A DNA stretch of 64,000 nucleotides, taken from Kutzneria sp. 744. GTDB taxonomy: Bacteria > Actinomycetota > Actinomycetes > Mycobacteriales > Pseudonocardiaceae. The notes under the pieces were generated by a model. The model saw nothing but the letters and a program-made list of their open reading frames with translations. It was not told the origin of the DNA and made no database searches. Shown in pieces: positions 1 through 64,000 of this stretch (position 1 is its first letter; the number at the start of each line of letters is the position of its first letter). A program made the position numbers and the translations under genes. The stretch is from contig NZ_KK037166.1 in the NCBI RefSeq assembly GCF_000568255.1, positions 4,454,171-4,518,170 of the forward strand, read 5' to 3'.

Positions 1-615
1 TCCGCTCGGGAGGTCGAGGCACCGCGGCGGGAATCGCGCGTACAGCTCGGCGGCGAGTTGCCTGGCGCGCACGGACCGGTCGTTGTCGGCGAGCGCGCCG
101 CGCAGCACCCAGTGCAGCTCGTCGGTGTCGAAGTAGATGGCCAACTCCCGCAACACGTCGGCCGGTTCGTCGGCGGTGTGGGCCATGTTGAGCAGGAAGC
201 CGGGCGAGCCGAGCGCGTGCCGCAGCTGGCCCCGCTCGCGCCGGCGCGGATCGCCGGCGCCCTTCATGCCGGTGAGCCGGACGCAGACCGGTTCGACGGT
301 TTCGGCGCGCACCAGGAGCACCAGCGAATCGGTGGCGGTCGCGAGCAGGTCGGCCAGCCGCCGGCGCTGCCAGGTCGCGGCTCGCCACGGTTCCTGCCAC
401 AGGGCGCGGATCGCGTGCCGGCCCAGGCCGATCCGCTCCGCGGCCACGATCCGGAAGCCGTGGTGCGACAACCAGTCGATAGCGGGCAGCAGCCGGCGCG
501 CCACCACGGCGTCCGGCTTGAGCAGCAGCAGGCCGTGCGTCCGGCCGAACGCCGTCGGATCGACCCCGAGCCGGTCCAACTGCGCAACGCAGTCGTCCAC
601 GTAGACGTCGCTCAT
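1..615 (-). CDS. Nucleoside-diphosphate-kinase-like protein (partial, 3' end beyond window)
   Basis: The ATG lies in an ATGA overlap with the stop of the gene upstream, so it is the last visible gene of a coupled operon. About 205 codons are seen without a stop. The N-terminus carries HGLLLLKPDAV, matching the NDK beta-strand with its phosphate-binding Lys, and near residue 150 NMAHTADEP aligns with the NDK motif NxxHGSDS, keeping the phospho-acceptor His, the Asn and the Asp but with Gly to Thr and Ser to Ala changes. Family knowledge: NDKs move gamma phosphate between NTPs through phospho-His. Here it is probably a specialised paralogue serving the neighbouring nucleotidyltransferase and PEP-kinase-like protein; housekeeping ndk is shorter (about 140 residues) and not clustered this way. 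Start and family are fairly sure; substrate unknown. Confidence 0.8.
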   Translation of the reverse strand, partial: MSDVYVDDCVAQLDRLGVDPTAFGRTHGLLLLKPDAVVARRLLPAIDWLSHHGFRIVAAERIGLGRHAIRALWQEPWRAATWQRRRLADLLATATDSLVLLVRAETVEPVCVRLTGMKGAGDPRRRERGQLRHALGSPGFLLNMAHTADEPADVLRELAIYFDTDELHWVLRGALADNDRSVRARQLAAELYARFPPRCLDLPSG

Positions 616-1580
616 CGCAGGTAACCGATCGCCAGGCAGTAGTCCAGCAGCCGCCGCAGGTGCGCCACGCCGGTGAGCGCAGGCCGGCGGCGGTGGAAGG
701 CCCGTGTCGCGCTGTCGTCGAAGGTGGTCCGGCGACGAAAGTACGGTTCGTACAGCCGGACGACCCGGTCGTGGTAGCGACGCTGCGTGGGCGGCAGCGT
801 GTCCAGCCGGAAGACCTCGGGCGGAACGAACCGAGGCGCGCGGAGCGAGGGGTACTCGGCGAATACCTCCGAGCACTCCCGCAGCGTGACGGGGCGTCCG
901 GCGATCGCCGGCAGGGTCTGCCCACGGACCTCGCCGAACCGGTGCGCGGCGTCCGTGACGAGGTCGGCGACGCGGTCGACCGCGACCAGATCGAGGCACG
1001 CGTCGTAGCGGCCTGGCAGCGTGCCGACCTTGCCCTCGGCGATCAGCCGGAGCATCACGTAGATGTTGCGGAAGACGCGGATCGCGCCGGTGGACTCCGT
1101 GCCGACCACGATGCTCGGCCGGATCACCACAACATCCAGCCCGCTGCCGTGGACCAGGCTCTCGGCGGCGGCCTTGCTGCGCTCGTAGCCGTTGGCGAAG
1201 GACCCATCGTGCTCGCCGCACACGTACGCGGTGCTGACATGCACGAACGGCATCTCGCCCCGACGCGCCAGCGCCAGCACGTGCGCCGTGCCACGGACGT
1301 TGACGGCGTCGTACACGCCGTCGTCGCGGCCGAACTCAGTCACGGCTGCGGCGTGCACGACGGTGCATCGGCCGCCGCAGAGTTGGTCGACCTGTCTCGG
1401 CGTCAGCCCGAGATCGGGTCGGGTGATGTCGACAGCCAGGCGCGTGAACGGTGTCGTCGACTGGTCGGCCACAGTCGTGCGGCGGTGCGTCATGGCGATG
1501 ACGCCGTGCCCGGCGGCGGCGAGCCGGGCACAGACCTCGGCCCCGACCAGACCTGCCGCGCCGGTGACGATGACGTTCAC
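612..1580 (-). CDS. Extended SDR, NAD-dependent epimerase/thioester-reductase-like
   Basis: This 322-residue protein starts at a GTG that overlaps the preceding stop as GTGA. The N-terminus TGAAGLVG is the Rossmann glycine motif, and HVSTAYVCGEH followed by NGYERSK provides the Ser, Tyr and Lys of an extended SDR active site. The HVSTAYV...Y-x-x-x-K pattern is most like the NAD_binding_4 group, which includes thioester and fatty-acyl reductase domains, more than like typical sugar epimerases. It is the third gene of the four-gene cassette and ends in an ATGA overlap with the NDK-like gene, so all are probably made in step. It likely reduces or oxidises an intermediate of the cassette; the substrate cannot be told. 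Confidence 0.85.
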   Translation of the reverse strand: MNVIVTGAAGLVGAEVCARLAAAGHGVIAMTHRRTTVADQSTTPFTRLAVDITRPDLGLTPRQVDQLCGGRCTVVHAAAVTEFGRDDGVYDAVNVRGTAHVLALARRGEMPFVHVSTAYVCGEHDGSFANGYERSKAAAESLVHGSGLDVVVIRPSIVVGTESTGAIRVFRNIYVMLRLIAEGKVGTLPGRYDACLDLVAVDRVADLVTDAAHRFGEVRGQTLPAIAGRPVTLRECSEVFAEYPSLRAPRFVPPEVFRLDTLPPTQRRYHDRVVRLYEPYFRRRTTFDDSATRAFHRRRPALTGVAHLRRLLDYCLAIGYLR

Positions 1581-3097
1581 GCCGTCCCCCTCGGGGCCAG
1601 CAGGTCCGCCGCGTCCTGGATGGGCAGGTCGGCGTCGAGGTGGGCGGCCAGCCGCAGCCAGTCGTGGCCGAGCTCGAGCGTGCGCTGCCATTCGGCGGCG
1701 GAGTCGAACGAGGACGGGAAGCCGGCCGCGCCGACGTACGCGCGCACCCGGGCAACGAGTCCGTCCAGCAAGCCGAGCGAGACCGGGGGCTGTTCCGCCC
1801 GCCGGGCCAGCGCCACCACCGAGCCGTCGACGAACGGCAACTCGGGCAGCAACCTGGTCAGCGCGTCGTCGGGCGGCAGCGGGTGGATCCCGGCGGCGCT
1901 GAACAGCCCGCGGCACACCACCTGCGCCATCCTTCGCGCAGCGAACTCGGCGACCTCGTCGCGGCCCGCAGCCAGCGCGCCGACGAGGTCCTCGCGGGCG
2001 TTCTCCGCAAGCACGTTCGACCACACCAGGTCCAGGCCGGCGGCGCAGAACCGGCCGGCCGGCAGCGGCACGAGCGTGACCGGGCCGATCGTCGTGCCGC
2101 CGAGCACCGACAGCGCCGGACAGGCCTGGCCGGGCGGCGGCGTGATCGGCCGGGTGGCCAGCCGGATGGCGTCTCCGTCGCGCCACGACAGCCCGACCAG
2201 GCCGAGGCGGACGAACAGCGCGAGCACACCGCGGTCGACGTCGCGGGCGGGCGGGCGGGCGAACACGATCGACCGCCACGCCCGGCCGGCGCGCTCGTCG
2301 AGCGCGAACACATCTGTGCCGTCGCGGATGACGTGCACGCGGTCGCCGATCGGCCAGGTGCCCACCCCAGGGATGCGGCGCAGCCGCACGCCGCCAGGCT
2401 CGGGCCGGCAGCCCGTGACGCCGAAGTCCTCGGCGAGGTCGAGGCAGTCCGCCATGCCGGTGACGCCCGCGCGGTAGCGGCGCACCAGGTCCTGAGGTGT
2501 GCCCGCCCGTGCCTCGATCCGATCGAGCTGAGCCGACAGCCACTTCGGTTCCACGTAGGTCTCGCCGCGGTGCGCCGCCCACGACTTCGCGCCGTACAGC
2601 AGGCTGTACCTCACCCAGTCGGCCGCCTCGTCGGGCTGCTCCAACTCCGCCATCGCCTGCGCGTACCGCAGCGCGTGGCGCGCGCGGTCAGCGAACCACA
2701 TCGACACCTGCGTGGCGAACACGTCGGCCGGCAGCAACGCCCTGGCGCGGTGCAGCAGGGCCTCGCCCCGCAGCGGCACGGCTCCGAGCAGCCGTTGGCA
2801 TCGGTCGAGGACATCCGCATCGGGCGCGACGAGCGCCGCGTCGAACTGCTCGGCCACCTGGCGCAGGGACCGCATGCGCACCTCGACCCGGCGGCCGCCG
2901 ACGAACAGCACGGTCGGCATCGTCGGCTGGTCCTCGCCGTCGACGAGCACGAGGAAGTCGACGTCCGAGGTGGGAGTGCCGAACCCCTCGGCGATCGAGC
3001 CCTCCAGCGCGACCGCGCTGCCTGCGGGCACGTCGACCTCCGCCAGGGCCAATGCCAGCAACTGGTCGACATCGACGTCCGTGAGTCCTGCCGTCAC
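1577..3097 (-). CDS. Nucleotidyltransferase-domain protein (aminoglycoside-NTase-like)
   Basis: 506 residues from a GTG overlapping the upstream stop as GTGA. Residues about 31-48 hold a DNA-polymerase-beta-type motif, LEGSIAEGFGTPTSDVDF, with the GS and the two metal-binding Asp (about 45 and 47); the third acid is probably the Glu in RRVEVRM. A helical segment rich in Ala and Trp follows (about 150-220), as in antibiotic nucleotidyltransferases of the KNTase type. The last 250 residues (LRRIPGVGTWPIGDRVHVIRDG onward, in pieces) are not recognised and look like a separate PqqD-like or winged region. Expected chemistry is NMP transfer from an NTP to a hydroxyl. Together with the PEP-kinase-like and NDK-like neighbours it suggests phosphorylation or nucleotidylation of a small molecule or peptide. 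Confidence 0.82.
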   Translation of the reverse strand: MTAGLTDVDVDQLLALALAEVDVPAGSAVALEGSIAEGFGTPTSDVDFLVLVDGEDQPTMPTVLFVGGRRVEVRMRSLRQVAEQFDAALVAPDADVLDRCQRLLGAVPLRGEALLHRARALLPADVFATQVSMWFADRARHALRYAQAMAELEQPDEAADWVRYSLLYGAKSWAAHRGETYVEPKWLSAQLDRIEARAGTPQDLVRRYRAGVTGMADCLDLAEDFGVTGCRPEPGGVRLRRIPGVGTWPIGDRVHVIRDGTDVFALDERAGRAWRSIVFARPPARDVDRGVLALFVRLGLVGLSWRDGDAIRLATRPITPPPGQACPALSVLGGTTIGPVTLVPLPAGRFCAAGLDLVWSNVLAENAREDLVGALAAGRDEVAEFAARRMAQVVCRGLFSAAGIHPLPPDDALTRLLPELPFVDGSVVALARRAEQPPVSLGLLDGLVARVRAYVGAAGFPSSFDSAAEWQRTLELGHDWLRLAAHLDADLPIQDAADLLAPRGTA

Positions 3098-5601
3098 GGC
3101 TCGAGCACCTCCACCAGCCCGGCGCCGCCGTCGACGCGCAGCCGTGCGCCGGCACGGACATTCGCGAGCAGGTCGCTGATCTGCACGACGGTCGGGATGC
3201 CGAGTTCGCGGGCGACGACGGCGACGTGCGTGAGCGGGCTGCCGCGTTCGACCAGCAGTGCGGAGGCAGCGGACAGGGCTGCGACCGAACCGGGATCGGT
3301 GTGATGGGCCAGCAGGATGCCGGCGCCGGCATGCACGGCCGTGCCCTCGACCACGCCGGGACTCGACGGCATGCCGCGCAGGATCCGTGACGGCGTTTCG
3401 GGCGTCGTGGTCCGCGTGCCCCATCCCGCGCGTTCGAGATTGCCGCGCCAGTACGGCACCCCGTGGGTCTCGAAGCGCATCGGTGCCGTGATGCCCTCGT
3501 CCCGGAGCCGCTGCTCGCGGCGCAGCCGCACGACCGGCTTGAGCTCGGTGTGCGCGATCGTCCCCTCGCAGCACCCACGGACCTCCTCCAACCGCAGCAG
3601 GAACACGTCGTGCCAATCGTCGAGTGCACCGAGCCTGGCCAGGTCCTTGCCGATGGCGCGCAGCATTCGCCGGGCAACGCCGAACGCTCGCGTCCGCCGC
3701 CAACGCAGCCGCTCCCGGTCTCTCATGCCGGCGGAGACCTTGCGCCGCACGACGTCGTAGACGATCCGGCGCGGTCCGGACAGGACCGTGTCGAGGTAGC
3801 CGTCAACATCACCGCGTGTGGCCTCCTCGGCCGCTGGCTCCTCCCGCAGCATTGCGAACAGCGCCGAGGGATCCTCGGTCAGGTCCGGCGTCTCCAGCTT
3901 CAGCTCGTCCACACCGCGGAATCCGAACCGCGCGATGTAGTCGTCGACCGCCGCGAGGAACTCCTGCCGCCCCTCGGCAGCCAGCCGCGCCTGCACCTGG
4001 CCGGCCGGCGTGTGTAGGACCAGCGTGACCAGCTCCGGATCCGCGTGCAGTTGGGCGGCCAGCCGGCGCAAGGCGGTCACCGGTTCGGCGGATTCCACCT
4101 CCGGCCCGGGCCCGGCGGCCGCCCAGAAGAACCAGTCGGGTGCGGCCGGCAACCACCGGCGGGTCAACAGGTGCAGCACACCGATCGACAGCAGCAGCGC
4201 GGCGTCCAGGACCATCATCGGGCCCCAGCGTTCGATGAGTTCCCGCTGTAGCAGCCGCAATCGGCGGTACACCCGGTCACACGACATGCCATCGTAGTCG
4301 GCGTGGGCGAATGCCGTTGCGGCGGCGTCGAATTCCCGACAGAACCGGCGCACCGAGCGCCCGATCGTCAGGAATCGCACGGCGAACGCGGCACCGGACA
4401 CCAACGGCACCAGCGGCGACGACCGCCGGTAGGGACGCAGGCCGTCGGCGATCTCGTCGTCGAGCGGCGCCACGCCGAGGGACACCTCGAGCACCTTGCG
4501 GTTGAGCCGATAGGCCGGCACAAGCCGAACCATCCGGTACCAGTGCAGCAGGTTGTAGTAGACGCGGCCGTGGAAGTACCCGAGCATGGCCGGCAGCCAG
4601 TCCGCCAACTGTCGGCGCACGCTGTGCGGCAGCAGCAACGCACGCGCGTACTCCTGATACACGTGCGCGTACACGTCCGCGGCGAAGCTGTAGGTCAGCG
4701 GTGAGGTGAGGCCGCTGAAGCTCTCGATGATGTTGGCGTTGTCCCAGATCCGCAATTCGCCGTCGAGCGGCGTAGTGATCGGGCGGCACTGCACCAGCCA
4801 CAGCCGGTCGCCCACGATCGCCCATTCCACGTCCTGCGGCGTGTCGAACGCGTCGCGGATGTCGCCCCCGATTCCCCACAGCGCGATGACTTCCTCGTCC
4901 GTCAGGCAGATGTCGCCGTCGCGCCGGGCGGCGCCGGTCGCCGCGTCGATGTGCACGGTGTCGGCCGGCGCGGTGGCCGACATGAGCGCGTCGCCAAGCC
5001 CGCGCGTCGCGCTGATCACATACTCGTGCCGGTTGCCGCTGACCGGTTCCGCGGTGAACAGCACGCCGCTCTTGTCGGCGTGCACCATCGCCTGCACGAT
5101 CACAGCCAGTCCGACAGAAGTCGGGGCGAGGCCGTGGCGCATGCGGTAGCGCAGCGCCCGTTCGGAGAAGGCGGATGCCCAGCATTCGCGCATCCGTGCG
5201 CACACGTCCTGGAACCCGGTGACGTTGAGGAAAGTGTCGAACTGTCCCGCGAAGGAGAGGACGGGGCCGTCCTCGTCCGGGCTGGACGATCGCACGGCGA
5301 AGGTGTCGCCGCCGGCGTCCCGGCAGGCGCGTGCGATGGCGTCGCGGGCGTCGTCCGTCAATTCCGCCGTGGTGACAAGGAAACGGATTCGATCCGCGAC
5401 CGCGCTGGCATTGTCGGAGGTGGTTTCGCGGAGCGCGGCGCCGATGGCGCCGGCGATGTGGCGGGCCGCGGCGAACCGCCGGAACACGTCCACGTCGACC
5501 ACGCCCCAGGCGGGTACGGCAAATCCTTTACGCTGCAACAATTCCAGGTTGACAGCCTTGGCCCCGTGATGTTCGCGGGCCGTGGTGTGCTGCGCGGGCA
5601 A
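3094..5601 (-). CDS. PEP-synthase/rifampin-phosphotransferase-like ATP-dependent dikinase
   Basis: I place the start at a TTG at 5601, because GGAGGA sits three bases before it and the first recognisable element, HHGAKAVNLELLQRKGF, follows at once. That gives 835 residues, close to Rph (about 865). An ATP-grasp pyruvate-phosphate-dikinase domain covers about residues 15-305 (FAVRSSSPDEDG, SFAGQFDTFL, QDVEWAI, QCRPIT). A poorly conserved middle domain follows, and a swivelling phosphohistidine domain closes the protein with GSPLTHVAVVARELGIPTVV, whose His is near residue 792. Family chemistry is ATP to AMP and Pi with phosphoryl transfer through His to pyruvate or to a drug. It heads the leftward cassette, divergent from the PucR-type gene. 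A resistance or tailoring kinase is as plausible as central metabolism, and the middle domain is unlike PpsA. Confidence 0.85.
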   Translation of the reverse strand: MPAQHTTAREHHGAKAVNLELLQRKGFAVPAWGVVDVDVFRRFAAARHIAGAIGAALRETTSDNASAVADRIRFLVTTAELTDDARDAIARACRDAGGDTFAVRSSSPDEDGPVLSFAGQFDTFLNVTGFQDVCARMRECWASAFSERALRYRMRHGLAPTSVGLAVIVQAMVHADKSGVLFTAEPVSGNRHEYVISATRGLGDALMSATAPADTVHIDAATGAARRDGDICLTDEEVIALWGIGGDIRDAFDTPQDVEWAIVGDRLWLVQCRPITTPLDGELRIWDNANIIESFSGLTSPLTYSFAADVYAHVYQEYARALLLPHSVRRQLADWLPAMLGYFHGRVYYNLLHWYRMVRLVPAYRLNRKVLEVSLGVAPLDDEIADGLRPYRRSSPLVPLVSGAAFAVRFLTIGRSVRRFCREFDAAATAFAHADYDGMSCDRVYRRLRLLQRELIERWGPMMVLDAALLLSIGVLHLLTRRWLPAAPDWFFWAAAGPGPEVESAEPVTALRRLAAQLHADPELVTLVLHTPAGQVQARLAAEGRQEFLAAVDDYIARFGFRGVDELKLETPDLTEDPSALFAMLREEPAAEEATRGDVDGYLDTVLSGPRRIVYDVVRRKVSAGMRDRERLRWRRTRAFGVARRMLRAIGKDLARLGALDDWHDVFLLRLEEVRGCCEGTIAHTELKPVVRLRREQRLRDEGITAPMRFETHGVPYWRGNLERAGWGTRTTTPETPSRILRGMPSSPGVVEGTAVHAGAGILLAHHTDPGSVAALSAASALLVERGSPLTHVAVVARELGIPTVVQISDLLANVRAGARLRVDGGAGLVEVLEP

Positions 5602-5757
5602 GCGTCCTCCATGCTGGCGGCGGCAACCGGGCGGAATGCCGAGCAGAGCGTTGTGCCCGGAAGAGGGCCGGAGACAGGGGCCGGCGACGACTCGTTCAAG
5701 CCTGGCGCACCCCCTCAGGCGGCGGTAGGGGAGCGCGCACAGAGATCGGACGCGGGA

Positions 5758-5777
5758 CTTTGTGCCCTGACACAAAG
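5758..5777. promoter_or_regulatory. Perfect palindrome, candidate operator
   Basis: CTTTGTG-N6-CACAAAG is a perfect dyad in the 203-bp gap between the divergent cassette (start 5601) and the PucR-type gene (start 5805). It lies 28 bp before the regulator start, a usual place for autoregulation. It also argues against a start at the TTG at 5760, which would be inside it. Confidence 0.5.
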
Positions 5778-5804
5778 ACGACGATCCAAGGCTATCCTTC
5801 GAGG

Positions 5805-6992
5805 GTGACGTCCGTCAGAGGCCGGATCGTTGCTCCGGCCGTGCAACGCGTGGTCCAACTCGTCCGCGGGCGCGCCGACGAGCTCGTTCCCGAACTGGCC
5901 GGCCGGATATCCGAGCAGGAATCGGCATACCGGCCGGGTGTGCTGCTGACGGCGGAGGAAGTGGCGGCGATGTGCCGAGGGGCGCTCGCGAACGCCGCCT
6001 CGTTCCTGGCCGACGACAGCGCGTCCGCGCTCGCGGAGGTGCGGGCGGGCGCACGTCTGCGTGCCGACCAAGGAGTTCCGGTCACCGCGGCGCTGCACGC
6101 GCTGCGCATCGGTGGCCAGTTCGTGTCAACGGCGGTAATGGCCACGGAGACCCGGCAGACCGTGCTGGCGGATGCGTCCAGCCGGGTCTGGTCGGCGGTG
6201 GAGGCGTTGTCACAGGCGGTGACCGATGCGTACGACAGGCTCGAGCCGCACCGGATGCGACAGGACAGCCGGGCCCACGCCGAGGCGCTCGACGCGTTGT
6301 TCCACGGCGGGCCGGGGTGCGCGCCGGAGGTGGCCGCCGAACTGCGACTGCCGTTGGACGGGACGTTCGTTGTCGTCGCCGGCGAGAACGAGCGCGGCTG
6401 GCCGCCGCTGTGCGGCCTTGAGGACCGGTTGCTGACGCGTGGCGTCATGTCGGTGTGGCAGCGCAGCCACGCGGCCGAACACGGCGTGGTCGTGTTGGGC
6501 CCGCGGTTCGATCTGGGCCAGTTGTGCGCGGAGCTCGCCGATCGGGCCACCACGCGCATCGGCGTGAGCGAGATCTTCCACGATCTGGACGGCGCCCGGG
6601 CCGCCCTCGCCGAGGCGAGCGTCGCCCGGTCGGCGGGGCGGCCCGGCAGCACCGACGTGGTCCGACACGACCAGGCGTTGGTGCCGCTACTGATCGCCTC
6701 GGCGCCCGCCGCCGCGCGGCGTTTGGCGGGCGCCGTGCTCGGCCGGATCCTGTCGCTGGCGCACCGGGAGCGCGAGACGCTGCTCACGACCTTGCAGGCG
6801 TGGCTGGACAACGATGGTTCGCCCGCGGCGGCCGCCATGCTGTTGCACTGCCACCGCAACACGGTCGGCTACCGGCTGCGTCGGGTGGCGGAGCTGACGG
6901 ACCGCAACCTGGGCAGGCCGGCCGATGTGACACAGCTGCAACTCGCCCTGGACATCGTCGAGGTGCTGGGGATGCGCGATCAGCTGAACTGA
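5805..6992 (+). CDS. PucR/CdaR-type transcriptional regulator
   Basis: About 395 residues from a GTG at 5805; an upstream in-frame TTG at 5760 is less likely since it falls in a palindrome. The N-terminal half is an all-helical sensor region. The C-terminal 60 residues (LLTTLQAWLDNDGSPAAAA, then HCHRNTVGYRLRR) are the typical PucR C-terminal helix-turn-helix, where a long helix leads into the HRNTV recognition helix. It is divergent from the PEP-kinase/nucleotidyltransferase cassette and convergent with the thiopeptide operon, so it is the best candidate for local control of either. The inducer is unknown. Confidence 0.85.
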   Translation: MTSVRGRIVAPAVQRVVQLVRGRADELVPELAGRISEQESAYRPGVLLTAEEVAAMCRGALANAASFLADDSASALAEVRAGARLRADQGVPVTAALHALRIGGQFVSTAVMATETRQTVLADASSRVWSAVEALSQAVTDAYDRLEPHRMRQDSRAHAEALDALFHGGPGCAPEVAAELRLPLDGTFVVVAGENERGWPPLCGLEDRLLTRGVMSVWQRSHAAEHGVVVLGPRFDLGQLCAELADRATTRIGVSEIFHDLDGARAALAEASVARSAGRPGSTDVVRHDQALVPLLIASAPAAARRLAGAVLGRILSLAHRERETLLTTLQAWLDNDGSPAAAAMLLHCHRNTVGYRLRRVAELTDRNLGRPADVTQLQLALDIVEVLGMRDQLN

Positions 6993-7589
6993 GTGTCCAA
7001 ATAGGACTTCCGGGTCGCCGACGAGGCGAATCCGACCGTGCTGCCCAGCACACCACGGCCGGCAGGCTTCCCCGCTGTCGCTTGAACACCACAGTGCCGC
7101 ACCCTGGCGCCAGACGCCGCCGCGAACGCGGCCCCGGCCGCCTTGCCCGCTGGCGAATACCCGCCGACGTCCACATCCGGCCTTCCGAGACCATCCATGC
7201 GAGCACCTGCGATGCGAGTCATCCACATGATCTCCAGATCGGTCGGCAACCCGGCAGCCACCCGCGGCGGCCCTGCGCGCAGGCAGTGAGCAGGAACTTG
7301 GCCAATCCCATTGTCCGCGCCCGGCCTCCCCGACCGGACACATTCGGCTTACCTGCGCCGCGGCCCGGGCATAAGCCCGTGGCGGCACCCGGTCTGGGGA
7401 TCCTGCCCAGAAAGTGACCAGCCGGCACCAGTGGAGGCCGCACGCTGGTAGTGATGGACTGCATAGCGAACCGCGGTCATGCTCCTTTGTGGAACGTCCG
7501 TCGCCTGGTCTCGTCTCCGGCTGCGCCGAATGGTCTGATTCACCTCGGCCACCCGCCGTGGCGAGTTCGCCCTCGAACGAAGACGTCGT
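6993..7589. other. Non-coding gap, no convincing gene
   Basis: This stretch lies between the PucR-type gene and the end of the thiopeptide operon. Reading frames here lack codon bias and good ribosome sites. A 42-codon minus-strand frame starting at 7475 has AAAGGAG only one base before its ATG, too close, and its product resembles nothing. I see no RNA gene or mobile element. Confidence 0.5.
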
Positions 7590-7616
7590 GTGGAGGGAGC
7601 ACCAGCGTCCCTCCAC
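7590..7616 (-). terminator. Hairpin ending the thiopeptide operon
   Basis: GTGGAGGGA and TCCCTCCAC form a perfect 9-bp stem with a 9-base loop, 20 bp beyond the stop of the YcaO gene. There is no clear U-run, as is common in high-GC actinomycetes. Confidence 0.55.
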
Positions 7617-7636
7617 CCGGCCAGGCACGGCAGGTG

Positions 7637-9619
7637 CTACGGGAACGGGTGCGGATGCGGGTTGACCTCTCCCGGCGGCAGCGGAGTGTCCCGGTAGCCG
7701 AGCGCGTGCGGGATCCGGTGCAGCCGGGGCAGACCGTGCACCCGCCGGAACTCGTGCCCGAAGGTCATCGGCAGGGTGCCGGGGATGATCACCTTGACGC
7801 AGCTGAACCCACCGACCCGGTGTTCCGGCGTCGTCTGATCCACGACGACGACGTCCAGCCCGGTGTCGAGGTAGCGCCCGACCAGGCCGATCAGGTCGCT
7901 GGTCAGGTCGAAGTTGTAGGCCGGCGGGCGGGCGCTGGCCATCTCCGCCAGCGTGCGCCGGCCCCTCGATGCGAACAGGAACTCGAAGCGGTCGAAGACC
8001 GCCGGGCTGGCGTACAGCAGCGAGTGGTCGGCCATCCGGTGGACCAGCGACGAGTCCTCGGCCATCCGCCGCGCCCGATCGGCGTTGTCGAGATAGGTCT
8101 GGTTGAGGCCGCTCATGACCGGCCCCAGCTCGAACAGGGCGTTGCGCAGCGCGTGTTCCGGATCCAGATGCGACCCGCCGGTGGACACCGTCCTGGCCAC
8201 ATCGCCACCACCCGGTGAGTTCACTGCCAGCAACCACACGCACGGGATCCGCTGCTCGACGGTGGTGTCGAAGGCGAGGATCCGCCACCCGGTCTCGTCC
8301 TCGATCCGCTGGCGCAGCAACGGTATCCGTCGGTCACGAGCCGAGTCCAGGTCGATGCGAGGCACCGCCAGCCGGGCGTACCAGGTCATCAGGAAGGCGT
8401 CGCGTTCGGCGACTTCCAGTATCCCGTGCAGGATGGCCTCCTCCAGGCAGCCGCCCAGCGCGCACCCGTTGGAGGTTTCGAACGCGATCCTCGGCTCGTG
8501 CGGCTTGGCCCGGTGGATGCCGTAGTACGCATAGCTCTCAGGCACCAGCACAGGGCGGCGGCGGGCGAAGGAATAGCCCCACACCCAGTCCAGTTCCAGA
8601 TCGTCACCGAACCGGACGAACGGGAACGACGGCCCGTAGCGCTCCGGCGGGTACAGCCCGAGCGAGCGCGGGTCGACGGCATCCTCGCGGACCTGCGGGT
8701 ACCGGGCGCGCACCGTGGTCCGCTTCCCTCCGGGCTGCATTCCGCCCCAGCGCTCGAGCGATTCGAGGACCGCGGTCAGTTCGCTGGTCTGGTAGCTGTC
8801 ACTGCGCCCCCAGCTCCATTCCACGCCGTTCCCGCCGCCGCGCAGGCCCATCGGCGCCACCGCGATCGCGACCCCTGCCTCGTCACCCATGTCCACTGTC
8901 CGGATGAGACCCGTCTCGGCGTCGACGTACGTTCGGATCAGCTCGTCCCGCTCGGCGGCGACCGACCGCAGCCGGTAGGCGTCCGGCGCCGGCTTCGGTC
9001 GCGGAGACAGGGTGATCTCGGCTCGCTCCGCCGTGTCGTCGGGCAGGGAGCCGCACGCCGGGCACAGCGGATCGGGCAGGAACTTGTGCGTGGTGACGGT
9101 GATGTCCGCCAAGTGCACGTGCAGCACCGCGTTGTCGGTGCGCGGTGGGACGGAGCCATCGACCAGCCGCCGCACCTCCTCGACCACCAGGGCGGCGACA
9201 GCATGGCAGCCGAGAGCGGTGAGCCAGGAGGACGGGCGGCTCACGAAGGCGTCGGCGTTGCGCCCCCACACCGCGTCGAGTTCCGCCCCTCGCTGTCGAG
9301 CCCTGTTGCTGCGCAGGCCGGCGCAGCTCGCGCAGCCCGCCACGCCGGGGCGCGTCACGGGCCCGATCACCGCGTGCCCGAGCCTGGTGAAGACGGGAAG
9401 CCACGGAATTCCCGCCACGGCACAGGCGGTCTGGGCGCCGGTGTGGGCCCGGGTGTCCCAGGCGTCGCTGGCCAGCACGAGTCCTCGGCACCGGTCGAGT
9501 CCGTCGGCAGGGTCCTCGACGGCGACCGGCACGAGCTCGGCATTGTCGGCCAGGAGTCTCCTGATCACGGTGTGCAGCGCCCCGGAACCGCTGAGACCGA
9601 TGCTCGCCCGAGGACTCAT
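7637..9619 (-). CDS. Fused E1-like/YcaO azoline cyclodehydratase (TbtG-type)
   Basis: 660 residues; ATG in an ATGA overlap with the ocin-ThiF gene. The first 200 residues are a degenerate E1/ThiF-like partner with two CxxC pairs (GCASCAG and LCPACGS) that would bind a structural zinc. The rest is a YcaO domain with the ATP-site acidic motifs TAVLESLERWGG and CLEEAILHGILEVAERD, and it ends in the proline-rich tail PHPHPFP typical of azoline-forming YcaO enzymes. It phosphorylates the backbone amide and cyclises Cys (and perhaps Ser) of the precursor to thiazolines or oxazolines. It needs the ocin-ThiF protein to bind the leader. Seventh gene in an order equal to tbtA-G. Family and role are secure; the residues modified are inferred. 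Confidence 0.95.
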   Translation of the reverse strand: MSPRASIGLSGSGALHTVIRRLLADNAELVPVAVEDPADGLDRCRGLVLASDAWDTRAHTGAQTACAVAGIPWLPVFTRLGHAVIGPVTRPGVAGCASCAGLRSNRARQRGAELDAVWGRNADAFVSRPSSWLTALGCHAVAALVVEEVRRLVDGSVPPRTDNAVLHVHLADITVTTHKFLPDPLCPACGSLPDDTAERAEITLSPRPKPAPDAYRLRSVAAERDELIRTYVDAETGLIRTVDMGDEAGVAIAVAPMGLRGGGNGVEWSWGRSDSYQTSELTAVLESLERWGGMQPGGKRTTVRARYPQVREDAVDPRSLGLYPPERYGPSFPFVRFGDDLELDWVWGYSFARRRPVLVPESYAYYGIHRAKPHEPRIAFETSNGCALGGCLEEAILHGILEVAERDAFLMTWYARLAVPRIDLDSARDRRIPLLRQRIEDETGWRILAFDTTVEQRIPCVWLLAVNSPGGGDVARTVSTGGSHLDPEHALRNALFELGPVMSGLNQTYLDNADRARRMAEDSSLVHRMADHSLLYASPAVFDRFEFLFASRGRRTLAEMASARPPAYNFDLTSDLIGLVGRYLDTGLDVVVVDQTTPEHRVGGFSCVKVIIPGTLPMTFGHEFRRVHGLPRLHRIPHALGYRDTPLPPGEVNPHPHPFP

Positions 9620-11652
9620 CGCAGCACCACCTGCACGGCGTAGGGCATGACCTCACTCATCTCGGGATCGTGGTCGAGTGGCACCGCAACCGGGATCCGG
9701 CCGCTGCTGCGCAGCGCCTCGACCATGATGCGCAGCTCGGTGTCCAGGCGTTGTCGGGCCGGCTCGTCACCGCGCAGCCGTGGCGGCAGCTGTGGCACCG
9801 GCGGCGGCGCGTAGGCGTTCTGGTCGTGCATGCGTGCCTGGCAGGCCAGCAGGACCTGTTCGAGGCCGTCGCGCAGCGCGTCGGTCACCCGGGCAGCGCT
9901 GGTGTAGCACACGCTCTCGGCGCCGAGGCAGAACGCGAACGTGGGCACACCGAGCGATCCGGTGGCGTCGTAGACCTTCACGGGTGCGTCGATCACCGCC
10001 AGCAGCCGACGGTAGCGCTGGCCGAGCTCGTCGAGGTCCGCGTACTGAGTGTCTACAACGGACAGTGGCTGCCGGCCGGCTCCTGCGAGTTCGGCGACGG
10101 TCAGGTCGAGGCAGCGCCCGGCGACGCCGGCGGTCACGGCCTCGGCCCAGTCGTACCCCGCGGTGGCCCCGGAGGACACAGCGGCGAGGGCCGACCGGGA
10201 ACGCAGCGCGGGAAACACGGTTTCGGCGGGCACATCGCACGGTTCGCCGTCGGTCAACCGCGATCCCCACACCCGGCCCGCCAAGGAGCCTTCGGTGAGG
10301 GCGACGAGGTCCTCGGCGGGATCGTCCCCACCGGTCGGCTCATCGGAGCCGACCGGGGCCAGCAGCCGACGTGGATCGACGAACAGCGACCCGTGGACGG
10401 CGAACGCGCGCAACGCCGCGCGGTGACGGGCGGCGGCGAAGTTCGGACCGGCGGTGATCACCGGGACCGGTGCGCGCCGCTCGCCGAGCAGACCGACCGG
10501 GTCCGCGACGGTCACCTCGGACACGTGCAGCGGAAGCTGGGCGAAGTCCCGCTCGCCGATCGCACGGAACGGCCCCAGACGGTCGTCGACGAGCTCGGCG
10601 GCTCGGCGCGAGAACGTCTCCTCGTCCAGCCGCTGCCCGCGGCTGAGCCGGCTGACGGTGTGACGGAACTCGCCGGCCGTCTGTGGCCGCGCCGGACCTG
10701 CGAACGGATGCCGCACCACCCGGTGGTACGTCGTGCGCAGGGTCCGCAGGTCGAACCGAGCCAGCTGGGGACGGCCCTCGTCGGTGGCGGTGAGGCCGAC
10801 CACCTCCCGGAACACGCGGTGGAACACATGGTCCGCCAGCACGGCGGCGGCGTCCGGCGTCGGCGACTCGGCGCTGTTCTCCCGCGCCGGCAGCGCAAGG
10901 CGCAACCGCGCGTCGTCCCAACCGACCTGTCCCGTCGACGGCAGCGACCCGATCCACGCTTCGGCGCCGGTCATGATCACCTGCACGAGCCGCGTGCCGC
11001 TCTGGTGGCAGATTCGTGTCAACAGCCGGGTCCTGGTGAGCGAGGCGCGGTCCGAGACATGCACGACCACGGCGGCTTCGGCGACCATTCGCTCGAATCG
11101 GTCCGGCTCGGGCTCGCCGACCAGCAGCCTGTCGACTCCCCGGCGGCGGGACCCTCCCAGCACGCCGGTGAGCTCGTCGAGGTCGGTCGCGCAGTCGTCC
11201 GTCGCCACCACCGTGACGTTGTCCATGCCCGACCGCGGCCCGGCGGCCGCGCATGCGACCAGGCTCCGACCGGCGCCGATCAACACCGTCGGGCAGTTGC
11301 GGTACTGGACGAACCGCACGACGGCAGTGTCGACGAAGTCGTCGATGAAATGCACCTCCGCCGCGTGCGGCGCGAGCACCTGGTCCGGAGGCAGGCCGCG
11401 CGCCGCGACGTCCTTGACAAGCCCGCGCTCGTGCAGGATGCGCACGACATCGCTGACGAAGGCGCCTCGGTCCACCGGCAGGTACGCGACGAGTTCGTCC
11501 AGGGACCGCTGCCCGTCGAGGAACGGGGCCAGCCGGTCGATCCACGCGGCGATGGTCTTGCCGGTCAGCGTGATCGGTCCCTTGTTGGTGAGCCAGTACA
11601 CCCCGTCGGGGACCGGCGCGAAGTACGCGTCCCGTGCGAGTTGGGGTTTCAT
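9616..11652 (-). CDS. Ocin-ThiF-like leader-binding cyclodehydratase partner (TbtF-type)
   Basis: 678 residues from an ATG that overlaps the upstream stop as TGATG, with GGCAGG before it. The N-terminal 100 residues (YWLTNKGPITLTGKTIAAWID, in part) resemble a PqqD-like RRE that grips the leader. A ThiF-like Rossmann region follows (TVLIGAGRSLVA near residue 125), lacking adenylation motifs as expected for this family. Its C-terminus overlaps the YcaO start by four bases. In thiomuracin biosynthesis the TbtF homologue presents the leader to the YcaO enzyme. Start, context and family agree well. Confidence 0.9.
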   Translation of the reverse strand: MKPQLARDAYFAPVPDGVYWLTNKGPITLTGKTIAAWIDRLAPFLDGQRSLDELVAYLPVDRGAFVSDVVRILHERGLVKDVAARGLPPDQVLAPHAAEVHFIDDFVDTAVVRFVQYRNCPTVLIGAGRSLVACAAAGPRSGMDNVTVVATDDCATDLDELTGVLGGSRRRGVDRLLVGEPEPDRFERMVAEAAVVVHVSDRASLTRTRLLTRICHQSGTRLVQVIMTGAEAWIGSLPSTGQVGWDDARLRLALPARENSAESPTPDAAAVLADHVFHRVFREVVGLTATDEGRPQLARFDLRTLRTTYHRVVRHPFAGPARPQTAGEFRHTVSRLSRGQRLDEETFSRRAAELVDDRLGPFRAIGERDFAQLPLHVSEVTVADPVGLLGERRAPVPVITAGPNFAAARHRAALRAFAVHGSLFVDPRRLLAPVGSDEPTGGDDPAEDLVALTEGSLAGRVWGSRLTDGEPCDVPAETVFPALRSRSALAAVSSGATAGYDWAEAVTAGVAGRCLDLTVAELAGAGRQPLSVVDTQYADLDELGQRYRRLLAVIDAPVKVYDATGSLGVPTFAFCLGAESVCYTSAARVTDALRDGLEQVLLACQARMHDQNAYAPPPVPQLPPRLRGDEPARQRLDTELRIMVEALRSSGRIPVAVPLDHDPEMSEVMPYAVQVVLR

Positions 11653-13043
11653 CAGGACCTGCCTTTCCGATCGGCGCCGGCGACGGTGGACGACGCCGGC
11701 CGCCTGCTGCCCAACGTGAACGCGCCGACACTCGCTTCGGTCATCGGGTCCAGGCCGGTCGCCTCGGCGAAGAAATCGTTGCCTCCCACCGCGATCGCGC
11801 AGGGAGCCAGCGCCATCGCGGTCGCGATGAGGTACATGTTCTGGTACAGCACACCGACGTGCTTGAGCATCAGGGCGTACCCCGTGCCCTCGTACTTCCA
11901 CATCAACCGACCGAAGCGGGCAGTGACCACGAGCAGCACCTGCGGCATGCCGGACCACTTCAGCAGCGCCCGCAGCGGGGCCGGATGCGCCGACCCAAGA
12001 GTGAGCCGGTGGGAGTGGGCGTCGTAGTGGTAAAGCCCGGTGTGCAGCCCGGTCACCGATCGCACCACGGGATAGATCTCGAGTTCGTGCAGGCCGCCAC
12101 CGGCCGGATAGGGCCGGTCGGAGACCTCCTGACCGCTGTACACGCCGACGCCGCGCACTCTCGCACAGCGAAAGAGGAACTCGCCGAGTTGGTCGAGCGT
12201 GAGCGGGTTGTCCTCGTCGCCTTCCCGCACCGAGCGGCGGTCCTCGATCACCGCCGTGAGCGTGGGGTCGGTCGCGCGCAGCCGGCCCAGGTCCGGTTTC
12301 GGCAGGGCGACGGTCGGCCCGTCGAAGGGCCTGTGCCGGCCGGGCAGCGGGTCGAATCGCCCCTTCGCCCAGTAGGTGCCGCCGGTACCGTCGATCTTGC
12401 TGCTGCGGTGGTGGAACCACAGTTCGTGCGCGCTCCACTGAGCCAGTCGCAGCTCGTCGGTCTCGGCGTCCGACTGGTCCGTGAGGAAGCCCTCACGCCA
12501 GAGGTCCACGACCAGCCGTCGGCCGACGTCCGCGGAGAGCTGGCCGGGGGCGTCGCCCCGGGACACCGGTGTCAACGACGCGGCCACGAATTCCAGCACT
12601 CGGGGATCGTGGACGTGCACGTCGCACGTGGCCACGGCCGACTCGACGAGCATCTCCGCGCCGTCGCGGCGCAGCACGGCGAAGCGGGACAGCATGACGC
12701 GGGCCGGCACCGCATCGTGCCCGGCGCCGTGACGCCGACGGCGTGGCCGCAATGTGTACAGCGGCAGGTTGTCGTTGCCCCAGACCGTGGTCGTGAGCCA
12801 ACCTCCTGACCGCAACCGTTCCAGCAGCCGCGTGGTGAGCCCGTCGCCCAGCAGGTCGTCCACGGTGCAGGCGTTCGCCAGCCGGCGCAGCGTCGTGAGC
12901 TGTTCCGCGGTCAGCCGTCCCAGCGACTCGCTGCGCGGGCGGGCGACGAGGAACACCTCGCCGCCTTCGCCCATGGCGCAGTGCACGCCGGGGAGCAGCC
13001 GCACGGTCTCGGACACCGCCATGTGAGGGGGATCGTCGATCAC
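11652..13043 (-). CDS. SagB-type FMN azoline dehydrogenase (TbtE-type)
   Basis: 463 residues from a GTG overlapping the previous stop as GTGA; an ATG seven codons in is possible but has no better ribosome site. The nitroreductase fold starts near residue 255 with EDRRSVREG, then RPYPAGGGLHELEIYPVV and KYEGTGYALMLKHVG, the FMN-binding and active-site blocks of SagB/McbC enzymes. The first 200 residues are the N-terminal extension typical of thiopeptide dehydrogenases. It oxidises azolines made by the YcaO enzyme to thiazoles or oxazoles. Confidence 0.93.
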   Translation of the reverse strand: MIDDPPHMAVSETVRLLPGVHCAMGEGGEVFLVARPRSESLGRLTAEQLTTLRRLANACTVDDLLGDGLTTRLLERLRSGGWLTTTVWGNDNLPLYTLRPRRRRHGAGHDAVPARVMLSRFAVLRRDGAEMLVESAVATCDVHVHDPRVLEFVAASLTPVSRGDAPGQLSADVGRRLVVDLWREGFLTDQSDAETDELRLAQWSAHELWFHHRSSKIDGTGGTYWAKGRFDPLPGRHRPFDGPTVALPKPDLGRLRATDPTLTAVIEDRRSVREGDEDNPLTLDQLGEFLFRCARVRGVGVYSGQEVSDRPYPAGGGLHELEIYPVVRSVTGLHTGLYHYDAHSHRLTLGSAHPAPLRALLKWSGMPQVLLVVTARFGRLMWKYEGTGYALMLKHVGVLYQNMYLIATAMALAPCAIAVGGNDFFAEATGLDPMTEASVGAFTLGSRRPASSTVAGADRKGRS

Positions 13044-14137
13044 GACGTACCACGCAGAACGAGCTCACGGGGGTCGGCCGGATCCCCCGGCGCCGGGAAG
13101 GCGACTTCGGCGGCGGGCCGCCCGAAGAGATCCTCCGCCGCGTTGGCCGCGAGATGACACAGCAGCAAGCGCTCGGCCGGCGACAGGCCGAGCCTCGTCA
13201 GGTGCAGGTAGGTGTAGTTGAGCATCAGTCGGTATTTGGCGAACCAGACCGGGTCCACCACCACGTCCTTGCGAGCCCGGTGCAGCGGACTGCGGCGCAG
13301 GCGCTCAGCGTACTCCGCGCTGTCCGGGCGTGGGCCAGGCGCCAACCTGAGCATGTGGGACTCGATGAGCTCCGACCCGCGTCGCCAGTACGGTGTCATC
13401 ACCTCCACCCACGGCCGGACGAACGGCAGACACGGCCCGGCGGCGTCGACGGTGGCGAGCACCGCCTGAACCCTGCCGGTCAGCGCGTCCATGTGCTGCT
13501 CGTAGTGCCGCTCCCAGGCGGGGCGCAGCCCCACGCCCTCGGGCATCCACGACAGGAAAGCCTCGGCGTGTGAACGGAACGACACGAACCCCCGCGCGAA
13601 TCCGACCCCGGACAGGGCGTGCGCGGTGGCCACCATCAGGTCGAAGCCCAGTCGCAGCAGTTGCCTGCCGCCGCGCACGGCCTCGGTCATGTCGAAGGCG
13701 AGCGGCGTGGTGTCGACGTAGAAGTCGGCGAGCAGGTCTGCCGCGGCGGCGGTGCCGAGCACGTGCAGCCGCTGATCGTAGTCCGCCTCGTGAATGGAGT
13801 TGTCCGGCCGCAGCGGCAGCAGTTCGCCACGCTCCTGTTCCAACTCGGCCAGTCGTGTGTGCTGGACGTGCAGCTGCTGCGGGTCGATGACCGCCGTGGA
13901 CGGTCGGCCGCGGAGATACCCGCCCACCACCTCACGCACCGTCGGAAGCACTAGCTCGTCGTGGACTTGTTGGTCGGCCTCGAAATTGAGCCGCAGATGC
14001 GGTCCCTTCAGCCAATGCGGCACGTAGTAGGTCCGTACGCCGGGGGCCAGCCCCCGCAACAGCGGCCGCACCGCGTCCAGAAGGAGGTCGGTCTTGTCGT
14101 CGTCGTAGTAGTAGACGTGCACGCTGCGCCACCGCAC
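13040..14137 (-). CDS. Thiopeptide-type LanB C-terminal protein, probable [4+2] pyridine synthase (TbtD-type)
   Basis: 365 residues from a GTG with AAGGAGAG eight bases upstream. It opens with WRSVHVYYYDDDKTDLLL and WLKGPHLRLNF, the signature of the thiopeptide-type bacteriocin biosynthesis domain (SpaB C-terminal family). There are two such genes in tandem. By position (fourth gene, after the shorter copy) and size it matches TbtD, which joins two dehydroalanines by formal aza-[4+2] cycloaddition and expels the leader to give a pyridine macrocycle. The assignment of this copy rather than its neighbour to pyridine formation rests on gene order, not on catalytic residues that I can verify. Confidence 0.85.
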   Translation of the reverse strand: MRWRSVHVYYYDDDKTDLLLDAVRPLLRGLAPGVRTYYVPHWLKGPHLRLNFEADQQVHDELVLPTVREVVGGYLRGRPSTAVIDPQQLHVQHTRLAELEQERGELLPLRPDNSIHEADYDQRLHVLGTAAAADLLADFYVDTTPLAFDMTEAVRGGRQLLRLGFDLMVATAHALSGVGFARGFVSFRSHAEAFLSWMPEGVGLRPAWERHYEQHMDALTGRVQAVLATVDAAGPCLPFVRPWVEVMTPYWRRGSELIESHMLRLAPGPRPDSAEYAERLRRSPLHRARKDVVVDPVWFAKYRLMLNYTYLHLTRLGLSPAERLLLCHLAANAAEDLFGRPAAEVAFPAPGDPADPRELVLRGTS

Positions 14138-14140
14138 GGC

Positions 14141-15121
14141 TCAGCTCTCCTTGGTCAGGTCGTGAACGGTCCGGCCGGCCAGGTACCGCAGCGCGCTTTC
14201 GCTGCCGATCGAGAGGCCGATCCGGTTGCACATCAGATGTGCGCATTGGTCGAGCACCCGCAGCACCGCGGCCTGGGTGTCGACGGCCGCAGCGCGGTTC
14301 GGCCGCCGCGACACGAACCTGCCGAGCGCGATCTCGTCCGTGACCACGTCCCGGGCCTGCGTCACCGACCGTGCCCACAGGGTGTTCGTGCCCTTGTGCG
14401 GCAACAGGTGCAGCACCGTGGTCGCGGCCCGCATCCGATCGGCGATCGCCTGCAGCCGCTCGCACTGCCGGCGGTAGCGCTCCTCCATCTCGCCCGCGGC
14501 GTGCTCGTCCCATCCCGGCAGCAGCGTCCGGGCACCCGCGGAGGACAGACCCAGATATGCCCGCAGCTCGGCCGCCGACGGCACGCACAGGAACCACGTC
14601 AGCAGGATCAGGCAGAACGCGAGCGTTGCTCGCTGATCGGGTGTCGGCCGCGCGGCCAGCATCTCCAGCGCGATCTGGCTAGACTCGCCGAAATGCCGTT
14701 CGATGGCCAGGATGGACTTCCCGTCGCCGAACCGGTGACCCTCCCGCACGTACGGGATGAACACCACTGAGTTGTTCGGGTACATGCGGGGCAATGGCGT
14801 CGTCGCCTCGAACTGCGCCATCTGCGCGGCGACGCGGGCGTACTCCTGCTCGTCGAGGCGGTCCGGCGCCGGGCGCCGTCGCAGGTACTCCTCGCAGCGT
14901 CGCTCGACGAGCTCCCGCACCTCGATGCCGGACCGGCCCCGCGCGGGGCGGACACGCAACCGGATGTGCGGACCGCCGTCCCAGTAGCGCAGGAAGAAGA
15001 ACTGTCTCGCCAGCCTCCGCCGCGTCAGTTCCTTGGTCAGCGGGGAGATCAGCTCCCCGACCAGAACGTCCAGATCTCCGTGGTAGAACACATGGGCGCT
15101 GACCCAGTCATGCCCGCTCAC
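14141..15121 (-). CDS. Thiopeptide-type LanB C-terminal protein, probable Glu-elimination enzyme (TbtC-type)
   Basis: 326 residues starting at a GTG that directly follows the TGA of the large LanB gene. The N-terminus WVSAHVFYHGDLDVLVGEL with RYWDGGPHIRLRVRP marks the same thiopeptide-type domain as the next gene. As the third gene after precursor and glutamylation enzyme it corresponds to TbtC, which removes glutamate from glutamylated Ser to leave dehydroalanine. Only three bases separate its stop from the next start, so the two are probably translated together. Confidence 0.86.
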   Translation of the reverse strand: MSGHDWVSAHVFYHGDLDVLVGELISPLTKELTRRRLARQFFFLRYWDGGPHIRLRVRPARGRSGIEVRELVERRCEEYLRRRPAPDRLDEQEYARVAAQMAQFEATTPLPRMYPNNSVVFIPYVREGHRFGDGKSILAIERHFGESSQIALEMLAARPTPDQRATLAFCLILLTWFLCVPSAAELRAYLGLSSAGARTLLPGWDEHAAGEMEERYRRQCERLQAIADRMRAATTVLHLLPHKGTNTLWARSVTQARDVVTDEIALGRFVSRRPNRAAAVDTQAAVLRVLDQCAHLMCNRIGLSIGSESALRYLAGRTVHDLTKES

Positions 15122-17818
15122 TCACACCTCACTCGCGGACAACTCAATGATGAACTCCGTCACGCGCGGGTCGGCGGGATCGAGCCCGCACCCGCCTTCG
15201 GGTGGCGGCAACGCCTCCTCGAAGATCACCAGCCCGCTGCGGTCCTTCAGCATGTGCTCGAAGGCCGCGCCGAGGAAGAAGTTCGCGAAGTCCACGAACA
15301 TCGGCTTGCGTGCCTTGGAGAAGAACTGCTTGCGCCACTCCGAGTCGGGATCCATGACGCGCACATAGCAGCGTTGCGGGATGCCGGACGCGCGCAGCCA
15401 GCCGACCATGCGGACCAGGTAGCCCGCGTCGTCCTCGCCGGCGGCCCGGGCCGGCACCTCGGCAAGGGGGACGAACCAGCGGGCCCGCTGGAGGGTGACC
15501 CGGCCGATCTCGACCCTGGGGAGATGGCGGGGTCTGACGCCCGCCCTGTCGTCACCGAGCGGATATACGGTCGCGAAGGCGGAGTGCACCAGGTGCGACG
15601 GTCCGAACGCCGACAACAGCAGGCGGGCGGCCGGGGGCAGCAGCGTGTCCCCGAGCATGCCCAGGTGGGCCGGCAGCACGTGGACGCCGAGCCGGTCGGA
15701 GCGCAGCCGGAGCAGGTCGGCCTCGGCGTCGTGCACCACAGTGAGGTCGGACAACGGGATCCGTTCGCCGGCCGGCCGGCCGCTCGTGGTGAACGGGTAG
15801 TCGATCTCATAGGGGGCGAGCGGCGCGCGCAGGTTGACCGAGTAGTCGAAGACGCCGGACATCTCGACGACCACCGGATCCATGCCCCGCATCCGCGACG
15901 GCGCAGGGACTTGCTGTGCTGGGGCAGGCTGCGCCGCGCCCGCCTGGGCGGCCAGCCGCAGCCATCGACTGCGGCCACGCCCGAAGCCGCCGCCCACCAT
16001 GTTGACCGCGAGCCTCAGGTCGTCGCCGGTCAGGTACGGCTGCACGTAGCAGGCGACCGAGCCCGGCGCGCCTACCCACGACGGCCAACTGTCGACGAGC
16101 CTCGCCAGACCGTCCGGCGCGACCCGGGCCACGCCCGTGTCGTCCGTCGCCGACAGGATGAAGTCGAGGGACCGCACCCGAAGCCGGTACAGTTCCGCGA
16201 TGCGAGGCACCCCGGACCGTTCCAGGTACGAGGGCGGTGGCGGTGTGCTGAGCTGGATGAGCGGACGCACCGCGACCAGCCACGGCTCGCACTCGTCGTC
16301 CGGACGGCGGAGATCTTCCTGGATCGCCTGGTGCAGAACGAGGAACGGCACCCTGGCGCCCGGGCCGAACCGCCGGCCGACGTAGCTGGCCATGGACAGC
16401 CGGGTCGGCAGCAGCCAGTCGTGCAACGCTAACCAGCGCCGCACGACATCCAGGTCGTCCAACGCCGGCCGCCACCGTGGCAGGGCACACTCCAGCCGAG
16501 CGTGCGGGAACATCGACGTCTCGTGGGCCACGGCCTTGCGCATCCGCTCGATCGTCGTTGACGGCAGGTCGAGGCGAGCCGCGAGCGCGCTCACCTGCTC
16601 CGGGAGCACGTCCCGTGTGGTCGGGGAGGCGTCCAAGGCGAACGGGCGGCCCAACTCGGCCCGCAACTGGTCGATCAGGTCGATCACCTCCGGGCCGGCG
16701 GTGTCGCCGGCACCCGTCGACCGCAGCCAAGCGAGCAGTTCCGCCAATGGCCGCTCGGACTGGTCGAGGACCGGGAGCCGGCGTTCGAGCAGACCGATCT
16801 CCACCAGCAGGTCGAGGAACGGGCGCAGTTGAGCCAGGTCGGCACCGGTCCGCGCGGCCAGCAGCGCACACAGCTCGGCCACCGTCCGGTGGTCGCCCTC
16901 GTGCCGTGCGACCCGCAGGCACTCGGCGAGCGCAGGCGACATCGGCACCCTGATGATCGACTCGTCCGGGCGGGGCCCGATGAAGCTCACGGAGTCCTCG
17001 GCGACGAGCGCGCTCGGGTTGAGGCGGACGGGCAGGCCGGCCCCGAGGGCAGGCCGGCCGACCAACTCGCGGACCAGTCGTCCCAGCACCCCGCGGTCGA
17101 GTTCGAGCACCCCTTGCACCGCCAGGTCCCCGGTGAATCCGACCGCGGGCCCCTGATCGGTCCAGCCGCCGAGCACGCTCGTGGTGAACGTGCTGTAGGG
17201 ACTGGTCTTGGCCGCCGCCCTGGACAGGTATCGCGCCACCCCCACGAGGGTGCGTCGCCGCAGCCTGCGTCCGTCGTCGGCGAGCCACTTGTGCATCTCC
17301 GCGAACAACGCCGGGCTGGCCCTGCGCAACCCGTTCTGGAACAGCGGGTGCGCGCAGGCGCGGCGCAGCGGCTCCTCCTTGCGCTCGACCTCGTCGGCAA
17401 GCGCTTGCGGCAGCCGCGCGCGGCACCGGTCCCGATCCCGCAGCAGGGCCAACCAGCGCTCGACGTCCACGGCGAGGTCGGTCGGCAGCGCCGCAGCGAC
17501 CTGCTCGTTCCACTCGCCCTTGCGCGGCGCCCGCACCTGATGGATCGCCCGGCGCAACGCCACGACCCGCGGCTTGACGGGGGACTCCGACAGGTTCCCG
17601 ATGGCGTCGAACAGCGCCTGCTCGAGCGCCTCGGCCGCAACGGCCAGCCCTCGGTCGATGTCGATGATCTTGTCAAGCAGGTCCCATGACTCCTCCAGGC
17701 GCAGTTCCCGGAGCACCGAGGCCGGCAGTCCCGTGACACGGGCGACAAGCGGAGTCTCCAGCCGGTACCCCCTCAGCGCCTGGACCCTTCCGTTCAGCGG
17801 ACCCGCGGCCAGCACCAC
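15122..17818 (-). CDS. Split LanB: tRNA-Glu-dependent Ser/Thr glutamylation enzyme (TbtB-type)
   Basis: 898 residues from a GTG with GGAGG about nine bases upstream. It is a lantibiotic dehydratase N-terminal domain: ARYLSRAAAKTSPYSTFTT near residue 190 is the strongly conserved block, and RIPLSDLTVVHD and a C-terminal region ending FIIELSASEV follow. The C-terminal elimination domain of full LanBs is missing and is supplied by the separate downstream gene, the arrangement seen in thiopeptide systems. It esterifies core Ser with Glu from Glu-tRNA. It sits 114 bp after the precursor gene, behind a strong hairpin that may lower its expression relative to the precursor. Confidence 0.94.
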   Translation of the reverse strand: MVLAAGPLNGRVQALRGYRLETPLVARVTGLPASVLRELRLEESWDLLDKIIDIDRGLAVAAEALEQALFDAIGNLSESPVKPRVVALRRAIHQVRAPRKGEWNEQVAAALPTDLAVDVERWLALLRDRDRCRARLPQALADEVERKEEPLRRACAHPLFQNGLRRASPALFAEMHKWLADDGRRLRRRTLVGVARYLSRAAAKTSPYSTFTTSVLGGWTDQGPAVGFTGDLAVQGVLELDRGVLGRLVRELVGRPALGAGLPVRLNPSALVAEDSVSFIGPRPDESIIRVPMSPALAECLRVARHEGDHRTVAELCALLAARTGADLAQLRPFLDLLVEIGLLERRLPVLDQSERPLAELLAWLRSTGAGDTAGPEVIDLIDQLRAELGRPFALDASPTTRDVLPEQVSALAARLDLPSTTIERMRKAVAHETSMFPHARLECALPRWRPALDDLDVVRRWLALHDWLLPTRLSMASYVGRRFGPGARVPFLVLHQAIQEDLRRPDDECEPWLVAVRPLIQLSTPPPPSYLERSGVPRIAELYRLRVRSLDFILSATDDTGVARVAPDGLARLVDSWPSWVGAPGSVACYVQPYLTGDDLRLAVNMVGGGFGRGRSRWLRLAAQAGAAQPAPAQQVPAPSRMRGMDPVVVEMSGVFDYSVNLRAPLAPYEIDYPFTTSGRPAGERIPLSDLTVVHDAEADLLRLRSDRLGVHVLPAHLGMLGDTLLPPAARLLLSAFGPSHLVHSAFATVYPLGDDRAGVRPRHLPRVEIGRVTLQRARWFVPLAEVPARAAGEDDAGYLVRMVGWLRASGIPQRCYVRVMDPDSEWRKQFFSKARKPMFVDFANFFLGAAFEHMLKDRSGLVIFEEALPPPEGGCGLDPADPRVTEFIIELSASEV

Positions 17819-17862
17819 GGCTGTGTTCCTCCATCTCCTGATGACACTGATATCCGGGGGAG

Positions 17863-17902
17863 CCGCGGGGCCGACGACGCGCCATGGCCGTCGACCCCGC
17901 GG
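17863..17902 (-). terminator. Intercistronic hairpin after the precursor gene (attenuator)
   Basis: On the minus strand CCGCGGGG pairs with CCCCGCGG, and the stem continues with mostly paired bases to about 15 bp around a small loop. It lies between the precursor and LanB genes. Such partial terminators raise precursor over enzyme levels in many RiPP operons. A full terminator is less likely because no other promoter region is evident before the LanB gene. Confidence 0.6.
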
Positions 17903-17931
17903 GTCTAGTGAGCGGTCTTAGCGACTAGTCG

Positions 17932-18171
17932 TCACCAGTGGCCGTGGCCGCCGTGGCCACCGCCCCAGCCGCCGTCCCAGCCGCCGTCCCCGCAGCTGCA
18001 GCTACCGCCACCGCAGCTGCAGCTACCCGAGCAGTGCGACGAGCTGGACGCTTCGTTCTCGGCCATACCGTGACCGGCCGTCAGCGACTCGACGGTCAGG
18101 CCACGGTCCGTCAGCTTGAAGACATCCATCGACAGGTCACCGAGGGCGTACTGAACCTTTTCCGTTACCAT
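17932..18171 (-). CDS. Thiopeptide-like RiPP precursor with unusual Gly/Trp/His tail
   Basis: 79 codons; GGGAGGAG lies about ten bases before the ATG. The leader segment DLSMDVFKLTDRGL then TVESLTAGHGMAENEA is closely similar to the thiomuracin precursor TbtA leader (MDVFELADSG, VESLTAGHGMTE), which fixes the family. By that alignment the core starts at the Ser run after AENEA. The core has four Ser, then HCSGSCSCG, then GGSCSCG (two GSCSCG units), giving nine Ser and five Cys, and ends with a tail GDGGWDGGW, GGGHGGHGHW that has no counterpart in known thiopeptides I recall. The Cys are candidates for thiazoles and two Ser for the pyridine. The tail may be kept, trimmed or act as a recognition element. 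The gene heads the operon of modifying enzymes. Confidence 0.93.
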   Translation of the reverse strand: MVTEKVQYALGDLSMDVFKLTDRGLTVESLTAGHGMAENEASSSSHCSGSCSCGGGSCSCGDGGWDGGWGGGHGGHGHW

Positions 18172-18719
18172 TGAGAATCACTCCTCCCTTTCCCGGTTTC
18201 AACTGAACAATCCATCAACGTCCACCCAGAACAGGTCCACCAACAATTAAAGGCACCCTATCGGGCACACCTCTCGTCCGACAACACCGCAAATCGGCTG
18301 TCGCCCCAACCATCCATCCCAAGCTAATGAACGGCGACACGACGCCGATCGGGGAATGCGAGGCGGTCAAGACAAGGGCGTAACACCTTTCGTTTGACCA
18401 CTGAGCGAACGAGTTCGACTGTAACGAAAAAGATCACGGCCAGAGAGAGGCCAACTGGCTGGCCCCTGGGCGTGGGCCGCCACCGCCCAACGCGCCTGGT
18501 CGCCACCGCGTTACGCCTGCCCGGCCGGACGCGAACCCGTGGTCACGGACGTGACCGCCACGGTGCGTGGGCCGCGCGGCCACGGTGCCGCACCTCGTGT
18601 CGACCCCGACACGAGGAGGCTCCGCAGGGCCAAGCGCTTGGCCTCTTGTTGACCAAGGAACCGCCACAGACAATCCATGGACATCTCGTGCAGCATCGAC
18701 AGCAAAGGACCGAAGTGCC
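18172..18719. promoter_or_regulatory. Divergent promoter region between precursor and HxlR-type gene
   Basis: This 548-bp gap must carry the promoter of the thiopeptide operon (leftward) and of the HxlR gene (rightward). The left half is AT-richer than its surroundings. I do not see confident -10/-35 boxes. The right part holds three consecutive palindromes, listed separately. Confidence 0.5.
18541..18616. promoter_or_regulatory. Three consecutive inverted repeats upstream of HxlR gene
   Basis: GGTCAC-N4-GTGACC (18541-18556), the 12-bp palindrome GGCCGCGCGGCC (18570-18581) and CCTCGTGTCG-N4-CGACACGAGG (18593-18616) follow each other within 76 bp. They could be operators for the regulator or leader-RNA hairpins. 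Confidence 0.45.
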
Positions 18720-19100
18720 GTGAAATCGACCAACACCACCGAGTCACACTGGGACTCGGAGTGGCAGGACGACGCGACGGTTCCGGTCCTGGCGGCACAT
18801 CTCGCGAATTGGAGCGAAGTCGCCGCGGTAATCGCAACCGTCGCGCACAGGTCGGCGCTGCCGGTCCTGGTGGGGCTGGGCCACGGCCCAATGCGCTACA
18901 GCGAGTTGTCACGCGCGCTGCGCATAGACAACAAACAGCTGAGCAGGGTTCTCCGTCGCCTGAGGGAAGCGCACATCGTGGCCAGGGACGTGAACGGGGC
19001 CCGGGGGTCGGTCCAGGTGCGGTACCACCTGACCCCGTCCGGGCAGAACCTGGTGGCGATCCTCGCCGAGCTCGGCTCCTGGCACCTGACTCGTGGATGA
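18720..19100 (+). CDS. HxlR-family winged-helix regulator
   Basis: 126 residues from a GTG with AAAGGA about ten bases upstream. The middle (HGPMRYSELSRALRIDNKQL then SRVLRRLREAHIV) is an HxlR/MarR-like winged helix, with the wing VQVRYHLTPSGQNL typical of HxlR, where a Tyr-x-Leu-Thr precedes the C-terminal dimer helix. The canonical N-terminal Cys of redox-sensing HxlR proteins is absent here. It is divergent from the thiopeptide precursor gene, so it is a good candidate for operon control, though it may also serve the broken reductase gene next to it. Confidence 0.85.
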   Translation: MKSTNTTESHWDSEWQDDATVPVLAAHLANWSEVAAVIATVAHRSALPVLVGLGHGPMRYSELSRALRIDNKQLSRVLRRLREAHIVARDVNGARGSVQVRYHLTPSGQNLVAILAELGSWHLTRG

Positions 19101-19175
19101 CGGTCACGCCTGCCGGCACGGCGGGGCACCGCCCACCGAACACAGGGACATCGCGCCGCACGGAGGCACACCTCG

Positions 19176-20119
19176 ATGAGCGCAGCTCGACGAGAGCTCG
19201 CCCTGACCCGCACCCTCGGCGCGGACCTACCCGTGCACCGACTCGGCTACGGCGCGCTGCACCTGACCAGTCCGGTTTCTGGGGGCCACCCACCGACCCG
19301 GGGAAAGCGGTCCGCGTGCTGCGCAGGGCCGTCGATCTCGGTGTCACCTTCATCGACACCGCCGACTCGTACGGCCCCGACACCAACGAGCAGATCATCC
19401 GCCAGGCCCTCCACCCTTACCCCGAGGACCTCGTCATCGGGACGAAGGGCGGACTGCTGCGCTCCGACCCGTCGGACCGGGTCCACGACGACGGCGGGCC
19501 GCACATCGTCGCCCTCGCTCGGCCGGCGTACCTGCGCCAGCAGGTCGAGATGAGCCTGCGCAACCTCGGGCTGGACCGCATCGATCTCTACCAGCTCCAC
19601 CGCATCGACCTTGCCGTGCCGCTCGCCGACCAGCTCGGCGAACTCGTCGGACTCCAGAAGGAACGCAAGATCCGCCACATCGGCATCTCCGGGCACCCCG
19701 CGGTCACCGTCGACCTACTCGTTCAGGCCCGCGAGATCGCCGACATCGTCGCGGTGCAGAACCCCTACAACGTCGCCGACCGGACCAGCGAGGACGTGCT
19801 GTGCCACGTCGACGAGCACGACACATCGCCTTCATCCCGTGGTTTCCCCTCGGCCATGGCGATCTCAGCGGGCAGGGCAGTCCCCTCGCCGCGCTGTCCG
19901 TGGAGTACGGCGCGACGCCGGCGCGGCTCGCCCTCGTCTGGCTGCTGCACCGGTCGTCGCAGATCCTGCTCATTCCCGGCACCTCGTCGATCAGCCACCG
20001 CGAGGACAACATGGGCGCCGCCGAGATCGAGCTCGACGAGCGCCGCGGCCGTCGCCGACGCGGTCGCCTGGTCGACGGCACCACCCTGGCGTCCGTCGGC
20101 GTCCCCCGACCCCGGGTAG
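19176..20119 (+). pseudogene. Aldo/keto reductase, broken by at least two frameshifts
   Basis: A good start (GGAGG nine bases before ATG) gives RRELALTRTLGADLPVHRLG, an AKR N-terminus. Near 19270 the frame changes, and GFWGPPTDPGKAVRVL, FIDTADSYGP and the tyrosine/lysine region continue in another frame to about 19820. There a second shift (two extra bases fit) brings AFIPWFPLGHGDLSG and PGTSSISHREDN in the third frame, and the C-terminus beyond 20040 is also off. No single frame covers the catalytic domain, so the product is not functional unless these are sequence errors. HxlR regulators often control such reductases. Confidence 0.8.
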
Positions 20120-20234
20120 GAGCGAGAGATGCGCAGGGGCCAGCTGGACGGCCCCTTTCCGTCGGCGAAAACCTGTCAGCAAACTGATCATCACAAATAC
20201 GCCGACATTGATTGTCAACAAGGGAGTCACAAGG

Positions 20235-20618
20235 TTGTTTGACCAGACCCGGCAGGTCTCACGCGACGACCACACTCAGCACGGTGAGCCGACGAAAAGC
20301 GAGCCACCGGACACCGGGCAAAAGGAAAGGACCCGCATCCGCGAGGGAGTGAGCGCTCTCAGCCGCCGACTCTTCGGAACGGGTTCGGACTGCAATCGTG
20401 TCGCAATCCTCACACACGGCGTCGTCTCGGAAATCGTGGAAATACCCCGAAAGGCCTCGGACACGGTCGCACTGTTCGGTATCGACGCCCGCCTCTTCTC
20501 GATCAGCGCACGCGGGTCGACGAGGGTTCATCCGCACGTCGGACACCCCGCGGCCGGCGACAACGGCGGCCGGACGGACACCACCGCTCCCGGCGATTCC
20601 GGTTCCTCGCCCCCATGA
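20235..20618 (+). CDS. Hypothetical protein, weakly supported
   Basis: A TTG at 20235 follows AAGGGAG by about ten bases and opens 127 codons with fair G/C bias in third positions. The product begins FDQTRQVSRDDHTQH and contains SALSRRLFGTGSDCN and VSEIVEIPRKASDTVAL, then a Gly/Asp/Thr-rich end. It has no signal peptide and no domain that I recognise. It could be a small actinomycete-specific protein or chance frame downstream of the broken reductase. Confidence 0.3.
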   Translation: MFDQTRQVSRDDHTQHGEPTKSEPPDTGQKERTRIREGVSALSRRLFGTGSDCNRVAILTHGVVSEIVEIPRKASDTVALFGIDARLFSISARGSTRVHPHVGHPAAGDNGGRTDTTAPGDSGSSPP

Positions 20619-21101
20619 TCACCGGCATGGCCACGGCTTTCCCCGGCTTGTTCTTTCTGCGACATGTTCACAACTCAATGCCACACACATTCCGCTCGAC
20701 CAGCCTACCGGCCGATTCTCGCCGACAAAAGGGGCCAGAACCCGACCCGGCATCAAACAATACTATTGTCATGACAACTAAAGAACGCCAATCGCGTCAT
20801 CGGCCAAAATTGGACAGAAAATCACCCCGCGGCCTCTTGTGATCATCGACGCGAGGCGAGGAGTGTGAGGTCGCGATCACCATGAATAGCATTCCGAATC
20901 GAACGTGGCCGACCGCGCGACCCTTCGATTCGGCGCGATTTGCCGCGCACGACGACGGCAATGGAGGTGATTGGACCACGGCGCGACCCGACAACGCATT
21001 CCGCATCGTTCACACCAAGAGACAAGTCACACCACAGAGACAAGACCGATAACGGCCGATCACGGGGCGACCGTCGAAGCCGCCCACAGAGGAGCCCTAC
21101 C
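20619..21101. other. AT-richer intergenic region with a 12-bp palindrome
   Basis: No gene is evident. TTGTCATGACAA at 20766-20777 is a perfect palindrome. The stretch is clearly less G/C-rich than the genes and should contain the promoter of the secreted protein gene at 21102. Confidence 0.45.
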
Positions 21102-21626
21102 ATGAAATCAACGCATCCGGCACACCGCCGTACGCTTCCCGTCGTCATCTGGTCCGCGCTCGTCGCCACGCTCGCCACGGCGAGCCTGGCCCTTGTGCCC
21201 GCCCAGGCGTCGGCCGCGCGGCAGGCACAGCAGCCGGTCACCCCGGCGGCGGCGCGCTCCACCACCGTCGCCCTGACCAACAACGTGGACTGCGCACTCG
21301 TACGTACCGAGGCGCGACTGGACAGTGGCACATGGATCACAGAGCCACCACTGGTCATCAACCAGCGGGGCCGCGGCGAGTGGGGGTCCGAATCAAACCA
21401 GCTCCTCAGGGGAACCGAGGGAACCGTCACCTATTTCACAGCAGGCTGCACGGACCCGACCTATAACTACAAGTTGGCCAAGGTCCACTGGAAGAACCCC
21501 TACTTCGGCAAGAACGACTACGACGCCAACGGCACCGATCCCCTGTTCCAGGTGTCGTGGCTCGGCTTGGGGGGCAACAGCGATCGCGTGGCCTTCACCC
21601 TCGACTACGCCCCACCAGCTGGTTGA
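21102..21626 (+). CDS. Secreted aegerolysin/ET79-like protein
   Basis: 174 residues; AGAGGAG lies eight bases before the ATG. A Sec signal peptide (charged MKSTHPAHRR, hydrophobic stretch, AQASA cleavage region near residue 38) leads to a beta-rich domain of about 130 residues. It keeps GTEGTVTYF and VHWKNPYFGKNDYD, matching the SGTEG and LYWNCPWGS blocks of aegerolysins and of Bacillus crystal protein ET79. The family binds sphingolipid-rich or insect membranes and may work with a pore-forming partner, which I do not see here. A strong terminator follows. Family call is moderately sure, from two short blocks. Confidence 0.75.
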   Translation: MKSTHPAHRRTLPVVIWSALVATLATASLALVPAQASAARQAQQPVTPAAARSTTVALTNNVDCALVRTEARLDSGTWITEPPLVINQRGRGEWGSESNQLLRGTEGTVTYFTAGCTDPTYNYKLAKVHWKNPYFGKNDYDANGTDPLFQVSWLGLGGNSDRVAFTLDYAPPAG

Positions 21627-21682
21627 TCATCACCGGTCCACTTCTCGATTGAGTTGAGAGTGACGCGCAGTACTCACGCCGT

Positions 21683-21720
21683 GGCCTCGGGGGTTCGATC
21701 AGGATCGAACCCCCGAGGCC
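21683..21720 (+). terminator. Strong 18-bp hairpin terminator
   Basis: GGCCTCGGGGGTTCGATC pairs perfectly with GATCGAACCCCCGAGGCC around two bases, 57 bp after the aegerolysin-like gene. It would end transcripts from the left and possibly from the right. Confidence 0.85.
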
Positions 21721-21751
21721 GTGGTCTTGTGTGGACGTTGCCTCACCGGAT

Positions 21752-22276
21752 TCACTCACGGACCGATCGGGCGCGCTCGCGGCTCACATTCTCGCGGCTT
21801 CCTCCAGACGAAGGTAGGACACGAAAACCGTTGCCAGATGGCGCATGTGCGCCGGTGACGCGTATACCCCATGGCGTCACATGCACGCCCCGGCACTTCT
21901 CCGCGACCCCAGCCGGGCTCGCCGCGCGGCAGATCCCCCGCATGGCCGATAGGGCGTCCTTGCGGCACATCACGAAAGAGGACTCGCCGTAGAACGGCTC
22001 CGCATACATACATCCTGCCGTCCTCGACGGTCAGCGACTGGCGCATCGCCTCGATGACGTCGCCCTGGTCGAATCCGGCGTCCGCGACGGCGACCCAGTC
22101 CAGCGGGGCGAGCCTACCCGGGTACAGTTGACCTTGATGCTGGTCCGCCTGATGATGTTGTCCGCGGTCAGCCTTTCCAGATCTTGCATCGGAGGGTTGT
22201 TCACCATCACGGCATTGATGGACGAGTCGTCCGCAGAGGTCTCGAACATGGTGGACCGATCAACAGTTCTTGCCAT
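21752..22276 (-). pseudogene. Unrecognised minus-strand gene remnant in shifting frames
   Basis: Protein-like stretches appear in three successive frames on this strand. One frame opens at 22276 with ARTVDRSTMFETSADD and IIRRTSIKVNC; a second continues with GRLAPLDWVAVADAGFDQGD and IEAMRQSLTVEDGRMY; a third with AEPFYGESSFVMCRKDALSAM. None shows a known domain. The pattern suggests a decayed gene divergent from the LuxR regulator at 22331, but it may be chance. Confidence 0.3.
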
Positions 22277-22330
22277 ACCAAGATTTTTCGTGACGCCTCG
22301 CCCCATCCGGCCTAATTATGACAATATGGC

Positions 22331-24667
22331 GTGATTATGGCCCGATGTCCAGGAAGCGCGTCACCGACGAACCTCCCCGCCGACGTGACCAGCTTCGTCG
22401 GTCGCCGACACGAACTGGCCCAGGTCAAGCAGTTGCTGGCCGCCTCGCGGTTGGTCACGTTGACCGGGGTCGGCGGAGTGGGCAAAACCCGGCTGGCCGC
22501 GCGGGCGGCCGCCGGTGTGCGGCGTGCCTTTCCGGACGGAGTGTGGCTGGTCGAGCTGGCCGATCTGCGCGACACCGCACTGGTGGTGCAGACGGTGGCG
22601 AGCGCCTTGGGCTTGGGGGACCAATCGTACCAACCACCGTTGTCCGCATTGACCGAATATCTGGCCGATCGGCGTCTCTTGCTGGTATTGGACAGCTGCG
22701 AGCACCTACTGGTCGAATGCGGACAAATGGTATACGCGTTACTCACCGACTGCCCGAAACTACGTGTCCTGGCCACCAGCCGTGAACGGCTGGGCATCTC
22801 CGGCGAGTCCGTCTGGCCGGTGCCGGTGTTGTCCGTGCCGGACCTGACACAACCGCAGCGGAAGCAGGCAGTGTCCCGGTACGAGGCCGTGACGTTGTTC
22901 GTCGATCGCGCTGTCGCGACGGTTCCGGAGTTCCGTCTCACCGAGGACAACTACGTCGCGGTGGCCGACATCTGCCGACTGCTGGACGGAATTCCGCTGG
23001 CGATAGAACTAGCCGCGGTGTGGCTGCGGGTGCTCTCGCCGCAACAGATCCTGGACCGGCTGACCGACCGCTACACGCTGCTGGCCCACGCCACCGGCAA
23101 CACTGGGTTGCGGCACCGGACGTTGCGCAGCTGCATCGAACGGAGCTTCGAGCTCTGCTCGCCGGACGAGCAGCTGCTGTGGACCCGATTGTCGGTCTTC
23201 TCGGGCAGCTTCAACCTGGACGCGGTGGAAGCGGTTTGCGCCGGCGGAGGTCTGCGCAAGGACGACATGCTTGAGCTGGTCACCGGACTGGTCGACAAGT
23301 CGGTCCTGGTGACCGACAAAAACGAGTGGGGCCCGCGCTACCGGCTACTCAGCACGCTCATGGTGTTCGGGCAGACGAAACTGCGCGACCCCGGCGAACG
23401 GACGCGGCTGCGCCAACGGCATCGCGACTGGTTCGAGGAACTGCTGCTCCAGGCCGAACGGGAGTGGATGAGCCCACTGCAGGAGTACTGGCTCGCCCGG
23501 TTGGACGTGGTGCACCCCAACATCCGGTCCGCGCTGCGGTTCTGCCTCACCGAGCCGGGTGAGGCGGAATCCGCGTTGCGAATGGCGGTGTGCCTCTGGC
23601 GCTTCTACTGGTCGTCCCCCGGCAGGTTCAGCGAGGGCAGGCGCTGGCTCAACCAGGCCCTGGCACAGGCGACGGAACCGAACGTGCATCGCGCCCGGGC
23701 ACTGCTGGTCGACAGCCAGTTGGCCGTCGTTCAGGGCGACTTCGACACCGGGAGATCACTGCTGGCCGAGGGCAAGGCGCTCGCGGAACAGCTGGGCGAC
23801 GCCGACTGCCTCGGTCGGCTGGGCTACGCCACCGGTCATCTCGCGCTGTGGGCCGGCGACGTGCCTGCCGCGATCGTGGCCTACGAACAGGCGCTCGCGG
23901 CCGGGTCCCCGGACCTGAAGCTGCGAGTCGACACCCTGCACGCGCTTCTGGTGGCCGTGGCCGTGGCCGGTGACGCGCAGCGCGCGCTGACATGCCACCA
24001 GGAAGTCATGGCGATCACCGAGCCCACCGGGGAACGCCTCCATCGGTCACACGCGCAGTGGGCGTTCGGATTGTCCGCATGGCAGCAGGGCGACCTGCGG
24101 CGGGCGACCGAACTGCAACACCAGAGCCTGCGGCTCAAGCGCGGGCTGAACGACGCCCGGGGCACGGCATTCTGCCTGGAGGCACTGGCCTGCATCGCGA
24201 CCGCGGCCCATCGGGAGCGCAGGGCCGCGACCCTGCTCGGCGCCGCCGATGCACTCTGGCAGTCAATGGGAACCTCGGTGGCGCCGTTGAAGCCCATCTT
24301 CGACTACCACCAGGACTGCGAGCGGCGCACCCGCAGCGGGCTCGGTGAGAAGACGTACGAGGCCGCCTTCCGCGAGGGCGGCAGGCTCACGGTCGACGAG
24401 ATGGCGGCCTACGCCCTCGAGACGCTGCCAGGAGCGGCGGCGGCGCCGCCCGCTGCGGTCACGCCGCCGCTGACCCGACGCGAGCAGCAGGTGGCCACGC
24501 TCATCGCCCGGGGGGCGAGCAACGACGACATCGCGGGTGCGCTCGTCATCAGCCAGCGCACGGCCGAGGGCCACGTCGAGCACATCCTGGCCAAACTCGG
24601 GTTCAACTCTCGCATTCAGATCATCTCCTGGTACCTCGAACACCAGGCCCGTTCCCTCCAGGGCTAG
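22331..24667 (+). CDS. Large ATP-binding LuxR regulator (NB-ARC, TPR, LuxR HTH)
   Basis: 778 residues from GTG at 22331 (ATG two codons later is equal). Domain order: NB-ARC/AAA with FVGRRHELAQ, Walker A GVGGVGKTRL near residue 45, Walker B LLLVLDSCEHLL and TSRERLGI; a winged-helix region; a long TPR-like helical part (about 380-680); and a C-terminal LuxR HTH, LTRREQQVATLIARGASNDD then QRTAEGHVEHILAKLGF. Such STAND regulators activate in response to an unknown inducer. A second paralogue lies at 29151, and the same 15-bp element follows both genes. Confidence 0.92.
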   Translation: MIMARCPGSASPTNLPADVTSFVGRRHELAQVKQLLAASRLVTLTGVGGVGKTRLAARAAAGVRRAFPDGVWLVELADLRDTALVVQTVASALGLGDQSYQPPLSALTEYLADRRLLLVLDSCEHLLVECGQMVYALLTDCPKLRVLATSRERLGISGESVWPVPVLSVPDLTQPQRKQAVSRYEAVTLFVDRAVATVPEFRLTEDNYVAVADICRLLDGIPLAIELAAVWLRVLSPQQILDRLTDRYTLLAHATGNTGLRHRTLRSCIERSFELCSPDEQLLWTRLSVFSGSFNLDAVEAVCAGGGLRKDDMLELVTGLVDKSVLVTDKNEWGPRYRLLSTLMVFGQTKLRDPGERTRLRQRHRDWFEELLLQAEREWMSPLQEYWLARLDVVHPNIRSALRFCLTEPGEAESALRMAVCLWRFYWSSPGRFSEGRRWLNQALAQATEPNVHRARALLVDSQLAVVQGDFDTGRSLLAEGKALAEQLGDADCLGRLGYATGHLALWAGDVPAAIVAYEQALAAGSPDLKLRVDTLHALLVAVAVAGDAQRALTCHQEVMAITEPTGERLHRSHAQWAFGLSAWQQGDLRRATELQHQSLRLKRGLNDARGTAFCLEALACIATAAHRERRAATLLGAADALWQSMGTSVAPLKPIFDYHQDCERRTRSGLGEKTYEAAFREGGRLTVDEMAAYALETLPGAAAAPPAAVTPPLTRREQQVATLIARGASNDDIAGALVISQRTAEGHVEHILAKLGFNSRIQIISWYLEHQARSLQG

Positions 24668-24684
24668 GGCGCTGTTCCACGCCC
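24665..24684 (+). terminator. Short hairpin at the end of the LuxR gene
   Basis: AGGGCG and CGCCCT pair around eight bases, overlapping the stop codon region. It is short, so its strength is doubtful. Confidence 0.35.
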
Positions 24685-24763
24685 TTCCCGTCGGTCACCG
24701 CTCGCAGGATCGTCGACGGTGTCGACCACGCTCCGTATTGACAACTCTCCGTTCGGCGACAAC

Positions 24764-24778
24764 AGGTAGTTCTCCCGT
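24764..24778. promoter_or_regulatory. 15-bp element, copy 1 (candidate LuxR operator)
   Basis: AGGTAGTTCTCCCGT occurs here, 170 bp before the GAF-ANTAR gene, and again identically at 31524-31538. It is an imperfect dyad of the form GGkAGwwCTmCC. Both copies lie just after a LuxR regulator gene. Confidence 0.5.
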
Positions 24779-24947
24779 GTTGTCGCTCTGCCATGTCGGG
24801 CAGGCTGCACTCCGCGCGACGGCCGCCTGACACGCTCTGTGACACAACCAGGTGCGCACGGACGTTCACCGCGGCATCACTTCCATTGGCTGGCCACACC
24901 CGCGCGGCCTGCCGTGCTGCCGGGCATGGAATGACGGAGGGTATGGA

Positions 24948-25691
24948 ATGTCAGCGATGAAGGACCCGAACGCGATGACAGCGAGGGATGACGATCGCGT
25001 CGCCAGGGTACAAGAGGCCGTCCGGGCGCTCGCCCGCACCGAGGGCAGGCCGGTCGGGGTCCGACATGTCTGCGAGGCGTGCGCGACGATGGTGCGCGCC
25101 GGTGGGGTCGGGCTGTACCTGATCGGGGATCTAGGGTTGGGCGAGCCGATCTATGCCACCGACGGGGTCAGCGAGCGGATCATGGATGTGGAGATCACGG
25201 TCGGTGAAGGACCGGCAGTCCACGCCCTCGACGGGCTCAGTCCGATCCTGGCGCCCGAGCTGACGGGGATCCCGAGCATGCGCCGCTGGCCGGCGTTCGC
25301 CCCGGCCGCGGTCGAGGCCGGGGCGCCCGCGGTGTTCGCGTTCCCGTTGGTCCAGGACACGATCTCGGTCGGAGCCCTGGAGGTCTACCGCGCGGTCGAG
25401 GGCAAGCTGTCCGACGACGAGATCTCCGACGCGCTGTTGTTCGCCGACGTGGCGGTGTCGTTGTTGGCCGACCTGCTCGAGGCCGGTCCCGACCACGCCG
25501 AGGAGTTCACCTGCGGCATCGGCGCGCGATGGGAAGAGATACACCGAGCCATCGGCGTGGTGTCGATACAGCTGGAATCCGGTCTGACCGAGGCGTTCCT
25601 CAGGCTGCGCGCCCGCGCCTTCGCCACCAGCCGGCCGCTGTCGGAGATCGCCGAAGACGTGCTCACGCAGGGCATGCGGTTCGCCCCGTGA
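24948..25691 (+). CDS. GAF-ANTAR domain RNA-binding antiterminator-like regulator
   Basis: 247 residues; GGAGGG lies six bases before the ATG. A GAF domain spans about residues 30-165 (GGVGLYLIGDLG, VGEGPAVHAL, FAFPLVQDTISVGALEVYR), then a C-terminal ANTAR domain (WEEIHRAIGVVSIQLESGL, RARAFATSRPLSEIAEDVL). ANTAR proteins bind paired stem-loops in nascent RNA and prevent termination; the GAF domain senses a small ligand or redox. The gene is alone in its orientation and converges on the SDR gene with only 18 bp between stops. A copy of the 15-bp LuxR-associated element sits upstream. Confidence 0.92.
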   Translation: MSAMKDPNAMTARDDDRVARVQEAVRALARTEGRPVGVRHVCEACATMVRAGGVGLYLIGDLGLGEPIYATDGVSERIMDVEITVGEGPAVHALDGLSPILAPELTGIPSMRRWPAFAPAAVEAGAPAVFAFPLVQDTISVGALEVYRAVEGKLSDDEISDALLFADVAVSLLADLLEAGPDHAEEFTCGIGARWEEIHRAIGVVSIQLESGLTEAFLRLRARAFATSRPLSEIAEDVLTQGMRFAP

Positions 25692-25709
25692 CGGCGGCCG
25701 GCGAGGGGA

Positions 25710-26513
25710 TCACACGCCCATTCCGCCGTCAACCGGCAGTGCGGCGCCGGTGATGAAACGGGCGGCGTCGGAGGCGAGGAACACCACGGCGTCCGCCACG
25801 TCGGCCGTCTCGCCCAGCCGGCCCAGCGGCGTCCGCCCGACCACCGCACCGACCGCCTCCCGCACACTGGCGAACAGGCCGAACGCCACCACGTCCCGAG
25901 TGAGCCGGTCGCTCATGCGCGTCGGCACCAATCCGGGCTGGACGCAGTTCACGCGCACGCCGTAGCCGAGCCTGCCCGACTCCGCGGCCGCCACCCGGGT
26001 CAGCCGGTCGACACCCGACTTCGTCGCGGAATACGCGGCGATGCCGGGAAAGGCGATGCTCGCCGCGACCGACGCGACGTTGACGACCGCACCGCCGTCG
26101 CCGGCCAGCCCGCCCGGGCGCATGGCCCGAAAGGCGTGTTTGATGCCGAGCGCGGTGCCCAGGACGTTCACGTCGAGCATCCGGCGCACATCTCGCGGAT
26201 CGAGGTCGACGACGAGACCGGACACCTCGATCTCGGCGTTGTTGACCACGATGTCGAGGCCGCCCATGGCGGTGATCGTGCTGATCACCGCCTCTCTCCA
26301 GCTCGCCTCGTCGGTCACGTCGAGCCGCTCGAACCGCACGGTAGCCCCGGACCGCGCGAGCGCGTCGGCGGTCGAGCGGTCGAGTTCCTCCTGGACGCCG
26401 CCGATGACCACCGCGGCCCCGGCGCGGGCGAGCGCTTCGGCCATGCCTGCCCCCAGTCCGCGCACACCGCCGGTCACCAGCGCGGTTCGCCCGGTGAGGT
26501 CGTAGCACCCCAT
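25710..26513 (-). CDS. Short-chain dehydrogenase/reductase (FabG-like)
   Basis: 267 residues; GGAGGAGG lies eight bases before the ATG at 26513. Classical SDR: TGGVRGLGAG cofactor motif near residue 16, NNAEIEVSG (NNAG variant with Glu), catalytic Ser in VNVASVAAS, YSATKSG with Tyr and Lys, and the FITGAALPVDGG end. NADP(H)-linked oxidoreduction of an unknown hydroxyl or keto group in the cytosol. It stands alone, convergent with the ANTAR gene. Confidence 0.92.
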   Translation of the reverse strand: MGCYDLTGRTALVTGGVRGLGAGMAEALARAGAAVVIGGVQEELDRSTADALARSGATVRFERLDVTDEASWREAVISTITAMGGLDIVVNNAEIEVSGLVVDLDPRDVRRMLDVNVLGTALGIKHAFRAMRPGGLAGDGGAVVNVASVAASIAFPGIAAYSATKSGVDRLTRVAAAESGRLGYGVRVNCVQPGLVPTRMSDRLTRDVVAFGLFASVREAVGAVVGRTPLGRLGETADVADAVVFLASDAARFITGAALPVDGGMGV

Positions 26514-26913
26514 GGCACATGCCTCCTCCACTTAAGCGAGCATCGATCGCTTCCATCGCGACGGGTCGGGGGTCACCGCTCGGCCCGGCCGACGGAGGCC
26601 GAGATGAGCATCCTGCCGAGAACGTGAGGGCATGTCGGAATCTCCGTCCCTTGGCCGGTATGCGGCAAGGACCACTACGCGCCTTGCCGACTCGGTTCTT
26701 TTCTGCTGCCCGTCCGATAGCGTCGCAGCGGTGACGACAAGGAGGTGGCCCGCCAGGTCGCGCAACCAACATCGCGATCTCAGGATCGCACATCGCGCCC
26801 GAAACATCGCGCATGAATACGCATTGGCACATAGCCGGTGATCGCACACGGGGGACAGATAGTGCGGACCGGTATCGGTGTGCCCGAACCATAGCAGACC
26901 ACACGGAGATGTC
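26514..26913. promoter_or_regulatory. Intergenic region with CATCGCG direct repeats
   Basis: No gene is convincing. CATCGCG occurs at 26770, 26791 and 26805 (spacings of 21 and 14 bp), about 100 bp before the lectin gene, and may bind a regulator. Confidence 0.4.
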
Positions 26914-27459
26914 ATGCCGAAGCGTCGCAAGCTACTGGGTCTCTCCGCGACCACAGCCCTCATGGCCGCGATCGGCGCCATGCTCGGGGCAGCCGCACAA
27001 GCAATGGTTTCGACCAGCGTCACCCCGGCCCACCACACGAATTCCCCCTATCCCACGCCGATCCTCCGATCGAGTCAGAAGTGTATGAACGTCGCCCTGG
27101 GCTTCACCGACCATCACGCTCTCATTCAGCAGTACCATTGCGACGACACCGACGCCTCCGCATGGTGTGTCAATCACATCGGGGCCGGCTACTACGAGAT
27201 GGCCGATAAGGGCAGTGGAGAGTACGTCGACGTCGCGGGCGGCTGGGTGGGCGATTCCGTGCCCCTTCAGCAGCACACCTGCCACGGAGGCCACACCCAG
27301 CAGTTCAGGTTCGTGCCCGTCGACGGCACCTGCGTCGAACTGTTGACTCGCCACAGCGGGCAGTGCGTCGACGGCAGCAGTCTGGACTGGATTCCGCTCC
27401 TGCAGCACACTTGCGACGGCGGCGACGACCAGCAATGGGAGCTTCTGAACTTCCGGTAG
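26914..27459 (+). CDS. Secreted ricin-type beta-trefoil lectin
   Basis: 181 residues; GGAG lies five bases before the ATG. A signal peptide (PKRRKLLGLSATTALMAA, then GAMLGAAAQA) precedes one beta-trefoil domain. Three repeats end in QQYHCDDTDASAW, QQHTCHGGHTQQF and LQHTCDGGDDQQW, the QxW-type repeats of ricin B lectins, each with Cys pairs. It probably binds a polysaccharide outside the cell. No enzyme domain is attached, which is less usual than a lectin module on a hydrolase. Confidence 0.88.
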   Translation: MPKRRKLLGLSATTALMAAIGAMLGAAAQAMVSTSVTPAHHTNSPYPTPILRSSQKCMNVALGFTDHHALIQQYHCDDTDASAWCVNHIGAGYYEMADKGSGEYVDVAGGWVGDSVPLQQHTCHGGHTQQFRFVPVDGTCVELLTRHSGQCVDGSSLDWIPLLQHTCDGGDDQQWELLNFR

Positions 27460-27905
27460 GTGAAAACACCCAGGGCGCGGAGACAAAATAGATGCTCGAC
27501 CACTTCCTCGCCCCGTGGACGAAAGAGCGGGTTCACCACACCTCGACCCTACGCTACACCGGACGGGTGTCGACGGCGCTGGGCCGCTCAGCGGAAAGCG
27601 ATAAGCGGCTGAGTGGGTGATGCTGACCGCACGGCGACGCGTTCTGTTGCATACGGTCTCCGGCCAGTTCATTCTGGCCTCAGCTGGTGACAACCACCAC
27701 GTCGCACCGCAGATCGATGAATCACCATGGTGGAGTCCAGGAGCGTGAATGCTGCCGCGGGAACCGGGAGACCTCCTCGCCGGGACAGCGCTCACCCCAT
27801 CGGGTCGGTGCGCTCACGCCGCTCACACATCCGCGTCGACGCTCCGCCATGACGCCGGTCATCGCCTACGCAAAGCATTTCATTCAGCCGAGGATCATCA
27901 AAACC
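27460..27905. other. Gap before the methyltransferase gene
   Basis: No recognised gene in 446 bp. It holds a 42-residue frame (27620-27748), listed separately as a speculative peptide, and another at 27492 (MLDHFLAPWTKERV start) that I do not credit. Confidence 0.4.
27620..27748 (+). CDS. Speculative small peptide upstream of PIMT-like gene
   Basis: 42 residues from an ATG with a weak GAGTGGGTG just before it. The product has a basic start, a hydrophobic middle (HTVSGQFILASAG) and an Asp/His/Pro/Trp-rich end (GDNHHVAPQID, ESPWWSPGA). RiPP-type PIMT enzymes modify Asp in nearby precursors, so position and composition are suggestive only. It may well be chance. Confidence 0.2.
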   Translation: MLTARRRVLLHTVSGQFILASAGDNHHVAPQIDESPWWSPGA

Positions 27906-29096
27906 ATGACCGTTCCCAACGTGGCCGACCCACGCAAGCGGTTCGCGTACGACCTCGCCCAACGAGGACTGCTGCGGGACCCGAAGCTGCACGCGGCGTT
28001 CGAGCAGGTGCCACGCGAAGCCTTTCTCCGCCACTTCTTCCGGCCGGCGCTGGACGGAACGTCGTACGACACAGTCGACTTCCGGCACCCCGCGTGGCTG
28101 GACATGGTGTACAGCGACGGCGCCTGGCCCATCCAGCTCGACGGCCGCAGCTGCGCGTGGGAGCTTCCGCACGGCTGCCGGTCGCTCAAGGGCCCGCCCA
28201 CCAGCACGAGCACGCCGCCGAGCCTGGCCGCGCTGATGCTCGAGCAGCTCGACCTGCACTGCGGGCACCAGGTGCTGGAGATCGGGACCGGCAGCGGCTA
28301 CACGACGGCCGTGCTCTGCCACCGGCTCGGCTCTCCCCTGGTGACGTCGATCGACGTCGACCCGATGCTGGTCGACAGGGCACGTGGCCGGCTGGACAAG
28401 TGCGGCTACTACCCGGCCGTCGGCATCTCCGACCACGTCAGCGGCGACCCGGGCAACGACCCCTACGACCGTCTGATCGCCACCTGTGGCGTGCCGGCGA
28501 TACCGCCCGACTGGCTCAGGCAGGTCCGCCCGGGAGGCGTGATTCTCGCGCAGATCTATCGCGAACTCGGCGTCAACGCGCTCGTCCGCCTCACCGTCGA
28601 CGATGAGGACTCGGCGCGGGGCTTCTTCCTGCCGTATCAGGGTGGCTTCGCCCCGACCCGGTCGTACCGGCCGATCGACCCCGGCCAGCGCTTCCGCCGC
28701 GCCATCCACCAGCACGGCGCGGTCCGCCCGACCGAGCCCGGACTGGTGCTGGAGCTGCCGGGTCAGACCGCGTCTTTCATCATGCTCGCCGGGCTGCTGA
28801 TGCCCGGCGTGGCGCGGCTGGATCTTCGGCCGCCGTCCCGCGAGCCGCAGACCTGGCTATTCCACCCCGACGGCTCATGGGCGTGCCACAACACCAGGAG
28901 CAACACCGTCGAACAACACGGTTCCCGTCTCCTGTGGGACCAAGTCGAACGCGTCTACCACGAGTGGTGTGACCTCGGTCGGCCGTCGCGCGAGCGCTTC
29001 GGGCTCACGGTCACCGCCGAGTTCCAGTGGCTGTGGCTGGATTCTCCCCACAGCGATCACCAGTGGGCGTTGAGCGGAACGGGACCACACGCGTGA
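27906..29096 (+). CDS. PIMT-like (isoaspartyl) methyltransferase with C-terminal extension
   Basis: 396 residues from ATG 27906; an ATG at 27849 would add 19 residues but has no ribosome site. The N-terminal half is a protein-L-isoaspartate O-methyltransferase fold: FEQVPREAFLRHFF, SLAALMLEQLDL, SAM motif I VLEIGTGSGYTTAVL, DVDPMLVDRARGRL and GGVILAQIYRELG. About 180 extra residues follow (GFFLPYQGGFAPTRSYRP to the end). Plain PIMT has about 210 residues; long C-terminal extensions are typical of copies linked to RiPPs (lanthipeptide, graspetide, lasso, imiditide), where Asp is turned into aspartimide or isoAsp. No ATP-grasp or LanC gene adjoins it, so the partner is open. Confidence 0.87.
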   Translation: MTVPNVADPRKRFAYDLAQRGLLRDPKLHAAFEQVPREAFLRHFFRPALDGTSYDTVDFRHPAWLDMVYSDGAWPIQLDGRSCAWELPHGCRSLKGPPTSTSTPPSLAALMLEQLDLHCGHQVLEIGTGSGYTTAVLCHRLGSPLVTSIDVDPMLVDRARGRLDKCGYYPAVGISDHVSGDPGNDPYDRLIATCGVPAIPPDWLRQVRPGGVILAQIYRELGVNALVRLTVDDEDSARGFFLPYQGGFAPTRSYRPIDPGQRFRRAIHQHGAVRPTEPGLVLELPGQTASFIMLAGLLMPGVARLDLRPPSREPQTWLFHPDGSWACHNTRSNTVEQHGSRLLWDQVERVYHEWCDLGRPSRERFGLTVTAEFQWLWLDSPHSDHQWALSGTGPHA

Positions 29097-29150
29097 CGCG
29101 GCGCAGACGTCGCCGCCGATGACCAACCATCGTCCTGGGGGAGGGAACCG

Positions 29151-31475
29151 ATGCCACCGCAGTGGAAGGGCCGGCTGCCCGGTAGCGCGACGAATTTCGT
29201 GAGCCGTCGTCGAGAACTCGCCGCCGCCCGCAAGTTGCTGTCGACCAGTCGTCTGGTCACGATGACGGGTGTTTCGGGCATCGGCAAGTCCCGGCTGGCG
29301 TTGCGCCTGGCGATGGACGTGCGACCGGCGTTTCCGGACGGCGTCTGGCTGGTCGAGCTCGCCGGATGTGACAATGCCGACCTGCTCGCCGAAACCGTCG
29401 CGGTCGATCTCGACGTGGACCACCGGTGCGCGTCACCCGTCGTCCAGACGCTGTCCGCGTTCTTCGCGGACAAAATGCTCTTGCTGGTGCTGGATCACTG
29501 CGACGGGCTGACGGACGCGTGCGCAGCGCTTATCCGAGCATTGCTGGCGGCCGCGCCGCGGCTGCGCGTCATCGTCACGAGCAGGAACGCGTTGCGGCTG
29601 GACGGTGAGCGGGTCTTCCCGGTGCCCCCCTTGACGGTGCCGCACCTGGACCGGCTGCCGCCAGCGACGGGGCTGAACCACTACGGTGCGGTTCGCCTCT
29701 TCGCGGCGCGGGCGGCCGCCGCCCGGCCCGGGTTCGTCGTCGACGAGAGCAACTGGGCCGACGTCGCCTGGATCTGCCGGCGGGTGGACGGAATTCCCCT
29801 GGCCATCGAGCTCGCGGCCGCGCAGTTGCGCGCGATGCCGTTGCGCCGGCTGGTCGACCTGCTCGACGCGCACTTCCGCGAGCGCACCAAGGCGGTCGAC
29901 CTGGCGACGCCGCACCGGTTACGGCCACAGCCAGTGATCGACTGGCACTTCAACCTGTGTTTGACGGCGGAACGCCAGGTGTGGAAGCGGTTGTCGGTCT
30001 TCACCGGCAGCTGCGACCTCGCGGCCGCCGAGGCCGTCTGCGGGGGCGAGGACGTCCGCGCCGACGAGGTGTCCGGCATCGTGACGAGCCTGCTGGGCAA
30101 GGGGATCGTGCACCGCCGCCAGGACGGCACCGCGGACGAGGGGGTCCGCTACCAGCTACTCGCCCCGATCCGCCAGCACGGCCTGGAGCACTGGTCCAGG
30201 TCCACGCGGCGGACGGATGCGCGGGTCCGGCACCGCGACCACTACCTGAGCCTGGTGACCCTTGCCGGCGCCGACTGGTTCAGTTCGCGCCAGGTGCTGT
30301 GGGGCGAGCGACTGCGCAAGGAGCGTGACAACCTGCGGACCGCGATCGCGTTCTGCCTGACCGAACGCGGCAAGTCCCCGCTCGCGCTTCGGATCACCTC
30401 GACACTGCTGCACTTCTGGCTCGCCACCGGCGAACTGCACGAGGGCCGGTACTGGCTCGACCGGGCGGTCGCAGCCGACCTCTCCCCCACCGTCGAGCGC
30501 GCCGACGCCCTGTCCGCACGCGCCATTCTCACGACGCTGATGGGCGACGTGGCGCAGGCGCGGTCGTCGCTTGTGGAGGCGGAGGAACTGGCGCGGCGAC
30601 TGAACAATCGGCGTTCGCAGGCGTACACGAGGCTGGGCCTGTCGATGGCGACCGCCCACCGGGGCGACCTCGCCGGCGCCGTGGTCCTCGCCGAGCAGGC
30701 ACTCGCCGGCTTCCGCGACACCGACGACCTCGCCGGGGCGCACGCCGCCCTGTCGCAGTTGGCCATTGACGCAGCACTGCTCGGTGACTCCACAGCGGTC
30801 GGTCGGGCCGAGGAGGGGCTCGCGCTGTGCATGACAAGGCAGGCCGGCCACGCCATGCCGCACGCGCTGTGGGTCGCGGCGTTCGCCACCTGGCGGTGCG
30901 ACGAGTTGCGGCGTGCCACCGCCCTGGCCCAGAGCGCGCTGCGACTGCTCCGCCCGGGCAACGATCGACTGGCCGTCACGCTGACGCTGAAGTTGTTGGC
31001 ATGGATAGCGATCGGACAGAACCAGCACACGAAGGCGGCCCGGCTGCTCGGCGCCAGCTCCTCACGTTGGCTGCCGGCCGAACTGACGGTGGTGGAGTCG
31101 CAGCACTACGCGGCGTTCGACCACCAATGTGAGAACAGCTCGCGTCAGAGTCTCGGCGACCACCAGTTCGCCGTCGCCTACCACCAGGGCGCCCAACTCG
31201 GTCTCGATCAAGCGATTGGTTACGGCCTGGGCATGCCGGCCGCCGACCGACCGCACACCCAGTGGACACGCCAGCAGGGAACACGCTCGCTGACCCCACG
31301 GGAACAACAGGTCGCCGAGCTGATCGCGCAGGGTATGCGGAACAAGGACATCGCGGCCACCTTGCTCATCGCGCGACGCACGGCCGAGACACACGTCGAG
31401 AGCATCCTCACCAAGTTGGGCTTCACCACCAGGGCCGACATCACGGCATGGATCACCGACACCGGACAATTCTGA
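29151..31475 (+). CDS. Second large ATP-binding LuxR regulator (NB-ARC, TPR, LuxR HTH)
   Basis: 774 residues; GGGGGAGGG lies five bases before the ATG. Same architecture as the gene at 22331: Walker A GVSGIGKSRL near residue 42, Walker B LLLVLDHCDGL, TSRNALRL, IPLAIELAAAQLRAM, a TPR-like middle and a LuxR HTH, LTPREQQVAELIAQGMRNKD then RRTAETHVESILTKLGF. It is a diverged paralogue, not a recent copy. It follows the methyltransferase by 54 bp and may be cotranscribed with it. Downstream lies the second copy of the 15-bp element, before the subtilase gene. Confidence 0.92.
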   Translation: MPPQWKGRLPGSATNFVSRRRELAAARKLLSTSRLVTMTGVSGIGKSRLALRLAMDVRPAFPDGVWLVELAGCDNADLLAETVAVDLDVDHRCASPVVQTLSAFFADKMLLLVLDHCDGLTDACAALIRALLAAAPRLRVIVTSRNALRLDGERVFPVPPLTVPHLDRLPPATGLNHYGAVRLFAARAAAARPGFVVDESNWADVAWICRRVDGIPLAIELAAAQLRAMPLRRLVDLLDAHFRERTKAVDLATPHRLRPQPVIDWHFNLCLTAERQVWKRLSVFTGSCDLAAAEAVCGGEDVRADEVSGIVTSLLGKGIVHRRQDGTADEGVRYQLLAPIRQHGLEHWSRSTRRTDARVRHRDHYLSLVTLAGADWFSSRQVLWGERLRKERDNLRTAIAFCLTERGKSPLALRITSTLLHFWLATGELHEGRYWLDRAVAADLSPTVERADALSARAILTTLMGDVAQARSSLVEAEELARRLNNRRSQAYTRLGLSMATAHRGDLAGAVVLAEQALAGFRDTDDLAGAHAALSQLAIDAALLGDSTAVGRAEEGLALCMTRQAGHAMPHALWVAAFATWRCDELRRATALAQSALRLLRPGNDRLAVTLTLKLLAWIAIGQNQHTKAARLLGASSSRWLPAELTVVESQHYAAFDHQCENSSRQSLGDHQFAVAYHQGAQLGLDQAIGYGLGMPAADRPHTQWTRQQGTRSLTPREQQVAELIAQGMRNKDIAATLLIARRTAETHVESILTKLGFTTRADITAWITDTGQF

Positions 31476-31523
31476 CATTTCCTCGTTTTCGCCCGGGGTG
31501 TGCAGAGGACGCCGCAGCCGGGT

Positions 31524-31538
31524 AGGTAGTTCTCCCGT
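31524..31538. promoter_or_regulatory. 15-bp element, copy 2 (candidate LuxR operator)
   Basis: AGGTAGTTCTCCCGT, identical to the copy at 24764, lies 283 bp before the subtilase start within a 345-bp gap that holds no gene. It supports joint control of the ANTAR and subtilase genes. Confidence 0.5.
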
Positions 31539-31820
31539 AGCCTCCTCCTGTAACGCGGGCCACACTCACACTCCGTTCGTTCACGCAAGTTCACCCGGTA
31601 TTCAACATTCAGCGAACGAGGTGATGGGGCTTGACGCTCGACAGCAGCGATCTGGCCGGCGTCGTCGGCACGGCGACGAATCAGTGGCGGGTAATGGTCC
31701 CTGACGCGATCACGCCATCAAACATCGTTCCGGGAACGGTCATTTCACAGTCACGATCTCGTTTACCACTGTCCGACCCACCGATGAGGCCACCGTTTCA
31801 TCCTGTAGAGACGAGGGACC

Positions 31821-34800
31821 ATGACGGCTGAACAACACCACTGCCGGCGTCGGCCACAGCCCGGCTGGCGCGCCACGCTGGCGATCGTCCTCGGCGTGCT
31901 GACCGCCTCCCTACTGACAACGGTTGCCCCGGCGACCACGTCGGCCGCTCCCGTCACGTCACAGGGCATCCAAGCACCCGGCGGCCGGCCGGCGCCATCC
32001 TATCGGGTCACACTGGTGACCGGCGATGTGGTGACCTACACCGCGCCCGCCAACGCCGCGCCCTCGGCCACGGTTGAGCCGGCGCACAGGTCCGGGCCGC
32101 CTCCGGTGTTCTCCATCGGCTCCGGGCACAACGGCTACTACGTAATCCCGTCCGACGCCTCCCCGTACGTGGCCTCGGGGCTGCTCGACCGCGAGCTGTT
32201 CGATGTCAAGGAGCTTGTCGCCGAGGGGTTCGACGACTCCTCCGCCAAGGCGCTGCCGTTGATCCTCGGATACGGCGACCATCCGTCCGGCGACGTCCTG
32301 ACCCGCCGGGCGCATGCCCTGCCCGCGGCTGGCAGGGAGCTGTCGCTTCCCGGCGCGGGAGCGGCCGCGGTCCAGGTCGGCCGGGGCGGTCTCACCGGCT
32401 TCTGGCAGGCATTCGTCGATGCGCAGGCAAACCCGCGGTTCGCGCCGGCCGACCACACCGGCACCGACCACATCAGCAAGGTGTCGCTCGACCGCCGGGT
32501 CCGAGCCAGCTCGGACCAACAACTGCAAGGCACACAACAGATCGGCGCGCCCACGGCGTGGGCGGCCGGACTGGACGGCACCGGCGTCAAGGTCGCCGTG
32601 CTCGACACCGGCATCGACACGGGCCACCCCGACCTGGCCGGCAGGGTCGTCGACGCCGCCAACTTCACCTCGGATCCAGACACCGGCGACGGCTTCGGCC
32701 ATGGCACGCATGTCGCTTCCATCCTCGCCGGCTCGGGGGCGGCCTCCGGCGGCATGTACCGTGGTGTCGCGGACGGCGTGCAGCTGCTCAACGGCAAGGT
32801 GCTCGACAGCACCGGCTACGGCACGGAATCCAGTGTGATGGCCGGCATGCAGTGGGCGGTCCAGGCCGGCGCGCGGATCGTCAACATGAGCCTCGGCGCC
32901 GGCGCGACGGACGGCACCGACCCGCTCAGCTCGTTGGTGGACAGCCTCACCGCCCAGACCGGAGTGCTGTTCGTGGTCGCCGCGGGCAACGACGGCGCGG
33001 CCATGCAGGTGGAGACGCCCGCGTCGGCGGCCTCGGCGCTGGCGGTCGGAGCCGTCGACTCCTCCTATCACATCGCGAGCTTCTCCAGTGCCGGACCTCG
33101 CCTGCAGGACGCCGCGGTCAAGCCGGAGATCACCGCGCCGGGCGTCGGCATCATCGCCGCCCGAGCGCGGGGCACCTCGCTGGGCAATCCGGTCGACGAC
33201 CGGTACACCAAGATGTCCGGCACGTCCATGGCCACCCCGCACGTGGCCGGCACGGCGGCGTTGTTCGCGCAGTCCCATCCGAATTGGCACGCCGCCGAGC
33301 TGAAGGCGCTGATCACCTCCGGCGCGAAGGACTCCGGCGCTCCGTGGTACCAGCAGGGCACCGGCTGCGTCGACGTGCCCACCGCGATGGGCAGCGCGGC
33401 GCTCGGCCCGCCCACGGTCTCCCTGGGTCGACTGTCCAATCAGGACAATAAGGCGACGCGCGCGGTGACGTACACCAATCTCACCGACAAGCCCGTCGAG
33501 CTGTCCTTGGCCGTGTCCATGAGCGAATGGGACGGCGACCGCGCACCCGCCGGCTCCGCCCGGCTGGACAGGACATCCGCCTCCATACCGGCCAACGGCC
33601 AGACCACCGTCAACCTCGCCGTGGACACCGCCGCCGGCCCCACCGGCCCCTACGGCGGCGTGATCGTCGCGACCACACGGAGCGGCACGCCGATCCGCAG
33701 CGGCATCAGCTTCTACTCCGCGCCCCGGACCTTCCCGCTGACGGCCACCGTGACCGACTCACGCGGTGCTCCGGCGACACCAGCCGGCGCACAGCTGACC
33801 ATCACGCGCGACGACTACGACTGGGCACATCCCGAGGCCAACGATCCGTTCATCCCGCCGGTGCTCACGGTGCCGTTGACGAACGGCACCGGCACCATTC
33901 AGGTGCCCGCGGGCAGTTACTCGACATCGACGGTCACGGTGGAGCAGGACATGACCGTCCGGCGGGCGAACCTCCTGGTGGCCGCGGCGACCACTGTGGA
34001 CGGACCGACGACGATCTCACTCGACGCGCGCAAGGCCGTGCCCGTCGGCGCCTCGACGGGGCAGCCGACGGATCTCCGGGAGCAGTTCGTCTCGGTGCAG
34101 CGCGACCTGCCCGGCAACCCGCTGCCCGCGTCCAGCGCCTTCCTCGCTCCCTCGGCGGGATGGCAGACCTACGTGACGCCCACCGCCGCCACGCGGCACG
34201 GATCGATCTCGGCGGCGGACCGGTTGACCCTGAGCCAGTCGGTGGTCGACCTCGAGGTGCGTGCGCCGAGCCGGGTGGCCCTGCATCCGCTCTACGACCC
34301 GGCCGGCGTCGCCGGCAAACTCCCCACAGGCACGGATGTCCCGCTTGCGCTCGTCGCATCCCCGAACGCGGCGGACTTCCAAGCGGCCGCTGTCAAGGAC
34401 AAGCTCGCCGTGGTGGGCGTCGTCGTCCCATCCGGGACGGCGGACCCGACCGACTATCTCTGGCGGGCGGTGCAGCAAGCGGCGAGCACGGCGAGCCAGC
34501 AAGGCGCTATCGCCCTCCTGCCGTATGTCGACGCCGCGGACGCGTTGCCGATCGCCGGCCTGACCGGCGTCGGGCTCCCCGTGCTGTCGCTCAGCGGCAA
34601 GGAAGGGCGGAGGCTGGCCGAACTCGCCAGGAGCGGCCGGAGCACGGTGTCGCTGCGCGCCAAGGCACAGCCCGACTACATGGACAACCTGTTCTTCCGC
34701 GACCGCAACGGCATCTCCGCGGACCAGGTTCGCAAGGTCGATCACGCCGACCTGGTCAAGATACCGACCAGGTACCACGGCGACCTGCCCAACCTGGTGT

Positions 34801-35684
34801 TCAAGAAGCAGTGGTTCGCCTTCCCCACCGACGGCTCGTTCGGCATGGCGCTGACCGGAACGCTGCTGCGCGGTCCCACCGCCTTGGTCGAGTACGTCGG
34901 ACCGGCGGACGACCACGTGTACTGGAAGCGGGGCGTGTCGGAGTTCGCCCCCGACGCCGCGGGGAATCCGGACCGGTCGACGATGTTCAGCCTGGTGTCG
35001 AACGACGTGTTCCGCAGTGCCGGCCCGCGGCCGGTGGAGAACTGGTTCGAGGCGCCGATCCACGGCGGCGGTGCGCAGCAGAGCGCGTCCCCCGCCAACA
35101 CGGCACCGATGCTGTGCGCATTCTGCCTCAGCGACACGGGGCGGTTCGTGCCGGCGTTGCAGTGGATGGACTCCACACCGGGACACACGGTCGATCCATG
35201 GCAGAGTGGGCAGTACCTGCCCGTGGTGCATCTGTTCCAGGACGACAAGGAGATCTCGGGTATCGGCGGCCTACCCATCGCCGCGCCCGAGTTCGCACTG
35301 CCGAGCACGAACGCGACCTACCGCCTCCAGACCGTGGACAGCCTGCCCTCGAAGCCGGCGTTCGGGTGGCCGAGCACGGCGGTCCAGCGCACGGCCACCC
35401 AGACCACCACGTCGTGGGCCTTCCGGCCGCAACTGCCGGCCGGCCCGCTGCCACCTGGCTACCACTGCCTGCAGGACTGGTCCGCGTGTGCCTACCAGCC
35501 GCTGCTCCAGGTCAACTACGCCCTCGGCCTGGACCTGCTCAACCAGGCTCCCGCCGGCCAACCGCACACCCTTCAAAGGTCACCGTCGGCTACCACTCGG
35601 CGGTCCTGCCACCGGCCCAGGTCACCCAGTTGCGACTGTGGTACTCGACCAATGACGGCACCACCTGGCAGCAGGCGGTGGTGA
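31821..35684 (+). CDS. Secreted S8 subtilase, C-terminus frameshifted
   Basis: The frame encodes 1287 residues. A signal peptide (RATLAIVLGVLTASLL, cleavage near TTSAA) and propeptide precede a complete peptidase S8 domain: Asp in AVLDTGIDTGHPDL, His in GFGHGTHVASIL, oxyanion Asn in VAAGNDGA, Ser in MSGTSMATPHVAG. A long beta-rich region follows, as in large actinomycete subtilases. Near 35572 homologous-looking sequence moves to another frame, so the last 36 residues read here (from about LQRSPSATTRRS) are out of frame. The catalytic part is intact, so the protease may still be active. An SSI-type inhibitor gene faces it. Confidence 0.88.
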   Translation: MTAEQHHCRRRPQPGWRATLAIVLGVLTASLLTTVAPATTSAAPVTSQGIQAPGGRPAPSYRVTLVTGDVVTYTAPANAAPSATVEPAHRSGPPPVFSIGSGHNGYYVIPSDASPYVASGLLDRELFDVKELVAEGFDDSSAKALPLILGYGDHPSGDVLTRRAHALPAAGRELSLPGAGAAAVQVGRGGLTGFWQAFVDAQANPRFAPADHTGTDHISKVSLDRRVRASSDQQLQGTQQIGAPTAWAAGLDGTGVKVAVLDTGIDTGHPDLAGRVVDAANFTSDPDTGDGFGHGTHVASILAGSGAASGGMYRGVADGVQLLNGKVLDSTGYGTESSVMAGMQWAVQAGARIVNMSLGAGATDGTDPLSSLVDSLTAQTGVLFVVAAGNDGAAMQVETPASAASALAVGAVDSSYHIASFSSAGPRLQDAAVKPEITAPGVGIIAARARGTSLGNPVDDRYTKMSGTSMATPHVAGTAALFAQSHPNWHAAELKALITSGAKDSGAPWYQQGTGCVDVPTAMGSAALGPPTVSLGRLSNQDNKATRAVTYTNLTDKPVELSLAVSMSEWDGDRAPAGSARLDRTSASIPANGQTTVNLAVDTAAGPTGPYGGVIVATTRSGTPIRSGISFYSAPRTFPLTATVTDSRGAPATPAGAQLTITRDDYDWAHPEANDPFIPPVLTVPLTNGTGTIQVPAGSYSTSTVTVEQDMTVRRANLLVAAATTVDGPTTISLDARKAVPVGASTGQPTDLREQFVSVQRDLPGNPLPASSAFLAPSAGWQTYVTPTAATRHGSISAADRLTLSQSVVDLEVRAPSRVALHPLYDPAGVAGKLPTGTDVPLALVASPNAADFQAAAVKDKLAVVGVVVPSGTADPTDYLWRAVQQAASTASQQGAIALLPYVDAADALPIAGLTGVGLPVLSLSGKEGRRLAELARSGRSTVSLRAKAQPDYMDNLFFRDRNGISADQVRKVDHADLVKIPTRYHGDLPNLVFKKQWFAFPTDGSFGMALTGTLLRGPTALVEYVGPADDHVYWKRGVSEFAPDAAGNPDRSTMFSLVSNDVFRSAGPRPVENWFEAPIHGGGAQQSASPANTAPMLCAFCLSDTGRFVPALQWMDSTPGHTVDPWQSGQYLPVVHLFQDDKEISGIGGLPIAAPEFALPSTNATYRLQTVDSLPSKPAFGWPSTAVQRTATQTTTSWAFRPQLPAGPLPPGYHCLQDWSACAYQPLLQVNYALGLDLLNQAPAGQPHTLQRSPSATTRRSCHRPRSPSCDCGTRPMTAPPGSRRW

Positions 35685-35854
35685 GCGGCGGCTCCGGGGG
35701 CCAGTACCAGGTTCGCGTCGCTGATCCGGCACGGGGCGCCCTGGGGACGACCGGGTTCGTGTCGCTCCGGGTGGAGGCGTCGGATCTGGCGGGCAACCGG
35801 ATGAACCAGACCGTTCTGCGCGCGTACGCGCTCACCGACAAGCTGGTCGAATGA
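35570..35854 (+). pseudogene. Frameshifted C-terminal domain of the subtilase
   Basis: In the third frame VTVGYHSAVLPPAQV, LRLWYSTNDGTTWQQA and FVSLRVEASDLAGN continue a beta-sandwich domain to a stop at 35854, with matching codon bias. Removing two bases near CTTCAAAGG restores one reading frame from 31821. This is either a true mutation or a sequence error. Confidence 0.75.
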
Positions 35855-35878
35855 CAAGTCGGGCCTAGCGACGAGCGT

Positions 35879-35914
35879 GACGGGTGGTGCCACCCCTGCC
35901 AGGCACCACCCGTC
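35879..35914. terminator. Bidirectional hairpin between subtilase and inhibitor genes
   Basis: GACGGGTGGTGCC and GGCACCACCCGTC form a perfect 13-bp stem with a ten-base loop, between the ends of two converging genes. Confidence 0.8.
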
Positions 35915-35961
35915 CGCGCCCCCGTCGCCTGCCGGGGTTTCTGTCCCCGATCCGGGAGGGT

Positions 35962-36381
35962 TTAGAGATCGAAGACAAGACCGGTGCGCACGCGCAGCTT
36001 GCACTGGTTCTCGAACGTCTGCTGGTAGTCGACGGTCACCCTCTCCCACACCCCGGTGGCACTGACGGTCACCGGGTCGTACAGCTCGGATCCGGCCCCG
36101 CACACCCCCTTCCTGGAATCGCCGGGAAGTCGGGCGAAGTCACCGTTCGCGAAGGCGATGTCGCGGCACGCCGCCTCGCCGTGCGGATGATCCCCCCCGA
36201 CGGGATCGCACCAGAGTGAGCGCGCCCGTTTCTGCTCCCGGTCGCCAGTGCCTGTGACCGCCGTCAACTGCACATACTCCGTAAAGCTCTGTCCGACCGC
36301 GAGCTGAACCGCACCAGCCGGCCGCCCCACCATGACTCCACTCATGAGCACGATTGACGCAATCAAGAGTCGACATACCAT
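35962..36381 (-). CDS. SSI-family (I16) secreted protease inhibitor
   Basis: 139 residues from ATG 36381 with GGGGAG seven bases upstream; longer starts lack a ribosome site. Signal peptide VCRLLIASIVLMSGVMVG is followed by the subtilisin-inhibitor domain: LWCDPVGGDHPHGEAAC, GDFARL, then C-x6-YDPVTVSATGVW and FENQCKL, ending VFDL. All four Cys of the two SSI disulfides are present. The reactive loop differs: SSI has three residues between Cys and YDP, here there are six, and Glu takes the P1 place by alignment to YDP. It faces the subtilase gene end to end, so the two may form a protease-inhibitor pair. Confidence 0.92.
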   Translation of the reverse strand: MVCRLLIASIVLMSGVMVGRPAGAVQLAVGQSFTEYVQLTAVTGTGDREQKRARSLWCDPVGGDHPHGEAACRDIAFANGDFARLPGDSRKGVCGAGSELYDPVTVSATGVWERVTVDYQQTFENQCKLRVRTGLVFDL

Positions 36382-36407
36382 GCCATAACTCCCCAACCTG
36401 TTTACCA

Positions 36408-36460
36408 TCACCCCGATATCCGCGTCACCCCGATATCTATCCGCGTCACCCAAGATATTC
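36408..36460. repeat. Direct repeats in the SSI-type gene promoter region
   Basis: TCACCCCGATATC occurs at 36408 and 36425 exactly, and a diverged third unit (TCACCCAAGATATTC) starts at 36446. They lie 27-79 bp upstream of the inhibitor start and could be operator sites. Confidence 0.5.
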
Positions 36461-36872
36461 GCGCCAGAGCGTCCGGAGCACCACCTCTTCGGCTGAGAGC
36501 CACGCCTCTCGCACATCTTCACCTGAACGGCCGTCAACAACCCTGGTCGTCGACGATCTGGTCACCGCGTGCTCACATGCGGCCCACATGGCGCTTCCGC
36601 GCCAAATGTCAAAAAGCACGCGCCACCGATCACAGCGTGACGCCATCCACCGCGAACCATCCCAGACCGCCAGCCGCCGAACGGATGAACAACTGAGGAT
36701 AATGCCGTGACGCCACGCCTCCAGACCACTACACCATTTCAGTGACAACAGCGGGATCTCATGGCAACTATCCGATATTTGCCCATGTGGAATCGATTCA
36801 GAGCGCGAAGGTGATGTCGAATCGCGCGGCGGCCCCCTGGTTAGCGGAGGGCGAAACAGGCAGCCTAATTCC
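36461..36872. other. Intergenic, nothing recognised
   Basis: Divergent gap between the inhibitor and sigma-factor genes. No gene-like frame with codon bias, and no repeat that I could pick out. Confidence 0.4.
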
Positions 36873-37442
36873 GTGACGACTCCAACGCTCAGCCGACCGC
36901 TCGGGGAGGACGCGTCAGCAGTACCCAGGCCGCCGGCGGACGCAACCATGCCCACCCCGAAGTCTCCGCCCTCCGCATACTGGACGGTATGCGCTCGAAT
37001 AAGGCAACAACTGGTCCGAGTGGCGGCGCGACGATGTATCGCGCCGACCGAACCCGAGGACATCGTGCAGGAGGCAATCATCCGGGGCGCCGAGTTCGAC
37101 CGGCTGGACATGGAACGTGTGCCCCAGTTTCTCACCAGACTAGTGACCCGCCTGTGCGTCGATGAGGCCCGTCACAATGCGGTCGTCAAGAAGATGGCGA
37201 GTCACCCCCGACTCATTCCCCAAACCGCCGACGATCTCGTGGACGTCGTGTGCGACCACGCGGAGGCCCAGTGGCTCGCCTCCCGCCTGGAGGCATTTTC
37301 ACCGAAGGACCGGAAACTGGTGCTGATGTTGACGAACGGATTCACCCGAAAGGAGATCGCCGAAGAGCTCGGCACGACACCGCAGGGCACGCACTCCGCG
37401 CTCTACCGGATCCGCAAGAAGATGGTCGAGCGCTATGGGTGA
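36873..37442 (+). CDS. ECF-like RNA polymerase sigma-70 family factor
   Basis: 189 residues from GTG 36873; the ribosome site is weak (GGAGG lies too far at 36846), so the start is uncertain. Region 2 is seen at EPEDIVQEAIIRGAEFDRL and VPQFLTRLVTRLCVDEARH, and region 4 at FSPKDRKLVLMLTNGFTRKE then IAEELGTTPQGTHSALYRI. There is no adjacent anti-sigma gene. The gene ends 13 bp from the converging membrane-protein gene of the lanthipeptide locus. What it transcribes is unknown. Confidence 0.87.
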   Translation: MTTPTLSRPLGEDASAVPRPPADATMPTPKSPPSAYWTVCARIRQQLVRVAARRCIAPTEPEDIVQEAIIRGAEFDRLDMERVPQFLTRLVTRLCVDEARHNAVVKKMASHPRLIPQTADDLVDVVCDHAEAQWLASRLEAFSPKDRKLVLMLTNGFTRKEIAEELGTTPQGTHSALYRIRKKMVERYG

Positions 37443-37455
37443 GTGCCCTCGGCGC

Positions 37456-38085
37456 TTACCCCTCGTTCGACACGCCGGCGACCCGCAGCCCGCGCACGCC
37501 GTCGAGCAACCACGCCGACAGTTCTCCCGCCACCACCACCGCGTTTCCATGATCGCCCAGGCCGGACACACACGTCGTGGCGGCCAGCGCCGACAGTGGC
37601 GCGCTGACGGTCAGGATGAGAGCGAGATGCCAGCCGCGGGACGCCAACCGGACCATGGCGCCCATCGACGCGGCGACGGCCAGCAGGAGTTCGATCAGCA
37701 GCAGTGCGGTGCCCGTCTGCCCCATGGGCGCCGCGGTCCCCGGGTCGGGCGGCATGAGTCGCCGTTGCTCGGCGACCCCCAGTTCGAGCATTTCCCGAAG
37801 CGGGCGGCCGCCCCGCCCCGGCAGGCCGTCGCGGTCGCGGTGGGCGCACGCGAAGTCCCGAACGGCGTCCGCGGCGAGCGACAGCACGGCCGCGGCGAGC
37901 ACCGAGGCTATCGCAAACGCGGCGCCACGACCGATGAGCGCGGCGTCGAGACCGCAGACAAGCATCGCGGGTGACACCGCCGCGGCGATGGCCGGAAGCG
38001 CGTCGCCGACGCGGACGATCAGCGGCACGCCACGGGCCGACAGTGCCACGGGACCGAGCAGACCGCGCAGCGGTCGGCAGAACAT
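37456..38085 (-). CDS. Membrane protein of the class III lanthipeptide locus, unknown function
   Basis: 209 residues from ATG 38085 with CTGGAGGA five bases upstream; an ATG eight codons earlier is less well placed. Hydrophobic segments appear at about 20-65 (VGDALPAIAAAVSPAMLVCG, GAAFAIASVLAAAVLSLA) and 130-180 (ALLLIELLLAVAASMGAMV, LALILTVSAPLSALAA), giving four likely helices around a charged cytosolic loop. No transport ATPase or permease motif is seen. It lies directly after the precursor gene in the same direction, so export, immunity or anchoring are possible. I do not recognise the family. Confidence 0.7.
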   Translation of the reverse strand: MFCRPLRGLLGPVALSARGVPLIVRVGDALPAIAAAVSPAMLVCGLDAALIGRGAAFAIASVLAAAVLSLAADAVRDFACAHRDRDGLPGRGGRPLREMLELGVAEQRRLMPPDPGTAAPMGQTGTALLLIELLLAVAASMGAMVRLASRGWHLALILTVSAPLSALAATTCVSGLGDHGNAVVVAGELSAWLLDGVRGLRVAGVSNEG

Positions 38086-38192
38086 GGTTGTCCTCCAGGG
38101 AGTGTTCATGTGATCAACGGGGTGGGAACGACGCGGTCGGTGCGCGCCGCTCCCACCCCCTACTGCGTCAGCGTCCGAATGAGGTCATCGGC

Positions 38193-38327
38193 TTAAAGGC
38201 ACACCCCGCCGCCCAGGATCACTGAGATCCAGATGTGGTCGCACCCATGGCCGCACCCGTGGTCGCAGGGGTCGCCGCAGCAACCCGGCGCCGCATCGAG
38301 CGCCTGCAGTCCGAGTACGTTCTCCAT
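38193..38327 (-). CDS. Class III lanthipeptide-type precursor, Cys/His-rich core
   Basis: 44 codons; AAGGAGAA lies eight bases before the ATG. The start MENVLGLQALDA carries the LxLQxL motif by which class III synthetases bind leaders (compare ILELQNLD in LabA). The core is APGCCGDPCDHGCGHG, then CDHIWISVILGGGVCL: six Cys, three His, three Asp, one Ser and no Thr. Labionin or several lanthionines would need more Ser/Thr, so at most one ring (Ser35 to Cys43 or to an earlier Cys) can form. The repeated C-x-H-G spacing looks more like a metal site or disulfide scaffold. It follows the lanKC gene by 99 bp on the same strand, which supports the assignment. Confidence 0.82.
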   Translation of the reverse strand: MENVLGLQALDAAPGCCGDPCDHGCGHGCDHIWISVILGGGVCL

Positions 38328-38426
38328 GTGACATTTCTCCTTCGTCGAATGGATAATCCGCCAGCGTCTCGCGCTGGAGGTCAGTGGGCCGGCGCGATCA
38401 GCGCCGAGCCGTGGGGCGCGAGGCGC

Positions 38427-41023
38427 CTACAGGAAGGGCAGCAGCGTGCCTTCGCCACCGCCGGCCAGGGTCATCGCGCGCAGCACTCCCGCGCTGCCCG
38501 TCGCGAAGTCCATCGACAGGCGCAGCGAATGGCTGCCCGGAAACGCCAGCGCGCCCAAATAGTGGGTGGCGTGCAGGGAGACCAGGAGAGTCCGATGGCG
38601 GCGCAGCGCCCGCTCGGTGTCGGCGTCCGCGCCACGACGCGCCAGAACCGCCAACGCGCCGAGCATGCCGGCACGTCCCGAGAACAGTCCGGCCTCGGGC
38701 ACGAACTCGGCCTGGCATGACCGTTCCAGCACCGGCAGGTCCGGCGCGCATGCCGCCTCGGGCAGGTAACCCACGATCATGTCGCCGACGAGCGCGAACC
38801 CGGCCGAGCCGGCGGCGAGGCTCGACGACAGGCGCCGGCCCGCCGGCACAGGTGACGATCCGTCGGATCCGTACCCGCAGTTGCCGAGATCACGGCACAG
38901 CGCCTGTTCCGCCAGTCGTAGCCAGGACCTGTCCAGCGTGTACTCGTACAGGCGTAGGAAGAACAACGCCGGTCCGGTCCAGCCGCGCAGCAGCCCGACG
39001 GCGGCGTTCGAGCGGGGCCTCGTCTCGGTGAGCTGCTCCGCCAGCCGCTCGCCGATGGCCATCGCGTCCGCGGCAAGCCCCGCGTCCCGCCAGGTCCGGC
39101 CCAGGTGCAGAAGGTTGAGGCCGATGCCGGCGAGGCCACCGTCGAGTCCGTGGTCGCGGCTGGCCAGGACCAGCGGCACCGCCGCCTCCACCAGTGCCGC
39201 CGCCTCCTTCCGGTGGCCGAGGAAGTCCAGCACGTAGGCAACACCGTGCGCCCCGTCGTAGAAGCCCGGACGCCGAAGCGGTTCACGGTGCACCGCATCC
39301 AGCAACCACTGCTCGTACTGGGGATGACGGCCGCCGCCGCTGACCGCAATCGTGTGCAACACGCCGGCCGCGCCGTACGCGAAGCACGTGCCGCCGAGCG
39401 AGAACTGCTCGATGTCGCCGGGGAACAGCCGGTCCTGTCGCTCCGGTTTTTTCACTCGCCCTGATCGCCTCGACGACGGAGTCGCGCAGTGCCACCCAGC
39501 AGAATTTCGGGCAGTGCGCCGCCGCCGTGCACGGCCTCGGCCACCGCGCAGTCGGGTTCGTCCGGTTCGCACGTGTTCCGCGACCGGTCCCGGGGGCAGC
39601 AGCGCGGCCTGGTCGGGTCGAGTTTCGGCGAGTATGTCCTCGACGTATCCCGCGGGCAGCGGAAACCCGTCGCCCGGACGAAGTCGCCGTGTGCTCGCAG
39701 CTTCGCGGGAGCCAGCGCGGTCAAGGTGGTCATCGGCAGGAACATCCACAGCCGCAACGCCGCGAGCGCGTAGTCGTCGACCGCGAAACCCGTGCGGTCG
39801 GCCGGGGCGCCGAACCCGGGCGCCCCGAACGCCGGCCGGCGCCGCCGGACGCCGACATCGAAGGCGAGCTCGAAGTCCACCAGCGAGACGGAGTCGTCGA
39901 CGTTGACCAGGACGTTGCCCGGATGCAGATCAGCGAAGACGATGCCCCTGTCATGGATGTCGGACAGCAGGCTCTCGACGTTGGCCAACACGTGCAGTGC
40001 CCGACGGGTGAACGAGTGCAGCTCGTGCGACGACGCCTCGCGTTGGTTGCACGGATACTCGTCGGCCAGCCACTGTGCCAGGCTCCGCCCCGGTATGTGC
40101 TGCATCACGAGGAAGTCGTGTTCCCACATCGCCAGGTAGTCACGGAGTTCCGGCACACCGCCGACGCCCGCGAGGCGGTCGAGCATCCGGCCCTCGTGGT
40201 AGAGCCGGTGCACCGCGTCCGTGCCGTCCCACTCCACGGCGGCCAGTGGCCGCGCCTCCTTCAGCACGACCAGGTCGCCGCCGTCGGCCGGCCGGGCCAG
40301 GTAGACGCCGCCGGCGTTGGAGAAGTGCAGCGCCTGCTCCACGTGGTACGGGTGGTCGACCGTCGCCGCTGCCCTGCGCACATCGAGCTGGGGTAACAGG
40401 ATCGCGGGCAGGGACACCCAGTCAGGGGGGCGGAACACGGGTTCGCGCCGGTCGGGGACCAGCCTTCCATCGGGTCTGCGCAGGGCCGGCGTCGGCCGAC
40501 CCGACTCGTCGGACGTCCACAGCTCGACGAAGGCTCCGTAACGCACGTACAGCGGCCCCTCACCGTAACGCAGGTCGGACAGGATGTAGGGCCCGCGTTC
40601 CCCGACGAGCGCCAGCGAGAGATCGACGAGGATCCGGCCCAGCTCCGGCTCGTCGACCGGGTAGATGGTGACGAACTTGCCGCTCGACTCGCGCGGCGCG
40701 TACTTCGAGTTCCGCGCCACCAGAGCCTTCTCGCTGGTGATGAACTTGAACGGCACGCCACGCGACAGGCAGTAGTCGGCCACCGTCGCGAGCACTCTTG
40801 CCGCGTTCTTCGGCACGGCCGAGACGTGCACCTTCCATCCCTGCTCGGGCCCGTCGTACTCGGCGGGGCGCAGGACGGACCAGACACCGGATTGAGAACG
40901 CTCCCATCCAGGCGGACACGAACGCGCCGGCACATCGAACGAGCCGGTGTCACCCCCCCAGTTCGCCGGGGTTTCGTAGAACTGCGGATCCTCAAGGCAG
41001 AAAGCCTCGTAGCGCATATCCAT
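38427..41023 (-). pseudogene. Class III lanthionine synthetase LanKC with frameshifted linker
   Basis: ATG 41023 has AGAAGG seven bases upstream. One frame (41023 to about 39680) encodes the N-terminal lyase region and a Ser/Thr kinase domain: VVLKEARPLAAVEWDG, IVFADLHPGNVLVNVDD with catalytic Asp, SLVDFELAFD. Reading then passes through three shifts: to a second frame at GFPLPAGYVEDILAETRPD (about 39670), to a third at WVALRDSVVEAIRASE (about 39500), and back to the second at a run of six T (39448-39453) for KPERQDRLFPGD. The cyclase region to 38427 (FYDGAHGVAYVL, GLDGGLAGIGLN) is then open and lacks zinc ligands, as in class III. The gene is non-functional as read, unless the shifts are errors or two separate proteins are made. 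Confidence 0.8.
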
Positions 41024-41828
41024 CCAAGAACCTTCTCTTCAACGGTGAATTCCCCGACAAGGACCCGGGCGCCACCGCGCGAGCAATTCCACTGGAACTT
41101 GTGCCGCAACCCGACCTCGACAGGCGAGGACATGCCCCCGCGACCCACCGCGTCCTTCGTTTCTCTACGAAGCACAACGGGTGCAACTCTCGCAGATAGA
41201 ATTCGTTTCACACGCCTGCCATGCGGGTGAACCGGCGGCCTCGGCCACACGGGGGACACCCGCTCGCGGTAAAACCCGGCAAGACCGCCACCCGACGGCG
41301 ACACACAGGAAACGCTCGGAGCACCGCAAACGCATCACGGGCCGGCGCAGTTCGACAGCTACATGAAGAGTTTTCACGATTAACATGAATAATCTTCGCA
41401 TTTGCCGGCCGATCTGGCGCGGAAATTGACCCGAACAGCAGTTGACCAATCACCCTCGCGGACGTTGCCCCGCACCCTGGGTACCGCCAACATGAACGAG
41501 GCTCGATTTGATCGACCAGACGGAGCAACCGGCTGACGCCATCCGGCCCCTACCCGCGGCCTCGCGTTTCCGGGATCGGATGACCTTCGAACCGGAATTC
41601 GCCGCGCCGAGGCCCCCAAGGTCTACCGGCACAGCACCGTCTTTCTATCGGGCGCAGCGGGGATCAACCCGCTCCCCGCCGAACAACGAGCCGCGAACCC
41701 CGCGCATGCGGAAACACGATCAGGCGAAGTGGATACATGAGCGAAACAACACCCGAGGCACACACCATTCAATCCACGACATCACCATCGAGGAGGTGCC
41801 AACAGGAAGGCCGAGGTGGCAACGACAC
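41024..41828. other. 805-bp divergent gap between lanKC and SDR genes
   Basis: Frames here lack codon bias and strong starts. It should hold the promoters of the leftward lanthipeptide locus and of the rightward SDR. The stretch around 41160-41420 is AT-richer than the genes. No other structure seen. Confidence 0.45.
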
Positions 41829-42692
41829 ATGAACAAAAAATGGGCGGCGGCCCTGGTCACCGGCGCCACCGACGGCATCGGCTGCGCCGTGGCGCACCGA
41901 CTGGCGGGCCTGGTCGACACCCTCCTGATACATGGCCGGCACCCGACCAGCCTGATGGAGTTGGCGGCGTCGCTCGCGCCCGCCAACCCGGGGACGACGA
42001 TCATCCCGCTCAAGGCCGACCTCGCCAGTTTCGCCGAGATCCGCTACATGATCAATCGAGTGTGCGGCACCCTGGACAGACTCGACATCCTCGTGAACAA
42101 CGCGGCCACCGCCGGCATCTACCCGAGAACGCTGTCCGGCGACGGGCACGAGATGACGCTCCAGGTGAACTACCTCGCCCCGGTGATGCTCACCGCCGGC
42201 CTGTTCCCACTGCTCACCACCCCCGCGCAGAGCCGAATCGTCAACGTGGTCTGCAGTCCGCAGAATAACGTCAAGCTGCGCTGGCACGACATGTCGCTGG
42301 AACAGCGCTACCACCCGGTGACGGCCTACACGCAGTCCAAGCTGGCGCTCACACTGCACACCGCCGGTCTGGCCGACATCCTGGCCGACAGCTCGTGCAG
42401 CGCCGTGGCCGTCGATCCCGGAACCGCGGACACGAAGCTGCACCGCCGGGCGTTCGGCTGGCTGACCGGGCCCGTCGCGGCGGCCGCGGACTCTGTGCTG
42501 TACGCCATCACGGCATCGACCGGCGTCAAGGGCTCCTACTTCGAACAAAAGCTGCGAATCCAGCCTCCGGCCGAACACTCGAGTCCGCATGTCCAGCGGC
42601 ACCTTGACCGGATCACGACTAACATGCTGAACATCCACCTGCCTTGGGTCGACATGGTCTACAGCCCTTTGACGAAGACATCCGCGACCTGA
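41829..42692 (+). CDS. Short-chain dehydrogenase/reductase
   Basis: 287 residues from ATG 41829 (GAGGTGG about twelve bases upstream). Cofactor motif TGATDGIG at residues about 9-16, NNAATAG near 85, and AYTQSKLAL with the Tyr and Lys pair; the catalytic Ser is in VNVVCSPQN. It resembles retinol-dehydrogenase-like SDRs of polyketide and RiPP clusters more than FabG. It precedes the TrmB/LuxR regulator and the type II PKS genes, but a terminator separates them, so a role as ketoreductase of that pathway is only possible. Confidence 0.87.
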   Translation: MNKKWAAALVTGATDGIGCAVAHRLAGLVDTLLIHGRHPTSLMELAASLAPANPGTTIIPLKADLASFAEIRYMINRVCGTLDRLDILVNNAATAGIYPRTLSGDGHEMTLQVNYLAPVMLTAGLFPLLTTPAQSRIVNVVCSPQNNVKLRWHDMSLEQRYHPVTAYTQSKLALTLHTAGLADILADSSCSAVAVDPGTADTKLHRRAFGWLTGPVAAAADSVLYAITASTGVKGSYFEQKLRIQPPAEHSSPHVQRHLDRITTNMLNIHLPWVDMVYSPLTKTSAT

Positions 42693-42726
42693 CCGGGCGC
42701 GTCCTGCCCGGGGATCACCACACCAG

Positions 42727-42755
42727 CGGGAGTCGACAGGGAGAGTCGACTCCCG
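42727..42755 (+). terminator. 11-bp hairpin terminator
   Basis: CGGGAGTCGAC and GTCGACTCCCG pair around seven bases, 34 bp after the SDR stop. Confidence 0.75.
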
Positions 42756-42915
42756 CCTGGACGGTGCCGCCCGTCCTACCGGGGGTGCGGCACGTCCCAC
42801 CTTGTCGGATGACCCACCAGTTGGGAACAGCAGGCCGTGGCGCAAGGACGACAGATGCGAATTCTCGCCCCCAGTGACTGCCCTGCCGAGCCACCCATAC
42901 CCCGAGGATCAATGC

Positions 42916-43938
42916 ATGCTCGAGATTCTTGGCCTCGATGCCATCGCCGAGGCGGTGTACGAAGCACTCGTCGACAACCCACCGCTGACGGTCGAAGAGA
43001 TGAGCAGCACTACCACCCTGGACCGAACGCGCGTCCAGGACGCGTTGAACACGTTGGAGGCCAATGGACTGGTCATGTGCACCGAGGGGGGCTCAACGGT
43101 GTTCACCGCGACGCCCCCCGACGTCGCGCTCGAGGTGCTCCTGCTGGAACAACAGGAAAGGATCAAGCGCACCCGGTTGTTCATGGAACAACTGGCCGCC
43201 CGGTACCGCCGCGCCGCCGCCGGCCGCAGCCCCGCCGACATGATCGAGGTGATCTCCGGCCGGCACGCGGTCGCCCAGCGCGTCGAGCAGATCCTGCGCA
43301 GCACGAGCACCGAGGTCCGCTTCATCGACAAGCATCCCTACGTGATTGCCCCGGAGACGCTGGCTCCCGTCGAGGCGGAGATGCTGCGTCGGGGCGTTCC
43401 CTACCGCGGTCTCTACGATCCGGTCGGACTGTCCACTCGCGACATCCAGGGCGAGATCGAACCCGCGATCGCCCAGGGGGAGCAGGCGAGGATGCTGGCG
43501 GAGGCGCCCATCAAGTTGATCCTGGCCGACCGGCGGCTCGCGCTGCTGCCGCTGCGATCCGATCCGCACGCGGTCGAGTCGGTCCTGGTCGTGCACCCGT
43601 CCGCGCTACTGGAGGCGCTGGACGCGCTGTTCGAGACCCTCTGGCGCACTGCCCTGCCGCTTCCTCCGGTCGGCGGCAAGAACGCCGACGAGGCCAATGG
43701 GCTGCCGCAGGAGGACGCCCGCCTCGTCGCCCTGCTGACCGCGGGCCTGCCGGATCGGATCATCGCCCGTCAACTGGGCCTGTCCTACCGGACCTTCCAG
43801 CGCCGGATCGGCGGTCTGCTGGAGCGACTGGGGGTTCGCACCCGTTTCCAGGCCGGTCTACAGGCGTCCTTCCGCGGGCTGGTCCCACCACCGGACGAGC
43901 ACCCCGACCAGAAGCCGACACCCGAGGACTTGCCCTGA
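42916..43938 (+). CDS. TrmB-type/LuxR HTH transcriptional regulator
   Basis: 340 residues from ATG 42916 with GAGG about nine bases upstream. The N-terminus (LEILGLDAIAEAVYEALVDN, LTVEEMSSTTTL) is a TrmB winged helix. A central region holds IEVISGRHAVAQRVEQIL, typical of the sugar-binding half of TrmB-like proteins, and the C-terminal 60 residues form a LuxR HTH (LVALLTAGLPDRIIARQLGL, SYRTFQRRIGGLLERLG). Regulators of this two-HTH type are common next to actinomycete biosynthetic genes. It is upstream of and codirectional with the type II PKS genes, so it is the likely local regulator. Confidence 0.86.
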   Translation: MLEILGLDAIAEAVYEALVDNPPLTVEEMSSTTTLDRTRVQDALNTLEANGLVMCTEGGSTVFTATPPDVALEVLLLEQQERIKRTRLFMEQLAARYRRAAAGRSPADMIEVISGRHAVAQRVEQILRSTSTEVRFIDKHPYVIAPETLAPVEAEMLRRGVPYRGLYDPVGLSTRDIQGEIEPAIAQGEQARMLAEAPIKLILADRRLALLPLRSDPHAVESVLVVHPSALLEALDALFETLWRTALPLPPVGGKNADEANGLPQEDARLVALLTAGLPDRIIARQLGLSYRTFQRRIGGLLERLGVRTRFQAGLQASFRGLVPPPDEHPDQKPTPEDLP

Positions 43939-44125
43939 CCGCAACGAGGGCAGCGATAACGAGCCTCACTCATGACTGGCCGCGGGCCCGGGGGGCCACC
44001 CAGATGGCCACCTGTGCCGGCCGGCGCGCCGAGGCAGACTTGGGCCATCACGACCGGGATGCGGTCGCTTCCTCAGGAGAACTCGTCCGGCCGGTCCAGG
44101 CACTGGAAACCAGCCGGACGCCGAC

Positions 44126-44188
44126 ATGAGTCAGGACGACGAGTTGACCGTGCGCGCTACGGACACCGCACGAGGTGATGCGGCGTGA
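44126..44188 (+). CDS. 20-residue leader-like frame coupled to KSa start
   Basis: MSQDDELTVRATDTARGDAA ends in a TGA that overlaps the ATG of the ketosynthase as TGATG. It may only serve translational coupling, or be chance. No clear ribosome site precedes it. Confidence 0.25.
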   Translation: MSQDDELTVRATDTARGDAA

Positions 44189-45468
44189 TGAGGCGAGTGG
44201 TGATCACCGGCATGGGTGTGACCGCTCCCGGTGGCGTCGGGGTTTCCGCGTTCTGGGAACTGTTGACCGCCGGGCGGCCGATGACCCGGTTGATCACCCG
44301 GTTCGACGCCACGCCGTTCCGGTCACGCATGGCGGCGGAGTGCGACCTGCACCCGGCCGTGCATGGCACGACCACCCGGGATACCCGCTGGCTCGACCGC
44401 TATCTCCAGTTCGCGACCGCCGCCGCCACCGAGGCGCTGCGCGATTCCGGGCTGAATGCGGTCGAGGAGGACGAGTGGCGGGTCGGCGTGGTGATGGGCA
44501 CCGCCCTGGGTTCGGCGGCCTTGCTGGAGCAGAACTACGTGGTGATGAGCGACAGCGGCGCGAAATGGGAACTGGACCACCAGTACGGCTCTCCCCATCT
44601 GCATCTGGCGTGGACGCCGAGCATGCTCGGCGCGGAGATCGCCCGACTGTGCGGCGCCCGCGGCCCGGTGCACACGGTGTCGAGCGGCTGCACGGCCGGG
44701 ATCGACGCGGTCGGCTACGCCGCCCAGCTCATCCTGGACGGCGACGCCGACGTGGTGGTGGCCGGCGGCGCCGAGGCGCCGATATCGCCCGTGACCGTCG
44801 GCAGCTTCGACGCGATCAGGGTGACGTCGTCGCGCAACGACGATCCCGAGCACTCCTGCCGTCCGTTCGACCGGGACCGCGACGGCTTCGTGCTCGGTGA
44901 GGGAGCCGCCGTCCTGGTCCTCGAGGAGCGCCGGCACGCGATCCGGCGAGGCGCGACCGTGCTGTGCGAGGTCGCCGGCTACGCCACGCTGAGCAGCGCG
45001 CACCACATGACCGGGTTGACCACCGACGGCAGGGTGCTCGCGGTGGCCATCACCCAGGTGCTCAACCAGGCGCGCCTGGGCCCCACCGAGATCGACTACA
45101 TTAGCGCGAACGGCACCGGAACCCGCCAAAACGACCGGCACGAGACCAACGCGGTCAAGTTGGCTCTCGGGCAGTACGCGTACTCGGTGCCCATGAGCTC
45201 GATCAAGTCGATGATCGGGCACGCGCTCGGCGCCAGCGGGGCGATCGAGCTGGTCGCGTCCGCGCTGGCCATCGAACGTGGCGCCGTGCCACCGACGGCC
45301 AACCTCATGGCGGCGGACCCCGAGTGCGATCTGGACTACGTTCCCGACACCGCCCGCGAGCACCGCGTCAACGTCGCGCTGTCGCTGGGCAGCGGGTTCG
45401 GCGGGTTCCAGTCCGTGATGGCCTTGCGCCGCCCCGATTCGCGCGGCGTGGAAACGAGCCGGCTGTGA
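44188..45468 (+). CDS. Type II PKS ketosynthase alpha
   Basis: 426 residues from ATG 44188 (GAGGTG ten bases upstream; a GTG one codon earlier is also possible). RRVVITGMGVTAPGG opens a thiolase-fold ketosynthase. The nucleophilic Cys168 lies in VSSGCTAGIDAVGYA, with His in NGTGTRQNDRHE and SMIGHALGASG completing the triad. It catalyses decarboxylative malonyl-ACP condensation as a heterodimer with the next gene product, whose GTG overlaps this stop as GTGA. Next come ACP and aromatase/cyclase, a minimal set for an aromatic polyketide or spore-pigment-like product. Confidence 0.95.
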   Translation: MRRVVITGMGVTAPGGVGVSAFWELLTAGRPMTRLITRFDATPFRSRMAAECDLHPAVHGTTTRDTRWLDRYLQFATAAATEALRDSGLNAVEEDEWRVGVVMGTALGSAALLEQNYVVMSDSGAKWELDHQYGSPHLHLAWTPSMLGAEIARLCGARGPVHTVSSGCTAGIDAVGYAAQLILDGDADVVVAGGAEAPISPVTVGSFDAIRVTSSRNDDPEHSCRPFDRDRDGFVLGEGAAVLVLEERRHAIRRGATVLCEVAGYATLSSAHHMTGLTTDGRVLAVAITQVLNQARLGPTEIDYISANGTGTRQNDRHETNAVKLALGQYAYSVPMSSIKSMIGHALGASGAIELVASALAIERGAVPPTANLMAADPECDLDYVPDTAREHRVNVALSLGSGFGGFQSVMALRRPDSRGVETSRL

Positions 45469-46676
45469 CCGTTGCGGCCGTGATCACCGGAGTCGGCCCG
45501 GTCGCACCGGGCGGCGTCGGCGCCACGGAGTTCTGGCAGGCCATCTCCGCGGGCAGGAACCTGTTGGCGCGGATCACCCGGTTCGACCCCGAGGACAACC
45601 CGGTCACCATCGCCGGCGAGGTCAGCTTCGACGCCGACGAGCTGATCGAGCACCGCTACCTGGTGCAGACCGACCGGGCCACCCAGTTCGGTCTCGCTGC
45701 CGCCGACCTCGCCATGGCCGACGCGATGTTCTCGCCACCCGCGCTCAATCCCTTCGCCGCGGGCGTGATCACCACCAGCTGTGTCGGCGGCGCCGAGTCC
45801 CTGCAGCGAGGGCTCGGCAAGCTGTGGCGCTGCGGCCCGGACCACGTCAGCCCGTACCAGTCGTTCGCGTCGAGCCACGCGGCGACGACCGGGCAGGTGT
45901 CGATCCGTGACACCATGAAGGGGCCGTGCGGGGTCCTCGTCACCGACGAGGCCGGCGGGCTCGACACGCTGGCGCACGCCCGACGCGCCATCCGACGCGG
46001 CGCCCGGATCATGATCGCGGGCGCGGCCGAGGCGCCACTGTGCCCCTACGCGTTGGCACCGCAGTACTCCGCCCGAATGCTCAGCGAGTCGGCCGATCCC
46101 CGCACCGCCTATCTCCCGTTCTCCCACGACGCACGCGGATACGTGCCGGCCGAGGGAGCCGCCATGTTCGTGGTGGAGTCGGCGGCCGACGCCGCCGAGA
46201 GGGGCAGTCGGCCCAAGGCCGTGATCTCCGGGCACGGCGCGACCTTCAGCGCGGTCGCCGCCTTCGACCCGTCGGGCGAGGGGCTGGCAATGGCGTGCCG
46301 CAAGGCCATCACGGCGGCCGGCTGCCGGCCGGAGGACATCGACGTCGTCTTCGCCGACGCGACTGCCATCCCCACGGCCGACCGCGCCGAGGTCACCGTG
46401 ATCAAGTCGCTGTTCGGCACGAAGGTTCCGGTGACCGCGCCCAAGGCCGGGTTCGGTCGGGCGTACGCCAGCTCCTCCGCGTTGGACGCCGCGGCCGCCG
46501 TCCTCAGCCTCGATCACGGGATCATTCCGCCGATCCCGGCGCTCGCCGAGCCGATCGACGAACTCGACTTCGTCGTCGGCGCCCCGCGCCGGGCCGAGCT
46601 GCGCACCGCGCTCGTGCTCGCCCGGGGGTACGGCGGCATGAACTCCGCACTTGTCTTACGCCGCCCGGATCACTGA
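45465..46676 (+). CDS. Type II PKS chain-length factor (KSbeta)
   Basis: 403 residues from a GTG in a GTGA overlap. AAVITGVGPVAPGGVG and the C-terminal GYGGMNSALVLRRP mark the KS fold, while the active-site block reads VLVTDEAGGLDTL. The Cys is replaced by Glu at residue 162 rather than by the usual Gln (Gln161 in the actinorhodin CLF), and the preceding Gly is Asp. The active-site His positions are also lost (FADATAIPTADRAE), as expected. It pairs with KSa and sets chain length. The Glu could still promote decarboxylation or mark a divergent subfamily. Confidence 0.94.
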   Translation: MTVAAVITGVGPVAPGGVGATEFWQAISAGRNLLARITRFDPEDNPVTIAGEVSFDADELIEHRYLVQTDRATQFGLAAADLAMADAMFSPPALNPFAAGVITTSCVGGAESLQRGLGKLWRCGPDHVSPYQSFASSHAATTGQVSIRDTMKGPCGVLVTDEAGGLDTLAHARRAIRRGARIMIAGAAEAPLCPYALAPQYSARMLSESADPRTAYLPFSHDARGYVPAEGAAMFVVESAADAAERGSRPKAVISGHGATFSAVAAFDPSGEGLAMACRKAITAAGCRPEDIDVVFADATAIPTADRAEVTVIKSLFGTKVPVTAPKAGFGRAYASSSALDAAAAVLSLDHGIIPPIPALAEPIDELDFVVGAPRRAELRTALVLARGYGGMNSALVLRRPDH

Positions 46677-46742
46677 CATCGTCCGGACCACCGGGTCGCC
46701 TCCACCCGCAGTGCCCGCAACCACCTGCGAAGGCGTTGAACC

Positions 46743-47006
46743 ATGTCCTCGATCTCCGAGCAGACCTACCAGGAACTCGCGTCGGTCATTCTCCAGTGCG
46801 GCGGCATCACGGTGAGCATCCACCGGTTGAGTCACCGTGGGACGACGTTCGCGGACATCGGGGTGGATTCCCTCGGCATGCTCGCGGTCGTCCGCGAGCT
46901 GGAGCACCGCCGCCGGGTCGACCTGGGTGCGACGGCGGCGCAGGACTGCCGGACACCCCACCAGCTCATGTCGCGTCTGTGCGAAGCCTGCGACGGCGAG
47001 GTGTGA
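46743..47006 (+). CDS. Acyl carrier protein of type II PKS
   Basis: 87 residues from ATG 46743. The helix II motif GVDSLGMLAVVRELEHR holds the phosphopantetheine Ser (about residue 43). It carries the growing chain for the KSa/KSb pair. The position after the ketosynthases is the canonical one. Confidence 0.93.
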   Translation: MSSISEQTYQELASVILQCGGITVSIHRLSHRGTTFADIGVDSLGMLAVVRELEHRRRVDLGATAAQDCRTPHQLMSRLCEACDGEV

Positions 47007-47009
47007 CCG

Positions 47010-47489
47010 GTGGCGGTGCACATCACGAACGAGGTGCTCATCGGCGCGCCGGTGGACCTCACCTGGCGGCTTGCCAACGACATCGGGCACTGGCCCGACC
47101 TGTTCGGCGAGTACGCGTCGGTGCGGCTGCTGCACCGCGACGGCGCCGCGTCCCGATTCCAGCTCACCGCACCGCCCGACGCCCGGGGCAGGGTGCTCAC
47201 CTGGATCCTCGAGCAGCTGAGCGACCCCGCGCGCCGGACGGTGCACGCCCGGCGCATCGGGCCGGGGCCGCTCGAGCAACTGTCGGTCCGATGGAGCTGT
47301 GCCGGGATCGGCGGTGTGGCGACGCGCCTGTGCTGGATCCAGGACTTCGCGACGCGGCCGGACACCCCGATCGACGACGCGGCGATGATGTCGCACCTGG
47401 ACTTCGGTTCGAGCACGCGGCTGGATCTGCTGCGCCGCAGGATCGAGTCGGTGGCCCGCGCGCAACGGCTGGCCGGGGGCGGCGGGTGA
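47010..47489 (+). CDS. Aromatase/cyclase (SRPBCC polyketide cyclase)
   Basis: 159 residues from GTG 47010, three bases after the ACP stop, with GAGGTG upstream. HITNEVLIGAPVDLTWRLAN, DIGHWPDLFGEYASV and the C-terminal amphipathic helix (STRLDLLRRRIESVARAQRL in part) fit the helix-grip fold of single-domain aromatase/cyclases of the WhiE ORFVI/TcmN type. It would fold and aromatise the first ring. No ketoreductase or oxygenase follows, so the product may be a non-reduced aromatic. Confidence 0.9.
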   Translation: MAVHITNEVLIGAPVDLTWRLANDIGHWPDLFGEYASVRLLHRDGAASRFQLTAPPDARGRVLTWILEQLSDPARRTVHARRIGPGPLEQLSVRWSCAGIGGVATRLCWIQDFATRPDTPIDDAAMMSHLDFGSSTRLDLLRRRIESVARAQRLAGGGG

Positions 47490-47533
47490 GGACGGCGTCG
47501 CAGGCGGGACCGCAGTGGTCTCCCGTGGCGGGG

Positions 47534-48442
47534 TCACATGGTGGAGCACCATAAATCGGCCAGGGAGGTCGCCAGCCCGATACGGGGGCGCCAGCCCAGC
47601 GACCGCTCCGCGATGGCGACATCCGCCTGTTGCCAGGGAATCTCCGGAGCCGGGCCGGGGATGGCTTCGCTTTCCCTTATCTCGCCGCGGAGTCCGACTA
47701 TGCGTGTCATGGTGTCGGCGAGCGTGCGCAGCGGGACGCCGTGCCCGCTGCCCACGTTCACCACCGGCCAGTCCAGCGAGACCGCCGTGACCGCCGCCTC
47801 GACCGCGCCCGCGACATCGCGGGCGTCGACGAAGTCCCGAACGATGTCCAGCGGTCCGAGCACGACATCGCAGTCCGCCCCGGCCGCCCGCCTGACCTCC
47901 GCCACGACCGGTCCCACGACGCTGTCCACCGACATCCCCGGTCCGATGGCACTGAACACCCTGAGCACCGTCGCCTCGAGACCCGCGGTCCGCGCCGTCA
48001 CGACCAGTCTGGTCGCGGCGAGCTTGGTGACGCCGTAGGTGCCTTCCGGGCGGACCGGCGCGTCCTCGTTGATCGGCCTTTCCACGTCGACCACGCCGTA
48101 CTCGGCCGAGCATCCCAGGTGCACCAGGCGAATCGGCAGGTGGCTGTCTAATAACGCCTCCACCAGTGACGACGTTGCCGTGACGTTGCCGGCGACCATC
48201 GCCGCCGGATCCCCGTTGGTGACGCCGGCGCAGTTGACCACGACGTCCGGCATCACCGCCTGGAGCATCGAGGCGACCGCGTCCGGCCCGCACACGCCGA
48301 GGTCGAGCGCGATGTGCCAGGGGGACGTGACCAGCGGCGACCGGCCCGAGGTGATCACGGTGAGGTCGCGGTCGTGCGCAAGTCTGCGAAAAACATGGCG
48401 GCCAAGGAACCCTGCGGCGCCAAGAACCAGAACACGTCGCAT
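47534..48442 (-). CDS. NAD-dependent epimerase/dehydratase (nucleotide-sugar type)
   Basis: 302 residues from ATG 48442 with AAAGAGGTG about nine bases upstream. RRVLVLGAAGFLGRHV is the NAD motif; HLGCSAEYG and YGVTKLAATRLV give the Ser and Tyr/Lys of an extended SDR; IVRDFVDARDVAGA and NVGSGHGVPLRTLAD are blocks of UDP-sugar epimerases and dehydratases. It converges on the PKS operon with 44 bp between stops. It could make a deoxysugar, but no glycosyltransferase is in sight. Confidence 0.88.
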   Translation of the reverse strand: MRRVLVLGAAGFLGRHVFRRLAHDRDLTVITSGRSPLVTSPWHIALDLGVCGPDAVASMLQAVMPDVVVNCAGVTNGDPAAMVAGNVTATSSLVEALLDSHLPIRLVHLGCSAEYGVVDVERPINEDAPVRPEGTYGVTKLAATRLVVTARTAGLEATVLRVFSAIGPGMSVDSVVGPVVAEVRRAAGADCDVVLGPLDIVRDFVDARDVAGAVEAAVTAVSLDWPVVNVGSGHGVPLRTLADTMTRIVGLRGEIRESEAIPGPAPEIPWQQADVAIAERSLGWRPRIGLATSLADLWCSTM

Positions 48443-48867
48443 GCCGTTCTGCACCTCTTTCGCTATTCGGATCGGCGCCACCGGGCAAGTCGCCCCTGGC
48501 GCGATCCACGACCACCACCAAGCGCGGGAGGACGGCCTCGATCCCCTACGTGCCCCGTTCGACATCGATCCGGAACCGTTGACGATGGCCGGATCGGGTA
48601 ACCGAAGATGATCAGGCCCGCCACCGCTGGTCGATTATGGCCACAAGTCGTTATGTGTCCTACAAAGAACGGTATTCTTCACCCGTCCGATAACAGCGGC
48701 CGGTCGATCGCGCCGAGTGGCCCGGCACCGTTCAACCTGTCGCGCAGCCACCATCACCCGAGTGCCGCAAGTTGCACATCTCAACGTGACGGCAGGTAGT
48801 CGCTCATCGCCTCTTGCCGGCAGGCGTTCGATAAACCGGACATCACGGACACAACGAACCCATATCG
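48443..48867. other. Intergenic, no gene recognised
   Basis: Lower coding bias; a short AT-richer patch near 48640-48680. No repeat or RNA gene recognised. Confidence 0.4.
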
Positions 48868-49260
48868 CTACTCAAAGTAGTTGATGACGTACATCGCGTG
48901 ACAGTCATTCGATCCGAGTTCCGTTTCTCGCAGCTCAGCGCGCGAATGGAGCCGACCCATGGTGAACGCCGGTGGGGAAGAATTCGTGTGCACCAGATCC
49001 TCGCGCCGGCTATCGGCGAGTATGTTTCGGACGTCAAGCACCACGACGCGGTCAGCGGCCCGGACCGCGGCCATGTGGTGGGCCGCGACAAGAAGCGCAC
49101 ACTCCCGCGCGACCTTCCGCATGGCGTCCATCAGCACCATTTCGCCGAATTCGTCCAGACAAGCGGTCCGCTCGTCGACGAGCGGCGTGGCGGCACGGGC
49201 CAGCGGCGCGCCTCCGGCGGCGACCCACTGCCGGCGCACGCCCGACGCCGGTGCCGCGGC
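48868..49260 (-). pseudogene. Fragment of an ABC transporter ATP-binding domain
   Basis: The frame ending at 48868 reads PLVDERTACLDEFGE, a Walker B and D-loop with a missing residue, then MDAMRKVARECALLVAAHHM with the switch His and AADRVVVLDVRNILADSRRE. This is the end of an ABC exporter ATPase. The Walker A, signature motif and membrane part are absent, and upstream frames are scrambled. It lies just after the lasso-cyclase-like genes on the same strand, where lasso clusters often have their exporter. Confidence 0.65.
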
Positions 49261-49438
49261 AGCTCGTCCACCGCAACCGCGGGAAGCCTCGGACAGGTCG
49301 CGGCCGATGACTGAGGGCGCCGGCGTGCCCGGGTCGACCGGCTCGCGCTCGGGCTGCGATTCCTGCTCGTCATCGTCGCCGTGGTCAGCGCGGTGCCGGT
49401 CCGATGGGGCGAGCAGGTTCAGGTGCGACACGATGTGG

Positions 49439-51319
49439 TCATTCCTTCGCTTCCGATGGTTCGACGGCATCCGCCGCGCTGCCCAGATCCGCCTTGGCCA
49501 GATCGCGCAGCCACCGTTCGCAGCCGAACGTTCGAGACAGCGCGACGCGCTCGGGGTCGGACTCCGGCAACCGGGCGCACGCCGACCGCAGCTGATCGGT
49601 GTCGACGAGCCCCAGCCGCGCCAGCGCGGAGTCCTCGCACAGCGCGAGGAGGTCGGAACGGCGCTGGTCGGGTGCGGCGGGTTCCGGGGCCGACGCCGGC
49701 GGCTCGACCGGGCGGCGCACGATTGCGTCCGGGACGACGCCTCGCATCGCCTCGACCAGCAGCGCCCTGTCCCGTCCGGGGCTCGTGCGCTCGTGCGGAC
49801 GGACGGCCAGGCACGCCTCCACCACTCGATCGTCGAGGAACGGGGCCGCGATCGCGACGTCGGCCGACGCGACCAGGCCGGCGAGGCCTCGCACGCGGTA
49901 GGCCACCTGCCGGACGGCCCACAGCGCGTCGTGCTGGCCGCGTGTCCGTGCCAGCGGACGCACGTCCGCAGCCACTTCCCCGATCAGCTCACGCACCGCG
50001 TCCGCGGCGTCAGCGGTCGCCCATGTGGGAAGTCGGAACGGGGATCCCCAGCCTGCCGGCGCGGGATCGCCCTCCGGTGGGCACGCGGTGAGGGCACGCC
50101 CCGTGTCGACGAGCCAGCCACCGTAGTCGCGCCGGTCGGTCCAGATCCGCGCGACCGACCTCCGCGACCAGCGCTGCGCCTGCCGATGACCGCGGGCATG
50201 GGAAAGCGCCAGCAGCGGTCGGGTCAGCGCGAGGTCGTAGAGGTAGGCCGAACCACCTTGCAGCACTTCGGACGCGCCGCTGTCGGTAAGGTGCGTCTGG
50301 CAGCCCGCCGCCGCCAGTTTGCGGGCTGCGGCAAGCATGTTCGCCCGGTTCTCGATACCGGTGAGCGGCTCGTCCCAGGTGGGTCCGGGCACGGCCACGT
50401 CCGCGTATGGCGGCCGTACCTCCCCGGGCGACACCGCCAACCGCCGAGCGTGCGGAAGTCCCCGCACCGCGCGCTCCACCGCGGGCGAACCATTGTCGCC
50501 GGTGGCGATCAGGACGGCGAGTTGCCTGCCGCTGCCGGCGGCCAGGTAGCAGATCGCGGCCGAGTCGATGCCGCCGGTGAGATCGCAACTCAGCGTTGGC
50601 TTCGTGTAGGCGCGGCCCCACACTGCGGTCTCCAGCGCCACCCGCACCGCGCTCGCACCCGATTGCAGTCCGAGGTTCGGTTCCGGCGGCTCCCACCATC
50701 GCACCACCTCGCCGGCGCCGGTGTCCGACACGCACAGATAGCTGTCCCCCGGGACTGCGAAAACTCCCTGCCACAGCGCGCCGTCCGCCAACGGGTACGG
50801 CGCGTTCGGCACGAGCAACCGCGCGGCCAGACGCCTGCGGTCCACCGCGGCGCCGGTCATCCGGGCCATCACGTCGCCCCGGTCCGTGGCCACCGTGACG
50901 CCGTCGACCAGGGCGTGGAACACTCGCCGCAGGCCGGAAACGCTGCCCTGGAAACGCAATCGGCCGCGCACCGACGCGATGAGGTGGAAACTGCCGGGAA
51001 GCGAGGCCGCGACCGCGTCGACGTCGGCGACATCGCGGATCCGCGAGACCCACTGGGAAAGCTCGGCGCCACCGACCGGGCAGTGTCCCACGACGGCCAG
51101 CCGCGTCGTGCCGACCTCAGCGAACTGGAACTCGCCGGCCGGCCACCGACCCACCAGCCACGGCCGTCCCGAGACGTGGTCGATCCGCGTGGCCGGGGTC
51201 GGGGCCGCGGCCGCCGCGACGGTGGCGCGTTCGGTGTCAGGCAGCACGACGAACCATCCCTCACCGGGCCACGCCACGGGCAGGCGCCGGTCCGGTGACA
51301 CGTCCCTGGTTGCGCACAC
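49439..51319 (-). CDS. Lasso-peptide-cyclase-like asparagine synthetase homologue, degenerate active site
   Basis: 626 residues from a GTG with GGGGA six bases upstream. The N-terminus GWFVVLPDTERA and SGRPWLVGRWPAG is the inactive glutaminase-like domain of actinobacterial lasso cyclases, lacking the Cys1 nucleophile. The synthetase domain has the ATP pyrophosphatase loop SCDLTGGIDSAA (SGGxDS with Ser to Thr), but the usual GHGGDEVL block is replaced by DSGASEVLQGG, losing Gly and Asp expected near the PPi/Mg site. PFLDDRVVEACLAVRP follows. Known role: adenylate an Asp/Glu side chain and close the macrolactam. This copy may be inactive or altered; its tandem neighbour keeps the motif. Confidence 0.88.
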   Translation of the reverse strand: MCATRDVSPDRRLPVAWPGEGWFVVLPDTERATVAAAAAPTPATRIDHVSGRPWLVGRWPAGEFQFAEVGTTRLAVVGHCPVGGAELSQWVSRIRDVADVDAVAASLPGSFHLIASVRGRLRFQGSVSGLRRVFHALVDGVTVATDRGDVMARMTGAAVDRRRLAARLLVPNAPYPLADGALWQGVFAVPGDSYLCVSDTGAGEVVRWWEPPEPNLGLQSGASAVRVALETAVWGRAYTKPTLSCDLTGGIDSAAICYLAAGSGRQLAVLIATGDNGSPAVERAVRGLPHARRLAVSPGEVRPPYADVAVPGPTWDEPLTGIENRANMLAAARKLAAAGCQTHLTDSGASEVLQGGSAYLYDLALTRPLLALSHARGHRQAQRWSRRSVARIWTDRRDYGGWLVDTGRALTACPPEGDPAPAGWGSPFRLPTWATADAADAVRELIGEVAADVRPLARTRGQHDALWAVRQVAYRVRGLAGLVASADVAIAAPFLDDRVVEACLAVRPHERTSPGRDRALLVEAMRGVVPDAIVRRPVEPPASAPEPAAPDQRRSDLLALCEDSALARLGLVDTDQLRSACARLPESDPERVALSRTFGCERWLRDLAKADLGSAADAVEPSEAKE

Positions 51320-51383
51320 TGCGTCCCCTAGTTCGATCGAAAGACGTCAACGACAGAGAGTCCATCCGCGTATCGCCCGCTCC

Positions 51384-51425
51384 GGGAGGTCCCGGGCATC
51401 CCCCGACGGATGCCCGGGACCTCCC
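51384..51425. terminator. 18-bp hairpin between the two cyclase-like genes
   Basis: GGGAGGTCCCGGGCATCC and GGATGCCCGGGACCTCCC pair perfectly around six bases. It lies 134 bp after the right-hand cyclase-like gene ends and 65 bp before the left-hand one begins, so it probably terminates or attenuates readthrough between them. Confidence 0.75.
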
Positions 51426-51558
51426 GCCTCAGGCCATCTCAGACCTGAGCGGGCCGGTCGCCCAGACGACCTCTGGCCAGCGACGCGAATCGGCCACGCC
51501 GCGCGAACGGGCCGATCCCCCACCGCTCACGTCGATCTCGGGTGACCGGCAAGCGTGG

Positions 51559-53376
51559 TCAGCCCGCGATCGACGCCCGCAGCCACAGTTCGCACGCCAC
51601 GGTCTGCTGCAGCGGCTCGTGCAACCGGTCCGGCGGGATCGAATACCGGCACGCGGCCCGCAGTTGGCCGGTGTCGACGAACCCGAGGTCGGCCAGGCGA
51701 GAGCCCTCGCACAGCACGAGCAGGTGGCCGCGGTTGGCCCGGATGCCGGCCTCCTCGTCCGCGGAGCGGTCCACCTTGGCGTTTCTGACCTGTAACCGCG
51801 CCGGGACGATGCCCCGCATCGCCTCCGTGATCAGCGGCTTGTGCCGCCAGGGCGTGGCCCGCTCGTGCGGCCTCACCGACTGGCACGCCTCGACCACCCG
51901 GTCGTCGAGGAACGGAGCGGCCATGGACATCCCGGTGGGAGCGACCATCTGGGCGAGCGAACGGACGAGCCGGGCGCGGCCGCGGATCGCCGAAAGGTCC
52001 GCGTGTCGCCCGCGAGTGCTTGCCAGCGGAGCGGCCGAGCCCGTGAGGGCGGCGAAGCTCTCCCGGATCAGCGCCCGGGCGTCCGGCGTCACCCACGGCG
52101 GCAGCCTCGGCGGGATGTCCCACTCCAGATCGATCAGGCGCAGCCGGGAGCCGCTGCCGGTCAGTTGGGAGCCCGAGGAGCTCAGCCAGGACGCGTACGG
52201 CTGCGCGCGCAGCGCGGTGACCATGCTCGGCAGCAGGGGCCAGCGGGTCCGGGCGCGAAATCCACGGAACATGTCGACCGCGCGCAGCGGGTGGGTGCGC
52301 AGCATTGTGTGCAGGTGGTTGGGCGCGCCTCCGAGAACCTCGTCGCCGCCGTGACCGGTCAGGTGCATCTGCGATCCAGCGGCGGCCATCCGCCGGTAGC
52401 CGGTCAACAGCTTCGCCCGGTCGATCACGCCGACGGAGGGCTCGTCCAACGTGTCCTCGGCACCGGCGACGCCGTCGTAGACGAGGGGAAGTTGGTCGCG
52501 TGGCAACACGTCGTGCACCACGCCCGGCAGTTCGACGATCGTCCGGTCGGCCCAGACCAGGTCGTCGTCCGACGAGTCGAGCGCGCTCGCGGTGTAGGCG
52601 ATGAGCTTGCCCTGGCCACGTGCGGCCAGGAATGTCACCGCCGTCGAGTCCAGGCCGCCGGACAGATCGCAGCTGACCGTTTCCGCGCCCCCGAGCCTGC
52701 ATCGCACGGCGTCCGACAGCGCCGTCGCCAGGCGCCGGGCGCCCTCGCGCAACGGCAGCACCGGGGCCGGCGGCTGCCACCACCGGATCGTGCTGGCGCG
52801 TCCACTGGCCTCGACGAGCAGGAAACGGTCGGCGGGCAGCGCCGTCACGCCCTGCCACATCGGCACGTCGTCCAGTGGGTGCGGGCGCGTCGGATCGAGC
52901 AGCGACAACGCAACCGCGTGCTGGTTCAGCTCGGCGTCGATGAGCCAGCCGAGAACATCGGCGCGGTCGGCCGCGACCAGTTGGCCGTCCAGCTCTGCGT
53001 GGAACACCCGCCGAACGCCGGATGCCGTGCCCTGCACCCGCTGCCGGCCGCCCAGGTCGGCGATCACGTGACAGCTGCCCGTCATGTCCGCCAACGCGGT
53101 GTCGAGCGCGGACACATCCCTGGTCCGTTCCACCAGCCGGGCCAGGTGGTCCGTCGAGACCGCGGTGTGCCCGATCAGCGCGACGCGCGAACGGCCCGCC
53201 ACGTGGAGCATGATCTGGTCGTCCGGCCAGCTGCCCACCAGCCACGGTCTTCCCGACGGATAGGCCACCGAGCGGGTCGCGTGATGAAGCAGTGCGAGAA
53301 TGGCCTCGGCTCGCGTGGGCGCGTCCGGCAAAACGACGAACCACGGTATCCCGGGCATCAGGATGGGAAATCGCAT
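51559..53376 (-). CDS. Lasso-peptide-cyclase-like asparagine synthetase homologue
   Basis: 605 residues from ATG 53376 with GAGGGA three bases upstream. PWFVVLPDAPTRAEA and SGRPWLVGSWPDD are the same N-terminal domain as in the neighbour. The synthetase domain is intact by motif: SCDLSGGLDSTAVTFL, LTGHGGDEVLGGAPN, APFLDDRVVEACQSVRPHER. It resembles lasso macrolactam synthetases (C proteins). The precursor, RRE protein (B1) and transglutaminase-like protease (B2) that should accompany it are not visible within the window. The pair may be orphaned, act in trans, or use a different substrate. Confidence 0.9.
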   Translation of the reverse strand: MRFPILMPGIPWFVVLPDAPTRAEAILALLHHATRSVAYPSGRPWLVGSWPDDQIMLHVAGRSRVALIGHTAVSTDHLARLVERTRDVSALDTALADMTGSCHVIADLGGRQRVQGTASGVRRVFHAELDGQLVAADRADVLGWLIDAELNQHAVALSLLDPTRPHPLDDVPMWQGVTALPADRFLLVEASGRASTIRWWQPPAPVLPLREGARRLATALSDAVRCRLGGAETVSCDLSGGLDSTAVTFLAARGQGKLIAYTASALDSSDDDLVWADRTIVELPGVVHDVLPRDQLPLVYDGVAGAEDTLDEPSVGVIDRAKLLTGYRRMAAAGSQMHLTGHGGDEVLGGAPNHLHTMLRTHPLRAVDMFRGFRARTRWPLLPSMVTALRAQPYASWLSSSGSQLTGSGSRLRLIDLEWDIPPRLPPWVTPDARALIRESFAALTGSAAPLASTRGRHADLSAIRGRARLVRSLAQMVAPTGMSMAAPFLDDRVVEACQSVRPHERATPWRHKPLITEAMRGIVPARLQVRNAKVDRSADEEAGIRANRGHLLVLCEGSRLADLGFVDTGQLRAACRYSIPPDRLHEPLQQTVACELWLRASIAG

Positions 53377-53961
53377 TGTCCCTCGACAGCGTCAGATTCT
53401 AACGTTTGTTGCGGGGGTGAGACAGTGGCGGCGGCCGCGCGAATCGAGGAGACCACCGCCGCGGAAATCGCGCCTCGCTGGCCCCGAAGCGGCGCCGATG
53501 ACGCAGACGGCAATCACCGCCATGATCCTCGGGCGCACGCGGACGACCACACCATGCAGCGACGGTTCACCTCGTCCGGCGGGTCATCCGCGCATCCGGC
53601 CCCAGCTCGGCGCGGCCTCCTCCCACGCTCGTCGACGCGCCGAAACGGCGAGGTGGCGACGAGCGAAGTTCGCGACAGTGTGAGCATGAACGGAACCAAC
53701 TCCCTCGTGAATCTCCGCGACCGCGGGCACTAAAAGACATCGACGAAATCTGCGCGTCCCGGCGTTGCGCCGCCACGTCTGTATCTATCAAGAGATTGCG
53801 GTCAACACGGTAACAACGACCCCAACATCACGGGAGGGGCCATATCGCTGGCCCCCGAAACGATGAACTTAAAAAGGGAGAACTAATCCGGCCGACAGCC
53901 GGCTCCGGGCAGGAAATTTTCACGCCACCCGTGCGCCACCGTTTCGGACACGTCACCCCGG
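53377..53961. other. Gap upstream of the cyclase-like gene
   Basis: 585 bp with no recognised gene. Minus-strand frames of 43 codons (53392-53523) and 61-74 codons lack leader motifs of lasso precursors (no Y-x-x-P, no Thr at the penultimate leader place with an Asp/Glu ring acceptor). A 7-bp stem GGGGCCA/TGGCCCC with six-base loop (53836-53855) may terminate the PAP2 gene from the right. Confidence 0.45.
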
Positions 53962-54738
53962 TCACCGGCGAGATGGCTCACACCGGTCCCGGCGCCCCTC
54001 ACGGGCGATCTCGTGCTGGCCGAGGTCGTGTCGCTCGGCCGGCACAAGACCCCGCACCGGCCGGACGGCCGCCGCGTGGGACAACCCGCGACCGCCACGC
54101 TCCAGCGGACCGCACGGTCCGCCCCCGAACTTGTCGATCACGAGCGCGACGACGAGCACCGACGCCACGGCGACACAGATCCCGCCCAGCGTGTCCGTGG
54201 CGTAGTGCCAGTTCCGACCCACGAGTGCGACGGAGACCGCCACGGACACGCCGAACCCGAGCAGGGTAAGCATCGCCTTGACCATGGGCGAGGTCAGCCA
54301 TGCGCCGCCGAGAAACAGCACGAGGACGACCGTGGCCACGGCGGCCGGGCCCGTGGTGTGGCCGCTGGGGAACGCCAGCTGTCCGTAACGGGTCCGCCCG
54401 ACCATCGGCTTGAGCAGAAGTTCGGTGACGAGCACCGCCGCGGTCGGGCCGACGACGGCCAACAGCACCATCCGCCAACGGCCCAGCGCGGCGGTCCCCA
54501 GTGCCAGGCCGACGACCAGCGCGGCGACGGACAGCGGATCACCGATCCTGATCACCTGTTCCATCAGGCCGACGTGCTGTCCGGCGAGCTGATGCACCCA
54601 GTGGGCGACGAACCTGTCCACGCCGGCGGGCGAACTTCTTTGGTGAAACCACGCACCGAGCCCGGCCACGATGATGACGCACAACAGCGCGATCATCGCA
54701 GCGGGGTAGCGCAGCCGTATCGGAACCAATAAATCCAT
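53962..54738 (-). CDS. PAP2-family membrane phosphatase
   Basis: 258 residues from ATG 54738; a GTG at 54765 is possible, and neither has a good ribosome site. At least five hydrophobic segments are seen (AAMIALLCVIIVAGLGAW first). Catalytic motifs of PAP2 phosphatases follow in order: KPMVGRTRYGQ, PSGHTTGPAA and GRNWHYATDTLGG, with the catalytic His in each of the last two. It would dephosphorylate a lipid phosphate such as undecaprenyl diphosphate or phosphatidic acid at the membrane. The last 45 residues are a charged cytosolic tail. Confidence 0.88.
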   Translation of the reverse strand: MDLLVPIRLRYPAAMIALLCVIIVAGLGAWFHQRSSPAGVDRFVAHWVHQLAGQHVGLMEQVIRIGDPLSVAALVVGLALGTAALGRWRMVLLAVVGPTAAVLVTELLLKPMVGRTRYGQLAFPSGHTTGPAAVATVVLVLFLGGAWLTSPMVKAMLTLLGFGVSVAVSVALVGRNWHYATDTLGGICVAVASVLVVALVIDKFGGGPCGPLERGGRGLSHAAAVRPVRGLVPAERHDLGQHEIAREGRRDRCEPSRR

Positions 54739-54864
54739 GTCGCGACGTAGATTTTCAGCGAGCACAATTCACACTAGGTCGACGAGGACGTGACCGGGGC
54801 CACGTCACTCGAATGGGCGTCGACCATTCGGCTAGCGGCCAACCACCGACGTGGCCGCATACCG

Positions 54865-55071
54865 TCACTCGCGTTCGGGGCAGACTTGCTTCAGCGCCCG
54901 AAGAAACGTCGTCACCGATCCCTGGCGGAACACCAGGACCGGTCCACTCGGATTCTTGGAGTCGCGCACCAGGGTGCGGTCCACGCATATCGCCATCTCA
55001 ACGCACGCGCCTTGCCCGACGCTCCGGCTGCTCTTGCGCCAGGTCAGGTCCGCCAGATCGAGATCGTGCAA
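54865..55071 (-). CDS. DUF397 protein
   Basis: 68 residues from TTG 55071, which directly follows the upstream stop (TAGTTG); AAGGAG lies within the upstream gene end. LTWRKSSRSVGQGACVEMA and VRDSKNPSGPVLVF are the DUF397 hallmark. These small proteins occur beside Scr1-type HTH genes in actinomycetes and form a regulator pair reminiscent of WhiJ/BldB-type systems. Exact function unknown. Confidence 0.92.
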   Translation of the reverse strand: MHDLDLADLTWRKSSRSVGQGACVEMAICVDRTLVRDSKNPSGPVLVFRQGSVTTFLRALKQVCPERE

Positions 55072-55926
55072 CTACAGCTCCTTAGCGATTCGGTGGATGA
55101 GGTGGATCGTTCCCCGCGGATCGACCGCCTTGCGGCACAGATGGTCGAACACCCGCGAGTAGTCGGCGATCTCATCGAACTTCTCCAGGTAGAGACTGCC
55201 GACCTGGGTTTCAAGATAGACGACATCTCGGTCGCTCGCCTCCGGGAACCGGAGCATGACGAAAGGGCCGAGCATGGCCGGATGCGCTCCGGCGGAAATC
55301 GGCAGCGCCCGCACCGTCACGTTCGGCAACTCGGCGAGCTGCGCGAGGTGACGCAACTGCTCGGACATCACCGCCCGCCCGCCCACGGGACGGCGCAGAG
55401 CGGCCTCGCTGTGCACGACATGCAGCTCGAGCGGCTGCTCGTCATGCAGCCGGCGCTGCCGCTTCAGCCGAAGCTCCACTCGCCTGTCGACCTCGTCGGC
55501 GGACGGCGTGTCCACTGTGGCCAGTGTGACAGCGGTCGCGTAGTCATGTGTTTGCAGCAGCCCGTTGACCACCTCACCTTCGTATGTTCGGCATTCCGCC
55601 GCCTCGGCCTCCAACCCGACGTAGGTGGCCAACCAGTCGGGGAGCACGTCACTGTAACTATGCCACCAGCTCTTCTTCCCGGAATCTCTGGCGAGCTGGA
55701 TGAGGCGGTCCGCCTCAACCCCGGTGACACCGTAGAAATCCAGCATAAGACGCACGTCACCGACGCTGACCGCACCCCTCCCCTTCTCAATGCGAGAAAT
55801 TTTCGGATGCCGACAGTCGAGGTACGCGGCGACGTCCTCGAGCTTCATGCCGGAAAACTCTCGTAGTCGCCGCAACTCGGCCGCCAGACGCCTGCGGCGG
55901 ACTGTCGGACTGTAGTCAAGGGCCAT
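55072..55926 (-). CDS. XRE/Scr1-family HTH regulator (DUF5753)
   Basis: 284 residues from ATG 55926 with AGGAG five bases upstream. The N-terminus (RRRLAAELRRLREFSGMKLE, CRHPKISRIEKGRGAV) is an XRE-type HTH; from about residue 90 the DUF5753 domain follows (DVLPDWLATYVGLEAEA, EVVNGLLQTHDYA, GPFVMLRFPEASDRDVVYLE). It is coupled to the DUF397 gene. Such pairs control development or antibiotic genes. Confidence 0.93.
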   Translation of the reverse strand: MALDYSPTVRRRRLAAELRRLREFSGMKLEDVAAYLDCRHPKISRIEKGRGAVSVGDVRLMLDFYGVTGVEADRLIQLARDSGKKSWWHSYSDVLPDWLATYVGLEAEAAECRTYEGEVVNGLLQTHDYATAVTLATVDTPSADEVDRRVELRLKRQRRLHDEQPLELHVVHSEAALRRPVGGRAVMSEQLRHLAQLAELPNVTVRALPISAGAHPAMLGPFVMLRFPEASDRDVVYLETQVGSLYLEKFDEIADYSRVFDHLCRKAVDPRGTIHLIHRIAKEL

Positions 55927-56646
55927 CGACACTCCTCAGATTGCCGACACGACCCCCAAGGACTCCCGCTTATCAGGAGTATGGGGCTGGAGCGGGGCCA
56001 GTACACAAGCTGGATCGAACTCTCGGGTTCCGCCGAAGGTGTTCTCTTGCGGAGAGGCCGTTCGGCGTAACGGCCGGAAAACCTCGATGGCCGATGTACA
56101 AGCCTGTACGTACACGGCAGGCTCTAGCCATACAAGACGTACAGCCCAGGAGATGACCGAACGTGAACCGTGTTCATTCACTGGGCATCATTTCAGGAGT
56201 CGACCGTCAGCGGGATGGGCTGCTCGAGGAAGCAACCGGGCGACGCCGCGGATCACCGGTCACGCCCTCCGCGCCGTATGCGCTGTCGGCTCCTGTCACT
56301 GGCACTGGGAACACGTTGTCGTGCCCTCACTCAGTGCCAGCCCCGCCGGGTGGCGGTGCGGCAGTTCTCCGCCGCGGCGCCCACCGCCACCCGGCCCTCT
56401 GCTGCGGTGGGGGCGGATCGTCCCCGTGCCCGTCCTCACCGCACCCCACCGGCGCCGGCCCGACCCGGTCGGCGCCCGCAAGACGCCGTGCGCCGCAGGG
56501 CCCGCCCCATGGCTGGTAGGCCGCCTACTCGTCGCACGGCACACCGCGGTGGGGCCGGAAACCGTACGCCCCTCTCCACCCGGCCCCACCGCGCCTCCAT
56601 CCGTCCACCGCGATTTCCGGTGGCAGAACGAATCAGGTGATCGATC
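55927..56646. promoter_or_regulatory. 720-bp divergent region upstream of the Scr1-type gene
   Basis: No gene with credible bias. Around 56094-56115 the sequence TGTACAAGCCTGTACGTACA contains repeated GTAC half-sites that could be an operator. The rest is Cys/Pro/Arg-coding-like G/C-rich filler without a start. Confidence 0.4.
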
Positions 56647-57138
56647 GTGCCGAACGTCGTCGCGCCCGCGGACCGCCCACCCGAACAGATGGCGGCAAGG
56701 GCGCAGGCATTCCAGCAGCTCTACGACTGGCCGGTGTGCGTGTCCCCGGAGACAGGCGATCTCGTGCTCGCCGTGCGCGCGGGCGTCGACGCCATCACCG
56801 TCCGCGGTGAGCTCGGTGTCCAGGCCCAGCGCCTGCTGTGCACCCGTCTGCTCGCCGGACCGGTGCTGCTGCTGCCGAAGAAGGATCCGGAGCAGCTCCC
56901 GGACTGGGTGTTCCTCACCGGTCCGGCGCAGAACCTGTCCCGGCAGGCGGTGGCGGACATCGGACGCGTCGGCGTCCGGCTCTGGCCGCATGACGAGTTC
57001 GTCCCGCTGCCGCCGTCGCGGCTGCCCGGCGGCGAGGTCCGCTGGTCCACCAGTCCCATCCTGGGGCGTCCACTGCCCTCCTGGATCAGCGTGATCGGGG
57101 CGATACGCTCGGTCGCCGCCGATGGCGGCGCACCGTGA
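56647..57138 (+). CDS. Hypothetical cytosolic protein
   Basis: 163 residues from GTG 56647 with AGGTGA eight bases upstream, with good third-position bias. The sequence (QLYDWPVCVSPETGDLVLAV, GPVLLLPKKDPEQLPDWVFL, RLWPHDEFVPLPPSRLPGG) recalls small proteins of actinomycetes with a remote likeness to the N-terminal prim-pol domain of bifunctional DNA primases, but I cannot see its metal ligands. No signal or membrane segment. Function unknown. Confidence 0.65.
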   Translation: MPNVVAPADRPPEQMAARAQAFQQLYDWPVCVSPETGDLVLAVRAGVDAITVRGELGVQAQRLLCTRLLAGPVLLLPKKDPEQLPDWVFLTGPAQNLSRQAVADIGRVGVRLWPHDEFVPLPPSRLPGGEVRWSTSPILGRPLPSWISVIGAIRSVAADGGAP

Positions 57139-57439
57139 CGTGCGCCTGTAGCGCTCACTGCATATGTGCGGTCGAGCTGGTGCTCACCGTGCTGAGCGTG
57201 TTCCCCGACATCGTGATGGCGGTGCGGGACTGGCCCGGGCGGTCCACACGGTCGGCAGGCGCGCGCACCGTGAGCCTCCCGGCGGGTGCGCCCGCCGCCG
57301 GGCGGCTGGATCTGGCTCATCCCGAAGGCGCCGGTTCGGTGCACCGACGGCGCATGAAGCACGTTCGCCATCACTCGTAGTCGTCCACCGGCAAGCCGAT
57401 TCGGCTCAACCAACGTTTACCACCCAGTGGGGGCAGTAC
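57139..57439. other. Gap before the epimerase gene
   Basis: 301 bp; no gene, repeat or RNA seen. It should carry the promoter for the epimerase gene. Confidence 0.4.
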
Positions 57440-58717
57440 ATGGATCAGTCCAGCCGGAGCAACGGATCCAACAACGGCTGGGTGCCAAGCACGGCGCTGT
57501 TGCCCCGTGGTGTCTACCTTCCCGAGGTGCACCTCGTCGGTGGCACCCGAGCGGAGGCCGTCAAGCTCGCGCCGGTCGCCGAGGCGATCCGCGCTCGGGG
57601 CCGAATGGGCTGCCTGATGGTGGCCACCGGCGAGCAGGAGCTCGTGTTCGACCAGGCGCTGGAGGTGTTCGGGATGCGGCCGGACATCCGGCTGCCGATC
57701 GAACCACGCGGTGGTCGACCCGAATTGCTCGGCTCGCTCACCCGGCTGCTGGACGAGCACTTCGCCCGTCGCCGGCCAGCGACGGTCGTGGTCCAAGGCG
57801 ACACCACGACCGCGCTGGCCGGCGCGCTCGCGGCATTCTGGCGCGGGATTCCCGTCGTCCATCTGGAAGCCGGCCTGCGCACCCACGATCTGCGCGCGCC
57901 GTTCCCGGAGGAGGCCACCCGACGCCTGGTCGACCGCATCAGTTCGCTGCACCTGGCCCCGACGGCGGGCGCCGCCGCCAACCTGCACGCGGAGGGCATC
58001 ACCGGCGCCGGCGTGCTGGTGGTGGGCAACACCGTCGTGGACGCGCTGACGCGGGTCGCCGGCCGGCCGGTCAACTACCACGATCCGCGCCTGGCGGCCG
58101 TGGAATGGCGGGCGCGCAGCGGGCAGACCCGGCTGGTGTTGGTGACCGTGCACCGCACCGAGTCCCTGGGCGCTCCGCTGTCGCGGATCATGAGCGCGCT
58201 GCGCACGCTGCTGGAGCGCCACCAGGACGTGGAGATCGTGTTGCCGATCCACCCCAACGACGCCGTGCGCAAGCAGCTCATGACCGGGTTGTTCGGTGCC
58301 GAACGAGTGCACTTCACCGCGCCACTGCCCTACGACGAGTTCTGCCGGCTGCTCACGACCGCACGACTGGTGCTGTCCGATTCTGGTGGCGTGCAGGAGG
58401 AAGCGCCGACCATCGGGGTGCCCGTGCTGGTGCTGCGGGACCTGACCGAGCGGCTGGAGGCGCTGGAGACCGGCGACTCCCGGCTGGTGGGCTCCGACCC
58501 GCAGGTGATCGTGGACCTGGCCTCGCGCTTCCTCGACGAGCCCGCCGAGCGCGGCGCCGGCGCCGCCAACCCGTTCGGGGACGGCTACGCCGCACCGCGG
58601 GTCGAGCACGGAATCGCCTGGCTGCTCGGGCTGGAGCAGCTGCCGCCGTCCGCTCCCGCGACGATGCGGTACACGCCGTCGGAGCGCGTCTGGGCGCAGC
58701 CGGCGGCCAGGACCTGA
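57440..58717 (+). CDS. wecB: UDP-N-acetylglucosamine 2-epimerase (non-hydrolysing, WecB-like)
   Basis: 425 residues from ATG 57440 with GGGGG seven bases upstream. HLVGGTRAEAVKLAPV matches the GTRPEAIK start of the family, then VVVQGDTTTALAGAL, VHLEAGLRTHDLRAPFPEE, VTVHRTESLG and LSDSGGVQEEAPTIGVPVLV with LRDLTERLEALETG. It interconverts UDP-GlcNAc and UDP-ManNAc by anti elimination and readdition. Pro to Ala in GTRPEA and Pro to Leu in TERPE are mild changes, so activity on another UDP-sugar is possible. No ManNAc dehydrogenase or cell-wall genes adjoin. The gene name is by family resemblance only. Confidence 0.9.
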   Translation: MDQSSRSNGSNNGWVPSTALLPRGVYLPEVHLVGGTRAEAVKLAPVAEAIRARGRMGCLMVATGEQELVFDQALEVFGMRPDIRLPIEPRGGRPELLGSLTRLLDEHFARRRPATVVVQGDTTTALAGALAAFWRGIPVVHLEAGLRTHDLRAPFPEEATRRLVDRISSLHLAPTAGAAANLHAEGITGAGVLVVGNTVVDALTRVAGRPVNYHDPRLAAVEWRARSGQTRLVLVTVHRTESLGAPLSRIMSALRTLLERHQDVEIVLPIHPNDAVRKQLMTGLFGAERVHFTAPLPYDEFCRLLTTARLVLSDSGGVQEEAPTIGVPVLVLRDLTERLEALETGDSRLVGSDPQVIVDLASRFLDEPAERGAGAANPFGDGYAAPRVEHGIAWLLGLEQLPPSAPATMRYTPSERVWAQPAART

Positions 58718-59112
58718 CGCCCGCGGCCATTTCAGAAGTGAGCTCTCCCGTTGTCCCGTGTCGGCCGGGTTCTTGGCGAACGTCCGCACAGCGCCTAGTC
58801 TGGCGTCCGCGCGCCGGCCGCGGACAATAGTCCCATGATCGCTCGATCAGTCTAGGGATCATGAGCAACCGGGCTAGCTCCTCTCATCACACGGCCGGCA
58901 GGCGAAAATCGTCATCACGCGCGCTACCTTGACACAGCGTTCGCCGAGGCCGTTTGTCCGCGAATGACGAATGCTCCGGACGGCGCATCCTCGTGCGGAA
59001 TACCAGAATTCGCACATGCCGCGTGTCGACGGCACATGGAAGAAGTCACGAGCACGATCCCCGGCCTCGCACCGCGAGCACATAATCGGATCATCGCGAC
59101 AGGAGACCGGAA
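58718..59112. promoter_or_regulatory. Intergenic region with an inverted repeat
   Basis: 395 bp without a gene. CATGATC-N16-GATCATG (58834-58863) encloses GATCGCTCGATC; it may be a binding site for the HTH protein encoded from 59113. Confidence 0.4.
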
Positions 59113-59514
59113 GTGGAGGATCGGCCAATACCTGAGTTGATTTCCGAACTGATCAAGCACGCCAGGATGGAGCGCGGCCTGAGCCAGACGGGCCTCGCCA
59201 TGACCCTGGCCGAGGTGTCGGGCCAGGACACCGTGACCCGCTCCGAGGTGTCCAGGTGGGAACGCGGCAAGCGCATCCCCACCCGACACTGGTTGCGCTG
59301 GCTCAGCGAGGTCCTCGGGCTTTCGTTGGAGCGCCTCGAATACGCGGCGACCTTCTCCAGGAGGTTTCGGGCGGTGAAATCGGTTACAGACGTGCTTCCC
59401 ATGGCCGGCCGTGGAAGCGCCGAACCGGGAGCAATACCGCGCCAGACCTCGAACGAGGTCACCATAAACGTCGACCACGACCGCAACACATTCCGCGCAC
59501 CGGGGGCCAAATAG
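59113..59514 (+). CDS. XRE-family HTH protein
   Basis: 133 residues from GTG 59113 with GGAG nine bases upstream. ELIKHARMERGLSQTGLA, VTRSEVSRWERGKRIPTRHW and LSEVLGLSLERLEYAA form an XRE helix-turn-helix with the recognition helix SEVSRWE. The C-terminal 45 residues (AVKSVTDVLPMAG onward) are unstructured in appearance. No antitoxin partner is visible. A local DNA-binding regulator. Confidence 0.83.
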   Translation: MEDRPIPELISELIKHARMERGLSQTGLAMTLAEVSGQDTVTRSEVSRWERGKRIPTRHWLRWLSEVLGLSLERLEYAATFSRRFRAVKSVTDVLPMAGRGSAEPGAIPRQTSNEVTINVDHDRNTFRAPGAK

Positions 59515-59739
59515 TTGGCCTCTTTCCAGCACGCCCTTCCCCCGGCAAGCTTTGCGGCAGGGTTCGCCAGGTTTCAGACGCATCAACGCCACATTGCACA
59601 GAAAACAGCCTCCGAACCCTGCGGGGCAGCACATCGTTCGGGAGGGGAATTCGCGACGCTTACCGCGACCCACCGGATTGGGCAGCCCTCCCGACAAAAC
59701 CAAGCGCTTTACTACTATTCCAAGAAGGAGACAACACTC

Positions 59740-60339
59740 ATGAGGCGTTCCCTCGTGGCCCTCGTAGCAGCGGGTATCGCTGCGCTCTCGCTGATCACCG
59801 GCGCCGCGACCGCGTCCGCAGCGCCGCAGTCGGTGGCGAGCGTGCAGAAGTCCTTCACCTTCGTGATCGACCAGCTCGCCACCCGCGGCCCCAACGGCTC
59901 GGCCGACCAGTACGTCCAGATCAAGAACCTCAGCCAGGTCCCGCAGGACCTGAGCGGATTCAAGATTGCGGTCGCGCCCAGCCCGTCCCAGATCTTCGAG
60001 GTGGCCACGATCCCCCAGGGCACCATCCTGCAGCCGGGCCGGGTGTACGTGATCGCCAACCCGCAGGGCTACAGCGGCCCGGTCGTCGACCAGTACTTCA
60101 CCGGCACCCTCCCGCTCACTGACCGGGTCGGCGTCGCGCTGCTGTCCCCGTCCAACGCCACGGTCGACTCGATGGCCACCATCGCGTCGTCGCCGTTCGT
60201 GATGAGGGCGCCGGCCACCCCTCTGACCAGCGACCAGCCGCTGGCCCTCGTGCGGTTCACCAACACCGACAACAACGCCGTCGACTTCCACATCGCACCG
60301 CGGACCCCGGGGCTGCCCAGCCCGGTGACGCTCTTCTGA
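59740..60339 (+). CDS. Secreted lamin-tail-domain (LTD) protein
   Basis: 199 residues; AAGGAG lies ten bases before the ATG. Signal peptide RRSLVALVAAGIAALSLI with cleavage after ATASA. The mature part is one Ig-like LTD domain: DQYVQIKNLSQVPQDLSGFK, VATIPQGTILQPGRVYVIAN and DRVGVALLSPSNATVDSMA. LTD proteins are exported and often linked to nucleases or surface structures; here the domain is alone. A bidirectional terminator follows. Confidence 0.88.
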   Translation: MRRSLVALVAAGIAALSLITGAATASAAPQSVASVQKSFTFVIDQLATRGPNGSADQYVQIKNLSQVPQDLSGFKIAVAPSPSQIFEVATIPQGTILQPGRVYVIANPQGYSGPVVDQYFTGTLPLTDRVGVALLSPSNATVDSMATIASSPFVMRAPATPLTSDQPLALVRFTNTDNNAVDFHIAPRTPGLPSPVTLF

Positions 60340-60418
60340 AACGGAATCTGACAGCCTTCTCCGCCACGGCGCGGTGACCGGCCGAACCGGCGGTCGAGCG
60401 ACAAGCTGTCACGAACAA

Positions 60419-60453
60419 GGGGCCTACCGAGACTTGACGTCTCGGTAGGCCCC
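60419..60453. terminator. Bidirectional 15-bp hairpin terminator
   Basis: GGGGCCTACCGAGAC and GTCTCGGTAGGCCCC pair perfectly around five bases, between the converging LTD and MMPL genes. Confidence 0.88.
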
Positions 60454-60469
60454 GTCGTCGCTGGCCGGC

Positions 60470-62695
60470 TTAGGGCCGGCCGCTCTCGCTCAGCCCGTAC
60501 CTGCGGTGCAGCGCACGCAGCGGCGCGGGCGCCCACCAGGTCCACCGGCCCGTCAGTCCGATGAAGGCCGGCACCAGGATCGGCCGCACGAGGTACGCGT
60601 CCAGCAGGACGGCCATGCCGGCGCCCAGTCCCATGAACTGGATGAACGACACGCTCGACGTCAGCAGTCCGAGGAACGACACGCACAACACCGCCGCGGC
60701 CGCGCTGATCACCCGCGCGCTGTGGGACACCCCCTGGATCACGGCGGGCCCCAGAGCCAACCCGGCATTGTGCTGCTCGGTGATCCTGGCCAGCACGAAC
60801 ACCTCGTAGTCCATCGAGAGCCCGAAGGTGATGCAGAAGACCAGGATCGGGAACACCACGGACTGCGTGGTCGGGGTGAACCCCAGCAGCGTCTCCAGGT
60901 GGCCGTCCTGGAACACCCACACCATCGCACCGAACACGGAGACAAGCGTCAGCAGGTTCAGCACCAGTGCCTGCAAGGGCAGCACGACGCTGCCGGTGAG
61001 CAGGAAGAGCAGGAACAGCGATGTCAGCGCGATCAGCGCGAACGCGAGCAGCACTCGGTCGGTGACCGACGCCGTGACGTCGACGAGTTGGGCGGACTGC
61101 CCGGTCACCAGCACCGTGCGTCCGGCGGGCACCGGCAGCGCTCGGACGGCGCGGGCGAGCTCGGCCCCACGTACCGAGTACGGTTCGGCGTCGGTGATCA
61201 CCGACAACCACGTCGCGTCCGCGACCTGGAACCGCGTGCCGCCCGCGCCCAGTCGCGCGACCGGCGCGCCGTGGGCGAAGGAACCAGCGGCGCTGTCCAC
61301 CCGGCGGACCCCCGCAACCCCGGACAGCCGCTGCGCGTAGTCGGCCAGCTCGTAGGTCGTGTCGCGGCTCGCCCCCCACTGCCCCGCCACGACGGACAGG
61401 GAACCGTCGCTGGTCGCCGGGAACTGCTCGCGCAACTGATCGGCGACCTGCCTGCTCTCCGCCCGCGCAGGCAGTACCCGCTCGTCGGCGAGACCGAACC
61501 GGGCGTGGAGCAGCGGAGCACCGAGCACCAGCAAGAACATGATCACCGGCATGGCGGACGCGACGGGATAGCGCAGCACGACCGCGGCCAGGCGGCCCCA
61601 CCGGCCCACCGCGTGTCCGCTCCGGATTCGACGCCCGGGCAGCGGCCACTTCTCGATGCGGTCGCCGAGAAGCACCAGCAGCGCCGGCACCACGACCGTG
61701 GCGCCGAGCACCGTCACACCGACCACGGCGACGCCGGCGTAGGCGAACGAGCGCAACAGGTACTGGTCGAACACCAGCAGACAGGACAACGCGACGGCCA
61801 CCGTCGCGGCACTGAACAGGATCGTCCGGCCGGCGGTGCGCATGGTCACGGTGAGCGCGGCCGCGATGTCGGGCCGCCTGCGGCGCTCGTCGCGGTAGCG
61901 CGAGACGAACAGCAGGCTGTAGTCGACCGCCAGGCCGAGCCCGAGAGCGGTGGCCAGGTTGACCGAGAACACCGAGACGTCGGTGAGCAAGCTCAACACG
62001 CGCAACATCCCCAGCGTGCCGACGATGGCGAAGACGCCGATCAGCAACGGAACACCGGCCGCGACGACGGTGCCGAACACCAACAGCAGCAACCCGAGCG
62101 TCAGCGGGATCACCACCGTCTCCGACGTGGCGAGATCGGCCTTGGCCTGAGCGTCCATGTCGTTGTTCGCCTGTAACAGGCCGCCGAAGCGCACCCGGAC
62201 GCCCTCGGTGGCGCCCAGTGTGTCGTGCAGTTGCTCGACCCGCTTCGCCATCTGGTCGTCATTTCCGATCACCCGCAGCAGGATCATCCCGGATTCGCCG
62301 TCCTTGGCGCGCAGCTCGGTGACCGGTGTGTCCCAATAGGACCCGATGAGGATCACCCCGGCGGCCAGCGCGAACCGCCGGGTCAGTGATCGGCCGGCCG
62401 CCGTCACGTCGGGATCGTCGGCACGGCCGCCGGGCTTGTCCACGAGCACCACGAGATTCGGGTTGCTGTTGGGGAACTTCGCGGCCAGCAGCTCCCTGCC
62501 GCGGATCGACTCGGACTGCTCGACGTCGTACCCACCCACCTTGAGGTGTGCGACGGCGCCCACGCCGAGCACACCGGCGATCACGGTGAGCAGGACCGCA
62601 GCCGCGATGACCGCCCACGGTCGGTGCAGAATCAGGCGCAGCACCCTGTTCCCGCCCGCGGACGTCGTCGCGGGCCGAGGAATCGTCTTGTTCAT
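60470..62695 (-). CDS. MMPL/RND-type membrane transporter
   Basis: 741 residues from ATG 62695 (GTGs 6-18 bases upstream are possible). Topology: one helix (WAVIAAAVLLTVIAGVLGVG), a large extracytoplasmic loop, a bundle of five or six helices with GLGLAVDYSLLFVSRYRDE, a central cytosolic loop, then a repeat of the same with LSMDYEVFVLARITEQH. The two GxxxDY motifs in helices 4 and 10 carry the proton-relay Asp/Tyr of MMPL proteins. It likely exports a lipid or polyketide-like product. It lies downstream of the alpha-oxoamine synthase gene on the same strand. Confidence 0.92.
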   Translation of the reverse strand: MNKTIPRPATTSAGGNRVLRLILHRPWAVIAAAVLLTVIAGVLGVGAVAHLKVGGYDVEQSESIRGRELLAAKFPNSNPNLVVLVDKPGGRADDPDVTAAGRSLTRRFALAAGVILIGSYWDTPVTELRAKDGESGMILLRVIGNDDQMAKRVEQLHDTLGATEGVRVRFGGLLQANNDMDAQAKADLATSETVVIPLTLGLLLLVFGTVVAAGVPLLIGVFAIVGTLGMLRVLSLLTDVSVFSVNLATALGLGLAVDYSLLFVSRYRDERRRRPDIAAALTVTMRTAGRTILFSAATVAVALSCLLVFDQYLLRSFAYAGVAVVGVTVLGATVVVPALLVLLGDRIEKWPLPGRRIRSGHAVGRWGRLAAVVLRYPVASAMPVIMFLLVLGAPLLHARFGLADERVLPARAESRQVADQLREQFPATSDGSLSVVAGQWGASRDTTYELADYAQRLSGVAGVRRVDSAAGSFAHGAPVARLGAGGTRFQVADATWLSVITDAEPYSVRGAELARAVRALPVPAGRTVLVTGQSAQLVDVTASVTDRVLLAFALIALTSLFLLFLLTGSVVLPLQALVLNLLTLVSVFGAMVWVFQDGHLETLLGFTPTTQSVVFPILVFCITFGLSMDYEVFVLARITEQHNAGLALGPAVIQGVSHSARVISAAAAVLCVSFLGLLTSSVSFIQFMGLGAGMAVLLDAYLVRPILVPAFIGLTGRWTWWAPAPLRALHRRYGLSESGRP

Positions 62696-62848
62696 GCGAT
62701 TGACCACATTATTCACCTGTTGTGTCGAAGAACGGGACCAGAACGCGGCTCGTTCCGACGGCGGCGCGCCGAACGAGTCCGATGCGGGACAACGTTCGTG
62801 CGTCGGCCGGCGCACGAACGTTGTCGGGAGAAGGCGGTGGCCGCTCGC

Positions 62849-64000
62849 TCAGCCGAGCCGGGCGAGCTCGTCGGCCAGCACGCCCACGGTGTAGGCGATT
62901 TCCTCGGAGGTGTGCTCCGCCGTCACGAAGAACCGCAGCCGGGCCTGCTGCTCCTCGACGGCCGGGTGGACGATCGGGCACACGCTGACGCCGCGGTCGT
63001 ACAGCGCGTTGGCAAGCACGAGGCTGCGCATGGAGGCGCCGACGATGCACGGGATCACCGGAGTGTCCTTGCTGGCTCCGATGTTGATGCCGGCATCCGA
63101 CGCGAGCAGGGCGAACAACTCCGAGCGCTGCCGCAGCACGGCCAGCCGGTCGGGCTCGGCACGCAGCTGTCGCACCGCGGCGAGCGCGGCGGCCGCGTTC
63201 GCCGGTGTCATGCCCACGCTGTACACGAAACCCGGCAGGGTGTACCGGAAGTAGTCGATGAGCGCGCGGCTGCCGGCCACGTATCCGCCGCAGCTCGCGA
63301 ACGCCTTGGACAGCGTGCCCATCCAGATGTCGACGCCGGCGCGGTCCACGCCGAAGTGTTCGCCGACTCCCCCGCCACCGACGCCCAGCACGCCGATGCT
63401 GTGCGCCTCGTCGACCATCAGCATCGCGGCGTGCCGCTTCTTGATCTGGATGAGCTCCGGCAGGTCGGCGATGTCGCCGTCCATGCTGTAGATGCCCTCG
63501 ACGACGATGAGCACCCGACGGAACTTCCTGCGCGCGTGGCTGAGTAACTCGTCCAGTGCGGCCAGGTCGCCGTGGGGGAAGGGCCGGCGGGTGGCACCGG
63601 ACAGCCGGCAGCCCTGGAGCACGCTGTCGTGGATCAGCGCGTCATGCACGACGAGATCGTCGGGCCCGAGCAGATGCCCGATCACCGTGACGTTCGTGGC
63701 GTGGCCACTCACCAGCGTGAGCGCGGCCTCGGTGCCCAGCAGGTCGGCGAGGGCGGCGTCCAGCTCCGCGTGCGGCGGTCGATCGCCGGACAGCATCCGA
63801 GCCGCCGAGACCGACGTCCCGTACCGGTCGACCGCGTCCTTCGCAGCCGCGGTGACGGTCGGATGCCCGGACAGCCCGAGGTAGTTGTAGCTGGAGAAGC
63901 AGATCAGCTCGGTGCCGGCGACACGGGTGCGGCTGGCGTTGATCCCGTCGTGCGTCACGAAGTACGGGTTGCGCAGCCCCAGGCGATCCACGAGCTGGAC
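62849..64000 (-). CDS. Alpha-oxoamine synthase (AONS/KBL-like, PLP), 5' end beyond window
   Basis: At least 384 codons read to the window edge without a start that fits: NPYFVTHDGINASRTRVAG is already internal to the N-terminal region of the family, so the true start lies to the right. FSSYNYLGLSGHPTV, GTSVSAARMLSGDRPPHAEL, HDSVLQGCRLSG, VDEAHSIGVLG and TLSKAFASCGGYVAG with the PLP Lys are class II fold-type I motifs shared by 8-amino-7-oxononanoate synthase, 2-amino-3-ketobutyrate ligase and serine palmitoyltransferase. They condense an amino acid with an acyl thioester with loss of CO2. Not next to other biotin genes here; the MMPL transporter next door suggests a lipidic or natural-product aminoketone. 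Confidence 0.9.
   Translation of the reverse strand, partial: VQLVDRLGLRNPYFVTHDGINASRTRVAGTELICFSSYNYLGLSGHPTVTAAAKDAVDRYGTSVSAARMLSGDRPPHAELDAALADLLGTEAALTLVSGHATNVTVIGHLLGPDDLVVHDALIHDSVLQGCRLSGATRRPFPHGDLAALDELLSHARRKFRRVLIVVEGIYSMDGDIADLPELIQIKKRHAAMLMVDEAHSIGVLGVGGGGVGEHFGVDRAGVDIWMGTLSKAFASCGGYVAGSRALIDYFRYTLPGFVYSVGMTPANAAAALAAVRQLRAEPDRLAVLRQRSELFALLASDAGINIGASKDTPVIPCIVGASMRSLVLANALYDRGVSVCPIVHPAVEEQQARLRFFVTAEHTSEEIAYTVGVLADELARLG

Follow-up and report, generated by a model that had tools for sequence, protein, structure and literature searches.

The thiomuracin, GE2270 and GE37468 thiopeptides, encoded by the tbt, pbt and get clusters, are the described systems closest to the Kutzneria locus analysed here, which has their leader type, gene set, pyridine synthase family and core register (Ser1...Cys10-Ser11-Cys12) and, we assume, their gene order. 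The Kutzneria core, however, has 38 residues against 16 in the look-alike cores of genomes G086 and G245, carries Ser rather than Cys at positions 2, 4 and 9 and Ser in place of the EF-Tu-binding Asn, and has a duplicated diene unit and a Gly/Trp/His tail. Microcin B17 also has Ser-Cys azole motifs, and its biosynthesis is not known to involve dehydroalanine (Dha) or pyridine chemistry; the Kutzneria leader and enzymes, in contrast, are of thiopeptide type. The cyclised core of microcin B17 is Gly-rich, with a Gly linker of variable length (PMC4603692, in part).

Two further systems bear on the comparison. The lactazole (laz) cluster is compact like that of Kutzneria and contains only macrocyclisation genes; in vitro, the laz enzymes process substrates lengthened at the C-terminus by as many as 15 residues, form large rings and expel the leader unaided (PMC7210931, in part). 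Kutzneria differs from the laz system in that the long tail is natural, in that the SagB and elimination proteins are separate where laz has the LazF fusion, and in leader and core. The pyritides (mro) share the [4+2] pyridine closure, and their enzymes tolerate large rings and use C-terminal residues in recognition; in the sections of PMC9247985 drawn on here, the mro cluster is without azole-forming enzymes and its precursors without Cys, whereas Kutzneria has both, with YcaO and SagB proteins and five Cys in the core.

A complete thiopeptide operon

The window, by which we mean the whole 64,000-nucleotide stretch analysed from this soil-dwelling Kutzneria, holds on its minus strand a complete, collinear thiopeptide operon (7637-18171) consisting of a precursor gene, a split LanB pair, a pyridine synthase, a SagB dehydrogenase, a leader-binding protein and a YcaO protein (Table 1). 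An earlier note on this DNA had equated enzyme set and order with tbtABCDEFG, and the family matches bear this out, as does the arrangement of the six enzyme genes, which follow the precursor on its 3' side in the order B-C-D-E-F-G, all on the minus strand; this is presumably also the order of the tbt cluster.

The pyridine synthase matches the structures of TbtD (5wa3, E=1.8e-71) and PbtD (5w98, E=2.2e-65), and its Tyr310, the Tyr of the NxTYL motif, is present in 25 of 26 aligned rows. Together with the split LanB dehydratase pair, and with a thiopeptide leader that precedes a Ser-initial core with a downstream azole-Ser-azole diene motif, this [4+2] synthase places the cluster among TbtD/PbtD-type thiopeptides. 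The structure matched by the tbtB-like protein, 6ec7, is titled lantibiotic dehydratase domain protein, and we take it to be TbtB; the same protein (15122..17818) had no match among NCBIfam models. Family and position point to the tbtC-like protein as the glutamate elimination enzyme; against the synthase model NF045556 it scores 99.2 bits, under the cut-off of 325. The YcaO, ThiF-like and dehydrogenase set is present, with YcaO and SagB over their cut-offs and the ThiF-like protein (scanned as 9616-11655) under its full-length cut-off. The YcaO protein ends in PHPHPFP.

Table 1. Features of the Kutzneria thiopeptide locus, in window positions
Feature	Position	Strand	Evidence or remark
tbtG-like YcaO cyclodehydratase	7637..9619	-	TIGR03604 343.5 bits (cut-off 219.25); TIGR03882 144.8 (cut-off 36.9)
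tbtF-like ocin-ThiF leader-binding protein	9616..11652	-	TIGR03693 121.1 bits, E=4.2e-35 (full-length cut-off 561.9)
tbtE-like SagB-family azoline dehydrogenase	11652..13043	-	TIGR03605 152.1 bits (cut-off 78.4)
tbtD-like [4+2] pyridine synthase	13040..14137	-	NF045556.1 477.6 bits (cut-off 325)
tbtC-like putative glutamate elimination enzyme	14141..15121	-	TIGR03891 83.8 bits (cut-off 48.45); PF14028
tbtB-like predicted Ser glutamylation enzyme (LanB N-terminal part)	15122..17818	-	PF04738 134.4 bits; 6ec7 E=2.7e-125
Hairpin in tbtA-tbtB spacer	17863..17902	-	16-pair stem
tbtA-like precursor gene	17932..18171	-	79 aa; coordinates include stop
Core residues 20-38, 19-residue Gly/Trp/His/Asp tail	17935..17991	-	12-bp and 9-bp tandem repeats
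Core residues 13-19, GGGSCSC	17992..18012	-	Second diene unit copy (Ser18); 21-bp tandem repeat
Core residues 1-12, SSSSHCSGSCSC	18013..18048	-	Predicted macrocycle segment; first Cys-Ser-Cys diene (Ser11)
Leader, residues 1-41 (to ...GHGMAENEA)	18049..18171	-	Boundary by comparison with GHGMPEVGA/SCNC... in G086 and G245
Ribosome-binding-site-like GGGAGGAG of tbtA	18181..18188	-	5' of ATG; GGAG kept in three close relatives
HxlR-type regulator gene	18720..19100	+	Divergent, upstream of tbtA

A long core behind a thiomuracin-type leader

The precursor reading frame (17932-18171, minus strand) translates to MVTEKVQYALGDLSMDVFKLTDRGLTVESLTAGHGMAENEASSSSHCSGSCSCGGGSCSCGDGGWDGGWGGGHGGHGHW. It matches the thiomuracin/GE37468 thiazolyl peptide model NF033399.2 at 63.8 bits (cut-off 29) and scores 13.8 against Pfam PF19409, below the cut-off of 23.5. 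Given the match above cut-off and the closely related leaders on precursors of four other Kutzneria genomes, this is not a chance reading frame. The core, five of whose residues are Cys, opens with four Ser directly after the leader-end Ala, contains two GSCSCG units with a single Gly between them and, after its last Cys, runs on for 19 residues of Gly, Trp, His and Asp, just as the earlier note had it. Its view that such a core is unlike those of known thiopeptides also holds, since the structural peptides of the latter have 12-17 residues in a 2014 review (PMC3917276, in part).

Within the first 12 core residues, Ser or Cys occupies all six GE2270-type azole positions and Cys-Ser-Cys stands at 10-12, so that with Ser1 the GE2270 register is reproduced; the full pattern, picked after inspection, is reached in 0.3% of composition-preserving shuffles. 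The diene Ser at position 11 is that of 29-membered EF-Tu-binding thiopeptides, and the second unit lies at Ser18. Because of this register and of the Dha-forming and [4+2] enzymes in the cluster, the GSCSCG units are more plausibly taken as repeats of the azole-Dha-azole diene that the pyridine synthase would use.

Relatives within and beyond Kutzneria

Five of the seven Kutzneria genomes, our own counted, contain precursor matches, with cores of 38-44 residues (43 in the more distant K. viridogrisea). Over the 47 codons of leader and first ring, 46 residues are the same as ours in each of three close species, across which the six enzymes are 85-90% identical. Core residues 1-12, the predicted first ring, are identical in all four and the tail is variable: the tails of the three orthologues differ from our own by in-frame repeat copies, the Cys-Ser-Cys unit is present in two copies in our strain and in two or three across the four species, and 19, 22, 19 and 18 residues follow its last copy. 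The repertoire of these tails is narrow, comprising Gly, Trp, His and Asp, plus Ser and Cys in added diene units. Since the frame stays open in our precursor and the three close orthologues and the tails vary by in-frame repeat copies, the tail is real and not a frameshift of an ordinary core, an origin the earlier note had considered and we reject. Nor did its other worry, that the precursor family might already be characterised, come true, as no described product of this precursor type was found in the literature searched.

Beyond Kutzneria, a GetA-model survey covered 390 family genomes and 394 class genomes, and a pyridine synthase model survey 390 and 396; these are samples above the family level, loci were built from the best places alone, and a precursor that the model misses goes unseen. 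Five of the 44 GetA-model loci are those of Kutzneria. The core was readable in 37 of the other 39, with boundaries set by a pattern written for the purpose, and has 11-31 residues in 36 of them and 54 in one (L056, genome G198), which exceeds the Kutzneria cores in length, has only two Cys and matches weakly, below the cut-off (E=3.5e-4). The genome of L056 is fragmented and is without a match in the synthase-model search. Outside Kutzneria, 18 family genomes exceed the synthase cut-off; 15 of them yielded a readable precursor and two more did so on a looser look (that of L085 being doubtful), so that cores of 14-31 residues stand beside 17 of 18 synthases of other genera; no precursor was read beside the synthase of G071, even on the looser look. 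In the first of these readings, rows from L014, L020, L078, L085 and L087 that were plainly not precursors were discarded on inspection and not by a preset rule. A contig search with exact peptide patterns, which for that reason reaches near relatives best, gave 12 loci, including L019, whose partial 24% match we take as chance. As a DNA pattern in seven genomes, Gly-Ser-Cys-Ser-Cys-Gly was far too loose to be informative, with hundreds of matches, fewer than in the reversed control.

Predicted product and alternatives

Overall, we believe there is a somewhat better than even chance that this minimal thiopeptide pathway turns its long, repeat-built core into a pyridine macrocycle of 29 members that keeps some 26 residues as a tail. 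The presence of a canonical pyridine synthase makes a long-tailed pyridine macrocycle, as proposed in the earlier note (its metal-binding part aside), the best reading. The ThiF-like protein would bind the leader, the YcaO and SagB proteins would convert Cys to thiazoles and probably Ser2, Ser4 and Ser9 to oxazoles, and the TbtB- and TbtC-like enzymes would convert the remaining Ser to Dha. The TbtD-like synthase would then join Dha1 and Dha11, the latter flanked by the thiazoles of Cys10 and Cys12, into a pyridine, closing the 29-membered ring and expelling the leader, so that no dedicated leader protease would be needed. The tail would comprise a second, unused azole-Dha-azole unit and the Gly/Trp/His-rich end. 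The genes with their order and families, the conservation, the register and the existence of the tail in the precursor are observed; all the chemistry, the identity of the ring-closing Ser and the retention of the tail are predictions. At the same time, several observations count against this reading: core position 2 is Ser here and Cys in the GE2270-/thiomuracin-like cores (G245, G086), in G089 and in G221; the invariant stretch runs past the first ring to core residue 20; positions 10-12 are not Cys-Ser-Cys in K. viridogrisea; and lactazole enzymes have been tried with tails of at most 18 residues in all, fewer than the 26 predicted here (PMC7210931, in part).

Both Cys-Ser-Cys units share the local context GSCSCG, so the sequence alone does not single out the reacting Ser, and because the unit is duplicated here and tripled in relatives, rings of 50-68 atoms are conceivable. 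Were a later copy of the diene used for closure, be it Ser18 or whichever copy comes last in a given species, the macrocycle would have 50 to 68 members and the tail a length that, as noted above, is nearly constant even though the copy number is two or three. In K. viridogrisea the first Cys-Ser-Cys, and in G221 the only one, lies at Ser22, which would make a 62-membered ring, and rings of 62 and 68 members have been made in vitro by lactazole and pyritide enzymes (PMC7210931, PMC9247985, both in part). We nonetheless regard later closure as unlikely, if with a real chance, since the first unit sits exactly in the GE2270 register, natural thiopeptide rings are listed as 26-, 29- and 35-membered in the 2014 review (PMC3917276, in part), and lactazole efficiency dropped with growing ring size (PMC7210931, in part). 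More speculative, and rather doubtful, is a scheme in which Kutzneria precursors evolve by tandem copying of a Gly-Gly-Ser-Cys-Ser-Cys cassette and one enzyme set closes natural rings of 29, 50, 65-68 or, in K. viridogrisea, 62 atoms. Every such ring of the four close species would then bear a Trp/His-Gly tail of near-constant length, serving as a separate, perhaps metal-binding domain.

The tail might instead be a removable follower, cut off once it has guided or shielded the substrate, so that an ordinary-sized thiopeptide is left. Pyritide enzymes recognise a C-terminal tripeptide besides the leader (PMC9247985, in part), loss of one or two residues from the C-terminus occurs in some thiopeptides (PMC3917276, in part), and the Kutzneria tail varies beside a constant first ring; yet a recognition element should be conserved and the tail is the least conserved part, no protease family was found among the 11 neighbour genes scanned in the window, and A-G is the only block common to the loci of all five species compared, which together make this quite improbable. 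A linear azole/Dha peptide of the goadsporin or microcin kind, with a pyridine synthase inactive on its own core, is very improbable. The Gly-Ser-Cys repeats do resemble linear azole peptides, and Gly linker length varies in microcin B17 precursors too (PMC4603692, in part), but Dha- and pyridine-forming enzymes, which would be absent from a linear azole peptide cluster of the microcin B17 kind, are in the cluster, the synthase frame is open and monophyletic in all five Kutzneria species, and the goadsporin and coryneazolisin clusters are without a pyridine synthase in the sections of PMC4603692 drawn on. Thus the likeness to microcin B17 raised in the earlier note is superficial, and we reject a linear hybrid of that kind on enzyme content and register. 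Hardly any credence is due to the view that the thiopeptide is functional and its tail a selectively neutral outcome of slippage in G+C-rich repeats: the core DNA does contain 21-, 12- and 9-bp tandem repeats whose copy numbers vary among species, but few kinds of residue are used in the four close species, their reading frame is intact, and a long core recurs in the more distant K. viridogrisea.

This type of thiopeptide cluster is known; what appears new against the literature searched is the long, repeat-built core with its variable Gly/Trp/His tail. Production of the tailed macrocycle would mean that long C-terminal extensions, and perhaps large rings, of the kind engineered in vitro with lactazole and pyritide enzymes are already in use in nature. 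The natural variants, which differ in tail and carry the Cys-Ser-Cys unit twice or three times, would then be a direct test of which second Ser a pyridine synthase picks and of what share of a core escapes its control. Were cassette copying true, the product would be a modular peptide of macrocycle plus effector and would differ from the thiopeptides in the literature searched.

Mode of action and neighbourhood

Core position 3, which in 29-membered EF-Tu inhibitors (aligned with SCNC cores) holds the ring Asn, is Ser in our strain and the three close species, and Ala, Cys, His or Ser in place of that Asn left no antibacterial activity according to the review (PMC3917276, in part). Because this common Asn is Ser here, EF-Tu inhibition appears an unlikely mode of action, and its loss suggests a thiopeptide whose job differs from the EF-Tu block of its 29-membered relatives. 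The seven Kutzneria genomes each have one tuf gene over the cut-off and no second, and none of the 27 variable columns (of 397) in EF-Tu separates the five carriers from the two non-carriers. Neither result points to EF-Tu-based self-resistance in the carriers; EF-Tu as the target was set aside on these grounds also, while an ancestral resistance is possible.

The 113-nt tbtA-tbtB spacer folds at -46.6 kcal/mol (z -1.57), which is not exceptional, as the DNA is so G+C-rich that 17 of 200 shuffles are equally stable; its hairpin is possibly a partial terminator that would keep the precursor in excess. Relatives of the HxlR-type regulator adjoin the cluster in G003 and CA-103260, there is no match at the K. 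buriramensis loci searched, and the regulator matches an ArsR/SmtB metal-regulator model only weakly (28 bits, cut-off 55), so its tie to the cluster is uncertain. Neighbour genes were called with a home-made gene finder, by which small genes may be missed; no tailoring, export or resistance gene was recognised among the 11 window neighbours, and none is common to the cluster flanks of the five species. Among the loci inspected, K. buriramensis alone has two ABC transporter genes directly 3' of the cluster.

The gene cluster and its relatives

Profile scans, from which the family assignments of all seven consecutive genes are taken, bear out the earlier note in calling this a thiopeptide-type cluster: the precursor scores 63.8 bits against NF033399.2 (cut-off 29) and the pyridine synthase 477.6 bits against NF045556.1 (cut-off 325), with the YcaO cyclodehydratase (343.5 bits, cut-off 219.25) and the SagB dehydrogenase (152.1 bits, cut-off 78.4) likewise above threshold. 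The precursor lies under the cut-off of the Pfam thiopeptide precursor model (13.8 against 23.5 bits), the ThiF-like protein under the full-length cut-off of TIGR03693 (E=4.2e-35), and the LanB-type glutamylation enzyme has a Pfam match and no NCBIfam match. The names tbtA-G are those of the thiomuracin cluster. Among proteins of solved structure, the synthase is related to TbtD and PbtD, and the glutamylation enzyme to 6ec7. The strain 744 synthase shares the Tyr of its NxTYL motif with PbtD entry 5w98; in PbtD entry 8ejz that residue is Phe. In an alignment of 26 pyridine synthases, from which the partial rows L091 and L092 were excluded, 25 keep the Tyr.

Features of the cluster, its surroundings and related loci
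Feature	Location	Strand	Remarks
tbtA-G	window 7637-18171	-	in order: precursor (79 aa), LanB-type glutamylation enzyme, elimination enzyme, pyridine synthase, SagB dehydrogenase, ThiF-like protein, YcaO cyclodehydratase
HxlR-type regulator	window 18720-19100	+	upstream of tbtA; relatives in genome G003 and Kutzneria sp. CA-103260
Hairpin, 16 pairs	between tbtA and tbtB		energy matched by 17 of 200 shuffles; not unusual for such G+C-rich DNA
SDR, nucleotidyltransferase-like and PEP-synthase-like genes	window 612-5502		downstream of tbtG; unmatched in the searched loci of the relatives
Type II polyketide synthase-like set	window 44281-47489		by eye: two ketosynthase-like genes, carrier protein, cyclase-like gene
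Homologues of the genes on either side of the K. viridogrisea cluster (L010)	window 51559-53238 and 53962-54621 (region 49439-62644)		~33-36 kb from the cluster in strain 744: same region, other place
Two ABC transporter genes	K. buriramensis, L025 11527-15085		immediately downstream of tbtG; none seen there in strain 744, G003, CA-103260 or K. viridogrisea
Second thiopeptide-type precursor	CA-103260, L006 1495-1725 (G004 C1 2865785-2865958); L022 15780-15974		
Weak GetA-model match	L056 1489-1755 (genome G198)		54 residues past the leader-like GVTEIGA; two Cys only
TbtD-like match	L091 (G220, C1 about 9084483-9086049; genus of G221)		in separate pieces, so the gene looks broken

The precursor occurs in five of seven Kutzneria genomes: strain 744 (one contig, 11.65 Mb), K. 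buriramensis, G003, CA-103260 and K. viridogrisea. Neither precursor nor synthase was found in G002 or in G005, a 4.7-Mb assembly of 210 contigs. Across all five species A-G is the sole block shared at the cluster. The remaining genes around the K. viridogrisea cluster have their matches at 49-63 kb of the window rather than next to the cluster of strain 744. A maximum-likelihood tree of 26 synthases groups the five Kutzneria rows in a single clade (100/99). With midpoint rooting, this clade falls in a weakly supported half (81/77), together with rows whose cores we take, from their letters, to be GE2270-like and thiomuracin-like.

Among the first four species the precursor is nearly invariant from the leader through the second Cys-Ser-Cys unit, and the C-terminal end varies, with two such units before the tail in strain 744 and K. 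buriramensis and three in CA-103260 and G003. Leader and first ring together take up 47 codons; in each of the three other close species 46 of these residues match strain 744, and the 27 fourfold sites show 1, 2 and 4 changes. For the six enzymes, identity in the same species is 85-90%, and 13-20% of fourfold sites have changed. This comparison of residues and fourfold sites points to strong protein-level selection on leader and ring, with tail length free to change. K. viridogrisea is more distant (enzymes 48-63% identical), and its core begins otherwise (SDSSGFCSGFCGGSSSSSSSCSC...), lacks the Trp/His tail and carries Gly/Cys/Phe/Ser repeats and a final His.

An unusually long core

After ...GHGMAENEA the strain 744 core reads SSSSHCSGSCSCGGGSCSCGDGGWDGGWGGGHGGHGHW, 38 residues. 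The five Kutzneria cores measure 38, 41, 42, 43 and 44 residues, against 14-31 in 17 of 18 non-Kutzneria family genomes with a synthase above cut-off (one precursor being doubtful). The earlier note is right that the core is odd, and its observation as a whole is confirmed. Cores span 11-31 residues in 36 of 39 non-Kutzneria GetA-model loci, and two have no readable core; the last, L056, exceeds the Kutzneria cores in length, and its frame is possibly broken or unrelated. Tandem repeats in the core DNA are 21, 15, 12 and 9 bp long, each a multiple of three. For known thiopeptides, a 2014 review gives 12-17 residues (PMC3917276).

Register, ring closure and tail

All of the chemistry that we ascribe to the Kutzneria pathway is read from its enzyme set: azoles and Dha would be formed first, followed by [4+2] closure in which the leader would leave as an amide, as described for lactazole and the pyritides (PMC7210931; PMC9247985). 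Since the synthase itself would release the leader, a leader protease would be dispensable, and no protease family was met among the 11 neighbour genes scanned in the window. Numbered from the first Ser, Cys10-Ser11-Cys12 coincides with that of GE2270-like cores (SCNCVCGLCCSC... in G245), and Ser or Cys occupies all six azole positions of the GE2270-like pattern. Together, the enzyme set and this register leave the previously proposed kinship with microcin B17 without support. When the first 20 core residues were shuffled 200,000 times with Ser1 fixed, 2.7% of the shuffles had Cys-Ser-Cys at 10-12 and 0.3% had the full pattern, percentages that are a guide and not a test because the pattern was picked after inspection.

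We favour closure at Ser11, with a predicted ring of 29 atoms (formula 3k-4) and the long tail retained. The main rival is closure at a later copy, with 50 atoms at Ser18 and 68 or 65 at the third copies. We retain it because both copies in strain 744 have identical neighbours, because the tail past the last copy is of similar length in the four close species (19, 22, 19 and 18 residues), and because in K. viridogrisea the Cys-Ser-Cys series begins at Ser22, where G221 has its single unit (62 atoms for closure there). Lactazole enzymes tolerate tails with as many as 15 added residues, for a total of 18, and rings as large as 62 atoms (PMC7210931), and pyritide enzymes make 68-atom rings (PMC9247985). 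This tolerance makes the Kutzneria core a plausible natural substrate without amounting to proof; the 26-residue tail predicted for closure at Ser11 exceeds any tail tested there.

Possible activity

EF-Tu-binding ring-29 thiopeptides have a common Asn; when Ala, Cys, His or Ser replaces it, the analogues show no antibacterial activity (PMC3917276). By alignment with SCNC cores, it would follow that this site is position 3, which is Ser in strain 744. Each of the seven Kutzneria genomes has a single tuf gene over cut-off. Of 397 EF-Tu columns 27 vary, and none of them separates the five carriers from the two non-carriers. As both results point away from it, an EF-Tu mode becomes less likely; the tuf/EF-Tu pattern would look alike in an intrinsically resistant genus. 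Metal binding by the Gly/Trp/His tail is a guess: the sole metal hint among the neighbours is the HxlR-type gene, at 28 bits far under the ArsR/SmtB cut-off of 55.

Prior descriptions and other precursors

No description of this core was found in the titles and abstract starts of the papers listed on Kutzneria, on thiopeptide precursors and on saalfelduracin. The precursors may well be included already, uncommented, in some published table; a large thiopeptide mining paper reportedly appeared in 2018. In the portions available, neither 'thiopeptide' nor, in the main text, 'LAP' or 'thiazol' occurs in a comparative Kutzneria genome paper (PMC10232511), and the main text of a TOMM survey does not mention Kutzneria (PMC4603692).

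The second precursor of CA-103260 has the leader MDVFQLADRGLTVESLTA and a core ...GSVLCALCVTCAPGQCGFCGL. A tblastn search with window tbtB-G at 1e-8 gave no match in L022 or L023, which cover about 16 kb ahead of this precursor and 20 kb beyond it; the peptide might be a substrate of the main cluster acting in trans. In G221 (L086) the core SCSAPGGGCSGCSGTTWDCCCSCGTD contains Cys-Ser-Cys once, at Ser22, where K. viridogrisea has its first unit; this would imply a 62-membered ring. Genus g8, of the same family, has pyridine synthases with high scores (L073, L076, L081 and L087) next to another group of unusual thiopeptide cores, with many Asp/Glu and Cys residues, such as SCDCGGECDCDCDCTGSCEAIA.
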